Below are positions 1-64,000 of a DNA stretch of 64,000 bases, in pieces (positions within the stretch are counted from its first letter, which is position 1; every line of letters starts with the position of its first letter). The notes beneath the pieces are model-generated. The model made no database searches, was not told the DNA's origin, and saw nothing but the letters and a program-made list of their open reading frames with translations. Made by a program: the position numbers and the translations under genes. Source of the stretch: Ganoderma boninense (lineage: Eukaryota > Basidiomycota > Agaricomycetes > Polyporales > Polyporaceae); contig CM035304.1 in the NCBI GenBank assembly GCA_002900995.3, forward strand, positions 5,162,134-5,226,133, in the 5' to 3' direction.

Positions 1-150
1 GCTGCAAGCACTTGCAAGCATCGCGCTCTGCTCTATTTCCTACACACCCGAGCTCTCTGCCCTACCGTTTCTCTCGGACGACCTCATAATCTCTCTAGGC
101 TCACGAGCCGTTGAAGACCGAACTCCACTCTCGTATTCACGCTTGACGTT

Positions 151-1468
151 ATGGCGGCGTACTTCTTTGCATCCCCAGTCGACGTGGACATTCGATTGGA
201 GGGGGAAGACGACAGGAAGAAGGTCGAGATCAAGGCCGACAAGGAGAAGATGGTTTCTTGTCCCATCTACTACGACGGGGAGTCCGTTGCTGGTCAGGTG
301 TGTTTTCATGTTGCATGCGCCCTCTTACTAGGCGCCCCAGGTGCAGCACCGAAGGTCTGACAGCCTGTCATAGGTAACTGTGCGTGTACGGGATGGCAAG
401 AAGCTTGCCCATGAAGGGATTAAAGTCGAGTTTGTAGGCAGCATCGGTGCGTAAGCTTCTGTTACGTACCCAAACCTGGACTACAACCGCGTTCATCAGA
501 GCTCTTCTACGACCGCGGGCACCACCACGAATTCCTATCATTATCGCAAGAACTCGCCGCACCGGGAGAAATGAGGCAGGCTCAGACGTTTGACTTCCTC
601 TTCAAGAACGTGGAGAAACAGTTCGAGAGCTACCAGGGTATCAACGTCAAGCTCAGGTACGCATTCCCTCCCATTCACCAGGTCGATATCGGCCTGAGTT
701 CATGTTTTCTGTTCAGGTATCTCATCAAGGTGACCATTTCACGAAGAATAGCGGATGTGACCAAGGAGAAAGACCTCTGGGTACATTCGTACCGTATGCC
801 TCCCGACAGCAACAACTCTATTAAGATGGAGGTCGGAATCGAGGACTGCTTGCATATAGAGTTCGAGTACAACAAGTCCAAGTGCGTTCCCTATTCCAAG
901 TCGTTTCATACACTTTGTGTCTGTGCATACACTCCGTGTCCGGCGCATACACTCTTCTCTGCTTTTCGGCATATTGCTCACGCCTGGGCAGATACCACCT
1001 GAAGGACGTCATTGTTGGAAAGATCTATTTCCTCCTCGTACGCATCAAGATCAAGCACATGGAGCTCTCTATCATCCGTCGCGAGACCACTGGCTCGCCA
1101 CCTAACCAGTACAACGAGAGCGAGACGATTACCAAGTTCGAGATCATGGATGGTGCCCCAGTACGAGGTAAGCCCTTCCTCGGTCCATAGTGTACCAGAA
1201 TATGCGCATATCCCGACCACGAATTTGACAATCCAGGGGAGACGATCCCGATACGGCTGTTCCTGGGCGGCTTCGATCTCACACCGACGTTCCGCGATGT
1301 TAACAAGAAGTTCAGCACGCGATATTACCTCAACCTCGTCCTCATCGACGAGGAGAACCGGCGATACTTCAAGCAGCAAGAGATTACTATTTTCCGGATA
1401 CCAGAGGTACGTCCTTGCGTGCTCCCAATGCGAGCAGGACGGAGGCACTGATACATTTGCAGAACTGA
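151..1468 (+). CDS. VPS26: Vacuolar protein sorting protein 26 (retromer core subunit), 7 exons
   Basis: Seven exons can be joined in frame (151-297, 374-446, 500-656, 717-881, 992-1167, 1237-1406, 1463-1468), giving 297 aa, the usual Vps26 length. All introns have GT..AG ends. The protein starts MAAYFFASPVDVDIRL and carries Vps26 arrestin-fold hallmarks such as GIKVEFVGSI, QTFDFLFKNVEKQFESYQG, KDLWVHSYRMPPD, YHLKDVIVGKIYFLLVRIKI and PIRLFLGGFDLTPTFRDV. Vps26 joins Vps35 and Vps29 in the retromer coat, which returns cargo from endosomes to the Golgi. The last exon adds a single Asn before TGA, so the exact C-terminus is less certain than the rest. No damage is seen. Confidence 0.95.
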
Positions 1469-1814
1469 TGTGGATCTTGTTGTACAATATCGATTGTTTA
1501 TTCCTTGGATTTATGTCATGCGCTATCCGAATGGGCTGGATTGAGCTCCGTCAGACACTCTACAGCATATTCCGAGTACTCCAAGACCTCTTCAGCGGTC
1601 GCCAGGTGTTCGGCTATGCGAGGATAACAACCCATCCGGCATAGGCTCACGTTGTTCTTAACCTCCCTTCCCTTCACAGAGTCATACAATTTTTAGTTTT
1701 TGTGTTTGAGGTCCTGCGAGGTGGGCCCTCTGTTTTATTCCTCTAGGGAGTTTGACAATACTCTGGGTGATAGGTCCTAGTGGTGAAGCTCCTGACACCC
1801 CCGGCGCTGCAAGA

Positions 1815-2024
1815 TTGCGTTTCCAACCTTAACACTGGACAACGAGCTTGATTCCGGATCACTGGAGGTCGGGGACGGACAGTTCGTATCTCTTGACCCG
1901 TCGAAACCATTTGCTAGCATGTATATCGAGCAAGCAGGACCATCTCGCTCTGACCGTAGCAACCTGGTGCAGCAATCGTATAACCAAAATGTGAGTCTCA
2001 AAGTCTGACGTCACAGGGCTCCTA
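1815..2024 (+). other. Coding-like segment of unknown gene
   Basis: One + frame reads without stops and with coding-like composition (LTLDNELDSGSLEVGDGQ, then SLDPSKPFASMYIEQAGPSR). It ends at a good donor (gtgagt, 1990) with an acceptor (cacag, near 2015) followed closely by a TAG. A possible acceptor (tgcaag) precedes it. No start exon is identified. It may be the last exons of a small gene or a decayed one, and could be noncoding. The stretch 1469-1814 holds the VPS26 3' end and nothing else recognised. Confidence 0.3.
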
Positions 2025-2244
2025 GACAGTTCACAGTCCTATTCAGTCCCGAAGGTCTCAGTTGCGCTTCTGCCATATCCACTCAGAAGCAGCACCAACA
2101 ATATCAATCATTCGTCGTCCTTCGTCAAATGATTATCACCACCAGCGCTGAACAGTAGCCTGTGCAGCTGCCATACAAGTTTTGAAAAGGGTGTGAGATC
2201 TCCTCCTGTCCCTTCATCCACCCACCCCCGTTGCCCTGCCATCC

Positions 2245-3215
2245 ATGTCGAATGGTTTAAACTCTACTGTGGTCACGGTTGTCTTTCCCATCATTGGTAT
2301 GATATATTACTCGGCCTTGCGGTGTAGCTCTGACATTGCGCCATCTGGAGCGGCGGGTTGGGCAGTGTGCGCACTGGGGTGGGTTTGGGAGTTATATAAG
2401 TCACATCGTAGGCGACGGGATGCCCGTGCTATGTCGTCGCCTTCAACAGTGAGCACCATTTCTCTATGGGATTTTGCGCGTGACTTATGGTTCTGGGTGC
2501 AGGATGGGCTCTTCCAGGTGGAGGGCCACACGCCGCTTCGGAGTCAAACCTCGAGCCTTCTTCCCACCATTGCAACTACCCCAACAACCCCCGACATGCG
2601 TTCCCTAAACTTTCCCGTGGCCACCATGGATGACCGTGCAATAATCAGCATCTCAGTCCTTCCTGATACAGATACAGACAGTCCTTCACCACTCGTCACT
2701 CCCCTAGAGGCGAATGACCCGCACCACCTGAGCACGTGAGTATTCTTCATTGACAAGATGCCCAGAAATCAAAATGTGCCCCTCTCCGTAGCAGCGATGC
2801 CGACCAGACTCCACAAGCGGATGCCCCGCCCGATACCCCGACCCCAATACCCTCCACTAATACTGACACAATATCGCTCGTGTCCTCATCCACCGTGCCA
2901 CCATCCTACCACACTCGACACTCATCCCGTGATCCCCAATTCTTCCCCATCTCCCCGCCCGTTCCTCTTCCCCTCTGCTCGCCGCAAGAACCACCCATGC
3001 CGCCTCCTGCGCTGGTGCCGGAAAGACGTCCTAGGCCGTCGCGAGTCCGCGGGCCCCGCTCGCGCGGCACTTCTCGGCCAGTGCTCCAATCGAACGCCAT
3101 GGCCGCCGTGGGGCCCCCGCCGCTCCCCCGCGCCGTGACGGGGGACGCTGGGGGCGGAGGTCCGAGAGGAGGCAGGCTGTGGACGGCGGTGTGCGTCTCG
3201 CCGGGGGCCGCTTGA
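2245..3215 (+). CDS. Hypothetical protein, Ser/Thr/Pro-rich with hydrophobic N-terminus, 2 exons
   Basis: Exon 1 (2245-2735) and exon 2 (2792-3215) join in frame across a GT..AG intron (gtgagt...ccgtag), giving about 304 aa. Residues 5-50 contain two hydrophobic stretches (TVVTVVFPIIGMIYY and AAGWAVCALGWVWELY) followed by KSHRRRRDAR, which suggests an N-terminal membrane anchor or hairpin with a positive flank. The rest is low complexity, rich in S, T, P and D, with Pro/Arg-rich and Gly-rich ends. The codon-level continuity across the intron (TSDADQTPQADAPPDTPTP) supports the splice. No family is recognised. The C-terminal 60 residues come from very GC-rich DNA and could be wrong. Confidence 0.5.
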
Positions 3216-4804
3216 CAGCGGGGGTTCGTCGGGGGAGCAGTGGGACTACTTGTTGACATGACAACTTGGAGCAGCGGGGGGGGGGGGGGACAGCATTCCT
3301 GGGAGCGGCAACGGACAGGTGGCGTCGTAGGTACGGATACGGATGCGAATACGGATCCGTAGGTCGAAGACGGCATCTTCTCCGGTCCCTAGATGGCCGT
3401 GTCGGGCGGTGGATGATGGGTGTTCGTGTTCGACGCGAAGGCGATGGGGAAGGGGCAATTCTTGCATGCGGAAGCGGAAGTGCTTTGGACGTTCTGGTAG
3501 GTCGTTCGGATTGATTCGGACTCCTCGGCGAGGACGCGGTTCTGATCACTGATAGACAGTTACTAGTAGTCTGGGCTCCGGTGCTTGTCGCCGCTTTGCG
3601 CTGGTTTCCAGGTTCCATGTAAACTGCACTCACGGATATCTGTCAAGTCGGAAGATGGGCAACTCGTCGACGTTGATGCTTCAGGGCGGAAGATGTACAG
3701 TGTATGTGTTCCGATTCGTGTTCAACCTTATCATCAACAAGCGCCCTGATTCGTCGTTCGAACTTCGAAGGTCTAGCGGGACGCCTGGTCTTCAGTTGCA
3801 CTCGAGGCTAGCCAGGTTGGATGGTGTCTCGCTCCCCCTCCGCGTACGCACGTCGTCGTACACTGCACGCTGCTTACTTTCTTCCCCTTCCGGTGATGCG
3901 ATAGTCGACACGGCACTGCTCCATCTGCCGTTAGCCCCAGCCTCAATTCAAAGAGGAGTCAATCGAGGATCATAAAGAAAGAGCGCAGGTGAGCCATGAT
4001 ATCGCTTTAGCTTTCCTTCTCGAACATTCAGCTACCAGTCAGGCTCGAAATACGTCGTAGATACTCCAGGTCATGCAGGCGTACTGCCTGTTACTTGAGC
4101 ACGTCGCGATCCTGCACCATGTACCGCAGCAGCCCGCCGTGTAGACCGGTCTGGATCGAGCTCCAACCGTCCCGCCGCGGCGTCAAGGCATGGTTCGTGG
4201 TTAGTTACTGGTGAGCGGCAACTTGTCATCCTGCTTCGTTTCGTTTCGCGTTCGAGGTCGAATGTTGCCACTAGGAGACCATTTTTCATTGTAGCGATTC
4301 TGAGATGGTGACTAGGATGGGAGGCCCGAGGTTGTGTTTTGAGCGTTCTTAATGGCCAGCATACATGGACTGCTGGTGGCGCAGTAATTTCACGGAATCA
4401 AGCAATAGTCTATCTGCCCTTTCATTTGCGTGCTCTAAGTTCCAAGTTACGAGCTGGGGGAAGAGTTTTTACGGTCAAGAGGCGGCCGTTCGCCCGTCCC
4501 ATCGTTTAACCTTAGACTTACCAGCCCTGCTACATAATTCAGCATGAAGAGTCGGACACTCTCGCTTCATTGATCATATAGGTCTTGCCAGATGCTGGCT
4601 CGTATATTGGTGCTCATCAGCGTCTGGTCCTGCTGATACTGGAGTAGAATGTGCCTGCCCAAAGGTCGGTAGGCGTCTCGGCCCGGAGGTGGGTGAAGCG
4701 CCCATGCCCCAAGAGGAACAAGGCACGTTTGACCTCGAACCTCTCCGAGTCCCACTCCCGACTCTCTCCTGCATTTATGGCGTTTCCCTACTTACACCTC
4801 CGCT
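3216..4804. other. Region without a recognised gene
   Basis: This stretch holds a G homopolymer of about 13 nt near 3277-3290 and a short iterated tacggatacgg/gaatacggatccg motif near 3330-3360. An open frame at 3655-3975 (+, 106 aa, MGNSSTLMLQGGRCTVYVF) has no recognised domain. I see no clear splice structure or transposon ends. The last about 100 bases form the 5' flank of the first F-box gene. Confidence 0.4.
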
Positions 4805-6845
4805 ATGCTTTCTAGGGCATGGATCAACGTCTGCTCTCTGCTCTTCCCTTGGGATCTTGCCTCATCCCACCGTTCCCAGTCAAGGAATTCAAAGCCCGAT
4901 GGCCCGGGGTCCCCTCCCTGCAAACGTCCCAAACACGTAGCGTCATCGGAGCTCGAGAATGTTCCCCTTCTGTCACCGTGAGTTTGTCTCATATCATCCG
5001 GTCTACGTCTGGGATTGACTGCAGTGCCCAGACTCGAAGCCTTGAACGTAGATGTGTTCCGTCTCATCGCAGATGAGCTGCACCTCCAAGGAGATTTCCT
5101 CCACAATCTATCACTTTGCTCTCGCAAGCTTCGCCACCTTTCCTTCCCTATATTGTTCTCCAGGTGCAGGTGGATGGTCGTCTCCCGCCAGCTATCCATC
5201 GTACCCACGTACGACTATTTCCCGTCCGCAGAGCCGCCCGAAGTCATCCGTCCGTTCGTTCGGTGCGTCCCACTTTTTCGATCGTCGAGCGTTTCTCAAA
5301 CTTATGTATGCCAGACATCTACATCTTTACTGGGCATTTCGATACGACCAAGACGCGGAGCAGTTCGACATCCTCTTAGGTTGCTTCCCTTCAATCATCT
5401 CGGTCACCTTCGCAGGGACTGAGGGTCTGGTTCCGTGGCGTGTGATCAAATCCTGTCTCGTCAACCCCCGCATCACATCCTTGTCGTTCGACGCCAGAGC
5501 AACGGACCGTTTCAACTCGCCTCCTTACCTGTCGGACGACGTAACCACTAGTTCACTCGAGCGGTTCTCGCTCACGACTACTATGTGGCGAGAGCATGCA
5601 AATGACACGGCCGACACTCGCAGACGCATTCTCAACTGGAGGAATATAAAGGACGTTTTCCGCGTTGAGCGGGAGTGCTTAACTGCTATTGTGCTCACCA
5701 TGAACACTACCGCTATATCCCTGACAATACCTATAGAGACGGCACCTTTGCGCGAGATGTCCAAGATCCCCTGGCCGAAGCTCAGGCACCTCTATCTCCA
5801 TGGACGCTTGCTGGCTAGCTCACAGTCAGCTGCACTGCGCGCCCTTCTCCCCTCTCTGCATTCACTCGAGACCCTCTCAGTGCAAGCTGCGAGGTCGAAG
5901 CAGCTCGCACGGCCCCGACTACTAGCGCCATTCCTTTCATCGAGCGGACATCGCGTATCATCTTCTTCCCATGCTCCTTCCGCGCCTTCAGGATCATCCG
6001 CTACTATCATCGTCCAGCGTCCGTCCACCCCTCCCGCTATTCTGCCCAGATTGCGCTCCCTCACCATTGCATACGCGAACCCGGAAGACGCGATCTTTTC
6101 CATCAACGCCGAGCTCACACACTTCTCTCTCCGCGACTGTCCGCGATTCTACCACTTCCTCGCATACGGGGGATTGCGAATCGGTCTGGAGTGGGGCTGG
6201 AATATGCCGATCCTCAACCCGGCTCAATGCCTGTCGATGATGAGGCGGATGCCATTGTCCAGATTGACCAGGCTGGAGCTCGTGTACATGGTGGCTGCGA
6301 CGCAGTCGGGCAACGATGCGGACTTGCTCACGTACATAGGCGAAGCGTTCCCCGTGCTCATGCACCTAGAGATCCATCGTTATCGGTACCAGAGAACGGA
6401 GCGGGTCGACCACGTTCGTCTTCCATGTTTCCGTCGTGGGCTGCGCCACAATACTTATCCTCACATATAGGTCCATATCGCTCGAATGTTGGTCGCGGTG
6501 AAGTCATTGCGCACCCTTCGCTTGAACCTGGACTTCCATGACGACCACCAGGCGTACTGTGGCAACGCCAAGAAGCGGCAACGGTGGCATGACATGCTCA
6601 TAGAACAGCGTGGGCCAGAGATCCTGGCCATCATGGAAGAGTGTCCGCTTCTGGAGCATGTGGCGCTGCTCTACCATGGGGCGCCGTCAGCGACGTGGGT
6701 TGAGTTCCGGACGTCTCGCTGCCCGGGACCGCGCGTTGTGCTGGAGTATGATCGTGAGCATGTGTACGTTCGCACTTCGTGCTGCTGTTGACTCTGTTCG
6801 GACATTGACGGTCCGCACTTTCAGGGATTCGGAGACCTTGTTTAG
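4805..6845 (+). CDS. F-box/LRR-like protein, family copy A (C-terminus shortened)
   Basis: Five exons (4805-4977, 5032-5262, 5315-6413, 6471-6761, 6825-6845) keep one frame and give 604 aa. The structure matches the other family members exactly. Exon 1 encodes a variable leader beginning MLSRAW and ending in a KRPKH basic patch. Exon 2 encodes an F-box-like segment (LNVDVFRLIADELHLQGDF...LRHLSFPILFSRCRWMV), which in this family type would bind Skp1 in an SCF ubiquitin ligase. Exon 3 is a leucine-rich body (LRHLYLHGRLLASSQ, LHSLETLSV, LRSLTIAYANPEDAIFSINAELTHFSLRDC). In exon 5 the usual GFGDLDEEEMGPGV reads GFGDLV then TAG, so about 30 C-terminal residues are lost to a GAG-to-TAG type change. 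It may still be functional. The substrate is unknown. Confidence 0.8.
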
Positions 6846-7282
6846 GAAGGATTGGGTCTGCGTGTGACAGCCGCATTGTTGACTTCGACTCGGAGCGCTG
6901 CAGCCGCGACTGTCGGTGGACAGCGCTGATGCAGGTGGGTATCGGCTGGGGGTGGAACTGTGTCAGTCGGCGGATATGTTGTGGGAGCATATGGATTGTG
7001 CCAAAGCTGAATGAGGCGTCGAGAACCAGAGGAACATCAACATCATGCATCGGGTCCGGCCGCTGGCTCACCCTGCCGCTGAAAATCAATCAGAGGGCAG
7101 TTGATTGATGATTACAATGCATTGGGGTGTTCAACCGGAGCCTGACTCTGCCTGAGGTTGAGTGTTGGCAACTCTACGAGGGTTCGTAGGCATGTTGAGC
7201 CTTGGGTCACCTTGAAACCTACGGTGTTGACATGTACCATTGACATAACTTCAAAATTGCCGTGTTTCCTTCGGGGTTGCAA
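6846..7282. repeat. F-box family intergenic spacer, left part (copy A)
   Basis: This is the 3' flank of F-box copy A. Its end (catgtttcct/cgtgtttcct type sequence) matches the spacer downstream of copy B near 26560-26600, showing that the duplicated unit includes noncoding DNA. It is interrupted at 7283 by the CACTA-like insertion and resumes at 8345. Confidence 0.55.
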
Positions 7283-8344
7283 CACTGTGAAGGCGGCTCC
7301 GGGCGATTTTGACACGGGCAACGGGTGAAAACTCCGGTTCACCCGAGAACCGGGTGGTGACCGAGTTACTTTCCATACGGGTGAGTTTCACCCGGTATCT
7401 GTCCGGTGCCATCACTGTCTATTACCACCCGGTAAACGGGTGATTATAACCCGTCGGAGACTTAGATAAAACTTGAAGCATCCGCCGTATTAGCGCCCAT
7501 ATGCCGGCCGGAGCTAATCCTTACTCATCTACTCCCACGGCTTTGCTGATAACGTCGCAGCGACATCGACCATCCTCTTCCGACCTTTCCCTCTCTCTCT
7601 CTCAGCTCTCTCTCAGTCTCCTTCCAAGTCCTCGCCCCGGAATCCGTGGTAGGTAGGTCTATTTGCGTGAGTTCCGACATCCAGGTAGGCTATATGTGTA
7701 TGTGAGCGGATACAAGGTCAGTGTCATGGTTGTACTGGCCTCCGAGACCCGGTAAGTGCGATGATTAGGCAGATGCTCACCATCTAGTATAGGTATTCAA
7801 TGCAAGTAGTATGGTCTCGGAGGCCGAGGCGAGTGCGAGCAGGGGCAGTATCGAGGCAATGTGTGGGAATATGAGGTAAGTGTCCCGCCATCTCAATTTG
7901 TTACCTCGCAGTGGGGCCCGACTGGCGCCGCCGGTGGGGCGATGGGCCTTCCAATGCATCCCTGGAGGCGTAGTTGTATCGCGATGTAGTACGAATACAA
8001 TATATTTTCTATCGGAATGCGTACTGGAGGCCGAGTGCCAGGAATGCTAGTCAGCTGATATCAAGCGGAAACTACCTGACCAACAGTTGAAACTCACAAG
8101 AAAAACTAGTTATAATCACCCGGTACAGCTCCCTGTACAACCGGGTGACTTTCAACCGCTCACAACCCGGTTTAAACCGGTTGAAAGGTGCCAAATATCA
8201 AGTTCTTTTCAACCGGTTTTAGATACCCGGTCTCCAGATGATTTTCAACCCTACTGGGTGATATTAACTCGAAAACCGGATTAGTTCAACCAGAGCTTCG
8301 GGTGAACGACCGGGTGACTTTCACTCGGTGAGGCCTTCACAGTG
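7283..8344. mobile_element. CACTA-like non-autonomous element (MITE), 1062 bp
   Basis: The ends are inverted repeats, CACTGTGAAGGC at the left and GCCTTCACAGTG at the right, flanked by a 3-bp duplication CAA (7280-7282 and 8345-8347). CACTG...CAGTG termini with a 3-bp duplication are the signature of the CACTA (EnSpm/CMC) superfamily. The subterminal 200-300 bp on both sides are packed with ACCCGGT/ACCGGGTG motifs in both orientations, as in CACTA subterminal repeats that bind transposase. No transposase is encoded. The flanks at 7240-7282 and 8345-8400 rejoin into a sequence that resembles the F-box family spacer near 26560-26620. Confidence 0.75.
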
Positions 8345-8347
8345 CAA

Positions 8348-8846
8348 GTGGTAGAATCGATGGCGCATCGACCACTCGCGGTTGGGAATTTTTTCTTCCT
8401 TCTAAGACAGTCCAACACTTGCGGGACCTCTAAACTCTTGTCTTTGGAGCGTTCCCAGGTAATGCCAGTGTTCTGTCCCGGGTCCGTGTCTTCGAGTCCG
8501 GCGGTGCCAATGCCAACTCACTGGCAAGAATTCCTTCTTGGTTAACATATAATTAGACTAGCTGATCATCTATTTATGATTCACACTATTAGGATCTTGC
8601 TATCGCCCTCATGCAGACAAACTCATAATCACGGTAACCGCCTGCTGGTTCATTCCGTTGGCTGACTAAGCAAGGTGGCCTAAGCTAAGCCCTTAGCACC
8701 TCTTGTTCTTCAATCGCCGATGAAACTCTGAGATACCAAACCAGTAACAACGAGTCTTGTGCCCGCCTAAGAAGAACTTGCGCTTGACCTCGACCTTCTG
8801 CCGCTCTTGTCTTTATCCATGTCGACTCACTGCTTGAATCTGCACC
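8348..8846. other. Spacer and 5' flank of F-box copy B, no gene seen
   Basis: The first part (tggcgcatcgacc, 8360) is the right part of the F-box spacer interrupted by the CACTA-like element. The remainder leads into the ATG of copy B at 8847. No other gene or repeat boundary is seen. Confidence 0.45.
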
Positions 8847-9064
8847 ATGTTCTCTAAGGCATGGACTACCATCCACGCTCTCGCCTTCCCCTCGGATCTC
8901 GGTGCCTCATGTCCCCACTTCCAGTCCATGGCTCTGACCCATTGCGAACTTGAACAGTCTCCACCGCATAAACGTCGAAAGCATGCACCACCTGTCGAAC
9001 ATTCAACATTGCCGGAGTTTGATCATTTGCCTCGCTTGTCACCATCAGTTCTCCCTCCATGCGC

Positions 9065-10177
9065 TGATATACTGACGGACGGTCTGGACTCCGCTAGGAT
9101 ACTGCGGGAAATGAGGCAGAGATGGAGTGGCACTGTGGATGGGGCAAGGACCGACGAGTCTGTCACTGAGGGTGCGAGGAAGGTGGTCGGCTCTCGCGAG
9201 TAGACCGAGGGACGTGCGGACGATCCGAGGGATGGTGGATGATGGAGACAACGACGTACGGACGTCGGGCGGGAAGGGGACGAGGATGCTGGAGACGAAT
9301 GGGAAAGAAATGGAAAGGGAACAACACACCCGTGAGGCTTTCGCTACCTCCGGGATGAGTGCGCTATCGGAAGTAGGTGCGACAATGGGTGAACGCGGGA
9401 TCGGGGAGGTCGGAGACTTCGTAAGCATCGAGAGTCCACGCGCGGACTGCCCGAGTGGTCTCGTAAACGCTACGCTTGCGCGGGTGGGGAGTAAAAGTGA
9501 GTGAGCAGATGGTCGCTGTCGAGTCGATGTCGGCCAGGGGAGGAATTCGCTATCCTTCCGTCGAGTCCGATCATAAGCGTGGGGTGCCAAAAGCTGCATA
9601 ATCATGGGGAGCGATGGGTATATATACAGGAACGGGACGGGACCCGTGTGGTCCGACCTACTACTACTACTACTCGAAAACGTCCTCCTCCGCTGGAATC
9701 ACGAGCCCTTCCCGGAGTCCCGCAGGCTCCGTAAGCCTCGACTTGTGCGCCACCGGTCTATGAGCTAGCTGGGCCTCGTGCGGCGGATCGACGCGTATAG
9801 GTCGCGGAGGCCGCGTCTTGAGCGCTTGAGTGCGACGCATCGCGACACGGTCACGTGTACGCGTCAGGCGCTCGAGGACGAGTCGACGAAAACTAGGGGA
9901 CAAGTCTTGATCTTGAATGGGGGTCCGTCCCCCTCGATCCTCCTGTCGCCGGTGGTGGAGACTACGCGCGAGGGATGCACTCGGAAACTTCGGGGAGTGC
10001 GGAGTCAGTGGGACCACCAGGAAACTAAAGGGGGCTTCGGATGGTGGCTTCGGGGGCATGCGTTCGGAACGAGGGGGGGGGCGCGGGTCGAGTGCCTTCT
10101 GAGGGAGCGGACTCCTCGGTGCGAAAAATGGGGGTATTTCGGGGGTTTCGGAGCATGGAGAGGCACCGGGCCTATCA
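9065..10177 (-). repeat. TE1 3' LTR
   Basis: A 1113-bp direct copy of 23208-24321. It contains a TATA-like run (tatatata near 9619-9626, readable on either strand) and a CTA trinucleotide run near 9659-9674. On its right it abuts the polypurine tract at 10178, which identifies it as the 3' LTR of a leftward element. Long open frames on both strands inside it are not convincing genes. Confidence 0.9.
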
Positions 10178-10215
10178 CCTCCCCCTCACTGAAATCTGAA
10201 CCGTCCTCGGTTCAG
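10178..10215 (-). promoter_or_regulatory. TE1 terminal polypurine tract with adjacent hairpin (module 2)
   Basis: On the element strand the order is a perfect 8-bp stem, 4-nt loop hairpin (10196-10215; + strand CTGAACCGTCCTCGGTTCAG), then ATTTCAGTGAGGGGGAGG, directly abutting the LTR terminus TGATAGG. The purine run is the expected primer for plus-strand DNA synthesis. The hairpin occupies the same position in module 1 (16558-16595), with a different stem sequence. Confidence 0.75.
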
Positions 10216-10323
10216 CGAGTTCCGCGCCAGGGTGACTTCGTCGCGCCATTCTTCAGTTCCGGGGTGAATTACCGCCTTCGAGATATAAGGCGAGATGCGG
10301 CGAGGTGGAAGCTGCATCGAAAC

Positions 10324-10999
10324 ATGGCTATACTCGGCATTTCCTCCATTCTCGACGAGATCTTCACTCTGTCCGGCAGTGTTCGCCCTGCTCTCGATCA
10401 TCGCATCGAAAGTCTTGTCACTTCGTTCGAGGCAATAACCCCCGAGAACGATTTCGACGAGACTAGCCTCCGCCGCAAGGTGCGCACCTTGGCATACGAC
10501 CTTGTAAGTTCGTTCCTGTTCTCGGGCGGAGGCATGCTGACCACCGGCTGCGTAGGACCTCCGTGCCCTTCTGAGCGTTCATGGTCGCGCCGCTCCCGAA
10601 GTCGTCAAATGGGTCCGGCGCGTGTTCGAAGCCGCGTCGCTCCTTGACGATTACGGGGGCTACGTTTCCCTTTTCGAAGAGGAGTACCATCGTCTCCGCG
10701 ACGAACAGCTGTCGTTTGCCAACGCTCGCCGCCTTGCACGGGCGGAAGAGGCCCACTTCCTTGGCAACGCGCTCTGCGCCGCGGTCTATCGTTCTGGCCT
10801 GGGCGACCTGACAGTGACTGCCTGGATCGACGCTGCGATGGACTGGACGTCCGAAGAACTGCGCGGCGCGTGTTTCGAGAGATCGAGCATGTCCGCCTTC
10901 GCTGTCCATCGGTTGGCTAGCTCGGTCATGGCCAACGCCGCTACCGAATTAGATGAAATGGGGGGCGATGACAACTCTGGGGCCGACATGGGCTTGTGA
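10324..10999 (+). CDS. TE1 cargo gene P1, unknown protein, 2 exons, antisense to element
   Basis: Exons 10324-10503 and 10556-10999 join in frame across a 52-nt GT..AG intron, giving 207 aa. The protein starts MAILGISSILDEIFTLSGSV and looks mostly helical (RALLSVHGRAAPEVVKWVRR, YHRLRDEQLSFANARRLARA), ending in an acidic tail (DEMGGDDNSGADMGL). A TATA-like gatataagg lies near 10281, about 40 nt upstream of the ATG and just after the hairpin-polypurine module. It has no recognised family. A spliced, intact gene on the strand opposite to gag and pol implies its own promoter and transcript. Confidence 0.65.
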
Positions 11000-11340
11000 T
11001 TGAAGGCTAGACCCGAGGTAGCGAGGGAGAGGGACGGAGGATGTCGCGAAAGGTTGTCGTCGATCGTTCGGACGTCTCAGAGGATTGTTAGGGGTGGAGG
11101 GGAGTGCGGAGGTGCGCGAAGGTTCAGGACTAGGGCAGATTTGCGACGCGCCGTCTGTAGACTAGTTTCCGGAAGAAATTGTTCCAACGCGCGACTGCTT
11201 GTTATGGAGGTGACATTTGAGGGTCGTCGGAACCGCCTGGCTTGAGCATGAGTGCGCACCCCGGGAAGTCCGACCGTTCTTCTGGTATAAAGGGGGGCCA
11301 AGTGCGGTCACTCTCATTCTTCCGTAACCCGACGCCTCCC

Positions 11341-11977
11341 ATGGACGACGACTTGCAGATGTTTGAAGAAATTCCTGAGCTGTCGACCGAAGAGGCCGAG
11401 AGCGAATACGAAAGCCTCACCCTCAGCAGCTTCGACCTTCTCGAACACTCGTGACTCGATCAACCGCATGATTGGCGACCTTTCGATGGACATAGGCTGC
11501 GGCAACGAGCGCGCGTCCATCCTCCAAGAGAAACTTTTCACCGTGGTGCAGGAGTTGGTGCGTCCCTTTCTCATTCGAAGGCCGTTTTCTTGCTGATGCT
11601 TCCTCGACCGCTAGACCTTCCTGGCCCGGTTCGCCAGTTGCAACAAATCCTTTGAGACCATGTTCCAACGCCTGCGGGGTACCGTTGCGCTTGCCCCGGT
11701 CGGATACGGGCTTGCACCACTTTTCGTGACCTGGACGTCCGGCTTGCAAATGACTACTCGCCTCGCGCTTCTTCGCAGCTGCGTTGAGGACGCAAAGAAG
11801 AGCCGCGACGACATGGACCACCTCGACCTCCTCTTCCGCCACCTCGGCGAACCTCCCATCCTCTGGTTACACCGCATCGTAGCCCTCCGCATCCATATTC
11901 ATCGTCGCTACACGCACGCGAGCCTCGAATTGGACACGTACCTCCGCCACCTCGCGGATGGCCTGACGAACGAGTAG
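11341..11977 (+). CDS. TE1 cargo gene P2, unknown protein, probable frameshift near 11430
   Basis: A start at 11341 (MDDDLQMFEEIPELSTEEAESEYESL) leads into a frame that stops at TGA near 11455, while the next good coding frame (FSNTRDSINRMIGDLSMDIG) is shifted by one position. Either a 1-nt indel lies around 11420-11440 or translation starts at a later Met. The intron 11558-11614 is GT..AG and joins VVQEL to TFLARFASCNKSF in frame. The gene ends at TAG 11977 (LRHLADGLTNE). A TATA-like ggtataaagg lies near 11284, about 55 nt upstream of the start. The protein is helical with an acidic N-terminus. No family recognised. Confidence 0.5.
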
Positions 11978-12306
11978 GGGAGATTCTTTTTTTGGAGTGG
12001 GGCAGGGGGAGTGCGCGGGACCGTCGGAAAAAGGCGTAGGTCGCGGGGGACTGCGTACGGGGTTGGGGAGACGTGTCGAATCGCGAGATTCGGTCGGGTT
12101 TACTTGCCAGGTTCCGCCTTGTTGGAAATCCAGTAGTCGCGGAATCGACAGTTTGTACCCCGTAGTACATTGACCATGAGGTTGCGAGGTGCGCGATACG
12201 CCAGGGGTGCGTTCGGGAGTGGTCGAGAAATGGACCCAGAGTGGACATAAGAAACCACCGGCTGCGCACAGACTAGACGGCACATTCACTTCCTTTTCTC
12301 CCCGCT

Positions 12307-12999
12307 ATGCGCCTTCCTACTACCAATCCAGAGCGCGTGGAGCTTCTTGAAGAGGTACTGCCTGCGCTCCATCGTACCATCAATGCCGACCTTGCGCGCG
12401 CAAGCTTCGTCTCCGAGGATCCTGCTCGCGTGCTCTTCCCGAGTTCACAGGAGGTCGCGCAAATCGCGCGGGCTATCGTAAGTCGTGGTTCCTTCCCTTT
12501 GGTAGGCTATGTGTTGAGCTTCGTTCGCCCACAGGCCCTTCACGGGTGGCTGTCCGTATCCGGTTTTCATAACGCGCCATGGTGGAACGCGCTCCTTCGC
12601 CTTTGCGAACGCGCTCCTACCGACCATCCCATTCGCACGCAAGTCCATGGCGCTCTCATCGACATCCAGTACCGGCTTATTGAACGCGAGCTCCTCGAGC
12701 ACGCGCACGATACCGCCCGCGCGTACTCGACCGATCTTGGTTTGGTGGACGCCCTTGACCGGCTCGGTTGGCGGTTCAGTAGTCTTGCAAGCCGCGCCAG
12801 GGTTCTAGTTGCTCATTCGGAAGGCGAATGGGTGGGTGCGGTTCAGGCGCTCACTTCATTCCGTTATGGGCGCTCAGTCGCGCACATTGCGAATCCGGAA
12901 GTCCTTTGGATGGAAGGGGAAGGCTCTTGGGACGCGTCCGGCTGGGGCTACGATCCGGACCGGCTCTTCACGAACTTCGCTACCGCAGCACTTCGATGA
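12307..12999 (+). CDS. TE1 cargo gene P3, unknown protein, 2 exons
   Basis: Exons 12307-12477 and 12535-12999 join in frame across a 57-nt intron (gtaagt...cacag), giving 211 aa. The intron is itself open, so unspliced translation is also possible but would insert 19 residues between ARAI and ALHGWL. The protein starts MRLPTTNPERVELLEEVLPA and contains helical, aromatic-rich stretches (HNAPWWNALLRLCERAP, LGLVDALDRLGWRFSSLASR), ending RLFTNFATAALR. No known domain is recognised. It lies between P2 and P4 in the same orientation. Confidence 0.6.
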   Translation: MRLPTTNPERVELLEEVLPALHRTINADLARASFVSEDPARVLFPSSQEVAQIARAIVSRGSFPLVGYVLSFVRPQALHGWLSVSGFHNAPWWNALLRLCERAPTDHPIRTQVHGALIDIQYRLIERELLEHAHDTARAYSTDLGLVDALDRLGWRFSSLASRARVLVAHSEGEWVGAVQALTSFRYGRSVAHIANPEVLWMEGEGSWDASGWGYDPDRLFTNFATAALR

Positions 13000-13075
13000 G
13001 GGGACCACGGGAAGTGTACTTAGTCTTTCGCGATCGTAATCGAGCGTCTTGCCTCATCCCTCTCTTCTCTCCGTC

Positions 13076-14028
13076 ATGGCCTCCCCTCTCGCTCCTCTCC
13101 TTACTCACGTTCAGGCCTCCGACTTCGAGCTCGATGCCGAGAACGCGCCCGAGATCACCTCCGGTTTCCTTTCCACCATCCGCCGCCTTCCCGACCCCTC
13201 TCAACTTCCCGATGCCGATTTCGAGGGCGTGTTCGAGTTGTATACGGCCGCTGTGGCGGCGCGTCGCATTGCCCGTGAGGTGGCGGAGGAGTTCCTTGCT
13301 GAGTACTCGATGGTCTCGCGATGTAAGGCTGAGCATGGCTCGATCCATGGCTGATCCAGAGCTGAATCCGCGGATCGAGGGCAATTTTAAGGCTTGATCC
13401 AGAGCTGTGCGGATCATGATCCACGGCTCCAGATCAGTGCGGATCCGGATCAAACAGATCCGGATCGCGGATGATCCGCAGGTTTTTTTGCAAAGATTAT
13501 GTGTTTCTGACATATATCTTGTTGTCTAACTACTTTTCTTGCCTAAATACTGCTAAACATGCAGAATTCTAATGCATGAAGGTGTTCAAAGGCTCTAGTT
13601 TACAACTTTGTCAATCCGCGGATCACCTAGATTTTCCCTATTGCCTCGATCCAGAGCTGCAGCGATCTGGAGCTGCAATGAGCTGGATCCGCGGATACAG
13701 CTCATTGCGGATACAGCTCCGGATTTTGCGGATCGATCTGCAAAGTGAGCTGGATCTGTGCTCAGCCTTATCGCGATGTGCTAAAGCTGACTTTATTGCA
13801 CACACGTGTGGGAAGTATGCGAAGGTGGTCCAGCTGGCGGAGGTGCGAGTAGGTGAGTTGAAGTCGCAGCCCCCCGCGGCCGAAGGCGACGCGCGCGCGG
13901 ACCAGAAGCTCGCCCTAGCCGGGGCCGAGAGGGATTTGCTCGACGCGTCCAGTGAACTCGCCAGTCTGAAGGCGAAGGCTGCGCTCGCCGACGCGGATCG
14001 TACGCCCTTTCTTCTCTCTCTCGTGTGA
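13076..14028 (+). CDS. TE1 cargo gene P4, unknown protein, interrupted by a hAT MITE
   Basis: The frame from 13076 (MASPLAPLLTHVQASDFELD) reads to the 8-bp target duplication TCGCGATG at 13316-13323, where a 447-bp MITE is inserted. Dropping the MITE and one duplication continues the same frame at 13779 (YSMVSRC followed by AKADFIAHTCGKY). The two parts total 498 nt, an exact multiple of three, or 165 aa, ending at TGA 14028. The C-terminal half is an Ala/Leu/Lys-rich probable coiled coil (LALAGAERDLLDASSELASLK). As it stands the frame stops inside the MITE at 13354. A gt near 13999 and an ag near 14055 would allow in-frame splicing into P5, so P4 and P5 could be one gene. Confidence 0.6.
13324..13770. 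mobile_element. hAT-type MITE, 447 bp, in cargo gene P4
   Basis: The ends are TAAGGCTGAGC and its inverse GCTCAGCCTTA, with a perfect 8-bp duplication TCGCGATG on both sides (13316-13323, 13771-13778). An 8-bp duplication is standard for hAT elements, and the TIR start matches the MITE at 36859-37543. The interior has many ATCCGGATC / GGATCCGCGGAT motifs in both orientations near the ends and an AT-rich centre. No ORF of note. Confidence 0.85.
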
Positions 14029-14165
14029 CAGCGCGCTAACGTACCGCTCGGACAGGGGCCGCTGCTTGTGCAGACAACTCCTACCATCCCCGTCTCCTTC
14101 TCCTGCTCTCAGACGCACACAAGGTAAGCAGACAGCAGATTCCCTCGACGGACCCTCCGCCTCGA

Positions 14166-16170
14166 TTGATGATTCGCTTGCCTGGGAAGCCTCCCGCCAA
14201 ATCGGAGCCCACCAAGCCTGACGCGTCGGAGAAGACCCCCCGGCGTACTCGTTCTGCCGCTCCAAAGTCCGCGTCTCCTGCCGTCGCTCGAAAGCCTACT
14301 GCCCGGATGTCCACGAGCGGCCCGAAACCAAAACCTCGTCCTTCCAAGAGTCACGGAGGGCCCGACGACGAGTACGACGAGCTCGACTCTTCAGACGATG
14401 ATGAGGAAGGTGCCGACGATGCCGACGACGTGAGCCCTTCTGTTCGTCGCAAAGGCAAGGGAAAGGGCTCCTCCGCCCATTACGAATCACTCGTCGACTC
14501 CCCAGAGCTCGCTTCGAAGCGGGACGCTTTCGAAAACCAGGCCTTGTTCTTGGCCTGGAAAGACGATGCCGAGGTTCGTGTCTTTCGCCTTCTTTGCGTC
14601 TTCTGAATTTCCGCAAAGTCTGACCCCCTTTTCCAGTGCGACATGTGCGTCAAGAACGGCGAGCCTTGCAAGCCTAGCTTGGACAAGGGACGCGTGCTCT
14701 GCGACCACTGCCGGGGCAAGCACGACAAGTGCACCCACTGGGGGCGAAACTGCAAGGGGGAGGTCAAAGGAGGCCCCCACCGCAATACTCCCGTCGCCAT
14801 CTTCAACGGCCTCGGGTACTCGTTCTCGTCCGCGCTCTCGCAAATCCAGCGCGCTTGGGCCGAAGCGGTCGTTCACTCGATCGAAGACTGTCCTGAGGCC
14901 AACGAGCTCGTCGAGGTCGACAACGAGGGCCTATTGCGCTGTGTTCGGCGCGCCCGGACTGTGACCCTCAAGGAAGGATCGAGTAAGGCCAACTCCGTTT
15001 TGAGGACGTACTCGCCCACTTCACGCGTTCCCACGGAGTACGTGTTCGACCGGTCCACGCTGCCCCAGTACAACCCTCGTCTCCTCCCGGCCTACGTCGA
15101 CCTCGACGAGGCACGCCTGCTTACCGCCACAGCCGCTCCAGTGGACGAACCCGCGGCCAGAGTTGCAGTGGTTGCTGAGGCGCCGTCGACGCCGAGCTCG
15201 CCTGTTCCTCGTCGGTCTCGCCACGGCCACCCTCCCGGCATTCGCGAGCTTCCAGAGAGTTCAGCGAAACCCTCGCCCATCGTCATCAAGATCAAAAAGG
15301 TCGCACCCTCCTCGAAACGTCCTCACGAGGAGTCTAGTCCGGTGCCCTCGCTCGCCCCGAGGAAGAAGCGCACCTGCGTCGTCGAGTCCGAGGAGGAGTC
15401 CGCCGACGATATCACCGCAATTCCGGAGGCCGCTCCTGAAGAGCCCGAAGGGAAGACTTCCGGCCGTCTTCGTCGCCTGACCCGTACTCGTCCCGCGGAT
15501 CGCGACTCACCGGTGAGCACATTCTGTCGCTTGTTCGTAGCCACCGCTCACGCCACCTGCCAGGCTTTCCTTGGTCACACTCCCGCCCCCGCCACCATGG
15601 ATCCTTCCGAATTGGCGGTCGAGGAAGCTGTCGCGCCGCCCGAGGACGAGCTCCCCCAGCTATCCGATGGTGGTGTCCCGGAGGCCGATCCCATCGTCGA
15701 GGGCTTCGAGGGTCCTGCTTCCCCGTCCATCGCGGGCGCTCAGTTGCCCGAGCCTGCCACTCCTGCGGATCCCTTGTCTGTTGCTCCTCCTGGCAGCGTG
15801 ACGGCGACTACCCTGTCGCCCAACTTCGTCTTCCCTCCTCTTCGCTTGCGAGTGCGCGACCTTCGCGAGCTCGACATCCACGTCCAAGAGATTCGTGCGT
15901 CTTGGGCCGGCTTGGGCCGGGGCTGTCTCTCGCGAGTTCCTCAGCCAGTCCCAGCAGAGGGAGTGGGCTCGTCGCGAGGAGGAGCTGACTGGGGAGCCCT
16001 TCGGCTACTACTCGTCTGCGGACCTCCCTCGTCTCGACTTGGAGTTCGAGCGCACCATTTTCCGGGGCCTAGCCGCCAACTCTCTCGAGGAGATCAATTC
16101 GAGGTATCCTCCTGATGAGGGGGACGTGCGCTCTGGTCTCGGAGGTCGGTCTCCTACTGCTTCCGAGTAG
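14166..16170 (+). pseudogene. TE1 cargo gene P5, Zn(II)2Cys6 cluster protein, frame broken by 10-bp duplication
   Basis: Exons 14166-14573, 14637-15512 and 15564-16170 join in frame (introns 63 and 51 nt). The N-terminal part is basic and Pro/Ser-rich with an acidic run (DEYDELDSSDDDEEGADD), then a basic KGKGK patch. Exon 2 opens with a cysteine motif of spacing C-X2-C-X6-C-X10-C-X2-C-X6-C (CDMCVKNGEPC...CDHCRGKHDKC), the fungal Zn(II)2Cys6 pattern, which in that family binds DNA. Next come Pro/Ser/Glu-rich linkers with a KIKK patch and KKRTC. At 15901-15920 a 10-bp unit cttgggccgg is tandemly duplicated and shifts the frame. Removing one unit restores EIRASWAGAVSREFLSQ and a further coding stretch to TAG 16170, for about 626 aa. 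Confidence 0.75.
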
Positions 16171-16557
16171 GGTAGCTGATGGACCCTTCGTCGGTTAGGG
16201 CACGGCTTGGCGTTGGCGTGATTCCCGGGGTCGTTTTGTACTGTCAAACGCTTCTTCGCATGTTTTTCGTTCTGGTTCCCTCGCGTCGTCATCGTCTTCT
16301 TCCTCCTTTGTCCACAGACGGACTCGTATCTTGGCATCCCGCGTCGCTCGCTCTCCTCCGATCCTTGCGCTTCGTGAAAGGTAACGTGTCGAAAGGTCTG
16401 TTTGTTTTTCTGTTCGTACGTATTCTTGGAAATAAAAAAAATAGCTGTGTGCTGGAATTGGTGTTTGCGTGCCTTGGAACTGAATGGTGCACACAACTGC
16501 ACATGATGCGAAGAAAAACAGAAGGCGATTGAATTCATAGTGGTATCCTGAATACCC
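16171..16557. other. Region between cargo gene P5 and polypurine module 1
   Basis: Probable 3' untranslated region of P5 (aataaaa near 16430). I see no further gene. It ends next to the polypurine module at 16558. On the element strand the sequence after that module is not LTR-like. Confidence 0.4.
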
Positions 16558-16595
16558 CCTCCCCCTCACTGAAATCGCGACTGTCCCCAGTCGTG
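16558..16595 (-). promoter_or_regulatory. TE1 internal polypurine tract with adjacent hairpin (module 1)
   Basis: It lies 27 nt after the integrase stop on the element strand. A hairpin (16576-16595, + strand CGCGACTGTCCCCAGTCGTG, 8-bp stem with one G-T pair, 4-nt loop) is followed by ATTTCAGTGAGGGGGAGG, the same 18 nt as in module 2. This is where a 3' LTR would be expected to begin; instead the antisense cargo follows. Confidence 0.7.
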
Positions 16596-16622
16596 GAGAC
16601 GCTCAGCGGGGTGGTGGGTGGG

Positions 16623-18028
16623 CTAGGGGGAATTGACGTCGTATCTGTCGACTTCTTCAAAGTCGTCGGCTCCTTCGCCCTTGTCTTCGGAAGCTTCCAG
16701 TTCCCGGATTCGGAGGGAATCGGCGTCCAGCCATTCGCGCGGGACAGCGATGGGTTCCTTGTGCGCAAAATAAGGGATGACTCTGAACGCTGCAGTCGGG
16801 CGGTCGAACACCATGCCGTCCAACTCCGCTAGTATGTATGCTCCGCCGCGATTGCGGGATACAACGGTGTATGGTCCCAGGTAGCGTGGACGCATTTTGC
16901 GATTGAGACTCTTCTCGATTGCTGTGTTGCGCAAGAGTACGAGGACGCCTGGTTGATGGTCGAAGTCCTTGATCGTTGTTCTGTGTTTGTCTTTGAACTC
17001 TCGGGCCTCCTTGACTCAGGTCTCGTATATCTTGGAGCGCAATTGCGCGACGTCTTCTGCTCGCTTCTGGAGGGCGATCGCACGTTGCGCAATTAATTCA
17101 GCTGTAGCGAGCAGGGATTCGGGAGGTGGTACTAGGTACGTGGCTTCGACAAAGTCGAGGGGCAGTACCGGATGACTGCTGGTAATTGCGAAGTATGGGG
17201 AACAACCGAATCGCCTTCTTCGGGTGGCACGTTCCGACCAAAGGACCGTATGCACAAAGGCGTGCCAGCGCGTTCCGTCCCCTCCTAATGCCTTGAAGAG
17301 GGCATCGCGGACCGGAAAATGTGGCCGCTCGACTATCCCGTTTGCCCACGAGTTATAGCCTGAGACTCGGATGTGGTGTATGTGATACTTTTGGGCGAGG
17401 TAGTCGCACGCCTTCACCCACGGAGCACCATTGTTGGTAACCACTTCGGACAACGCTCCCCAACGGCTCAAAACGTCTTGGAAGAGCCATTCTCCGATGG
17501 CTTTCGCGGTCTCCGTAGTCAACGTGCGACCTTCCGGCCAAGAGGTCGTTGCGCACCGGGCGTGCATGAAATACTTGTATTGTCCTGGCATAGCCATGGA
17601 GTCGGCATGAATACGCATCATTGGGGATAATGGGATTGGGACCGTTGGAGGAATTAGGACATGCGTAGTCTTCCTCGTCTGACAAACATGGCAAGTTTTC
17701 ACAAACCAGTGCACATCCGATTTTATGTCCGGCCACCAGAAGCGTTCGCAAGCGAAAGACGTGGTCGCGAAAATTCCGCGATGTCCGAGTCTATCGTGAA
17801 GTTCCACTAGGACCTCGGGCCTTCGACCGGAGTCGACAACCAGTTTCCGAATTCCTTCATGGTGTCTTTTCCACAAAATGCCTCGAGCGTCGAGTAGGAA
17901 TTGACTAGCGAACTTGTAGAATCCCTTCCATTGCTTGTCCGACATGCCCGACAGGCGCTTGGGGCTATCCAGGAAGTCTCGTACTTGAGGAATGAGGGAG
18001 TCCAGCCTCTTTGCTCGTTCGGACCTAC
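16623..18028 (-). pseudogene. TE1 integrase region of pol (truncated, degraded)
   Basis: This is the C-terminal part of a Ty3/gypsy pol of the kind common in agaricomycetes. It contains an HHCC-type zinc region (HDRLGHRG...CHVCQTRK), the catalytic core (IHADSM; then VTNNGAPW; then NGIVERPHF) and the C-terminal RPRYLGPYTVVSRNRGGAYI segment. The second catalytic Asp expected in TDNGAP is Asn here (codon at 17433-17435, GAC to AAC). The frame is also cut by TGA at 17016-17018 (after SKIYET), which looks like CGA to TGA. The upstream protease, RT and RNase H parts are absent, replaced by the palindrome. The protein would normally insert the cDNA into the genome; this copy cannot. Confidence 0.9.
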
Positions 18029-20775
18029 AGCTGCTGTTGTGGTATTGATACATCATTTTACGGTTATCTCCCAGGAGCGTTTTACATCATATTACGGTTA
18101 AATGCATGATGTATCATAAGCCCCCGGGGCTTATGCCGGATTCTACCCAATTAGGCAAGGCCTCCTCCGGGGCCTCCAGGGAGAGCCCCCATGCTTATCT
18201 AAGCCCTCCCGGGCCTGCTGTGGCTGTACCCTTTTGCTACTCCCATCAATCCTTGCCTCCCGGGCCTGCTGTGGCTGTACCCTTCTGTTCCTGCCATCAA
18301 TTCTGGCCCCCGGGGCCTACTGTGGCTGTGTCCCCTTGCTTCTCCCATCAATACTGCCTTCCGGGATGCCTCCTCCCATCAAATATCAACCTCCCGGCTT
18401 CCCTGGCCCAATTAGGCAAGTGCCCAGTGCCTGGGAGGTGGGGGACCTTGTTCCCCTTGCTGTTAGGCCATTCCTGGGCCGTTTCCCTTCATTGTAGGTG
18501 CGTTCTGTTCGCATTTTCAAGGCGAACAAAATGTATATACTCAGTTACTACATAGTGGCCCCTACCCAGACCCATAGTGCCCCCTTAGGATCGACCTAGG
18601 GGACACTGTTTGGTGAATATCTCTTCCGTTTCTTGGCCGTTTTGGGCGCGTGAGGGCTCATTGGATTCGCATTTTTAATACGCACCTAACGAGCCCTCAT
18701 GCGTCCAAATCCGTCCAGCGGTCGTCCCGGAGCAGATACCTTCTCCTCCTGGGGAGCAGGTATCTGTATCTCAGCAACCCCTGGACCGTTTGCCTTGCTG
18801 TTTGCACTCACTTGTATGTCTGTTGTACTGCATTTCATGCAATGTATTCACTTGTACATTGATAGCCAGCCCATCATGCAGGATGCCCATCAGTATGCAG
18901 CCTCTCCTACTTCGACGGCCCATATCTCCACAACGCATGGGCCGTTTTTTGTGCCCGTGGTACGCCTGGAAAGCCCTTGCTCATAGCTTTCTAAGGAGCC
19001 CCTGAACGTCCCGAACGGACCACTGGTCGTCCCGGGAGGCTGACCCTCTCCTCCTACCTCCATCTTATACTCATCCATCTATATCTCAGGCAGTTTTCCC
19101 ACCGTTTCCCCTCATCTTTTTTTGCATCATAGATCTGTATTTACCTGCTACCTGAATCCATGACCATATTTGCTATCAGGCCAGTGGATCTATTTGGGCT
19201 CCCTTATCAGTATCCTCACAGTATACACCCTATGCCCCCCTTGGCCCACCATGGATAGGCGATGTAATAGGTTGACTAAATAGAGCTAAATGAGGGCTAT
19301 CCAACGCAACAAGAACCATGCAAAACGGTCAAGTATTGGCCTAGTTATGATGTTTTCAACTCCAGTAGACCCACTGTATAACAGTAAGACACTCCGGGCA
19401 AGTGTCTTAACCCGGAAGGCAGGGTCTTAAACCAGCTAACAGGAACTGTTCAAGCTATAAGTTGGCTTCCTCTCAACCGTTTTGCATGGTTCTTGTTGCG
19501 TTGGATAGCCCTCATTTAGCTCTATTTATTCGACCTATTACATGTCCTATCCATAGTGGGCCAAGGGGGGCATAGGGTGTATACTGTGAGGATACTGATA
19601 AGGGAGCCCAAATAGATCCACTGGCCTGATAGCAAATATGGTCATGGATTCAGGTAGCAGGTAAATACAGATCTATGATGCAAAAAAGATGAGGGGAAAC
19701 GGTGGGAAACTGCCTGAGATATAGATGGATGAGTATAAGATGGAGGTAGGAGGAGAGGGTCAGCCTCCCGGGACGACCAGTGGTCCGTTCGGGACGTTCA
19801 GGGGCTCCTTAGAAAGCTATGAGCAAGGGCTTTCCAGGCGTACCACGGGCACAAAAAACGGCCCATGCGTTGTGGAGATATGGGCCGTCGAAGTAGGAGA
19901 GGCTGCATACTGATGGGCATCCTGCATGATGGGCTGGCTATCAATGTACAAGTGAATACATTGCATGAAATGCAGTACAACAGACATACAAGTGAGTGCA
20001 AACAGCAAGGCAAACGGTCCAGGGGTTGCTGAGATACAGATACCTGCTCCCCAGGAGGAGAAGGTATCTGCTCCGGGACGACCGCTGGACGGATTTGGAC
20101 GCATGAGGGCTCGTTAGGTGCGTATTAAAAATGCGAATCCAATGAGCCCTCACGCGCCCAAAACGGCCAAGAAACGGAAGAGATATTCACCAAACAGTGT
20201 CCCCTAGGTCGATCCTAAGGGGGCACTATGGGTCTGGGTAGGGGCCACTATGTAGTAACTGAGTATATACATTTTGTTCGCCTTGAAAATGCGAACAGAA
20301 CGCACCTACAATGAAGGGAAACGGCCCAGGAATGGCCTAACAGCAAGGGGAACAAGGTCCCCCACCTCCCAGGCACTGGGCACTTGCCTAATTGGGCCAG
20401 GGAAGCCGGGAGGTTGATATTTGATGGGAGGAGGCATCCCGGAAGGCAGGATTGATGGGAGAAGCAAGGGGACACAGCCACAGTAGGCCCCGGGGGCCAG
20501 AATTGATGGCAGGAACAGAAGGGTACAGCCACAGCAGGCCCGGGAGGCAAGGATTGATGGGAGTAGCAAAAGGGTACAGCCACAGCAGGCCCGGGAGGGC
20601 TTAGATAAGCATGGGGGCTCTTCCTGGAGGCCCCGGAGGAGGCTCTGCCTAATTGGGTAGAACCCGGCATAAGCCCCGGGGGCTTATGATACATCATGCA
20701 TTTAACCATAATATGATGTAAAACGCTCCTGGGTTATTACCGTAATATGATGTATCATTACCACAACATATGGTG
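18029..20775. mobile_element. Palindromic fold-back element, copy 1, 2747 bp
   Basis: Two arms of about 1.3 kb (roughly 18035-19328 and 19477-20768) are near-perfect reverse complements around a spacer of about 150 bp. The outermost bases differ: AGCTGC at one end, and CACCATA on the reverse strand at the other. Copy 2 (30126-32872) has the same length and the same two end types in the opposite orientation, which fixes the boundaries. Each arm has about three 52-bp subrepeats (CCTCCCGGGCCTGCTGTGGC type). No direct duplication flanks this copy (ggacctac left, ggtgatga right), and the pol segment that should lie here is missing, so insertion was accompanied or followed by deletion. Short mirrored ORFs are by-products of the symmetry. 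Confidence 0.85.
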
Positions 20776-22512
20776 GGTGATGAGTTCGCCGAGCTCACAA
20801 GAGACCTGCGTTTTGTATACCGCTTCCTTCAGGTTGTTTACCGCGTTCGGGCTACCATAAGTAACTTCGTTCCGGTAGGCAGGCGTGTTTTGGACGCCCG
20901 CTACGCCCCGCATTGGTTCTGCTGGCTTCGCGTGCAACGGAGAGGGGTCCGTCGCGTCCTTAGCTTTCGCGTACGGATGGAGCGGAGTCGCGCTCTCGGA
21001 AGCAGCTACATTCGGCTGGGGTGGCCTCTGTGTTACCGGTCGCTGAATGTCCGTTGATTGCGAACCGTGCCGCGGCCCCGAAGGTCCTGGAGTGGGTGGG
21101 CGCGGGGTCGTCCTGTCCGCCGTTCCAACGTTCGCCGGTCTTGCGGGTGGGGCAGGCTTTGGTCCCGGTGGAACCCCGCGTTTCCCAGTGAAAGGTCTGG
21201 GGCGCTGGATTATTTCAACACCGTCGAAGCGCAAATTTGGCTTTTTCTTTGCGGCAACCTGAAGCTCGTTGATCTGGCACTGGAGAGCCTCGAGGGCGTC
21301 GGCGTCACTCTTGGACAAAGGCGGTTGGTGCGAATCATCCATCAACTCGTAATCTTGTTCGTCTGAGGTGGACAACTCCAACAGCATATGGTCTGCGCCT
21401 GATTGTTCCGCGCGCTTCGCATCGAGGTAAAAGTTCACCTTCTCCCGCAAAGTTCCTTGCCCGAGGTGGTACGGAATCGGATTACCATCGTACATGACTA
21501 ACATCCCGTTCTCGTGCTTGATTTTTCGGGCATTGATGTCTTCTGTAGCTTCCGGGCACCTCCGGGTTTCGCAACCGTCTGCTCCGCAATAGTAGCATCC
21601 TTTTCGCGGAGTCGGAGGTCTCGGAGGTAGATCGTGTCTAGGTCCTCCCCCGTTCGGTGGCGGAGTACGCATAGCCGCACGTTCCGGAGGAGACGGGTTC
21701 GACGCCGGTTTGGGCAACATAGCCGCTAGGGTACTGACCAGCTGTTTCGAGATCAGGTTCACAAATGCACTTGCGTCTTCTTGCTTGATCCGGGGAGCCA
21801 CACTCGGCGCGCGCGTCGCTGTGGGTGCTTGTAGTCCTCCTGTTCCTCCAGTACTCCCTATCGGGCCGGTCGTCTCCCAGATGTCGTCGAAGTCATCGTT
21901 GCGGTGTTGCAGTACGTAGGTCGCCGCCTTGTGGAACTGTTCGAACGTGTAGGGCGTGTTTGCCGTACGGTTTGGGACGTCATTTTCTAGACGAGCCTTG
22001 ACGGCTTCCCTGTGCGAAGTACCGAGGGCTCGAGCGAGTGCCTTATTCGCCTCGATATTGTTGATCCGGTTCTTGCCCAGGAGGTACTTTACTACCAGCC
22101 GGAGTTCGACGTAGAACCTCGAGTATTCGTTTAGGTCCTTGACGGCGCCGGCTGCGACACGTTTGTCGACCAAAGACTGCAGATCTTCAACAGTCCATTC
22201 GGGGGTCGTCGATACTCCCGGATAGAGCTCGAAGACCGCCTTCTTGAAATCCACGTAAGTCTTGGTCGGCTCTGAGAATTCTTCTAAGGAGCTCCACGAC
22301 GCTTCGATTGCCCAGGAGAGATACCTGACTGCAAAACTCTTCCTGTCGGTTTGCGCTGTCGCGTCGTCCGGGACCGAATGCTTGCGGAAGAGGGCCTCCA
22401 AGTCGGCGAAGTATCGGCTCAAAGACCGGGGGTCTGCTTCGTCGAATACCGGACACGTCCGATCTCCTCGTACAGGCATCGCCTGCGGTCCAGCGTTCGC
22501 GCCTTGGCTCAT
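20776..22512 (-). pseudogene. TE1 gag (capsid and nucleocapsid), 3' end truncated by palindrome
   Basis: Likely start at 22512 (MSQGANAGPQAMPVRGD); the open frame extends upstream to 22866. The capsid-like region includes RSLSRYFADLEALFRKH, SFAVRYLSWAIEASWSSL and TPYTFEQFHKAATYVLQHR. A zinc-knuckle-like motif CYYCGADGCETRRC follows (CX2CX4CX4C, with Cys where most retroelements have His). Then comes a Pro-rich tail ending VNNLKEAVYKTQVSCELGEL, which runs into the palindrome and stops at 20758. Gag would form the intracellular particle that holds the RNA and pol. Confidence 0.8.
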
Positions 22513-22648
22513 GATTGGATGGGGGTTGATGAATGGTTGAGGTAGAAGCTGGTTCGATGATTGTGTGACGACCGGGGGCGCAATCACCACCGGTGGCAAG
22601 GTATGAGTAGTTCGTGGGGTCGAATGTATCGGAGCTCTTGACGCCGAG

Positions 22649-23077
22649 TCAGGACACTCGATAAAGTCTTCTTGGTCTTGTATTGGATGTGAGTTCCGAG
22701 CCAAACGTGTCGTCTGCTCCGAAGTCGGTAGGTATGTGTTCTGTAATTGCGGGAACGTCTGAGAAATGGTCTCGCGCGTCGTCGAACTCTTCGATCGAAT
22801 TTCCGGATAGGTCTTCATTGAATTGTTGATCGTCGTCGGTAACCCAGGTAAAGGTGTGAAAGTCAAAACGTAAGGTGTCGCTTGGACTAGGTGTATTGCC
22901 GGACTCTGGCGTCGACCACGGCGAAATGGTTGGGGTAGGTTCCGACGAACCTTCCGACGTCGGAGGAGTCAGCGCAAAGGTTGCGGTTCGAGGTGAGTAC
23001 GGCACCGGTTGCGTCGGTGTCGGAAGTGTGTGATGATTCAGAGGATCAGGAGGATTCGAAGGTTGTCTCCTTTGCAA
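22649..23077 (-). CDS. TE1 leader ORF upstream of gag
   Basis: A 142-aa frame (MQRRQPSNPPDPLNHHTLPT to RPRRLYRVS) begins 131 nt after the 5' LTR. It is Pro/Ser/Thr-rich, then has a more ordered acidic part (DFHTFTWVTDDDQQFNEDLS, SIEEFDDARDHFSDVPA). It overlaps the 5' extension of the gag frame by about 220 nt, so either a frameshift or an intron may link it to gag, making it the N-terminal domain of a longer Gag. No damage is seen. Function unknown. Confidence 0.5.
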   Translation of the reverse strand: MQRRQPSNPPDPLNHHTLPTPTQPVPYSPRTATFALTPPTSEGSSEPTPTISPWSTPESGNTPSPSDTLRFDFHTFTWVTDDDQQFNEDLSGNSIEEFDDARDHFSDVPAITEHIPTDFGADDTFGSELTSNTRPRRLYRVS

Positions 23078-23185
23078 AACTCCCGAGAGTTCCGCGAGAT
23101 GTCTGAGGTCTGAAAGGAACTCTTGATCTTCCGCAAGCGGTAAATTTGCTGTCTGTCGGTTAATCGCGAAGGAATCCGACTGGGC

Positions 23186-23207
23186 CCCCTTGCGGTGGGC
23201 TCCAAAA
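23186..23207 (-). promoter_or_regulatory. TE1 primer binding site
   Basis: On the element strand the 5' LTR ends CAGTATATCA and is followed by TTTTGGAGCCCACCGCAAGG. TGG shortly after the LTR is the complement of a tRNA CCA end, so this is the expected minus-strand primer site. The tRNA species is not identified from sequence alone. Confidence 0.6.
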
Positions 23208-24321
23208 TGATATACTGATGGACGGTCTGGACTCCGCTAGGATACTGCGGGAAATGAGGCAGAGATGGAGTGGCACTGTGGATGGGGCAAGGACCGACGA
23301 GTCTGTCACTGAGGGTGCGAGGAAGGTGGTCGGCTCTCGCGAGTAGACCGAGGGACGTGCGGACGATCCGAGGGATGGTGGATGATGGAGACAACGACGT
23401 ACGGACGTCGGGCGGGAAGGGGACGAGGATGCTGGAGACGAATGGGAAAGAAATGGAAAGGGAACAACACACCCGTGAGGCTTTCGCTACCTCCGGGATG
23501 AGTGCGCTATCGGAAGTAGGTGCGACAATGGGTGAACGCGGGATCGGGGAGGTCGGAGACTTCGTAAGCATCGAGAGTCCACGCGCGGACTGCCCGAGTG
23601 GTCTCGTAAACGCTACGCTTGCGCGGGTGGGGAGTAAAAGTGAGTGAGCAGATGGTCGCTGTCGAGTCGATGTCGGCCAGGGGAGGAATTCGCTATCCTT
23701 CCGTCGAGTCCGATCATAAGCGTGGGGTGCCAAAAGCTGCATAATCATGGGGAGCGATGGGTATATATACAGGAACGGGACGGGACCCGTGTGGTCCGAC
23801 CTACTACTACTACTACTCGAAAACGTCCTCCTCCGCTGGAATCACGAGCCCTTCCCGGAGTCCCGCAGGCTCCGTAAGCCTCGACTTGTGCGCCACCGGT
23901 CTATGAGCTAGCTGGGCCTCGTGCGGCGGATCGACGCGTATAGGTCGCGGAGGCCGCGTCTTGAGCGCTTGAGTGCGACGCATCGCGACACGGTCACGTG
24001 TACGCGTCAGGCGCTCGAGGACGAGTCGACGAAAACTAGGGGACAAGTCTTGATCTTGAATGGGGGTCCGTCCCCCTCGATCCTCCTGTCGCCGGTGGTG
24101 GAGACTACGCGCGAGGGATGCACTCGGAAACTTCGGGGAGTGCGGAGTCAGCGGGACCACCAGGAAACTAAAGGGGGCTTCGGATGGTGGCTTCGGGGGC
24201 ATGCGTTCGGAACGAGGGGGGGGGGCGCGGGTCGAGTGCCTTCTGAGGGAGCGGACTCCTCGGTGCGAAAAATGGGGGTATTTCGGGGGTTTCGGAGCAT
24301 GGAGAGGCACCGGGCCTATCA
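23208..24321 (-). repeat. TE1 5' LTR
   Basis: A 1114-bp copy of 9065-10177. The GCGC that follows it at 24322-24325 pairs with GCGC before the other LTR (9061-9064) as target duplication. The same TATA-like and CTA-run features are present (near 23761-23817). Confidence 0.9.
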
Positions 24322-26246
24322 GCGCGTCCTTCTATCTATGTTGACCGGCCCATCCAGACTTGAAACCGTGAATATCGATGTGTTCCGTCTCATCGCAGAT
24401 GAGCTGCACCACCAAGGAGGTTTCCTCCACAATCTATCACTTGCGTCTCGCAAGCTCCGCCACCTTTCCTGCCCCATATTGTTCTCCCGGTGCAGGTGGA
24501 TTGTCCGTTCTCGGCAGGAGGACGTGGAGCCCACGTATGATTACTTCCCGTCCCCACAGCCACCTGAAGTAATCCGTCCATTCGTTCGGTGTGTCCTGCT
24601 TTTTCGATGGTCAAGCATTTCTCAAACCGCCGTGTGTCAGGCACCTAAATGTATACAGGCCATTTCGATACGACCAAGACGTGGAGCAGTTCCACATCCT
24701 CCTGGGTTGCTTCCCTTTGATCACCTCGGTCACCTTCGCGGGGACGCAGGGTGTTATTTGGTGGCCTATGATCAGATCCTGTCTCGTCAACCCTGGCATC
24801 ACATCCTTGTCGTTCAACGCCGGAGAACAGACCGATTCACCTTGGCCCCGTACTTGTCGGACGACACAATCACTAGCTCACTCGAGCGGCTTTCATTCAC
24901 GACTACTATGTGGCGGGAACATGCTAATGTCACGTCAAACACTCGCTACTGCTTCCAACCGAGGGACATGAATGAGGTTTATCATTTTGAGCGGGAGTGG
25001 TTGACCGCTATTCTGCTCACCATGAACACTACCGCTATATCCCTTACAATACCTATAGAGACGGCACCTTTGCGCGAGATGTCGACGATCCCCTGGCCGA
25101 AGCTTAGACACCTGTATCTCCATGGACGCTTGCTGGCTAGCTCGCAGTCAGCTGCACTGCGCGCCCTTCTCCCCTCTCTGCATTCACTCGAGACCCTCTC
25201 AGTGCAAGCTGCGAGGTCGAAGCAGCTCGCACGGCCCCGACTACTAGCGCCACTCCCTTCATCGAGCGGACATCGCGTATCATCTTCTTCCCATGCTCCT
25301 TCCGCGCCTTCAGGATCATCCACTACTATCATCATCCAGCGTCCGTCCACCCCTCCCACTATTCTGCCCAGATTGCGCTCTCTCACCATCGCGTACATGA
25401 ACCCTGAAGACGCGATCTTTTCCATCAATGCCGAGCTTACCCACTTGTCTCTCCGGGACTGTCCGCGCTTCTACCACTTCCTCGCATACGGGGGATTGCG
25501 AATCGGTGTGCAGTGGGGCTGGAACATGCCAATCCTCAACCCGGCGCAATGCCTGTCGATGATAAAACAAATGCCATTGTCGAGGTTGACCAGCCTTGAG
25601 CTCGTGTACATGGTGGCCGCGATGCGGTCGGGCAACGATGCGGACTTGCTCACATAGATAGGTAAATCATTTCCTGCGCTGTCGTATTTGGAGATCCATC
25701 GTTATCGGTACCAGAGGACGGAGCGGGTCGACCACGTTCGTCTTCCCTGTTTTGTTTGATGTGTCACGGTGCTCATTGTCATCTGCAGGCACATATTGCC
25801 CGGACGCTGACCGCGGTGAAGTCGTTGTGCACCGTGCGCTTGAACCTGGACTTCCACGACGATCATCAGGCGTACTGCGGCAACCTCGAGAAGAGCAAAC
25901 GATGGCATGACACGCTCATAGAACAGCGTGGGCCAGAGATCCTGGCAATCATGCAGGAGTGTCCGCTCCTAGAGCATGTCGCACTCCTTTATCATGGGTG
26001 GCCGTCAGCGACATGGGTTGAGTTCCGGACGCCTCCCTGCCTGGGACCGCGCATTGTCCTGGAGTATGATGCTGAGCATGTGTACGTTCGCACTTTTGTC
26101 GGCTCTCTGCGCCCATTGACAGCCCTCACTTTCAGGGATTCGGAGACCTTGATGAGAAAGAAATGGGTCGGGGAGTGACGGCTATGTTTTCTGCGACAAG
26201 TCGGAGTCTCGCAGGGGCGACTCTGTGGGCAACACCAATGACGTAA

Positions 26247-26742
26247 GTGGGTGCCGGCTTCATTAGAGGTGGAACTGAGTCAGTCAGTTGGTGGGATGAT
26301 TGGCGGCAGCATGTGGGTTGGGCCCAGGCTGAGTGAGACGTCGAGAGCCAGTAGAACTGCATGTCCGGCCGCTCGAAGACCTTGCTGGCGAAAGTCACTA
26401 AGCAAGGGGTGGACGGTCAGTGACCACTGCAGCGCTGCATATCGTGTTGCTGAACCTGAGCGTGAGATCGGGCACTGATATATGATAACTTGGTGGCTTT
26501 GATTCTGTTACAACCTACAACTTTGATGCTGGCCGACACATACCATATGTTCGAAACTTCCATGTTTCCTGTGGTCGGATCTATGAGTGGCGCATCGACC
26601 CCTCACGTTTGGAAGGGGTTTGCTTTCTCTATGTGAATTCTGGCATCCAGCATGTCATCTTACTCTCGGGACCTTTGGGTTCTTGCTCGGTGTTCATCCA
26701 TGTACTGCTCGATGACGGCCACACTCGTGCTACGCATATGTT
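26247..26742. repeat. F-box family spacer downstream of copy B
   Basis: Contains tggcgcatcgacccctcacg (26590) and other stretches shared with the spacers at 54050, 56875 and 59850 on the other strand and with the two halves around the CACTA-like element. It marks the noncoding part of the duplicated unit. No gene. Confidence 0.5.
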
Positions 26743-27067
26743 ATGTTTTCTAGGGTCTGGTTCACTGTCTCCTCTCTCGTCTTCGCCTGGTCCTACTTTC
26801 CATTGTGCGAGTCTCAGACAACGCCCAGCGATCCCGACTCGGAGCTACTCCCACCCTGTGAACGCTCCACTGAGGGTGCTGTTGGCGATGAACTCACTGC
26901 AGGTCTTGCGCCTCAACCTGGACTTCAAGATCGCGTACTGTGGGGAGTGGTACGAGACACTAACCGGAAGGAAGGGCCCCGAGATTGTGCAGGTCATGCA
27001 GATGTGCCCGGAGCTGGAGCGTGCCATGGACCAGAATCATAAAGACGGAAATATGCCCCGACCCTGA
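26743..27067 (+). pseudogene. F-box family copy C, internally deleted remnant
   Basis: It begins as an exon 1 (MFSRVWFTVSSLVFAWSYFP) and switches at about 26875 to exon-4-type sequence (NSLQVLRLNLDFKIAYCGEW, RKGPEIVQVMQMCPELE), so the F-box and LRR-like body are missing. The 5' flank (cactcgtgctacgcat) matches that of copy H at 53660-53700 on the other strand, making C and H one subfamily. Not functional. Confidence 0.7.
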
Positions 27068-27183
27068 CTAAGCACAAGACACACCTCTGTGAATTTGACC
27101 TCAACGAAGTTGAAGAGGTCGGCCGCTGTGGCGGCCTCTTCTAGCCTCTTCCGTGGCTGCTTGGCTCGCGTTCCACGACCGCA

Positions 27184-29428
27184 ATGCTTTCTCGGACCCT
27201 GGCAGTACTGCAGTCGCTTCTGTTTCCTTGGAATCACCGCCACGGCAATGGAGGTGCGCCTCTGAAATCGCCCCGACCCCGCAAGAAGCGTAAAGCTTCG
27301 CCCCTTCCCTCTCGAGAGACGCTGGACCTCCCATCACTGTCCCAAGGACCTTCTTTCTCATAAGTTTATCCTCATGATCCCCACGTTCGATACTCACACT
27401 GGCATGTTCAGCCTTGAGGACTTGAACGTGGACGTATTTGTGCTTATCATGGATCAGTTGCAATGGCAGGAAGCCTCTCTCCACAACCTTGCACTCTCTT
27501 CTCACCGGCTTCATTCGCTGTGCTTCCCGATACTCTTCAAGAGATGTCGAGTGGATATCAGGGAGACAAGGCATGATGATCCCCCAGACTCCATCTGTTC
27601 GTACGTTCGGTGAGTCTTGTCACGTGTTTTGTTTCTTGTGCTTGTTCCGATTCGATGTTTTCAAGACATTTAACACATATCGGGCCTGTATGTAAAGATC
27701 AAGACCCTCAAAGGATGGAGAAACTGTTCAGCCATTTCCCTTTCCTCACTTCGATCGCTCTAGAGGAGCTCGATGGGAGCATTCCATGGGCTGTTCTCAA
27801 GGTCTGCCTCGCCCTTCCCTGTGTCGTATCCTTGTCGGTCCACCTCAGACTGTTTGCCCTTCGTACCCATCCCATCACCCAAGAGGATGTTGCTGTCACT
27901 TCTATTTCTCTGAAACAGTTCTCGTATGGCATCACCATGTGGCGAGAACGGGTCAGTGGGCTGGAATACGTCAATGGCTACGCCTCTCTGAGCGACATGT
28001 GAGCAATCTATGATTTTGAACGCGAGTGCCTGTCCAGCATCGTCTCGAAGCTGAATAACACTGTGACGTCTCTCGCACTGCCAATAGAATCTGCGCCTAT
28101 TCTCGCCATGGCGGAACTATCCTGGCCACATCTCCGTGAGCTGGCTCTGCATGGACACCTCTTAGACTCTGAACATGCCACTTCCCTGCAGTACTTGCTT
28201 CCGTCCCTCCCATCTCTTCGAAAGGTCTCAATTCTGGCAGGAAGGTACACTCTCAGGCCGGTGCGGCACCCTCTTCTTCCAGGTTCGTCGACTCCGCAAC
28301 TATCCTCCCTCCAGCGAACAAAATCCATGTCAGCTCTGGAACCTTCAAGCTCCTCCACGTCCATACACTGTCGAGCTACGTCTCCCACTCCTGATACCAC
28401 GGATCCTCCTATCCTATCCCAGCGCGAACCGTCGCCCTTTCCCTTCCTCACCGAATTACGCTCCCTCATGATCACCTATCCGGACCCCGAAGACGGAATC
28501 TTCTCCCTCAACCTACCCAACCTCACTCACCTCTCCCTGCGCGACCAACCTCGTGTCTACCATCGTCTGACTGCCGATGATATTGCAATCCTGGATGGTT
28601 CATATGGCGGATCGTGGCCGGCCCCTCTATTGTCTTCGGAAGAACTGCTCTCCATCCTCCGCCGCATGGACCTCTCCCGTCTGACAAGTCTCGAGCTTGT
28701 ATACATGGCGCATCAGCCGGGAGAGGACGACGCGCTGCTCTCATATATTCCCGAGTCGCTTCTGCAGCTAGAACACCTAGAGCTCCATTGGTACCGCGGT
28801 GTGCAGTCGCAAATGCGAAGGACTCGGGTCGACCATGTACGCCATCCTATCCTTTAATGCCTGCAGTCAGATCCCTACTGATTGCGCTACAGATGCACAT
28901 CGCCCGGCTACTCTCCCCCGCGACATCCCTAGTCACCCTCCACCTCAATCTCGACTTCCACGATGACCACCAAGCATACTGCAGTGCACCATGGGAGTGC
29001 AGGCGCTGGTTCCCCCTCTTCAAAGCACGTGGCTTCGAGATCATCAACCTTTTGCAGGCTTCGTGTCCCCATCTGGAGCACGTCGCGCTTCTCTACCATG
29101 GGGATCCTGCCGCGACTTGGGCGGAGCTCCATCCGCAGCGGTGCGCAGAACCATGGTTCATCTTGGACTACACAAAGCATCATGTGTGCGTTTCATGTGC
29201 TCTCGACTGCCTTTGTCCTTCGCTTTCTGACCATCAGCCCAGGGATTCGGAGCCATGCCCCAGGGAGTGGGTGTTTCTGGACCCCAGCGTTATACCATCG
29301 CTCTTAACTCTGTAACTTGTAACCCCGCTTTTGCTAACATTATACGCTTCTTTTTGTTCAGTAGACAGGTGATCTGGGTATGCACACTGGATATATTCGG
29401 TTTGGGGAGCAATGCTTTGGACTATTAG
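27184..29428 (+). pseudogene. F-box family copy D, divergent, with in-frame TGA
   Basis: Five exons are recognisable: 27184-~27355, 27412-27609, 27666-28836, 28893-29183 and from 29243. Exon 2 carries an F-box (LNVDVFVLIMDQLQWQEASL, LCFPILFKRCRV). The LRR-like body includes LRELALHGHLLDSEHATSLQ and LTELRSLMITYPDPEDGIFS. Exon 4 is close to the family (LNLDFHDDHQAYC, LEHVALLYHGDPAATW). Two defects are visible. The intron 1 donor reads ATAAGT where the family has GTGAGT, and a TGA at 28000-28002 interrupts LSDM-AIYDFERE. If read through, the rest is open. It is the most diverged copy, so the defects may be recent relative to its age. Confidence 0.75.
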
Positions 29429-30125
29429 TATCTTCTTCTGTGAACTTGGCTGTTGTGCATGGCGCTCTGTTTAAGCTGGATTCTATGGACATTGCATCAA
29501 GACGACAAGAGTACATCACACCATGTCTTCCTACAATGCGCCCAGCACATGGAGCATCACGGCAGTACAGTCTTTAACCGGTCCTCAGGCCACTATGGGT
29601 CCTCGGGCCACCCGGCCATTTCCCATCCATCCGCTGGACCCCGTCCCTTCAAACTTTACACATAGATTCATTTACGTTTGCACGTTACATGGCTCTCATT
29701 CTGTGTAAGGCAAGGGGGTATTTCTTGACTTATGATGGCCGTTATACTAAATCAGGGAAAAAATGGATTTAATTGTTGAGATCACGAGCTGGAGTGCTGC
29801 CCGATAACGCTGAAATCTTGACAGATCACCCCTTCAGTACCATACTTCTATTGTATTGAACCTAAAGTCTTATCGAGCTCGAAACACAGAGTCCATCTTG
29901 ACGTTGTCGCCATCCATTGCACAACAGAGGTGGGTGATCAAGCGCCCTGTCACACTGCAATCTGGAAAGGGTGCGGCAATACCTTAAGGTGGTATTGCTC
30001 TCACTACATCATGGCTCCTGGTTGCCGCCCCCCTTCGCAGACAAAGGTTCAAGATGAGGCGTCCAAATTCAAGGAACACTGGGTCGACATCGCGGCCGAG
30101 CGGTACAAGACCCTGAAGCACGGGG

Positions 30126-32872
30126 CACCATATGTTGTGGTATTGATACATCATTTTACGGTTATCTCCCAGGAGCGTTTTACATCATATTACGGTTACA
30201 GGCATGATGTATCATAAGCCCCCGGGGCTTATGCCGGATTCTACCCAATTAGGCAAGGCCTCCTCCGGGGCCTCCAGGGAGAGCCCCCATGCTTATCTAA
30301 GCCCTCCCGGGCCTGCTGTGGCTGTACCCTTTTGCTACTCCCATCAATCCTTGCCTCCCGGGCCTGCTGTGGCTGTACCCTTCTGTTCCTGCCATCAATT
30401 CTGGCCCCCGGGGCCTACTGTGGCTGTGTCCCCTTGCTTCTCCCATCAATCCTGCCTTCCGGGATGCCTCCTCCCATCAAATATCAACCTCCCGGCTTCC
30501 CTGGCCCAATTAGGCAAGTGCCCAGTGCCTGGGAGGTGGGGGACCTTGTTCCCCTTGCTGTTAGGCCATTCCTGGGCCGTTTCCCTTCATTGTAGGTGCG
30601 TTCTGTTCGCATTTTCAAGGCGAACAAAATGTATATACTCAGTTACTACATAGTGGCCCCTACCAGACCCATAGTGCCCCCTTAGGATCGACCTAGGGAC
30701 ACTGTTTGGTGAATATCTCTTCCGTTTCTTGGCCGTTTTGGGCGCGTGAGGGCTCATTGGATTCGCATTTTTAATACGCACCTAACGAGCCCTCATGCGT
30801 CCAAATCCGTCCAGCGGTCGTCCCGGAGCAGATACCTTCTCCTCCTGGGGAGCAGGTATCTGTATCTCAGCAACCCCTGGACCGTTTGCCTTGCTGTTTG
30901 CACTCACTTGTATGTCTGTTGTACTGCATTTCATGCAATGTATTCACTTGTACATTGATAGCCAGCCCATCATGCAGGATGCCCATCAGTATGCAGCCTC
31001 TCCTACTTCGACGGCCCATATCTCCACAACGCATGGGCCGTTTTTTGTGCCCGTGGTACGCCTGGAAAGCCCTTGCTCATAGCTTTCTAAGGAGCCCCTG
31101 AACGTCCCGAACGGACCACTGGTCGTCCCGGGAGGCTGACCCTCTCCTCCTACCTCCATCTTATACTCATCCATCTATATCTCAGGCAGTTTCCCACCGT
31201 TTCCCCTCATCTTTTTTGCATCATAGATCTGTATTTACCTGCTACCTGAATCCATGACCATATTTGCTATCAGGCCAGTGGATCTATTTGGGCTCCCTTA
31301 TCAGTATCCTCACAGTATACACCCTATGCCCCCCTTGGCCCACCATGGATAGGCGATGTAATAGGTTGACTAAATAGAGCTAAATGAGGGCTATCCAACG
31401 CAACAAGAACCATGCAAAACGGTCAAGTATTGGCCTAGTTATGATGTTTTCAACTCCAGTAGACCCACTGTATAACAGTAAGACACTCCGGGCAAGTGTC
31501 TTAACCCGGAAGGCAGGGTCTTAAACCAGCTAACAGGAACTGTTCAAGCTATAAGTTGGCTTCCTCTCAACCGTTTTGCATGGTTCTTGTTGCGTTGGAT
31601 AGCCCTCATTTAGCTCTATTTAGTCAACCTATTACATCGCCTATCCATGGTGGGCCAAGGGGGGGCATAGGGTGTATACTGTGAGGATACTGATAAGGGA
31701 GCCCAAATAGATCCACTGGCCTGATAGCAAATATGGTCATGGATTCAGGTAGCAGGTAAATACAGATCTATGATGCAAAAAAGATGAGGGGAAACGGTGG
31801 GAAACTGCCTGAGATATAGATGGATGAGTATAAGATGGAGGTAGGAGGAGAGGGTCAGCCTCCCGGGACGACCAGTGGTCCGTTCGGGACGTTCAGGGGC
31901 TCCTTAGAAAGCTATGAGCAAGGGCTTTCCAGGCGTACCACGGGCACAAAAAACGGCCCATGCGTTGTGGAGATATGGGCCGTCGAAGTAGGAGAGGCTG
32001 CATACTGATGGGCATCCTGCATGATGGGCTGGCTATCAATGTACAAGTGAATACATTGCATGAAATGCAGTACAACAGACATACAAGTGAGTGCAAACAG
32101 CAAGGCAAACGGTCCAGGGGTTGCTGAGATACAGATACCTGCTCCCCAGGAGGAGGAGAAGGTATCTGCTCCGGGACGACCGCTGGACGGATTTGGACGC
32201 ATGAGGGCTCGTTAGGTGCGTATTAAAAATGCGAATCCAATGAGCCCTCACGCGCCCAAAACGGCCAAGAAACGGAAGAGATATTCACCAAACAGTGTCC
32301 CCTAGGTCGATCCTAAGGGGGCACTATGGGTCTGGGTAGGGGCCACTATGTAGTAACTGAGTATATACATTTTGTTCGCCTTGAAAATGCGAACAGAACG
32401 CACCTACAATGAAGGGAAACGGCCCAGGAATGGCCTAACAGCAAGGGGAACAAGGTCCCCCACCTCCCAGGCACTGGGCACTTGCCTAATTGGGCCAGGG
32501 AAGCCGGGAGGTTGATATTTGATGGGAGGAGGCATCCCGGAAGGCAGGATTGATGGGAGAAGCAAGGGGACACAGCCACAGTAGGCCCCGGGGGCCAGAA
32601 TTGATGGCAGGAACAGAAGGGTACAGCCACAGCAGGCCCGGGAGGCAAGGATTGATGGGAGTAGCAAAAGGGTACAGCCACAGCAGGCCCGGGAGGGCTT
32701 AGATAAGCATGGGGGCTCTCCCTGGAGGCCCCGGAGGAGGCCTTGCCTAATTGGGTAGAATCCGGCATAAGCCCCGGGGGCTTATGATACATCATGCATT
32801 TAACCGTAATATGATGTAAAACGCTCCTGGGAGATAACCGTAAAATGATGTATCAATACCACAACAGCAGCT
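30126..32872. mobile_element. Palindromic fold-back element, copy 2, 2747 bp
   Basis: It has the same length as copy 1 and nearly the same sequence, in opposite orientation. It is flanked by a perfect 8-bp duplication GCACGGGG (30118-30125, 32873-32880), so this copy inserted as a unit. An 8-bp duplication fits hAT-type integration, but the ends (CACCATATG / AGCTGCTG) do not look like the hAT MITEs elsewhere in the window. No transposase gene is present, so it must be mobilised in trans. Confidence 0.85.
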
Positions 32873-33107
32873 GCACGGGGTTCCCGGACGGTCACGAAAG
32901 AGGTCGCGCAAGAATGCCTTGAGGCAACCGGGGAGACTGTCGCATTGTCGAGGAACACAATTATCGCTTGCGTGCAAGGTCGGCCGAGCATCCGGGAGTT
33001 TAATCAAGGGAAGCGATGGCTGACAGATGGAGAGGAAAGGCAGGTGGTCGACTTCACAATCGAGCTTGCTCAGCGCAGTTTCCCCCTCAGTCACTGGCGG
33101 CTCAAGG

Positions 33108-33632
33108 TGTTACGTCCTTAACCTATTGGACTTACAGTTCAATAGATCAGGCCTTTTAGACCAAAGACTAGTGGTTGACTAGAGTTTGGATACTAGACTT
33201 GTTAGGTCTAGAGGACGTAGGGGTATGAAGGTACTGCTCGCAGAGCAGTAGCTGGATAGACAAGAGACTGAAAACTGGGGGGTCACTGCTGAGGTGTCGC
33301 CCCTTATATACATGTAGGATCCTAAGGTTTCAGGCTGTGTATGTAGTGACTGTAGCTATAGGTTCAGGGCTATGGGCTGCGGACTGCGGGCTGCGGACTG
33401 CGGACTGCGGACTGCGGGCTGTGGACTGCGGGCTGCGGACTGTGGGCTGTGGACTGTGGGCTGTGGACTGCGGGCTGTGTACTGTGATCTATGTACTTGG
33501 TTACTGTGGGCTGTGGTCCCTGTGCTGTATCCTGGGTGCTATGTACGTGGTTACTCCTTAATGTAATAGGTCTTTAGTAATGCAAGGGAAAAGTATGGAT
33601 GTAGTAAGCCTGCTTACTATGCGTCCGTAACA
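33108..33632 (-). repeat. TE2 3' LTR with GGACTGCGGGCTG minisatellite
   Basis: It abuts the polypurine tract at 33633, so it is the 3' LTR. Positions about 33370-33480 are a run of 7- and 14-nt units (GGACTGC, GGGCTGC and GGGCTGT variants). Unit order differs slightly between the three LTRs in this window (here, 45404-45955 and 46656-47181), which shows slippage. Confidence 0.9.
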
Positions 33633-33651
33633 TTACCCCCTCTCCCCCTGC
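33633..33651 (-). promoter_or_regulatory. TE2 polypurine tract
   Basis: On the element strand GCAGGGGGAGAGGGGGTAA directly precedes the LTR. The accessory ORF 3 reading frame passes through it (AGGEG), so the tract is also protein-coding. The nested copy has the same arrangement at 45384-45403. Confidence 0.8.
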
Positions 33652-34873
33652 AAGGTTGTCCTCAACCGTTGGCTCATACCTGTTGCATAGCCATCGTATA
33701 CCCCCTTTATCCTGAAGACCGGCATCCTTTAGGTAGTTTTTATAGACAATGATGCCTTTGAGGTGTTCCCTCCAGTGCCTGTCTTCTGGTAGGTTGCGGT
33801 TCAGATGGTACAGTGCATAGAGTCGTCGTGAGGGTTGTGGACTAGTGAGGGAGTAGACTAGGCCATCGAGTGCCTTGGATGGGAAATCCAATATTAGGAC
33901 TTGCTTGTCCACTCGTCGTATGACCCAATAGTCAAGTAGGTTGCAGGGCAGTGAGTGCGCCTGGATTTTCACAGTTCCTGTTGAGGTAGGCATCAATGTC
34001 ATATGCCAGTTTCTCCAGTTCGTGAAGTTTGGCGATGTCGTCAATGACTATGTCTGTGATTCTTTCCCAGTGCGGTTGTCGGACTTGGTTTTGTATGAGT
34101 ATTATGGTTGCTTTTACGATGTCGTCCGCCGAGACCCCATTCTTGAGTTCATCCCATCGTTCGGCGTTTGTCGGGGACTCATCGATGTTGACGCGGTAGG
34201 GCACATTGAATCGGAATTCTCGTTGTTCTGGTTTGACCAGTACAGAGGGGATGTTTGCCCATCGGGCGAGGCTGTCGTAGATTAAGAGTTTTGCTCGGTG
34301 GTCGAGGCCTGAGTGGTATCTGAGGTATGGGATGTCGTCCAATAAGTTTTGGACTCGTCCAGGGGTCCATTCGGCAGGAAATCCGTCCATGTGGATGTAG
34401 ACAATGGATCCGTCAGGTTTCTTCCGCACTATCCTCCATGGCCAGGCCCCGTGGGAGATGAAGTGGCCGTGTTGTCCAATAGGGTATCCCCATTGGGTTT
34501 GCAGTTTCGAATCGAGAGGTTCGACTTGTGAGTCTGCTTGAGATCGAGAGTAGTCGAAACGGCTGTACATATGGCTATTTGGGTTGTTTGGGGATATGTG
34601 ATAGGAAAAGTCGCTTCCGTACGGGTCTTCCGGACTTGAGGTGAGTGAGGTAGGTTCGAGGTAAGGGATTGGAGAGTCTGGATCGCTTGGAGACATGAGG
34701 AGATCTTCGCTGGACGACGACGTTGTAGTGCTTGGGCTGCTGGAGTCGGTTCGTCGAGCCAGTAGTTCGGCCACATATGTTTCCCAATCCTGTTCTGTTG
34801 AGGAGTCCGGGTCCTTGACGTCCTGAGGGACGTCATCCCTTTCCGGTTTGTCTCCTCGCGTTGCGCATTCCAA
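33633..34873 (-). pseudogene. TE2 accessory ORF 3, unknown protein, one frameshift
   Basis: The main frame (34873-33932) has an acidic Ser-rich start (TTTSSSSEDLLMSPSDPDSP) and then an ordered part (WGYPIGQHGHFISHGAWPWR, YIHMDGFPAEWTPGRVQNLL, ADDIVKATIILIQNQVRQPH, ELEKLAYDIDAYLNRNC). An extra base near 33950 shifts the frame. The continuation (LLDYWVIRRVDKQVLILDFP, YALYHLNRNLPEDRHWRE, GIRWLCNRYEPTVEDNLAGG) is in frame in the nested copy at 44884-45419, which lacks the extra base. The frame runs through the polypurine tract and ends in the LTR. The first Met listed by frame is TTG; an indel at about 34874 could fuse it to the upstream ORF. No family recognised. Confidence 0.65.
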
Positions 34874-35614
34874 TCATTCCATCATTTCCTCGACTGTGAC
34901 GGTGTGTTCTTCGGCTGGTGATGGGAGAGGTGGAGGTGGATTATGTTCTCTGATGATCTCGATGGATGTGGGTTCTGCTAGGAAATGGCTCTCCATCGGT
35001 ACTGCGACCAGAGTTAGAGATGGATCGATGCACGTGGTGGATGGTCCTTCGTGTGGAGAGATAGGCCCCGTACTGAGTCTGGCTGGCTCAGATAGGGGTT
35101 GTTGTTTGGTGTTCGGGTTGTGTTGGTTTCTGTGAGGAAGGAGGTCCCAAAGAGCATGAGCCCACCTCCCGGTGCTGATGACTCGGTTCATCAACTGTGT
35201 CGCGGCCGTAATGCATTCATTGTAGGCTGCTTCAGCCGACAGGAGTGCCGCAGCCTTGTTATTCGCAGGCGCCGTTGATTCCAGGATGTAGTTCATGACC
35301 TTGTGGTGCATAATGGCCATCTTCCCGTAGGAGCAGTAGATTTCGATATAGACTTCGGCATAGGGGATTTCGGTTGTGCAAAGTCGTACATGGTTCTGCA
35401 GGTCGGGGTGCAGGAGTACCCATCCGATCCGGTCGGACAGGGTTCCATCAGGATAGATAGAGGCGGCGGTTCGAGGGAGGTGATCATAGTTGACCACACG
35501 TCTCTCTTTGATGAATTGGGGAACGGGGTGACGGACTTTCACGCCTTCCTGAGGGCGAGCCGTCGGTTGGTTGCGGTGGTTAGATCGCTGGCGGTTGAAG
35601 CAAGGCATGGTCAA
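34874..35614 (-). CDS. TE2 accessory ORF 2, unknown protein (246 aa)
   Basis: Starts MTMPCFNRQRSNHRNQPTAR. An ordered region follows (VVNYDHLPRTAASIYPDGTL, IGWVLLHPDLQNHVRLC, AEVYIEIYCSYGKMAIMHHK, NNKAAALLSAEAAYNECITA), then a Pro/Ser-rich acidic end (TVTVEEMME). It ends next to ORF 3 with no spacer, so the two may be one long protein broken by an indel. It lies between pol and the 3' LTR, where some elements carry a third gene. No transmembrane segment and no Env similarity are visible. Confidence 0.55.
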   Translation of the reverse strand: MTMPCFNRQRSNHRNQPTARPQEGVKVRHPVPQFIKERRVVNYDHLPRTAASIYPDGTLSDRIGWVLLHPDLQNHVRLCTTEIPYAEVYIEIYCSYGKMAIMHHKVMNYILESTAPANNKAAALLSAEAAYNECITAATQLMNRVISTGRWAHALWDLLPHRNQHNPNTKQQPLSEPARLSTGPISPHEGPSTTCIDPSLTLVAVPMESHFLAEPTSIEIIREHNPPPPLPSPAEEHTVTVEEMME

Positions 35615-35732
35615 CTGAGTGAGTTGTGGTGGTGTGGGTAGTGGAGTGGTAGTGGTATGAGTAGTGGAGGATGGGGATGTTGGTGCATCTTTCGTCTCTT
35701 ACTTATACCCTTCCATACTGCAGTGCCCATGG

Positions 35733-35927
35733 CTATGTTTTCATCGCCTTGGCCTGCGGTTGCTGTGATTCCTGTAATAGGGTTTGTTGCCTTGCCGTTG
35801 CTTCTGCGGCGTAGTTGAGGCGGTACACGGCTTCTGGTGATTGTGCGTAGCTGTCTGGTTCAAACCTAATACACATATAACTACATATAGGTATTTGGAT
35901 TATGAGCATCCCTTTGGGGACTTCCAT
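35733..35927 (-). CDS. TE2 small accessory ORF (64 aa) or exon
   Basis: The frame MEVPKGMLIIQIPICSYMCI followed by RFEPDSYAQSPEAVYRLNYA and a Gln-rich end has coding-like composition in its second half. The first 20 codons could be an intron remnant, so it may be the last exon of a gene starting upstream (35972-36292). Function unknown. Confidence 0.35.
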   Translation of the reverse strand: MEVPKGMLIIQIPICSYMCIRFEPDSYAQSPEAVYRLNYAAEATARQQTLLQESQQPQAKAMKT

Positions 35928-35971
35928 TCCTGAATGAAGTCGTGTTTCACTTGGGTTTGGGTAGAGTCGAT

Positions 35972-36292
35972 TCAGTCGTGAATTCGTTGGTGAGGCGGAT
36001 GTCTGACAAAGACATATGTATATGGCAAGAAAAGTCCGGTTTCCCTATATCGTTGGTAGGCTTCAGGGAACTTGCGTCTAAGCCTGTTGTGGACTTTGGT
36101 TTGTATGATTGCTGGATACATTGATAGATCGTCGAGGTCCTCAAAGGTTGCTGAGTTGGTGTACTCGTCCTGGAGAAAGATGACCGTGTATTGTTCCCCT
36201 TGGGGCGTTGTCGCAGTAATTTGAACCATTTCTGGTTGGAGGACGTGGATACAGTGCATGTTGGTAGGCTTATTGCGCCCATGTGCCTTCAT
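35972..36292 (-). CDS. TE2 small accessory ORF (106 aa), related to the ORF at 37819
   Basis: Starts MKAHGRNKPTNMHCIHVLQP and contains YTVIFLQDEYTNSATFEDLD and RRKFPEAYQRYRETGLFLPY. The FPEAYQRYRET stretch parallels FPQAYREFQET in the 118-aa ORF at 37819-38175, with a similar length and position of this motif. The two may be diverged duplicates. No known domain. Confidence 0.5.
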   Translation of the reverse strand: MKAHGRNKPTNMHCIHVLQPEMVQITATTPQGEQYTVIFLQDEYTNSATFEDLDDLSMYPAIIQTKVHNRLRRKFPEAYQRYRETGLFLPYTYVFVRHPPHQRIHD

Positions 36293-36564
36293 GCAGTGGA
36301 GGGGGATTGTTCTGACTGGTTGTCCAGGGTCTTTGTGGCTTATATGCTGTTACACAGGGTTCTTGTAGTTGGCTGTGCGCATTTCTGCAATTGGCTGTGT
36401 CTGTGGTGTTCCAGTTCTTGAGATGCTTCTTCACAGCCTCCTAGTGTTGATGGTTCTTCTTTTCTCCTACTTGGAATTTGCCGGACAGGCGCAAATACCA
36501 AATACCTTCCCTTTTGTTTGAATAAATTTTTTCAGAGAAAACGATTTCCTTGAGATTGTAATAA

Positions 36565-36795
36565 TTAAAAAACTAAAAACGAATCGACTGCGAGCGAGAT
36601 GTACACTTCCAGGTCTACGTATGTGTCTAATTCGATATAGTTCCATACTTGTAGTCCGAAAGGAGTCGAATAATAACTGCCATTAATACAAAGCCACTCA
36701 AGGTCTGGTACAAAAGGAAGCGGAACGGGAGTGAGATACGGAGTGGATGGCGGAGAAATTTGTTTGTCTATACTAGTGTTTATTAGTATAATCAT
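36565..36795 (-). CDS. TE2 small ORF (76 aa), unknown
   Basis: Frame MIILINTSIDKQISPPSTPY followed by VPLPFVPDLEWLCINGSYYS and ending in a hydrophobic tail. The surrounding DNA is AT-rich, and coding status is uncertain. It lies next to the hAT MITE. An alternative is noncoding accessory DNA of the element. Confidence 0.3.
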   Translation of the reverse strand: MIILINTSIDKQISPPSTPYLTPVPLPFVPDLEWLCINGSYYSTPFGLQVWNYIELDTYVDLEVYISLAVDSFLVF

Positions 36796-37072
36796 TATGT
36801 GATGTATTTAATGATCTCACCATCGTCGACGACATTGTCGTCGGAGTCGTCATCGGAGTAAGGCTGAACACGGTTACAGTTAACACTGCGGTTAACAATT
36901 AACCGAGCCGCACTTTGAGCCGCAGTTATACGAGCCGCGGTTTACTGTTAACCGCAGTGCAGTTAACTGCGGCTCCGGATCAAGGGTACAATAGAACACT
37001 TAAAACCGCAGTTTAACCATGGTTTACAATGCTGTATTAAATACATAATATTTACATATTTAATACTATTGT

Positions 37073-37142
37073 ACCGGCCAGGAATTGAACCAGAGGCCCG
37101 GTGTGTTGAAACAGCCATGCTAACCACTGCACCATGGGCTCT
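37073..37142 (-). other. tRNA-Glu-like segment inside hAT MITE
   Basis: On the - strand there is an A-box-like TGGTGCAGTGGTTAGCATGG and a B box GGTTCAATTCC at tRNA spacing. The anticodon arm reads GGCTG-TTTCAAC-ACACC, with four of five stem pairs and a 7-nt loop holding TTC (Glu). The T stem has a mismatch and the acceptor stem does not close well, so it is a decayed tRNA or tRNA-derived repeat, not a confident functional gene. Confidence 0.5.
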
Positions 37143-37275
37143 TAACTACCTTATATACAACTATATCTATATACCAACGACCTTATTGGGTGTTATCTTA
37201 TCTTATCTATCTTATCTTATCTTATCTTAGTAACAATAGTACTTATTATATTAGTTACCCAAGGCTGTAATGGTT

Positions 37276-37352
37276 AGTTGGTGTAGTGGTTAGTACGCCT
37301 GGTTGAATGAATGCAAAGCCCTGAGGTCCTTGGTTCAATTCCCGGCTGGAAC
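37276..37352 (+). other. Second tRNA-like segment inside hAT MITE, opposite strand
   Basis: On the + strand: an A-box-like TTGGTGTAGTGGTTAGTACG, then a B box GGTTCAATTCCCGG. The anticodon region is longer than normal (possible intron or decay) and no acceptor stem is obvious. With the segment at 37073-37142 it forms a divergent pair of Pol III promoter-like sequences. Confidence 0.45.
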
Positions 37353-37564
37353 AACACTATATTAATAACTGTGAGTAAGTCCTGCGGTTTATCAATTGAG
37401 CTGCGGTTTACATATTAACTGAACCGCGGTTAATAATAAACTGCGGTGCAGTTAAGGTGTGGCTCTGGATCACGCCTTTCGGAGCACTGATAACTGCGGC
37501 TACGGCTCCGGCTCAACCACGGTTCGAGCCGTGTTCAGCCTTACATCGGAGTCGTTGTTGGGGT

Positions 37565-37738
37565 CTAGTTGCCCCAGCCCCAAGTAGCTGTATTGTCGTC
37601 AGCTTTTTGGGCTTTATCATGGATGAGGCGCCGTTCGTCGTACATTTGCAGCTCCTTGTAGAGGTAAATGACGGCGACGAAGGCGATGGCCTGGGTGCCG
37701 AGGACGGCAGCGATGAAGAGGACAAGGACGAAGAACAT
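37565..37738 (-). CDS. TE2 small single-span membrane protein (57 aa)
   Basis: ATG at 37738 gives MFFVLVLFIAAVLGTQAIAF followed by VAVIYLYKELQMYDERRLIH and a short polar tail ending TATWGWGN. Residues 2-27 are one long hydrophobic helix with no early charge, typical of a signal anchor. It lies between the 118-aa ORF and the hAT MITE in the post-pol accessory region. A membrane protein at this position invites comparison with errantivirus Env, but it is far too small and has no ectodomain. Role unknown. Confidence 0.55.
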   Translation of the reverse strand: MFFVLVLFIAAVLGTQAIAFVAVIYLYKELQMYDERRLIHDKAQKADDNTATWGWGN

Positions 37739-37818
37739 GTTGTTAAGTGATGGTGGTGATGTGTGAAGAGGTGTGTTTGGTGAGGCGATGCTTACTTGTG
37801 AACGGGATTGACCTCCTT

Positions 37819-38175
37819 TTAATAGTCTCGGGAGGTATGACGGTGGGCACGGAGTTCTTGCAGGTACCATCTTGCCCATGGTACACCGGGTCGGTAGCAT
37901 CTCCATAATCGAAGTCGCTGAGTTTCTTGAAACTCGCGGTAGGCCTGTGGGAATTGAATCCGCAGGCAGTGGTAGACCCAGCTGAGTTCTGCTGGGCTGC
38001 ATTTTTCGTTCATGAAGTCCATTAGGGCTTCATTGTGGTCGGCGTCGGGTCCGAAGGTGATCCGTCGTCGAGTCCAGTAGGACCCGTCTTGGTAGAAGGG
38101 CTGTTCCTCGTCTTCCGGGTCATGGTAAGTGATAGTGATGCTGTAGTAGCAGAGGATGGTGTTGGCGGCGGCCAT
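37819..38175 (-). CDS. TE2 accessory ORF (118 aa), unknown
   Basis: Starts MAAANTILCYYSITITYHDP and contains GSYWTRRRITFGPDADHNEA, LSWVYHCLRIQFPQAYREFQ and LWRCYRPGVPWARWYLQELR. It is intact and lies about 55 nt downstream of the pol stop on the element strand, so it is the first gene of the accessory region. It resembles the 106-aa ORF at 35972-36292 in its FPxAYxxxxET stretch. No domain recognised. Confidence 0.55.
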   Translation of the reverse strand: MAAANTILCYYSITITYHDPEDEEQPFYQDGSYWTRRRITFGPDADHNEALMDFMNEKCSPAELSWVYHCLRIQFPQAYREFQETQRLRLWRCYRPGVPWARWYLQELRAHRHTSRDY

Positions 38176-38229
38176 GTCGGTGTGTGTGTGACGATATTGG
38201 GAAGGGTTGTACTGCTGCGATTACTTCAA

Positions 38230-41200
38230 TCAGTGTTTCTTCTTGTAATCCTTGAAAATGTCTGGTGCATTTTTTAGATTCGATGCTGGTTCCCACAAAT
38301 TCTCAAAGGATTCCCATCCCTTCCAGGATACAAGGTATTGCAGCCATTTATTTCGACCGGTCCTTCGATGATTGATTATAGCTTCTACTTCATGTTCTGG
38401 TTCTCCTTCGACTAGGTCTGGTGGAGGCCTAGGAAGGTCTGGACCATGTTCCTTTGTAGTCCTGTACGGTGTGAGTAGTGCCGCATGGAACACTGGGTGG
38501 ATCTTCCATTTCTTGGGAAGACCTAGTTTGAATGTGACCGGACCTAATACCTCTGTGATGGTAAATGGTCCTTCCCATTTTGGTGCTAGCTTTCGGTACG
38601 GATAAGGTAATTTGAGATTGGTGTTTTCAAGAAGTACCCTATCTCCCTTCTTGAAGTTTACTGGTGCCGCTGCCGAGTATCGAGTCATAGCCATTGCTGC
38701 CTGCGCATGTGAGGCTATGGTGTTCTCTCGGTCTTGTCGGAGTTCTGTGAGTCGTTCCTCTGTGCTCGGGTGTTTTATGTTGCTTCGGACGGTTCCTATA
38801 CCCTTTGGTTGGTATCCATATAGGAGTTCGAATGGGGATTTGCCGGTAGATGAATGGGTTCGCTGGTTGTGTGCAAATGCCCATGCCGGTAAAAAGTCTG
38901 CCCATTTGTCCGGGTTGTTAGCACAATAGATCCGCAGGTCTAGGTCAATTTCCTGATTGACACGTTCCGTTTGTCCGTCTGTCTGCGGGTGATAGGCTGT
39001 GCTTAATGAAGTCTGGATTCCAAGTACTTCGTGAAGTTCCCGGAATGCTTGTGCGGCGAATTGCGGTCCTCTGTCGGAGATGATTTTCTGTGGGAGTCCG
39101 TAGTGACTGAATGTGTCCTTCCATAGTAGTTTCGCTGCTCCCATAGCTGTGATTTGTTTTGTGCATGGGCTTAGAACCACTGCTTTGGTGACGTCGTGGT
39201 CTACTACGACCTGGATTGCATCATATCCGTCCTCTGTGGGAGGTAGGTCCGTAATGTAATCCATGGTGATGACTTGGAAAGGTTCCGTGTTGCCGCTGTG
39301 TGGGATTGGCATGAGTGGTGCCTTGGTCAGATTTGTTCGAACTTTGGTTGTTTGGCATGTAGCACATCCTCGGACGTAGTTGGAGATGAATTGACTCATT
39401 CCGTCCCAGTAATATTCCCGTTTTACTAGGTCCTTTGTCTTTTAGATTCCAGGATGGGCCATGTGTACTGGCTCATGATGCATTTTGACGATGTCTCGGC
39501 GGAGATTATCATCAAGTGGCACATATACTTTATCCTTGTATAGGAGGATGCCTTCATCATCGGTCCAGTCTTCCGGTTTGCCAAAGCCTGGGCGTTGTTG
39601 AATTTTGCCTTTACTGGTTAGTAGGTCAATCAACTGCGGGTCTCGGGCCTTGTTGCTGCGGATTCTTTCCTGGAGTTCTACATTGACAGCCTTCGCAAAT
39701 ACTTCCTCTTTGAGTAGGATAACATCTTCATTGTCATTTTCCCCCCTGTCATGGTCTGGCCTCCTGGACAGAGCGTCGGCCTGGACTAGTTCTTTTCCCA
39801 GGTTGTACTTCAATTTGTAGTTGAAGGTATCCAGGGAGATTTTCCATCGGGCTTGTCAGCGATTCACTTTTTGAGAAGATTTGAAGTATGTGAGGTTCTT
39901 GTGATCAGTCAGAATTTCGATGGGGTGTGGCGACCCTTGTAAGAAGTGTCTCCATGCTTCGAAGGCTCTGATGATCGAGAGTAGTTCCCTCTCATAGATT
40001 TGGTAGTTCCGTTCAGCTTCAGTGAATGACTTGGACAGGTATGCACATGGGTGCCATATTCCATTTGCATCTTGTTGTCGGAGTACGGCTCCTGTGGCTA
40101 CTCCTGACGCATCACATTCCAATTGAAATGGTGCATGTGGGTCAGGGATTTGAAGGACGGGTTCATGTGTGAATTGACCTTTTAATTCCTGGAAGGCTTG
40201 TTCATGTTCGGATTTCCATTTCCAGGGGTTATCCTTCTTAGTCAATTCGGTTAAGGGTTTGGCAATGGTCGAATAGTTTTGAATGAATCTTCGGTAGAAG
40301 TTTCCGAATCCTAAGAATGATTGGACCTGTTTGACTGTTTTGGGTGACGGCCATTCATGTATGGCTTTGAGTTTGACAGGGTCTATTGCAATTCGTCCTT
40401 TGCTGATAATGGCTCTGAGGAATTCCACTTCTGGAACTTCAAATTTGCACTTTTCTGGTTTCAGGTACAAGTCGTGTTGCTGAAGTCGTTCTAGTACTCG
40501 GCAAGTTCGTTTTCGGTGTTCTTCCATTTCTTCTGAAAAGATAAGGATGTCATCCATGTAAATGATCATCCATCCTTCCCGAAGTAGGTCTTGGAAGATG
40601 GTGTCCATCATTGTCTGGAATGTGGCGGGTGCGTTGCATAATCCGAAGAACATGACCATTGGTTCGAACAGTCCTAATGGTGTGATGAATGCTGCTTTGT
40701 GTTGATCACCATCTCGGATTCTGATGTTGTTGTATCCCGCTCTTACATCGAATTTGGTGAATATTCCTGCATTACCGATTTGATTTGTCAGGTTGTCCGG
40801 TAGTGGTAGGGGATAGGCATTCTTAACCGTGATATCATTGAGGGCTCGATAGTCTTGAATAGGTCGTAATGTTCCATCTTTCTTTGAAACAAAGAAAAAT
40901 GGTGAGGCAAAGGGTGATTCTGATCTTCGGATAAATCCTTTTGCCAAATTTTCATCTACGAATTTGCGTAGCTCCTCTTTTTCGGTCAGAGTTAGCGGGT
41001 ATATCTTTCCCCACTTCTTATTCTGCAGGTTCTTTTCTGGGTTAAATTCGATCTTGTGGTCCCATGGGCGTGTTGGTGGAAATCGCTCTGCTGCTCTCTT
41101 TTCGAATACCTTGGTAAATCCTTGAGCATAGTCAGGTACGAGTTCCAATAGTGGTATCTCTTGTTTTCCTTGGTTGGCTGCAATGGCAATTTCCGTGGAT

Positions 41201-41868
41201 ATTGTCGTCTTGCGTAGGTTTGCAGCATTTTCCCACAAGTATTTGAGCACCTTTGAAGGATTATGAGTTAGTTGATCGTCCTCAATTTCCTCTATTGGAG
41301 CTTCAATATAAGAGACTACCAAGTCTTGTATTGGTGTTGTTCCCGGTAATCCCCATAATGTTCCATCTAGGGGATTGTGTGTCTGTTGATACTGATATAT
41401 CTTCTGTTCCTTTTGAATGGTTTGGGGGTCAAATTTGACTCGACCACTTTGCCAATCAATGGTGGGATTATATCTTCGGATCCATGGCATCCCCAGGATG
41501 ATGTCGTCTCTTCCTAAGTCTGCTATGTACCATCGAGTCGGTAATTGTTGGTTCTTGACTCTGAATTTTCCTTCGACTCGGTGGGTGATATTCCCTTTTT
41601 TGTTCACACTGTCATCTGCATTACGAAATGTAAGCACTCTTGGCAATCTGACAGTTGGTAGGTTGTACTGTTCCACTAGTTTCGAGTTGATGATGATGGC
41701 TTCTGCTCCAGTGTCGATAAGGGCTTTGACTTCAACGGCTTTACCTCCCACCTCAATGTAACCAGGTATCAACATGGTGTTCCTGCGCCGTTGTGTATTG
41801 GTTACAAGGTTTACATGGTGGGAGTTTTGGTCAGACAGGTCAGGCGTTGAATCTGCCTGTCTGTTCAA
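38230..41868 (-). pseudogene. TE2 pol: protease, RT, RNase H, integrase, chromodomain (two stops)
   Basis: Domain order on the - strand: protease (LIDTGAEAIIIN, about 41720), reverse transcriptase (FTKFDVRAGYNNIRI; YMDDILIF near 40555), RNase H (ECDASGVATGAVL), integrase zinc region (HHEPVHMAHPG...CATCQTTK), core (ITMDYITDLP; ISDRGPQF; TDGQTERVNQ, all three acidic residues present), and a C-terminal chromodomain (EHEVEAIINHRRTGRNKWLQ, SWKGWESFENLWEP), the chromovirus feature that directs integration. Two stops interrupt it: TGA at 39856 (VNR-QARWK, likely CGA to TGA) and TAA at 39442. It has no ATG at its 5' end and is one frame back from gag, so it would be made by -1 frameshifting at TTTTTGA. 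Confidence 0.93.
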
Positions 41869-44595
41869 AAATCCGTTTCATCTGGGTCAAAGTCCTGTTG
41901 GATCACATCTACCTGGTATTCATCATCTTCACTCGGCTCGCCTGTCGACTTCTCGGAGTCACTTTCATCGTCTCCTTCTCCTGCTTCTGAATCTTCAGTG
42001 ACGATTTGTCTAACCTTTCGGTTGACTCGTCGTCCTGGTTTGCCTCCCTTAGCTCTATTTGGACATTCTTTGGCCTGATGTCCTTGTTTGTGGCAAAAGA
42101 AGCATAAGTTCTGCTGCAGGTGTCTTGAGCGCTCTTGCAACGTCATCTTGTTTACGTTGGCTGTAGCGCTGGTGTCGGTCGTGTCGGGCTTCTCGGAGGA
42201 GTCACGGATATTTCGTCGAACTTTCGCTTGCGTGGTCTTGCACCTAGGCTTATGCCTGCGAAGGTTTCCATCAATTTTTCGATTGATGAGGCCTTGTTCA
42301 TAGATTTCTGTGGCTCGGCCGATCCAGTCCCAAATATTGGTTGGGAGTGGGAATGATGTGGAGATCTTGTTTCGGATCCACGATGGTAGGGCATTCTGGT
42401 AGTATGACATGCTGATTTGTCCATCAAGGATGTGACTGTACTTGATGAGGGTGTTGAACTGTGCATTGAAGGCATGGATGTCGTTGAAGTCTTCAAGGGA
42501 CAGTTCTTCGAGGTCCAACATAGCATTATCGGTTTGGTTGAGTGGTGTGTATGAGGTGCGAAGGAGAGCTTCAAAATCCTTCCAGGTTGGCATATTTCGA
42601 GGATCATCCCGTATTTTGTCGACCTGATGCTTCTTCCAGTATTTGATGTCTCCTTCTCCAAGATAGGATAATGCGTATGCGACCTTCGCCCTGTCTGTAC
42701 CATACTTGTCGGGGTCTCCCATGAATACGAGGAATAGTTGGTCAAGGAATCCTTCGAGCTTGTTCCTGTCTCCATTAAAGATCTCAGGCTCCTTGATCTT
42801 GACTCTTCCTCTTTGAGGTCGGGCATTGGGGACTGCAAGGTACTGCGATCTGGCTAGTCCACCTCCTCCTGGTCCTCCTGGCCCACCTCCGCCTGGTCCT
42901 CCTGGCCCACCTCCGCCTGGTCCTCCTGGCCCACCTCCACCTGGTCCACCTCCGCCTCCATGTGGGTTTGGCATACAGTTGCGGACAATCAAACTCGACA
43001 AAAAACTTGACCGATTTTTCTAGCCTTCCGGAATAGCCGGAAACGGTGGGAAACAGTGTATTATCCATCGTAGAGGACGGATGAAAGGAATTGTACGAGC
43101 CGATTTCTCTCCAGCCCATTTTTGGGGTTTGAGGGCCAAAAATTTGGCGTACTCCCCAAAATATTCGTAAAAATCATGAAAAATACGGCAATCGACTCCT
43201 TTCGAAGAGCTGAAGATGATTCCGACAAAAACAAAAGCTTCTGTCAAGCTGTTAAGTGCTAAAATATTCACAAAGTTGGGTGTCAAGCCCCCAGATTAGG
43301 CAGCAAGTCCATCAAATACATCAGAAATTGCTTCTCGTACTGCGTACACCTCAATGGTCGATGCCCGACCGCATTCCCATGCCCAACAGTGGACATAGAT
43401 GGGACATGCGGTCGTCGGCAAACCCATATAAAGACACCCTCCGGCCATCAGTGAGCGCTAATGAGCGCTTACTCAGGTGCACAAGGTGGTATACCCGGCC
43501 CGAAGGGCGCCTAAGGTGCCCCAGGGGGCCAAAGGGAGCGTTGAAATGGGCCAAAAATTTGGCGCACCCTATTTTGTTGTGGGAAAAACTTCGGAGGTGT
43601 GTTTTGGGACATTTTCAGCCATTGCGAATCCATTCCCGGGCACAGCGCCCGTCAGAAAATTCGATTTGGGCGTCAACCCCGTTTTGTCGAGTTTGATTGT
43701 CCGCAACTGTACCATCACCTCCATCTCCTTCTCCTGATCCTCCTGTATTTCTATCTTCTCTAGAATCATCATCGTCCTTGCCCACTTCATCCTTGGGATT
43801 TTCAGAAGGTGATTCCTTAGAAGAACCTGTTTGTACAGAGAGTGACCATTGTGAGAATGGTTTGGGTGGTATGATGGATCCAAATGCTGCACTGGCACTT
43901 TCGGCGGGTGTAGGTGTTGTGTCTGCTGGCCGACTAAATTTTCCGATACCTCGGAATTGGAGTCGGTCAGCGAATGGATATTGGTGTGAGTTTCTGACCA
44001 TGAGGTCTGCGAACTTGTTTTCGTCTTCCTTTTTGACTCCCAAGTTCGATAGTTCTTTTTCAAAGGCTTTCGGTTGTTCTGGGTCGATGAATCCATGGTA
44101 GTCGATTCCATTCCAGTGGACTCGATACTCAAGTTCCACAAGTTGTTGTGGTTTTCCTATATCCATGGGTTTTGGTTCGGGTTCTTGCTCTGGCTTCTTT
44201 CCTTTGCCTTCAGTGGATGGTTCTTGACCTTCCTCAACTTCTTCTTCACTTTCTCCTTCTTCAACTTCTGACTCCTGAGGATCCTTGGGCTTGTTAACTA
44301 GGGGATTCTTGGGAGTTGTTGAGATTGGACTTCCTTTCGGGGTCCTAAGTGATGGAAGTATTTCCAGAAATTTGCTGTATGGGTTTTTTGCTTTGACCGG
44401 TCCCTCCTGACTTGGCTGGGGAATTCTGAGTGATTCTCCTAGTTTGGTTTCTACCTTAATTCGTTGATATCTTTGTGGACACAATAGATTTTCACACGAT
44501 TCCCACTTGAGTGTGAGTGATGATGGATTTCGATGACAGTCTCTTTGAGTTTTGGTATCGAATGCATGTTGTAATCCGATACACTCTAGGCTCAT
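41865..44595 (-). pseudogene. TE2 gag, split by a Tc1/mariner MITE
   Basis: From 44595 the frame starts MSLECIGLQHAFDTKTQRDC and is acidic/Lys-rich (EEGESEEEVEEGQE). It then has VELEYRVHWNGIDYHGFIDP and KKEDENKFADLMVRNSHQYP. At 43711 it meets the MITE and resumes at 42975. Removing the MITE and one TA joins GEGDGGDG to MPNPHGGGGG in frame and leaves 1995 nt (664 aa), an exact multiple of three. Next are Gly/Pro repeats (PGGPGGGG) and the capsid-like part (IFNGDRNKLEGFLDQLFLVF, WKDFEALLRTSYTPLNQTDN). The nucleocapsid knuckle CFFCHKQGHQAKEC (CX2CX4HX4C) and an acidic tail follow. Confidence 0.85.
42976..43709. mobile_element. Tc1/mariner-type MITE, 734 bp, in TE2 gag
   Basis: Inverted ends CAGTTGCGGACAATCAAACT (continuing to about 28 bp) are flanked by TA on both sides (42974-42975, 43710-43711). 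CAGT ends plus TA are typical of Tc1/mariner. It carries no transposase. Precise removal restores the gag frame. Confidence 0.9.
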
Positions 44596-44596
44596 T

Positions 44597-44783
44597 GATT
44601 GGTGGTGTAGGAACGATTGAGGTGTTGCCTGTAATATCGTTCCGCGTTAATGAGTCGTCGAAGGACTTCGATTTCCTGTGGCACTCTGGTGTCGATGAGG
44701 TTTGATGGGTCGTGTAATGCGTTCTTGACTGTAGCGATTCCCTGGAGTAGTGATCGGTGGAATAGGTCTTCAGTCCAAACGGG
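44597..44783 (-). CDS. TE2 leader ORF, C-terminal part (runs into assembly gap)
   Basis: On the - strand the frame PVWTEDLFHRSLLQGIATVK through INAERYYRQHLNRSYTTNQ ends at a TGA that overlaps the gag ATG as ATGA. It is coding-like and open up to the run of N. It is probably the continuation of the fragment at 45956-46400, separated by the nested copy and the gap. Whether it is an independent ORF or the N-terminal part of Gag is unclear. Confidence 0.5.
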
Positions 44784-44883
44784 NNNNNNNNNNNNNNNNN
44801 NNNNNNNNNNNNNNNNNNNNNNNNNNNNNNNNNNNNNNNNNNNNNNNNNNNNNNNNNNNNNNNNNNNNNNNNNNNNNNNNNNN
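44784..44883. other. Assembly gap (100 N)
   Basis: Exactly 100 N, a common placeholder for a gap of unknown size. To its left is leftward TE2; to its right is a rightward fragment of the same family. The gap therefore hides at least the left boundary of the nested copy and may hide most of an element. Confidence 0.95.
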
Positions 44884-45955
44884 ATGAACTCAAGAATGGG
44901 ATCTCAGCGGACGACATCGTTAAAGCAACGATGATACTCATAGAAAACCAAATCCGACAACCACACTGGGAAAGGACCACGGACGTAGTCATTGACGACA
45001 TCGCCGAGCTTCATGAAATGGAGCAACTGGCATACGACATTGATGCCTACCTCGACAGGAACTGTGAAGATCCAGGTGCACTCGCTGCTTGCAACCTACT
45101 CGACTATTGGGTCGTACGACGAAAGGACAAACAAGTCCTAATATTGGATTTCCCATCCAAGGCACTCGATGGCCTAGTCTACTCCCTCACTAGTCCACAA
45201 CCCTCACGACGACTCTATGCACTGTACCATCTGAACCGCAACCTACCAGAAGACAAACACTGGAGGGAACACCTCAAAGGCATCATTGTCTATAAAAACT
45301 ACCTAAAGGATGCCGGTCTTCAGGATAAAGGGGGTATACGATGGCTATGCAACAGGTATGAGCCAACGGTTGAGGACAACCTTGCAGGGGGAGAGGGGGG
45401 TAATGTTACGGACGCATAGTAAGCAGGCTTACTACATCCATACTTTTCCCTTGCATTACTAAAGACCTATTACATTAAGGAGTAACCACGTACATAGCAC
45501 CCAGGATACAGCACAGGGACCACAGCCCACAGTAACCAAGTACATAGATCACAGTACACAGCCCGCAGTCCACAGCCCGCAGTCCGCAGTCCGCAGTCCA
45601 CAGCCCGCAGTCCGCAGTCCGCAGTCCACAGCCCACAGTCCGCAGCCCGCAGTCCGCAGCCCGCAGTCCACAGCCCGCAGTCCGCAGTCCACAGCTCTGA
45701 ACCTATAGTTACGGTCACTACATACATAGCCTGAAACCTTAGGATCCTACATGTATATAAGGGGCGACACCTCAGCAGTGACCCCCAGTTTTCAGTCTCT
45801 TGTCTATCTAGCTACTGCTCTGCGAGCAGTACCTTCATACCCCTACGTCCTCTAGACCTAACAAGTCTAGTATCCAAACTCTAGTCAGTCACTAGTCTTT
45901 GGTCTAAACGGCCTAACCTATTGAACTGTAAGTCCACTAGGTTAAGGACGTAACA
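44884..45955 (+). mobile_element. Partial TE2-family copy in opposite orientation (ORF 3 end, polypurine tract, 3' LTR)
   Basis: 44884-45419 encodes the C-terminal part of accessory ORF 3 on the + strand (ADDIVKATMILIENQIRQPH, LLDYWVVRRKDKQVLILDFP) without the frameshift of the outer element. Most differences from the outer copy are conservative or silent. A polypurine tract and an LTR (45404-45955, 552 bp, TGTTACGG...GACGTAACA) follow. The ORF stops inside the LTR (GGNVTDA). The right junction interrupts the TE2 leader ORF after QQAGIEF. The left junction is in the gap. Confidence 0.85.
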
Positions 45956-46400
45956 GAACTCAATTCCGGCCTGTTGGAGGATGTCTTCCTCGGCTTGAGT
46001 TAGAATAGTTCCTGACTGCTCAGGGCTTTCTTCCTTTATTGCCAGGAGCTTGTCCACCTGTCTTCTTCCAAATACCGGTGTTCTAGATCTCGTGGGGGTC
46101 TCCTGCCAATATACTGTTGGTATGACAGGCCTGACGTCTTCTTTGGGCGGTACTGGTGGTGGAAACACTGATACTGTGGAACGGGTTTCTATAGGCACTA
46201 CTTCTGTCTTCTCTTTATTGAATCTGTGAAGCCACGTCCTTGTGGGTTTGGCTGGACCGTATGTGTCTCGCCAAATGTTTATCAGCGTGTCTTCAACAAA
46301 TCTATGGAAGTGTGTTCCTGGCTTTGGTCCCTTTGACGATCCCTGTTGGAATTGTGCTTGACCTGCCGTGGTGCCTTCTTTCCTTGTTCCGTTCGACGCT
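45956..46400 (-). pseudogene. TE2 leader ORF, N-terminal part
   Basis: On the - strand a frame without ATG at its beginning reads TTAGQAQFQQGSSKGPKPGT, then HFHRFVEDTLINIWRDTYGP, PIETRSTVSVFPPPVPPKED and QAEEDILQQAGIEF, where the nested LTR cuts it. Its composition matches the fragment at 44597-44783. The start codon is not resolved; it may lie in an upstream exon. In the outer element it would precede gag. Confidence 0.45.
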
Positions 46401-46641
46401 ATACGTCGTTCTTCTTTATACAGACGTCACTACAGTGACAGTCTCCTGACGTAGTCTTCTTGACTTCGCTACTTGAGTCGTTCCGGGTGACTAGCACTCC
46501 TGACTATTATAGCGACAGTCTCAAACTGTTGTTGACTGGACTTTGTTACTTGTGTCGTTCCGGGTGACTAGCACTCCTGACAGCTATAACAACAGTCCCT
46601 TGGTGGTGTGGGTTCTCTGCACCTAAAAAGGTGGAGCGCAA

Positions 46642-46655
46642 AGTTTTCAGTCTAA
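46642..46655 (-). promoter_or_regulatory. TE2 self-priming primer site
   Basis: On the element strand the 5' LTR is followed by TT and then AGACTGAAAACT (46653-46642). This 12-mer is the exact reverse complement of AGTTTTCAGTCT, which lies in the LTR (46824-46813 on the element strand) about 33 nt downstream of TATATAA. There is no TGG expected for tRNA priming. The layout matches the Tf1/sushi mechanism in which the mRNA 5' end folds back as primer. Confidence 0.75.
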
Positions 46656-47181
46656 TGTTACGTCCTTAACCTATTGGACTTACAGTTCAATAGATCAGGC
46701 CTTTTAGACCAAAGACTAGTGGTTGACTAGAGTTTGGATACTAGACTTGTTAGGTCTAGAGGACATAGGGGTATGAAGGTACTGCTCGCAGAGCAGTAGC
46801 TGGATAGACAAGAGACTGAAAACTGGGGGGTCACTGCTGAGGTGTCGCCCCCTTATATACATGTAGGATCCTAAGGTTTCAGGCTGTGTATGTAGTGACT
46901 GTAGCTATAGGTTCAGGGCTATGGGCTGCGGACTGCGGGCTGCGGACTGCGGACTGCGGACTGCGGGCTGTGGACTGCGGGCTGCGGACTGTGGGCTGTG
47001 GACTGCGGGCTGTGGACTGCGGGCTGTGTACTGTGATCTATGTACTTGGTTACTGTGGGCTGTGGTCCCTGTGCTGTATCCTGGGTGCTATGTACGTGGT
47101 TACTCCTTAATGTAATAGATCTTTAGTAATGAAAGGGAAAAGTATGGATGTAGTAAGCCTGCTTACTATGCGTCCGTAACA
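46656..47181 (-). repeat. TE2 5' LTR with TATA box and predicted transcript start
   Basis: 526 bp. TATATAA (46859-46853 on the - strand) is followed about 33 nt later by AGTTTTCAGTCT at 46824-46813, the predicted mRNA start. The minisatellite lies upstream of the TATA box in the U3 part. Five or so differences from the 3' LTR were seen by eye. Confidence 0.88.
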
Positions 47182-49360
47182 CAAGGAGCATGTCGATGAA
47201 ATCTGCAAAGGGAAAAGTCAACATTTTCCCGACTCAGGTGTAGGAAAGGAATGGACACACCGTTTCGTCAAACGACACTCGGACGAGCTTCATCCATACT
47301 GGAGTCACCCACTTGACCGCTCCCGTGCCGGTGCTGTTAACCCAACGACAAAGAAGGCCTACTTCGACCTCCTTGAGAAGACCATCAGAGGAGAGGAAGG
47401 GGACGCGCCGATCGCACCAGACTGCATTTGCGGGATGGATGAGACAGGGCTCCAGGAGGGTGTCGCAGTCTCCGAGCGGGTGATTGGGCCGAAGGGACAG
47501 AAGGTCCAGTACCAGCAACGCAGTGGTGAACGGGAGAACATCACTGTGCTTGTCACTATATGCGCTGATGGAACTTCTACTCCACCGGCCGTCATCTTCA
47601 AGGGGGAAGCGTTTCAGTCGAATTGGAAGCAAGATAACCCGCTTCATGCATTGTGAGCCCCACAGACATGACAGCATTATCGATCACTTATCTAACATTG
47701 TTTAGACTAGGTTATTCGAAGAAAGGATACACGGATGGAGCTATTGGTGTCGAGTGGATCAAGCAGTTTGACAAACAAACGAAGAGCAAGGCAAACGGCT
47801 GCCGCCGCCTCCTCCTCGTTGATGGACATGTCTCCCACTACACATACGACTTCCTGAAATACGCCAGAGACAATCGCATCCACGTCCTTTGCTACCCTTC
47901 ACATTCGACACACATCTATCAGGGTCTTGACATTGTCATCTTCGGAGCACTGAAGCGCGAGTGGGCATCTGCGCGCGATGACTTCGAGCGTGCCGGACAG
48001 AAGGTTTCAAAATCAAATTTTCTAGCTGTCTACGCTCTGGCTCATACACAAGCTCTAACCTCCAACAACATCAAGGCTGCTTTCAGGAAGACAGGGGTGG
48101 TGCCATTCTGCCGTGACATAGTCACTGACGCGATGATGACTCCGAGTCGAGAGCTCTCCTCGCAGGCCAACCTCCCTCTCCCCCAGAGCACGCCTGTTCG
48201 CAGAATCGCCTGGCTTCTCATGCTTGAGGCAGCCTTACTCACCAATGTCCCTTCCAATAGCGAGCCGATGGAAGCAGGACCGTCCTTCCCTATCCCTCCT
48301 GCTCAGCTCAGCCAAATTCCACCACAAACACCCACACGCATTCGCATAGCAGTTGATGCTCTCGCTACAACATCCGGTGCATACCTCCTTTCCCCAACGC
48401 CCATCACATCCCATTCCAAACCCCCTCTCTACATTTCTAACCCGATCTCGCCGTTTAAACGCCGCTGCGATGCCTTCCGTGGGCGTAAGCCATCCACTGC
48501 GATGGAAGCCGAGCTCCTGGAGGTGTTAAGAGAGGCTGATGAGCGCGCAGAGGCAGACAAAGAGAGGATCCGACAGATGCAAGCTGCCGCAATACTTCAC
48601 AACGTCTACGTTGGGAGGGTGCAACAACAGCTTCATGGGAAAGAGCAGAAGGCAGGGAAGCCGATGAAGAGGAAACTGTTTGGCGATGGCATGCCGAAGC
48701 TCCTCGACGACGTTTCCTTCTTCACGAGGGTCCAGGAGTTCGAGGCTGAGCAGGGACGGAAAGCAGCAGAGAAGGCAGCACGGAAGGTGGAGATGGAGAA
48801 GTACTCGACAGAAATGGCAGCGTGGACGAAGGCAGAGGCAGAGAGGAAGAAGCGGAACACCGCCGTCCGAGCACAGTTCCAGCAGGAGGTGGCGGCATGG
48901 GAGGACGAAAGGAGGGCCGCCAAGCAAGAGAAACGACGCCCGGGGTGGACAAAGCCAAAGCAGAGCCGTCTAGAGAAGCCGATTCCGAAGCCGCAGAAGC
49001 CGACAAAGGGAGGAAATGATGTGGAGGACGAGGGAGTGGATGAGGGAGATGACAGGAGCGACGAGAACGGGGAGGACGGAGATGAAGAAGATTGAATGAT
49101 AAGATTAGCTGTCGTCTGAATCGAGTAATCACGCCCAATCTGTGACCTGGCCCGAGGACTGAGGAACCGTTGATAAGAGGTTTTCGCACAGATGTGCGTC
49201 GATCCATCCTTTGTCCCTCAAGGGCACACGTAGAATTTCGTACCAAATATGTTTGCACAGTGTGGTTTTTGAATATTCACTCCGATTTCGCGCCAGGGAG
49301 AGGATGCGAACACACTGAGGCAAAGAAAAATTCATAGGTCCGAGGACCGGTTGAAGACTG

Positions 49361-49743
49361 TAATTACTGCGGTCCCCAGAGTCGAGGGCAGAGCTTGACA
49401 GAGACAGAGACAGAGTTGATAAGACCGACTACGCTATGACAAATAGCTCAGGTGACTACGGTAGTGTAGGAACCTCGCCGGCCCGGAATGATCGAGGAAG
49501 CTGAGGGAAAGTTAGAGAAGGTGGGTGAGATGAGGAGGCAAGGCTATAGGAGGAGGGATACGAGGAGGGGAAAGATTCGTAGCACGCTTATAGGAACCCC
49601 AAATGCGAGCGGTGCTTGGGCAGGGCTGGCAAAGATAGGCGTCTATCTATCGATCTCGGTTCACGCCTGCGAGTTCGAGTCCGAGTCGCAGCCGCGGTTG
49701 TTGATCGTCACCGTCGGCCTGCTTCAACAGAACTACATCGTCC
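49361..49743. other. 5' flank of ZZZ3-like gene, no gene seen
   Basis: Host sequence resumes after the pogo-like element. A short gacagagacagagacag repeat lies near 49397. Nothing else is recognised. Confidence 0.4.
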
Positions 49744-51134
49744 ATGTCCTCAAAAAGATGGAACAAAAACGCTCCCAAACGTATGTCTTTGCACGTCATG
49801 TCGTCCTCACTCTCTAACCTGCTTCAGAGCAGCTTGGAAGCGTTGGAAAACTTCATACAGACCCACAGAACGCTGCTTGAACGGACGAACGCCGACATAG
49901 ACAGACTCAAGGCTCTCCGTGCCCAAGTCGAGGACGGTTCCGTGCCCAGCCTCGATGAGCTGACTGCGAAGGTGCGTCTCTCGCCCAGCCCGACTCGACG
50001 CCTCATTCAGCGCCGCCCTCTCCTCCCCTCCCCCATGAATCCAGCTCGACGAGCCCTCGTTCAAGCTGAGCGAGCAGCTCGACGCCATGCCTCCGCTCCC
50101 CCCCACACTCGACTGGTCCGTCTTCCCAGGCGCAGACCCCGCCCCGTTCGCAGCCATGGCCGCGGCCGCGCGCACCCCCGCCGCGCCCCCGCCGGCGCAG
50201 CCCTCGGCGCTGCGCACCCTCGTCGCCGCGCACCGCGCCGCGATCCTCGACCCCGTCCTGCGCACGTTCCGCCTCCCTGCGGATCTCGCGGCACTGTCCT
50301 CGGACGAGGAGGAGGCGGACCCGGAGGAGGCGCGCCGCGCCCGCGAACGCGAGAAGATCCGTGAGCTCAAGCAGCGGCGCATTGAGGGCGGTGCGTTCGC
50401 AGCACTCGGGCTCGGGGCGCGCACGCACGTTGCGGGCGTGTTCATCCGTAGGGACCAGGAGGACGAAAGCGCGGAGGTGGACATCTCCTTAGGGGACGAG
50501 GAACGTGAGGGCGCGAGGCCTAAGTCACTGGGCGCCGGATCGACCGACGCGCTGGTGACGAGTGTGGGCCCCCTTCTGCCACCTCCCCGCACTAGGCGCG
50601 GGACGCCTACTCGCGAGCGGAGGGCTTCGAGGAAGGCGCAGGAGGATAAGGATCAGGTGGATGCTACGGCAAAGCCGAAGCCGAAGGTGAAGGCGAAAAC
50701 GAAAGCGGAAACGAAGGCAAAGGCTAAACTGAAAGCTAAACCTGAGGAGGACGAGGAGAAGCCCGCTGCCGCTGCCCTCGAGGAGCCACCGCCGGCAAGC
50801 AAGAAGGGCAAGGGCAAGTCGGAGACGTACAAGCAGGCGTGGTCTGTGTCCGAGCAGCACCTCCTTGAACGGCTGCTGGAGGAGATCCCAGACGGCGAGA
50901 AAAATCGGTGCGTGGTAGAGCCGCTCGCTGTGAGGACTGCGGGAGCGGTGCGGCTAACGCGACGGGTTGTGCTGCAGATGGCTCAAGATATCGCAGGCGA
51001 TGAATGGGCGGCGCACCGCACGGCAGGTGGCGAGCCGCGTGCAAAAGTACTACGAGAAGCTGAAGAGGTTCGGGATCGAGGTCGTGCCAGGCGGCGCCGG
51101 CAGCAAGCCCGGTCCCTCGGCCTCTGTGTCTTGA
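49744..51134 (+). CDS. ZZZ3-like SANT/Myb domain protein, 3 exons
   Basis: Exons 49744-49971, 50045-50907 and 50978-51134 join in frame. The C-terminal domain spans an intron: QAWSVSEQHLLERLLEEIPD, then EKNR joined to WLKISQAMNGRRTARQVASR and VQKYYEKLKRFGIEV. The pattern RTARQVASRVQKYYxKL closely follows the SANT domain of metazoan ZZZ3 (a subunit of the ATAC histone acetyltransferase). The N-terminal part has a helical segment (LLQSSLEALENFIQTHRTLL) and an Ala/Pro-rich linker. The middle is acidic, then Lys/Ala-rich (KPKPKVKAKTKAETKAKAKL). No ZZ zinc finger is seen. The start could be Met 49744 or the in-frame Met at 49798. Likely a nuclear chromatin or transcription factor. Confidence 0.75.
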
Positions 51135-51493
51135 CGTTGTCCTGAAGCCCTGTACCGCCCTGTATTATATACTGTAAAGCTCCTGTAGTGCGTATGTACT
51201 GGGTCCCCCGCGCTGTATGTATAGCATTTGTCCTCGCGAGGTGTCGCCGATGATGGGCCGCTGCGGCAAGGGCGTGGCTCGCGCGGAACGCAGGCGATCA
51301 TCTGACCGGACTGAGATCATGATTCTCTGCATCTTTGCATGGCTCTCTCGCGCCTGCCATCCCAAGCACACTGAGCCCCGTCCACCACCTCCCCCGCTCC
51401 TTGCCAGCGCATCTTGCATTCCGTTCCACCCAGCACCACCTCTCTCCTTCTCCTTCGCTCCCTCTGCTGGTCTCCTGACCGCCGCCCACCCAC

Positions 51494-52651
51494 ATGGCCA
51501 CCCGCTTCGACCCCAACAACGCGCAGAATCTCGTTGAGGTGCGGATCCACCTTCACACCTGCCCTCCTATCCTCCAACTGGTGCGAGAGTGCTAACTGTG
51601 CATTCACGCAACGCTGCCGCTTCGCAGATCGAGAAACAGTGAGTCGAAGATGTGTTTTCGTGTCCCTGGGAGATCGCGCAGCTGAGGTTCGCTTCGATGC
51701 CTGGTCCCGCCCGCGTTTTGATGAAGGTTTGCCGTGAAGGCCGTCGAGCATGCCCAGGTACGTATTCGTCTTCTCTGCTGCGTGCATCCTCGCTCGGCCC
51801 CGAGGCGGGCGCAGGACGAGCACGCCGAACACTGCACGCTGAACGCCCCACCTCTAGACCTACTGGAATCTGCTCGAGAAGGTCCACCCACGCGAGCTCA
51901 AGCTCACGAAGTACGTCTATTCGGACCCAGATCCATCCCCTCCGACATCAGTCTCATGTCCCCGTTTTTGTTCCACTTGTCCCCCCACTGCCCTCCCTTG
52001 AAACGCATCCCATCAAACGCCCTACCACTGCGACTGCGGCTGCGGCGTGGCGCGCGTGCAGAATTGACGACGAGATCTTCGAGCACGCCATGAAGGAGTT
52101 CCCCGAGCTCGCGGAGGACGAGCACGCGAAGGTCACGAAGCTCGACGAGGACTGGATGAAGAGCGAGTCGGGCAAGAAGCGCTGGCACGACTTCATCGCC
52201 TCGTGAGTCGTCCCCTCCCCCACCCGCCCTCTCACTCTCCTGTCCTCTTGCGCGTCCTGGCGGGTAACTGAGGCGTGGGTGGTGGTGGTCGGGGCAGGTA
52301 CGAGAAGAAGGTCAAGGACTACAACTTCGGCTCCCTCATCCGCACGGACGCGCGCCAGGAGTACAGCGAGACGAACACGATCTTCGTCACCCGAATACAG
52401 GTGCGCCCCTTCCCCCCCTTCTACTCATTTTCCCCCGGCTGTTGCGCGCCTCGGGCCCGATGATCGTGCTGACGCGATCCTCGCTCGTACTCGGCGGGCA
52501 GTTCTACGTGTTCGAGATCGCGCGCAACCGGCTCGGGCTGAACGACAAGGCGCACGAGATCGCGAAGGAGGAGGCGGCGAAGGAGAAGGAGAAGAAGGAG
52601 AAGGAGAAGGCGCGCGCCGAGCGCGAGAAGGCCAAGAAGAAAAAGAACTAG
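51494..52651 (+). CDS. PBDC1 / Chp1-type protein (eEF1A chaperone family), 7 exons
   Basis: Seven exons (51494-51538, 51628-51638, 51727-51757, 51858-51910, 52062-52202, 52298-52400, 52502-52651) total 534 nt and give 177 aa. It includes a tiny 11-nt exon 2. The protein starts MATRFDPNNAQNLVEIEKQF, has YWNLLEKVHPRELKLTKIDD and WMKSESGKKRWHDFIASYEK, and the family hallmark YNFGSLIRTDARQEYSETNT with FVTRIQFYVFEIARNRLGLN. It ends in a Lys/Glu-rich coiled tail. This is the PBDC1 family; yeast Ypl225w (Chp1) is reported to help fold nascent eEF1A in the cytosol. The 11-nt and 31-nt exons are inferred from frame and homology and should be confirmed with RNA. Confidence 0.85.
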
Positions 52652-53099
52652 TAACTGAGCGGACGCGGACGCGGCTCGACGGTGTAGCTGTAGCTCATGC
52701 TCCACGCTGGTCTGTCTGTACGAAGCGTGCAGGTGTGTGTGTATTTATTTCATATGGCAATGCATGGGGCTCCCGTCCCGCCAGTATGTCGGTGAGAGCG
52801 GCATACAGTACGGTCTGTGTCGTGTCCACGGAGGAGGGCGAGGGGGGGCTTTCAGATCGGCACGGCGACGTTACGCGGAAACCCTGGGGTGCAATGCACA
52901 GCGAGCATGCAGTGTCCCACCGGTTCGTGAGGCCCGGAGGCCTCGGACTGGCGCGGGCAGCTGGGATAAATGTGGTAAGTTCTGGTAACTGCCCGCTGTG
53001 AATCGCCAGGTTCCAACCACCCGTTGCAATTGCACCTGAACTACCAATATCCTGTTGCCTATACACCCCACCTGTTCTCCAGCTGCTCATGTCCGCAAG
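52652..53099. other. Intergenic, no gene seen
   Basis: 3' flank of the PBDC1-like gene and the 3' side of F-box remnant H. No ORF with recognisable content and no repeat boundary found. Confidence 0.4.
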
Positions 53100-53652
53100 G
53101 TCCTGTCCAAATCCTACGGACGCAACCGCAAACGTCGAGGCATCGGGTGAGATCGAGCTGGGTGCCTACCACAGAGCCGATCGTCGCGAGCCCTGCGTTC
53201 AAGAGAGCAGAAGACGTACACGAGCAAGATGGCGTATGGTGTCTGGGGGCATTCCAGAAGGCCATCGCTCGTGTGAAGGTTGGCGAATGTCCCACTTGCA
53301 GTGGGAAAATAACAGCGGGAGGGCGAGGTTCCGGAGCCTGCGAGACGCTGTGGAGAGAACCACTGAGAGAGAATCACCACCATTCGTCGACAACGAGCCG
53401 GAAGACGTCGAGATTGACGGCCTCGATCCTAGCGTTTGCAGTCTTCAGCTTTGCACGCATGTCTACTGGGGAACGTCTTGCGGCTGGTGTCCGGGGAACG
53501 GAGTCCAGGTCTGCGGTTGCGGCATGCTTGAGGCGTTTGCAAGGTGGGGGTGTCTCCGAGTCGGTGTCGTGTACCGTGTCTGGGACTGTCACACAGTGAA
53601 AGGTAGGACCAGGGGAAGATGAGGAGACAGTGACCCATACCCTAGAAAACAC
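53100..53652 (-). pseudogene. F-box family copy H, 5' remnant with lost start codon
   Basis: On the - strand exon 1 reads FSRVWVTVSSSSPGPTFHCV after GTG where the family has ATG, then passes into an F-box part (RIEAVNLDVFRLVVDEW) with a frameshift before ASRRLRNLALPLLFSHCKWD. The LRR-like body and later exons are absent. It shares its exon 1 and upstream flank with copy C. Confidence 0.7.
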
Positions 53653-53869
53653 AGTACATGCGTAGCACGAGTGCGGTCGTCATCGAGGAGGAAAACAAGG
53701 GCGGAAACGGGCTCGAATTCGCGTACATGACCATGGAGAACAAGACGTGCTGAGCGCACAGCCAACCGGCCAGTAGTTACGAGCCAACACGACTGATAGT
53801 TTGTCAGCAAGGCAATAGAGAGCATGATTCTAACAGTGCAAGTCTTACACGGATGAAAAACGGACATTC

Positions 53870-54090
53870 AATACGGATAAAGTAAGAACAAATCTTGTGA
53901 GTAGCATTTGCAACGCCGCACTCAAGACGTTGGGACCTGCAGGTGACAGAAGGTCATTTGACAACCCTCAGAAGAATCCAAAGTCCCGAAGGCAACTCAA
54001 TGGCGTGTTGGAGGCCGGAATCGACATGGAGCAAGCAAACCCCCTCCAACCGTGAGGGGTCGATGCGCCACTCACAAATCCCACAGAAAT
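53870..54090 (-). repeat. F-box family intergenic spacer (copy near E)
   Basis: Shares segments (aatacggataaa; gggtcgatgcgccac; atcccacag) with 56700-56930, 59650-59900 and 63230-63480, and on the other strand with 26580-26620. It lies downstream of each - strand copy at a similar distance, marking a duplicated unit of about 3 kb. Confidence 0.6.
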
Positions 54091-54281
54091 CACGAATGCT
54101 TCGAAAAGGCTATGGTACGTGTCAGTCAGCATGGGCACGGTAGGTTGTAACAGAATCAAAGCCGCAACATACCTTCGGGCCTTAGCCGAGTTGCCAGTGC
54201 TCGATCTCAGGCTGAGGTTCTGCAACACGATGCGCCGCGCCACAGTAATCACTGACCAACCGCACCTTACTTACGACTGAC

Positions 54282-56459
54282 TCAACTGACACAGGTCCTC
54301 CTCCAGCGAAGCCGGCACCCACTTACATGATCGGTGTTGCCCAGAGTCGCGCCTGCAACGCCCCGAGCTGTCACAGAAAACGTGGCTGTTGCTGTCACTC
54401 CTGGACCCATTTCTTCCTCATCAATGGCTCCGAATCCCTGACAGTGTGGACAGTCAACGCCCGAACAGAGCCGACAGAAATGCGAAGTGCAAACGTACAC
54501 ATGCTCAGGGTCGTACTCCAGCACAACACGAGGTCCCGGACAACGAGCTGTCCGGAACTCAACCCACGTCGTTGACGGCGACCCATGGTAGAGCAGCGCC
54601 ACATGCTCCAGGAGTGGACACTCTTCCATGATGGCCAGGATCTCGGGCCCGCGCTGTCCCATGAGCGTGTCATGCCACCGCTTCTGTTTATCAGGGTTGC
54701 CGCAGTACGCCTGGTGGTCGTCGTGGAAGTCCAGGTTCAAGCGCACGGTGCGCAACGACTTCACCGCAACCAACATTCGGGCGATATGGACCTATAGGTG
54801 AGGATCAGTACTGTGGCGCGCAGTCCACGACGAAAACATGGAAGGCGAACGTGGTCGACCCGCTCCGTCCTCTGGTACCGATAACGATGGACCTCTAGGT
54901 GCATGAGCACAGGGAACGCTTCGCCTATGTACGTGAGCAAGTCCGCATCGTTTCCCGACTGCGTCGCAGCCACCATGTACACGAGCTCAAGGCTGGTCAA
55001 CCTCGACAATGGCATCCGTCTCATCATCGACAGACATTGCGCCGGGTTCAGGATCGGCATATTCCAGCCCCACTGCACACCGATGCGCAATCCCCCATAT
55101 GCGAGGAAGTGGTAGAAGCGTGGGCAGTCCCGGAGAGACAAGTGTGTGAGCTCGGCGTTGATGGAAAAGATCGCATCTTCGGGGTTCGCGTATGCAATGG
55201 TGAGGGAACGCAATCTGGGCAGAATAGCTGGAGGGGTGGACGGACGCTCGACGATGAATGACCCAGAAGGCGCGGAAGGAGTATGGGAAGAAGAGGCGGA
55301 AGAGGACGTGCCATGTCCGCCCGATGAAGGGAATGGCGCTAGTAGTCGGGGCCGTGCGAGCTGCTTCGACCTCGCAGCCTGCACTGAGAGGGTCTCGAGT
55401 GAATGCAGGGAGGGGAGAAGGGCGCGCAGTGCAGCTGACTGTGAGCTAGCCAGCAAGCGTCCATGGAGGTACAGGTGTCTGAGCTTCGGCCAGGGGATCT
55501 TGGACATCTCTCGCAAAGGCGCCGTCTCTATAGGTATTGTTAGGGATATAGCGGTAGTGTTCATGGTGAGCAGAATAGCATTTAAGCATTCCCGCTCAAG
55601 ACGATAAACCTCGTTCATATCCCTTGGGGGGGTGAGGAGGTAGCGAGTGTCGGCCGTGACATTTGCGTGCTCCCGCCACATAGTAGTCGTAAGGGAGAGC
55701 TGCTCGAGTGCACTAGTGACTGTGTCGTCCAACAGGTAAGGAGGCGAGTTGAACCGATCTGTTGCTCTGGCATTGAACGACAAGGATGTGATGCGAGGGT
55801 TGATCAGACAGGATCTGATAACAGGCCGCGGAATAATACCCTCGGTCTCCGCAAAAGTGACCGACGTAATCAAAGGGAAGCAGCCCAGGACGGTGTGGAA
55901 CTGCTCCACGTCGCGGTCGTATCGAAATGGCCCATATACGTGGAGGTGTCTGATATAAGGCGGTTTGAGAAACGCTTTATAATGGAAAAAGTGGGACGCA
56001 CCGAACAAATGGACGGATTTCTTCGAGCGGCTCTGCGGACGGCAAATAAACATACAAGAGTTCGGTGAACCTCCACCGGGAGACAACCATCCACCTGCAC
56101 CTGGAGAACAATATAGGGAAGGAAAGGTCGCGGAGCATGCGAGAGGAAAGTGATAGATTATGGAGGAAGCCTCCCTGGAGGTGCAGCTCGTCTGCGATTA
56201 GACGGAAAACATCCGCGTTCAAGGCTTCAAGTCTGGGTGCAGTCAATCCCAAACGTAGAACGGATCGTATGAGGCAAACTCACGGTGACGGAAGGCGAAC
56301 ATTCTCGGGCTCCGGCGACGCTACATGTTTGGGGCGTTTGCAAGGAGGGGACCCATCGCGAGGCTTCAAGTTTGAAATCTTTGACTGGGAATTGCGGGAT
56401 GAGGCAAGGTCCCAAGGGAAGAGCAGCGAGCCGATGTTGGACCATGCTCTAGAAAGCAT
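54282..56459 (-). CDS. F-box/LRR-like protein, family copy E, intact
   Basis: Exons on the - strand: 56459-56284, 56232-56002, 55949-54851, 54791-54501 and 54437-54282 (1953 nt, 650 aa, one open frame). Order: leader MLSRAWSNIGSLLFPWDLAS with a KRPKH patch; F-box LNADVFRLIADELHLQGGFL and LSFPILFSRCRWMVVS; LRR-like body with LRHLYLHGRLLASSQSAALR and INAELTHLSLRDCPRFYHFL; exon 4 LNLDFHDDHQAYCGNPDKQK; exon 5 GFGAIDEEEMGPGV. A GT at 54325 (catgtaagtgg) could start a further intron near the end, so the last 15 residues are uncertain. An SCF substrate-receptor role is inferred from the F-box. Confidence 0.85.
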
Positions 56460-56699
56460 AGCGGAGGTGTAAATAAGGAGCCGTCATGGATAGAGGAGAG
56501 TGTCGGAAGTGGGACTCTGGCAGAGGCTCGAGGTCAACGTTCAACCGCGACCTTGTTCCTATCGGGGCATGGGCGCTTCCACGCATCTTCGGGGCAAGCA
56601 GGGAACAGGTTCGCATTCGTCGCCAGCGGCGAAGGTGTCCACAAAGGTAATATGGCAGGAAGCAATATTCCAATAGTACACCGTACAAATTATACATAT

Positions 56700-56930
56700 C
56701 TGAACATCGAACATTCAATACGGATAAATCAAGAACACAATCTCAAGGGGCTCGCATTTGCGCCGCCATACTGGAAGACGTTGGGAGCTGCATGCGACAG
56801 AAGAATCATATGGCAACACTCAAAAAAATCCACAAAGGTCATGGGGGATGCCAAACTTCACGAAGAACCATGAGGGATCGATGCGCCACCCATAAACCCC
56901 ACAGAAAACAGAGAAGTCTCAGGCTCAGGT
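56700..56930 (-). repeat. F-box family intergenic spacer (downstream of F)
   Basis: Repeat of the spacer at 53870-54090, with the same order of motifs (catcgaacattcaatacgga, then gggatcgatgcgccaccc). No gene. Confidence 0.6.
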
Positions 56931-57118
56931 TCGGCACCACGACGCATGGCGACTGATCAACCACCCCTTGCTTAGTGACTTTCGCCAGCAAGGTCTGCGG
57001 GCGGCCGGGCACGCCGGCCCTCGACTCTTCCAGCCTCGGCCCAATCCATACACTGTTACAACACATCCTCCCGACTGACACAGCTCCACCCCAATGAAGC
57101 CGACACCCACCTACATCA

Positions 57119-59247
57119 TCAGGGCTGTCCACCGACAGTCGTGGCTGCAACGCTCCGACTTGTCCTAGAAAACGTAGCTATCACTCCTGGACCCATTTCT
57201 TCCTCATCAAGGTCTCCGAATCCCTGAAAGTGCGGACGGTCAATGCGCGAAGAGAGCTGACACAAGTGCGAAGTGCGAACGTACACATGCTCACGATCAT
57301 ACTCCAGCACAAGGCGCGGTCCCGGGCAGCGAGGCGTCCGGAACTCAACCCATGTCGCTGACGGCCACCCGTGGTAGAGGAGTGCGACATGCTCCAGAAC
57401 TGGACACTCCTGCACGATAGCGAGGATCTCTGGCCCACGCTGTTCTAGGAGTGTCTCACGCCATCGTTTGCGCTTCACACCATTGCCACAGTAGGCCTGG
57501 TGGTCGTCATGGAAGTCCAGGTTCAGGCGCAGCGTGCGCAACGACTTCACCGCGGTCAGCGTCCGAGCGATATGGACCTGGCGATGAGAGTGAGTACTGT
57601 GGCGTAATCCATAACAAAACATGGAAGACACACATGGTCGACCCGACCCGCCCTCTGGTATCGATAACGATGGATCTCCAGATGTGAGAGCACGGGGAAC
57701 GCTTCCCCTATGTACGTGAGCAGCTCCGCGTCGTTGCCTGACTGCGTCGCGGCGACCATGTATACGAGCTCCAGACTGGTCAACCTCGACAGTGGCATCC
57801 GTCTCATCATCGACAGGCATTGCGCCGGGTTCAGGATCGGCATGTTCCAGCCCCACTGCGCACCGATGCGCAATCCCCCATATGCGAGGAAGTGGTAGAA
57901 GCGTGGGCAGTCCCGGAGAGATAAGTGGGTGAGCTCGGCATTGATGGAAAAGATCGCATCTTCAGGGTTCGCGTACGCAATGGTGAGAGAACGCAAGCTG
58001 GGCAGAATAGCTGGAGGGGTAGACGGACGTTCAACGAGGACCACGGATGAGCCGCCAGACGTGGGTGGAGGATGGGAAGAGACGGTAGAAGAGGCTGCGC
58101 CATGTCCGCTCAACGAAGGGAAGGGGTCTAGTAGTCGGGGCCGTGCGAGCTGCTTCGATCTCGCAGCTTGCACCGAGAGGGTCTCGAGGGAATGCAGGGA
58201 GGGGAGAAGGGCGCGTAGTCCAGCTCCCTGTGAACTGGCCAGCAAGCGTCCATGGAGATAGAGGTGTCTAAGCTTCGGCCAGGGGATGGTCGACATTTCG
58301 CGCAACGGCGCCGTCTCTATAGGCATTGTCAGAGATTTCGCCGTATTATTCATTGTGAGCACAATAGCGGCCAACCACTCCCGCTCAATGCGAAAAACCT
58401 CGTTCATATTTCTTGGGTTGATCATGACGTAGCGAGTGTCGGCCGTAACATTGGCATGCTCTCGCCACATAGTAGTCGTGAGTGAGAACCGCTCGAGTGA
58501 ACTAGTGACCGTGTCGTCCGACGGATTAGGGGGCGAATTAAACCGGTCTGTTGCTCCGGCATTGAACGACAAGGATGTGATGCGGGGGTTGACCAGACAG
58601 GATCTGATAACAGGCCAAGAGATAGCACCCTCGGTCCCCGTGAAGGTGACTGAGGTGATCGAAGGGAAGCAACCCAGGACGGTGTGGAATTGCTCCACGT
58701 CTCGGTCAAATGGAAATGACCTGTATACGTTTAGGTGTCTGATACACGATAGTTTGAGAAAAGCTTGACAATCAAAAAAAGGCAGGACGCACCGAACGAA
58801 TGGACGGATTACTTCGGGCGGCTCTGGGGCCGGGAAATAGTCATACCTGGGTTCAATGTGCTGCCAGGAGCGGACAATCCATGTGCACCTGGAGAACAGC
58901 ATAGGGTACGAAAGGTGGCGGAGCTTGCGGGAGGAGAGTGACAGATTGTGGAGGAAACTGCCTTGGTGGTGCAGCTCATCGCAGATGAGACGGAATACAT
59001 CCACGTTCACGGCTTCAAATCTGGGTGCAGTCAATTCCAGACATCATAGAACCGATCATATGAGGCAAACTCACGGTGACGGAAGGGGAACATTGTCGAG
59101 CTCCGGCGACGCTGCATGTTTGGGACGTTTGCAGGGAGGGGTCGGGCCATCGCGAGGCTTTGAATTCCTTGACTGGGAATTGTGATATGAGGCAAGGTCC
59201 CATGGGAAGAGCAGCGAGCCGATGTTGGACCATGACCTAGAAAGCAT
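57119..59247 (-). CDS. F-box/LRR-like protein, family copy F, intact
   Basis: Exons 59247-59075, 59020-58793, 58738-57634, 57577-57287 and 57223-57119 give 1902 nt and 633 aa with no stop. The leader is MLSRSWSNIGSLLFPWDLAS. The F-box is VNVDVFRLICDELHHQGSFL. The body carries the family LRR-like segments with its own variable Ser/Pro-rich insert (SLSGHGAASSTVSSHPPPTS). The C-terminus GFGDLDEEEMGPGVIATFSR is complete. Copy G is the closest relative in the F-box and exon 3 regions. Confidence 0.85.
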
Positions 59248-59649
59248 AGCGGAGGCGCAAATAAGGAGCCGTCGTGGATACAGGAGAGAGTCGGAAGTGA
59301 GACTCTGGGAGAGGTTCGAGGTCGAACGCACCGTCTTGTTCCTCTTCAAGTTAGGGCATGGGCGCTTCCAGTGTCCACGCATATCCGGGCCAAGGCGCCT
59401 GCCGATCGATTATGATTGAACTTTGGGTAGCAAGAGGGGGGGCGAGACATGAATTGGGCACCCTGAGTTGTACAGTACCCTTCGTGAGGCAGGTGGGTAT
59501 CTGAGACCTGGGTCCTACTTCGCGCTTTTTGCTTCAGTTCATGCTACCCCTCCGACGGAACAGGCACGAATTCGAATACGTCGCCCGCATGGTGTCCCGT
59601 GTCCGCAAGGGTAACATGTAGGAAGCAAGATTCTAGTAGTACAAATTAT

Positions 59650-59900
59650 ACATGTATGAACATCGAACATTCAATACTGATAAATCAAGCACAAAATCTC
59701 AATGGACTCGCATTTGCACCGCCATGCTCGAAGACGTTGGGACCTGCATGCGACTAGATCAACCCTGACTTGCCAGCTCTCAAAAGAATCCAAAGGTCCT
59801 GGAGGGTAACTGAATGGTATTCTGGACGCCGGACTTCCCAATGCACTGTGAGGGGTCGATGCCCCACTCATCAATCCCACAGGAAACGGGAAAGTTTTGA
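59650..59900 (-). repeat. F-box family intergenic spacer (downstream of G)
   Basis: Third copy of the spacer (atgaacatcgaacattcaat; gaggggtcgatgccccac). The stretch 59400-59650 has no recognised gene. Confidence 0.6.
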
Positions 59901-60205
59901 ACCTATGTTGCATGTCAGTCAGCTTCACCGCCGTAGATCGTAACCGGATTAAAGACACAACACACCTACGGGCCTTGGCCGAGTTACCAGTGCTCGATCT
60001 CGGGCTCAGGTTCAGCACCACGATGCACCGCGTGCAGTGATCACTGATCAACTACCCCTTGCTTCCTGACTTTCGCCAGCAGATCTGCAAGCTGCGGGGC
60101 ACGCAGTTCAGCTGGCTCTCGACGTCTGGGCCCAATGCTTATGCTGCCGCCATGCATCCCCCCAAAGACTGACGCAGTTCCGCTTCCCATGACGCCAGCA
60201 CCCAC

Positions 60206-62343
60206 CTACATGACCGGTGTTGCCCACAAAATCGCGCCTGCAACACTCCCACTTGCCGTAGAAAACGTAGCCGTTACTCCCGGACCCATTTCTTCCTCAT
60301 CAACGGCTCTGAATCCCTGGACGTGCGGTCCGTCAATGCGCGAACAGAGCCAACAGGAGCACGAAGTGCGAACTTACACATGTTCAGAGTCATACTCCAG
60401 GACAACACGGGGTCCCGGGCAGCGAGGCGTCCGGAACTCAACCCACGTCGCTGATGAGGTCCCATGGTAAAGCAGCGCCACATGCCCCAGGAGTGGACAC
60501 TCCTGCATGATGGCCAGGATCTCTGGCCCGCGCTGTTCCATGAACGTGTCACGCCATCGTTTGCGCTTCTCGGGGTTGCCACAGTACGCCTGATGATCGT
60601 CATGGAAGTCCAGGTTTAAGCGCACGGTGCGCAACGACTTCACCGCGGTCAGCGTCCGAGCGATATGGACCTGCAGATGAGAGTGAGCACCGTGACACAT
60701 CAGACCAAACAGGGAAGACGAACGTGGTCGACCCGCTCCGTCCTCTGCAGTCGATAACGATGGATCTCCAGATGCCTGAGCGCGGGGAACGCGTCGCCTA
60801 TGTATGTGAGCAGGTCCGCGTCGTTGCCCGACTGCGTCGCAGCCACCATGTACACGAGCTCAAGGCTGGTCAGCCTCGACAATGGCATCCGCCTCATCAT
60901 CGACAGGCATTGCGCCGGGTTCAGGATCGGCATGTTCCAGCCCCACTGCAGACCGATTCGCAATCCGCCGTATGCGAGGAAGTGGTAGAATCGCGGACAG
61001 TCGCGAAGAGATAAGTGTGTGAGCTCAGCATTGATGGAAAAGATCGCGTCTTCAGGGTTCGCGTATGCAATGGTGAGGGAGCGCAAGCTAGGCAGAATAG
61101 CTGGAGGGGTGGATGGACGTTCGACGACGGTGGCGACGGATGACCCTGAAGGCGCAGAAGAGGAAGACGATGCGCCATGTCCGCTCAACGAAGGGAAGGG
61201 GTCTAGTAGTCGGGGCCGTGCGAGCTGCTTCGACCTCGCAGCTTGCACCGAGAGGGTCTCGAGAGAATGCAGGGAGGGGAGAAGGGCGCGCAGTCCAGCT
61301 CCCTGCGAACTGGCCAGCAAGCGTCCATGGAGGTACAGGTGTTTGAGCTTCGGCCAGGGGATGGTCGACATTTCGCGCAACGGCGCCGTCTCTATAGGCA
61401 TTGTCAGAGATTTCGCCGTATTATTCATTGTGAGCACAATAGCGGCCAACCACTCCCGCTCAATGCGATAAACCTCGTTCATATCCCTCGGGTTGATCAT
61501 GACGTAGCGAGTGTCGGCCGTGACATTGGCATGCTCTCGCCACATAGTAGTCGTGAGTGAGAACCGCTCGAGTGAACTAGTGACCGTGTCGTCCGACAAA
61601 TTAGGGGGCGAGTTGAACCGGTCTGTTGCTCCGGCGTTGAATAACAAGGATGTGATGCGAGGGTTGACGAGACAGAATCTGATAACAGGCCAAGAAATAT
61701 CACCCTCGGTCCCCGCAAAGGTGACTGAGGTGACCGAAGGGAAGCAACCCAGGACGGTGTGGAATTGCTCCACGTCTCGGTCAAATGGAAATGACCTGTA
61801 TACGTTTATGTGTCTGACACACGATAGTTTGAGAAATGCCTGGCGATCAAAAAAGCAGGACGCACCGAACGAATGGACGGATTACTTCGGGCGGCTCTGG
61901 GGCCGGGAAATAGTCATACCTGGGTTCGATGTGCTGCCAGGAGCGGACAATCCATGTGCACCTGGAGAACAGCATAGGGTACGAAAGGTAGCGGAGCTTG
62001 CGAGACGCAAGTGATAGATTGTGGAGGAAGCCTCCTTGGTGGTGCAGCTCATCTGCGATTAGACGGAACACATCCACATTCACGGTTTCAAGTCTGAATG
62101 TGCCGGTCAGCATAGATAGGAGGACGAGCATGGAGGACGAACTCACGGTGACAAGCGAGGCAAATGATCTGACTCCGGCAATGTTGGGTGTTCGGGAGGT
62201 GGCGCATGCTTTGCACGTTTCCGCGGTGGAGACTGTTCAAGTTCGCGATGGGTCGGAGCCGTGGACTGGGAGTGGGAACATGAGGCACTGAGATCCCAGG
62301 GAAAGACGAGAGCGCGGATGGCAGTCCATGCCCTAGAGAACAT
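60206..62343 (-). CDS. F-box/LRR-like protein, family copy G, intact
   Basis: Exons 62343-62147, 62093-61866, 61813-60724, 60670-60380 and 60316-60206 give 1917 nt and 638 aa. The leader MFSRAWTAIRALVFPWDLSA is of the same type as copy B. The F-box is VNVDVFRLIADELHHQGGFL. Exon 5 GFRAVDEEEMGPGVTATFST ends at TAG. Its intron 1 (gtgagttcgtcctccatgct...) provides the reference that shows TE1 sits inside intron 1 of copy B. Confidence 0.85.
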
Positions 62344-63030
62344 GGTGCAGACGCAAGCAGCGAGTCGACATCAACTTCAAGCGCAAGCTCGCCCCCGGCG
62401 GGCGCGAGAACGCCCATGAAGCTGCATGCGGCGTGCGCGCCTTCCGCTCGGAATCGGCGGACCGTGATGCTTACATAACTCACCGCCCGGCGTTCAACCG
62501 ATATCTACAGTACTACATAAGTAGTAGGACACACTCGAGACGACAAACAATGAGCAATGAGACAGGTTCGAGCTCGAGCTCGAGCTCGCTGTCTGCGGTG
62601 TGGGCTGAGGACATGGGGCCGAGGCGCGCCGCGCGGCAGTCGACCAAGTCATGCACACACTAGGGTAATGCGTCGCAAGTAAATGAGATGCAGCTGAAGA
62701 AGACGACTCAGTAATAATGGCCAATAATGTCCCAGCCAGCATCCAAGAGCAAATGGTAGAATCATAATGAAGGCCGGCGGTGCTGCAATGCGAACTCACC
62801 AGCAGGAACGCAAACTTCTTCCAACCTCCTAACTCCTGGCGCCGCTAGCAGTGTGTGTGGCTTCCAGTCATGGAGGCTCAACATGAAGACCCGTCGGAGA
62901 GAAAACACTCAAAATACAACATCCTGACCTCCCATCCGAGTGCTCATGCCCTATACGCTAATATAAATGTTCCACAAGTCAGATGGCGCCATTCGAGTTC
63001 GAGCACGAAAAGCATGTCGCATACTCACAC
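62344..63030. other. Intergenic, with GAGCTC simple repeat
   Basis: 5' flank of copy G. A run of about four GAGCTC units lies near 62566-62590. No gene recognised. Confidence 0.4.
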
Positions 63031-63170
63031 GTATTGCTCGTCATGACTCGCCACGACCCGCGGTTCCGAATCAGCGCCGCAGCGCGGCGGATGGAACTCG
63101 AGCGATGATGGGCTGCAGTGGTAGAGGATCGCGACGTGCTCTAGGGACAGGCAGCGGGCCTGCATGATCG
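63031..63170 (-). pseudogene. F-box family fragment J (exon 4 remnant)
   Basis: On the - strand AIMQARCLSLEHVAILYHCS followed by LEFHPPRCGADSEPRVV matches the end of exon 4 of the family (LEHVALLYHG...EFRTPRCPGPRVV) and ends at a donor-like gtgtgag. The rest of the gene is missing. Confidence 0.6.
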
Positions 63171-63229
63171 CGAGTAAGTATCTTGGACCTGACCGTTCGT
63201 GGTTTGTCTGTGAAGGTAATAGAAGGCAA

Positions 63230-63480
63230 GATTCTCATAGTACAAATCATACATGTACACTGAACATTCAATACAGATAAATCAAGAGCGGAATCTTGCC
63301 AACGGCTGGCATGTGTGCCGCCGCACCTGAAAACGTTAAAACCTGCATGCGACAGAAGAATCGTTTGGCACCAGTCGAAAATCCAAACCTCCTGGCCGAT
63401 GGCACACTGGATGCCAGACTTCACAAGTGGAAAGCAAACCGCCTCCAACCGGGAGTCGATGCACCACCCATCAACCCCAC
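63230..63480 (-). repeat. F-box family intergenic spacer (downstream of I)
   Basis: Fourth copy of the spacer (acattcaatacagataaatc; ggagtcgatgcaccaccc). It precedes the partial copy I at the window edge. Confidence 0.55.
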
Positions 63481-63791
63481 AAAAAAAACAGAGAAGTGTT
63501 GAACCTATGTTGCGTGTCAGTCACCTTTAACGCTGTAGAATGTAACAGAATCAAAGGCGCAACACACCTACAGGCCTTCGCCGAGTTGCCAGTGCTCGAT
63601 CTCAACCTCAGGCTCAGTACCACGACGCAGCGCGGTGCAGTGATTACTGATCAACCACCCCTTGCTTAGGGACTTTCCTCAGCAAGGTCTGCCAGCGGCC
63701 GGACACGCAGGCCCAATCCATACGCTACCACAACACATCCTCCCAACTGACACAGCTCCGCCCCCAATGAAGCCACCACCCACCTACATTA

Positions 63792-64000
63792 TCAGCGTTG
63801 TCCACTGACAGTCGTCGCTGCAACGCTCCGACTTGTCTTCGAAAACGTAGCCGACATTACTGGGCCCATTTCTTCCTCATCAAGGTCTCTGAGTCCCTGA
63901 AATGCGGACGGTTAATGCGCGAACAAAGTCGACAGAAATGCGACCGTACACATGCTCAGCGTCATACTCCAGCACAACGCGCGGTCCCGGGCAGCGAGGC
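63792..64000 (-). CDS. F-box family copy I, 3' end only (cut by window edge)
   Basis: Exon 5 starts at 63899 on the - strand (GLRDLDEEEMGPVMSATFSK) and ends at TGA 63792. Exon 4 enters from the window edge and ends at 63952 (DAEH before gtgtacgg). The rest lies beyond 64000, so completeness cannot be judged. Confidence 0.65.

Follow-up and report, generated by a model that had tools for sequence, protein, structure and literature searches.

A block of four intron-bearing genes (P1-P4) was found to lie antisense between the integrase and the 3' LTR of a Ty3/gypsy element in the window, i.e. the whole 64,000-nucleotide stretch of Ganoderma boninense DNA analyzed here. The anatomy of this block, and its being integral to the element, are regarded as highly probable. 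The whole explanation, which makes the block an integral, accessory part of a Ty3/gypsy lineage of basidiomycetes, is considered likely, with somewhat less confidence.

Anatomy of the element and its antisense block

The features are given by window position; C3 and C17 denote the other two copies with both LTRs.

9061..9064: left GCGC target-site duplication, same four bases at 24322-24325
9065-24321, minus strand: Ty3/gypsy element
9065..10177, minus strand: 3' LTR, TGATA...TATCA ends, 99.7% identity to 23208-24321
10178-16594: antisense block, on the strand opposite to the integrase
10178..10214, minus strand: PPT2 module, polypurine tract directly beside the 3' LTR, hairpin 10197-10214
10284..10289, plus strand: TATA-like box TATAAG, 40 nt upstream of the P1 start
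10324..10999, plus strand: P1, exons 10324-10503 and 10556-10999, 207 aa in C3
11286..11291, plus strand: TATAAA box, 55 nt upstream of the P2 start
11341..11977, plus strand: P2, exons 11341-11557 and 11615-11977, 190 aa in C3
12307..12999, plus strand: P3, exons 12307-12477 and 12535-12999, 211 aa, relatives P0005 and P0007
13076..16170, plus strand: P4 (formerly P4 and P5), exons 13076-13999, 14056-14573 and 14637-16170
13316..13770: 455-bp repeat inside P4, 8-bp duplication TCGCGATG, present in neither C3 nor C17
16431..16436, plus strand: AATAAA, downstream of P4
16559..16594, minus strand: PPT1 module, second polypurine tract, after the integrase, hairpin 16577-16594
16623..18027, minus strand: integrase with H2C2 zinc domain, in-frame stop at 17016, single open frame in the C17 copy
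18028..20775: 2.75-kb palindrome in the expected RT position
20758..22866, minus strand: ORF in the gag position, with a knuckle-like CX2CX4CX4C motif (by eye)
23208..24321, minus strand: 5' LTR, 99.7% identity to the 3' LTR
24322..24325: right GCGC target-site duplication

The assignment to Ty3/gypsy is based on an LTR pair with TG..CA ends, a target-site duplication, a polypurine tract adjoining the 3' LTR and the order RT-RNase H-integrase, which was observed in one C17 frame as PF17917 followed by PF17921, with the RT residues recognized by eye. No match to the rve core was reported for the element, and the gag-position ORF had no Pfam match at the model's cut-off. The sequence TGGAGCCCACCGC comes next after the 5' LTR (by eye) and is a candidate tRNA primer binding site. 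RT is absent from the window copy, which is degenerate. The near-identical LTRs and flanking GCGC duplication described in the sequence-only reading were found as stated, and the flanks that it had rejoined are contiguous in a paralogue at 62126-62128. Its F-box label for the flanks gained no support, as the single flank ORF tried (window 5015-5419) matched nothing in Pfam up to E=10.

The same reading had placed five genes in the block, on the strand opposite to the integrase, with introns and two TATA-like boxes. Strand, introns and boxes were all confirmed, but there are four genes: the former P4 and P5 form one gene of 836 codons in C3. Because this gene is intact in C3 and broken only in the window, a count of five was ruled out. 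In the window copy two events split P4, the 455-bp insertion at 13316 and, at 15901, a duplication of 10 nt, and the P2 frame is broken by 7 extra nt at 11447; C3 and C17 have none of these three changes. The gene models, built on the C3 copy, contain five introns, all GT..AG and 52-63 nt long. In each of P1, P2 and P3 codon 57-70 is followed by a single phase-0 intron, and their pairwise identity is 23-25% in a gappy alignment, which is only suggestive of these three being paralogous to one another.

No Pfam model, Zn_clus included, was matched at its cut-off by P1-P4 or related exons, the best sub-threshold match being P1 to DUF5669 (E 0.24), and P1-P4 were not found to resemble any known TE protein. 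AlphaFold2 models were poor, with a mean pLDDT of 50.6 for P1 exon 2 (one sequence) and 41.1 for P0006 (two sequences). P4 was seen by eye to contain a coiled coil as well as charged stretches, and a six-cysteine cluster opens its third exon. Zn(II)2Cys6 clusters have the spacing CX2CX6CX5-12CX2CX6-8C. The cysteines of P4 (X2, X6, X10, X2, X6) fit this pattern (PF00172), as do those of the related L008 and L011 (X2, X6, X8, X2, X6); the PF00172 model itself gave no match reaching its cut-off for P4 or the related exons. DNA or RNA binding by P4 is putative and is read from the cysteine spacing, the Pfam models being unmatched.

The block is flanked by two copies of one module, a polypurine tract with a hairpin, which share a common design and have different stems. 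The exact 18-base tract motif occurs five times in 55.6 Mb, each time within the three copies that have both LTRs, and the observation is therefore beyond chance. The PPT1 module follows the integrase at 15 of 19 loci. PPT2 was seen in 7 of the 19 relatives examined (L078-L084), next to CATCA ends and 4.5-11.6 kb from the integrase. In an alignment of 21 distinct hairpin rows 91.8% of cells were paired, and five of seven pairs covaried with 39 cells changed on both sides, whereas slid controls did not exceed 4 pairs and 6 cells. Two of five hairpin measures did not stand out from shuffles (179 and 404 of 500), and the stem of L084 is damaged. No known RNA family was matched at its gathering score in 8800-24500. 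Lentiviruses likewise have a second, central polypurine tract within their genomes; the second tract here follows the integrase and has a hairpin, and its priming is putative.

Copies, relatives and selection on the genes

Three copies with both LTRs were found (C1 in the window, C3 and C17), and the block ends are identical in all of them. The target-site duplication is GCGC in the window copy vs GCGT in C17, and no flank similarity was detected over the 1.4 kb compared, either between C3 and C17 or between the window copy and either of them. The sequence-only reading had expected antisense introns to survive reverse transcription, and introns are indeed kept in all three copies. Although P2 and P4 are broken in it, the window copy has recently moved, its LTRs being 99.7% identical; P1-P4 may therefore be dispensable in cis.

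A comparison of C3 with C17 over 1447 codons gave 15 silent and 3 replacement changes; with base and CpG context preserved, the expected number of replacements was 11.2 or 12.4. By codon position the changes were one at the first, two at the second and 15 at the third. For P1-P3 alone replacements were 2 of 8 (P 0.03-0.07). In another family, L007 and L008 differ with a dS of 0.269 and a dN of 0.030, and 21 replacements were counted vs 55.8 expected. Judged from these substitution patterns, P1-P4 as a set are shown to be under purifying selection. Intergenic DNA changed less between C3 and C17 (4/1293) than third positions (15/1448) or introns (4/285), which counts against the explanation preferred here.

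An antisense six-cysteine gene at the post-integrase position is common to other families of the lineage. The L008-type exon had an integrase on the opposite strand and the correct side at 11 of 11 loci, and the L011 type showed the same antisense placement at C5, C10, C22 and C14:26.7k. The integrases of those families are mostly 57-66% identical to that of the window element, among the matches listed. An intron lies immediately before the first cysteine in P4, L007, L008 and L077 (by eye); in the L011 type this intron is missing, and the frame stays open further upstream. Among the matches listed, no lineage integrase lies within 10 kb of the P4 relatives of family B (C13 twice, C14) or adjoins the L011 type at C6:35k, C9:14-23k and several C14 pieces. 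The family B relatives may be at a host or orphan location.

Homologues antisense beyond the integrase of other Ty3 elements were thus found for the large gene P4, as the sequence-only reading had proposed, but not for P1-P3, with P1 and P2 searched only within whole-block DNA. A search with P3 exon 2 returned the three copies, two weak matches near family B, one on C4 and nothing else. In Ganoderma sinense GSI_03697 relatives of P3 and P4 occur in one predicted protein with their order kept. A protein search with alignment A1 gave P0004 as the sole match, and no relative was confirmed among viral contigs searched by integrase. One database labels the Ganoderma relative as a transcription factor.

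Proposed role and rival explanations

The chances that P1-P4 are accessory regulators of the element are considered about even. The genes would be transcribed from their own predicted promoters, beginning near the 3' LTR, and the transcripts would then be spliced; the genomic RNA, being the opposite strand, should be free of the introns' splice sites, so that reverse transcription would keep the introns. The products would regulate the element in trans, with P4 most likely acting on DNA or RNA in view of its coiled coil, charged stretches and Zn(II)2Cys6-like cysteines. PPT1 would provide a second plus-strand start at the border of gag-pol and the long extra region, a priming role that is plausible but somewhat short of an even chance. 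More tentatively, these elements may constitute a fungal Ty3 clade with a two-part genome, consisting of sense gag-pol and an intron-bearing antisense set of up to four genes, in which the duplicated tract and hairpin would be the second plus-strand start and delimit the accessory part as a cassette that can be exchanged. Such a clade would be a retrotransposon counterpart of a complex retrovirus, with accessory genes all antisense and spliced.

The sequence-only reading held that the block arrived with or into the element, with host DNA nested into it at a later time as its alternative. That the block travels with the element was upheld. Nested insertion into one copy, in spite of P1-P4 showing no similarity to known TE proteins, was ruled out for this family and has a negligible probability: three separate insertions with unlike flanks carry the same block, and a similar gene occupies the same place in other families. 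Nor was an element form without the block, with the LTR straight after the integrase, seen at PPT1 in any of 15 loci (about 30 bases past the tract examined); at C8:1140k the 120 bases adjoining the tract match the genome once and are not an LTR. Host genes captured once by an ancestor could also have been spread by the element as useless passengers, as the lack of known domains in P1-P4, the broken P2 and P4 beside near-identical LTRs and the P4 relatives with no nearby integrase (among the matches listed) would allow. This is improbable given the purifying selection, both between copies and in a second family, and the identical antisense position in families whose integrases have diverged as far as described above.

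Slightly less probable still is a role of the antisense transcripts as RNA, pairing with genomic RNA and limiting copy number, with the proteins secondary. The arrangement could yield double-stranded RNA, a role discussed for plant elements in the part of PMC7264820 consulted, but the constraint falls on codon positions 1 and 2. Recombination between two elements, with PPT1 as the old 3' end of one and the stretch to PPT2 derived from the other, is unlikely, though the least so of these, and can be compatible with an accessory region, as it concerns the origin of the region. The differing stems of modules common in design speak for it; the event would have to be old, as the arrangement is common to several families, and no gene-free element with a single module was encountered.

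Known systems and significance

In plants, Retand, Grande and RIRE2 elements have antisense ORFs between pol and the 3' LTR, and gene23 of Grande possesses a promoter of its own, with a product located in the nucleus, according to the parts consulted of PMC11963269 and PMC7264820. Retand is Ty3/gypsy, as is the present element, but most of its ORFs are marked by TRP28 (PF04195), to which P1-P4 had no match at E<=1. Neither text uses the word intron and the same parts describe no doubled tract, whereas the present element has four genes, five introns and two tract-hairpin modules. The sequence-only reading knew of no such multi-gene module in fungal LTR elements; a fungal LTR element with a single antisense gene, brtn, between pol and the 3' LTR is Boty of Botrytis cinerea (Zhao 2011, as cited in PMC7264820 and PMC8365987). 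Boty is likened here by description, not sequence, and one gene is reported for it vs four in the present element. Retroviruses such as HTLV have antisense accessory genes (mentioned in PMC7264820) expressed near the 3' LTR; the hosts are unrelated, and the likeness is one of arrangement, expression being predicted here. In the literature searched, no precedent was found for four genes, five introns and a doubled tract together.

Annotation pipelines may miscount such genes as host genes, and the covarying hairpin at each polypurine tract is a structural mark for finding such elements in other fungi. If the explanation is true, genes with introns can persist in LTR retrotransposons as selected components when they face backwards, and how LTR elements hold accessory genes would become testable.

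The antisense block in three copies of the element

The Ty3/gypsy element TE1, delimited by its LTR pair and target duplication, occupies the following stretch:

9065-24321, minus strand, Ty3/gypsy element TE1

Its LTRs (1113 and 1114 bp) are 99.7% identical (2 differing sites and one gap over 1114), and the element is flanked by a GCGC duplication, confirming two features that had been read from the sequence alone. The order is 5' LTR, gag-position ORF, a 2.75-kb palindrome, integrase (with an in-frame stop at 17016), polypurine tract, antisense block, second polypurine tract and 3' LTR. The palindrome (18028-20775) occupies the place expected for reverse transcriptase (RT). Another is found at 30126-32873, the two being 99% identical with arms of about 1.3 kb. 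TE1 sits within an array of paralogous genes (4682-7018, 24325-26480 and 54285-64000; DNA identity mostly 82-87%), and a Pfam search with one ORF of this array gave no match. The stretch 7283-8346, with CACTGTGAAGG / CCTTCACAGTG ends and rich in ACCCGGT, by eye resembles a small DNA transposon.

In the searched genome (55.6 Mb, 74 contigs), where the window is C1:5162134-5226133, integrase, block and LTR DNA separately detected two further copies that retain the LTR at each end; these lie at C3:699459-714504 and C17:114453-129520. In the C17 copy, RNase H precedes integrase, and RT residues were recognized by eye upstream of RNase H, in a frame that has stops. The window block is 97% identical to those of C3 and C17, which are 99.6% identical to each other, and the 1.4-kb flanks are dissimilar in all three comparisons. 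The C17 target duplication is GCGT, while that of C3 is unreadable because the first bases of its left LTR are missing. The presence of the block in three copies with unlike flanks thus indicates that it moves together with the element.

The window copy has three lesions that the C3 and C17 copies lack: insertion of a 455-bp repeat at 13316, of 7 nt at 11447 and of 10 nt at 15901. The repeat (13316-13770), which we take to be hAT-like, has inverted repeats at its termini together with a duplication of 8 bp, TCGCGATG, and was found at 25 other places (loci L028-L052) plus some weaker ones. The window block (10178-16594) diverges by 2.7-2.9% from the other copies, mostly through CpG loss; among 152 window-specific changes there were 89 CpG losses in the window copy versus 10 in the opposite direction. 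Since the LTRs are nearly identical despite this divergence, the damage is probably mostly older than the last transposition, unless the LTRs were converted instead. Damage predating the last move would imply that the window copy was moved in trans.

Genes of the block and their relatives beside other integrases

Gene models were built on the unaltered sequence of the C3 copy. Five genes had been proposed earlier; this copy yields four, the earlier P4 and P5 forming a single gene: P1 (207 aa), P2 (190 aa), P3 (211 aa) and P4 (836 aa). P1, P2 and P3 have one phase-0 intron each and P4 has two (52, 57, 57, 56 and 63 nt, all GT..AG). TATAAG lies 40 nt upstream of the P1 start, TATAAA 55 nt upstream of the P2 start, and AATAAA 261 nt downstream of the P4 stop. 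The predicted spliceosomal-type introns, present in all four models, and the TATA-like boxes before P1 and P2 agree with the earlier reading.

The Ganoderma sinense protein GSI_03697 (987 aa) is 38% identical over 69% of P4, and carries a P3 relative followed by a P4 relative, which is the order of the block. P0004 and P0006, from ENA contigs, are nearly identical to the TE1 family, and P0007 is a P3 relative (73% identity over 71%). Protein database queries with P4 (best 7991 candidates scored), P3 and a profile (best 7992) revealed no relatives beyond these four. Antisense genes in LTR elements are treated in PMC7264820, with Boty by citation (also PMC8365987), and related literature includes PMC6431247, PMC12477816 and PMC5408684. 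Judged by title and abstract opening, no paper among the matches listed, mostly outside subscription papers, describes a fungal LTR element with a doubled tract or with several antisense genes that contain introns.

The integrase protein search gave at least 117 matches (120 of 256 candidates scored). Around integrase DNA matches, a tract-hairpin module follows integrase in 15 of 19 loci (L004-L018) and is absent there from L019-L022 (L020 and L022 overlap); L087 (C8:1140k) has a diverged module. Beyond the tract, on the opposite strand, lies a gene whose end is a six-cysteine exon. This exon is that of P4 in L004-L006 and of the L011 type in L011 and L017; L007-L010 and L016 have the L008 type, of which L012 and L015 contain pieces. 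The L016 exon contains one stop and has lost one cysteine. No six-cysteine exon was seen within the examined stretches of L013, L014 and L018-L022.

Genome-wide, the L008-type exon had 19 matches in 11 loci, including, further out, the places of L013, L014 and L018. Among the integrase matches listed, all 11 had one on the opposite strand and the expected side, its nearest piece 0.64-0.66 kb away in eight loci and 1.2-3.3 kb away in three. Nine of these integrases are 59-64% identical to that of the window, that on C34 73% over a piece, and the decayed one on C64 37%. For L011-type exons, an integrase partner lies 0.74-0.75 kb away at C5, C10 and C22, and C14:26.7k has one too; relatives at C6:34533-35976, C9:13999-22924 and in other C14:15-34 kb pieces had no fitting lineage integrase adjoining among the matches listed. 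The sequence-only reading had proposed a search for homologues occurring together, antisense, between integrase and LTR of other Ty3 elements; for the P4-like six-cysteine gene, an antisense position downstream of integrase was found (11 of 11 L008-type loci, four L011-type loci).

P4 and the L011 type are alike beyond the cysteines (FNGxGxSF; tblastn E 6e-8). An intron abuts the first cysteine on its upstream side in P4, L007, L008 and the C13 locus L077; the L011 type is without an intron directly before this cysteine, its frame staying open further upstream. Other P4 relatives form a second set (L077 at C13:1033500-1037500, C13:615904-618557 and C14:78935-82663) with about 50% identity and open frames of 533-721 aa; P3 is decayed at L077. 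None of the three has a lineage integrase within 10 kb among the matches listed, and they may be orphan, decayed or host-resident.

Selection on the cargo genes

The C3 and C17 cargo genes differ by 15 silent and 3 replacement changes in 1447 codons. Keeping the base and CpG context of each change, 11.2 or 12.4 replacements were expected, depending on direction; every one of 5000 trials gave more than the 3 observed. Codon positions 1, 2 and 3 hold 1, 2 and 15 changes; introns changed at 4 of 285 sites, and intergenic DNA at 4 of 1293, below third positions (15/1448) and introns, for which we offer no explanation. Replacements made up 1 of 10 changes in P4 and 2 of 8 in P1-P3 (P 0.065 or 0.026), and the integrase had one silent change and no replacement. 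The signal was weaker in comparison with the window copy, with 59 replacements against 70.4 or 77.6 expected in all genes, and 32 against 35.8 (P 0.15) or 39.2 in P4.

In the second family, the six-cysteine exons of L007 and L008 differ with dS 0.269 and dN 0.030; third positions hold 58 of 78 differences, and replacements number 21 against 55.8 expected. These sequence comparisons indicate that the exon is under constraint. The very close pair L008 and L009 has 3 and 3 changes, and pairs involving the decayed L016 gave 0.23-0.24.

Doubled tract-hairpin modules and the proposed working of the region

In the three two-LTR copies, the 18 bases CTCCCCCTCACTGAAATC occur twice, once at the 3' LTR and once following integrase. 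All five exact genomic matches lie in these copies, and a sixth place differs by one change; allowing two mismatches gave 22 sites, versus 7 for the reversed pattern. Both modules were found in these three of the 22 integrase places examined. Of the other 19, seven carry a tract-type site 4.5-11.6 kb downstream, on the opposite strand; short stretches from these places show the tract adjoining a CATCA end. These putative LTR ends are read as such because they share the register of TATCA in the three copies.

A hairpin lies next to the tract in both modules. In 28 rows taken directly from loci (21 distinct), 91.8% of cells are paired, with both-side changes in 5 of 7 pairs (39 cells); sliding by one to three columns left no more than 50% of cells paired, with at most 4 pairs (6 cells) changed on both sides. 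Three of five measures exceeded all 500 shuffles, while pairs changed on both sides (179/500) and further pair types (404/500) were not above shuffles; these counts are not probabilities because the rows are related. Rfam gave no match to the tract-hairpin at gathering score.

The block region is integral, mobile and, taken as a whole, selected. P1-P4 would be driven by promoters near the 3' LTR and transcribed away from it toward integrase. Splicing would remove introns only from these antisense messages, the genomic RNA carrying them as plain sequence, and the proteins would work in trans, a DNA- or RNA-binding regulator being the best candidate for P4. Plus-strand DNA may be initiated from the second tract, in which case the long genome would be copied in two pieces; this tract may also be the route by which the region was gained.
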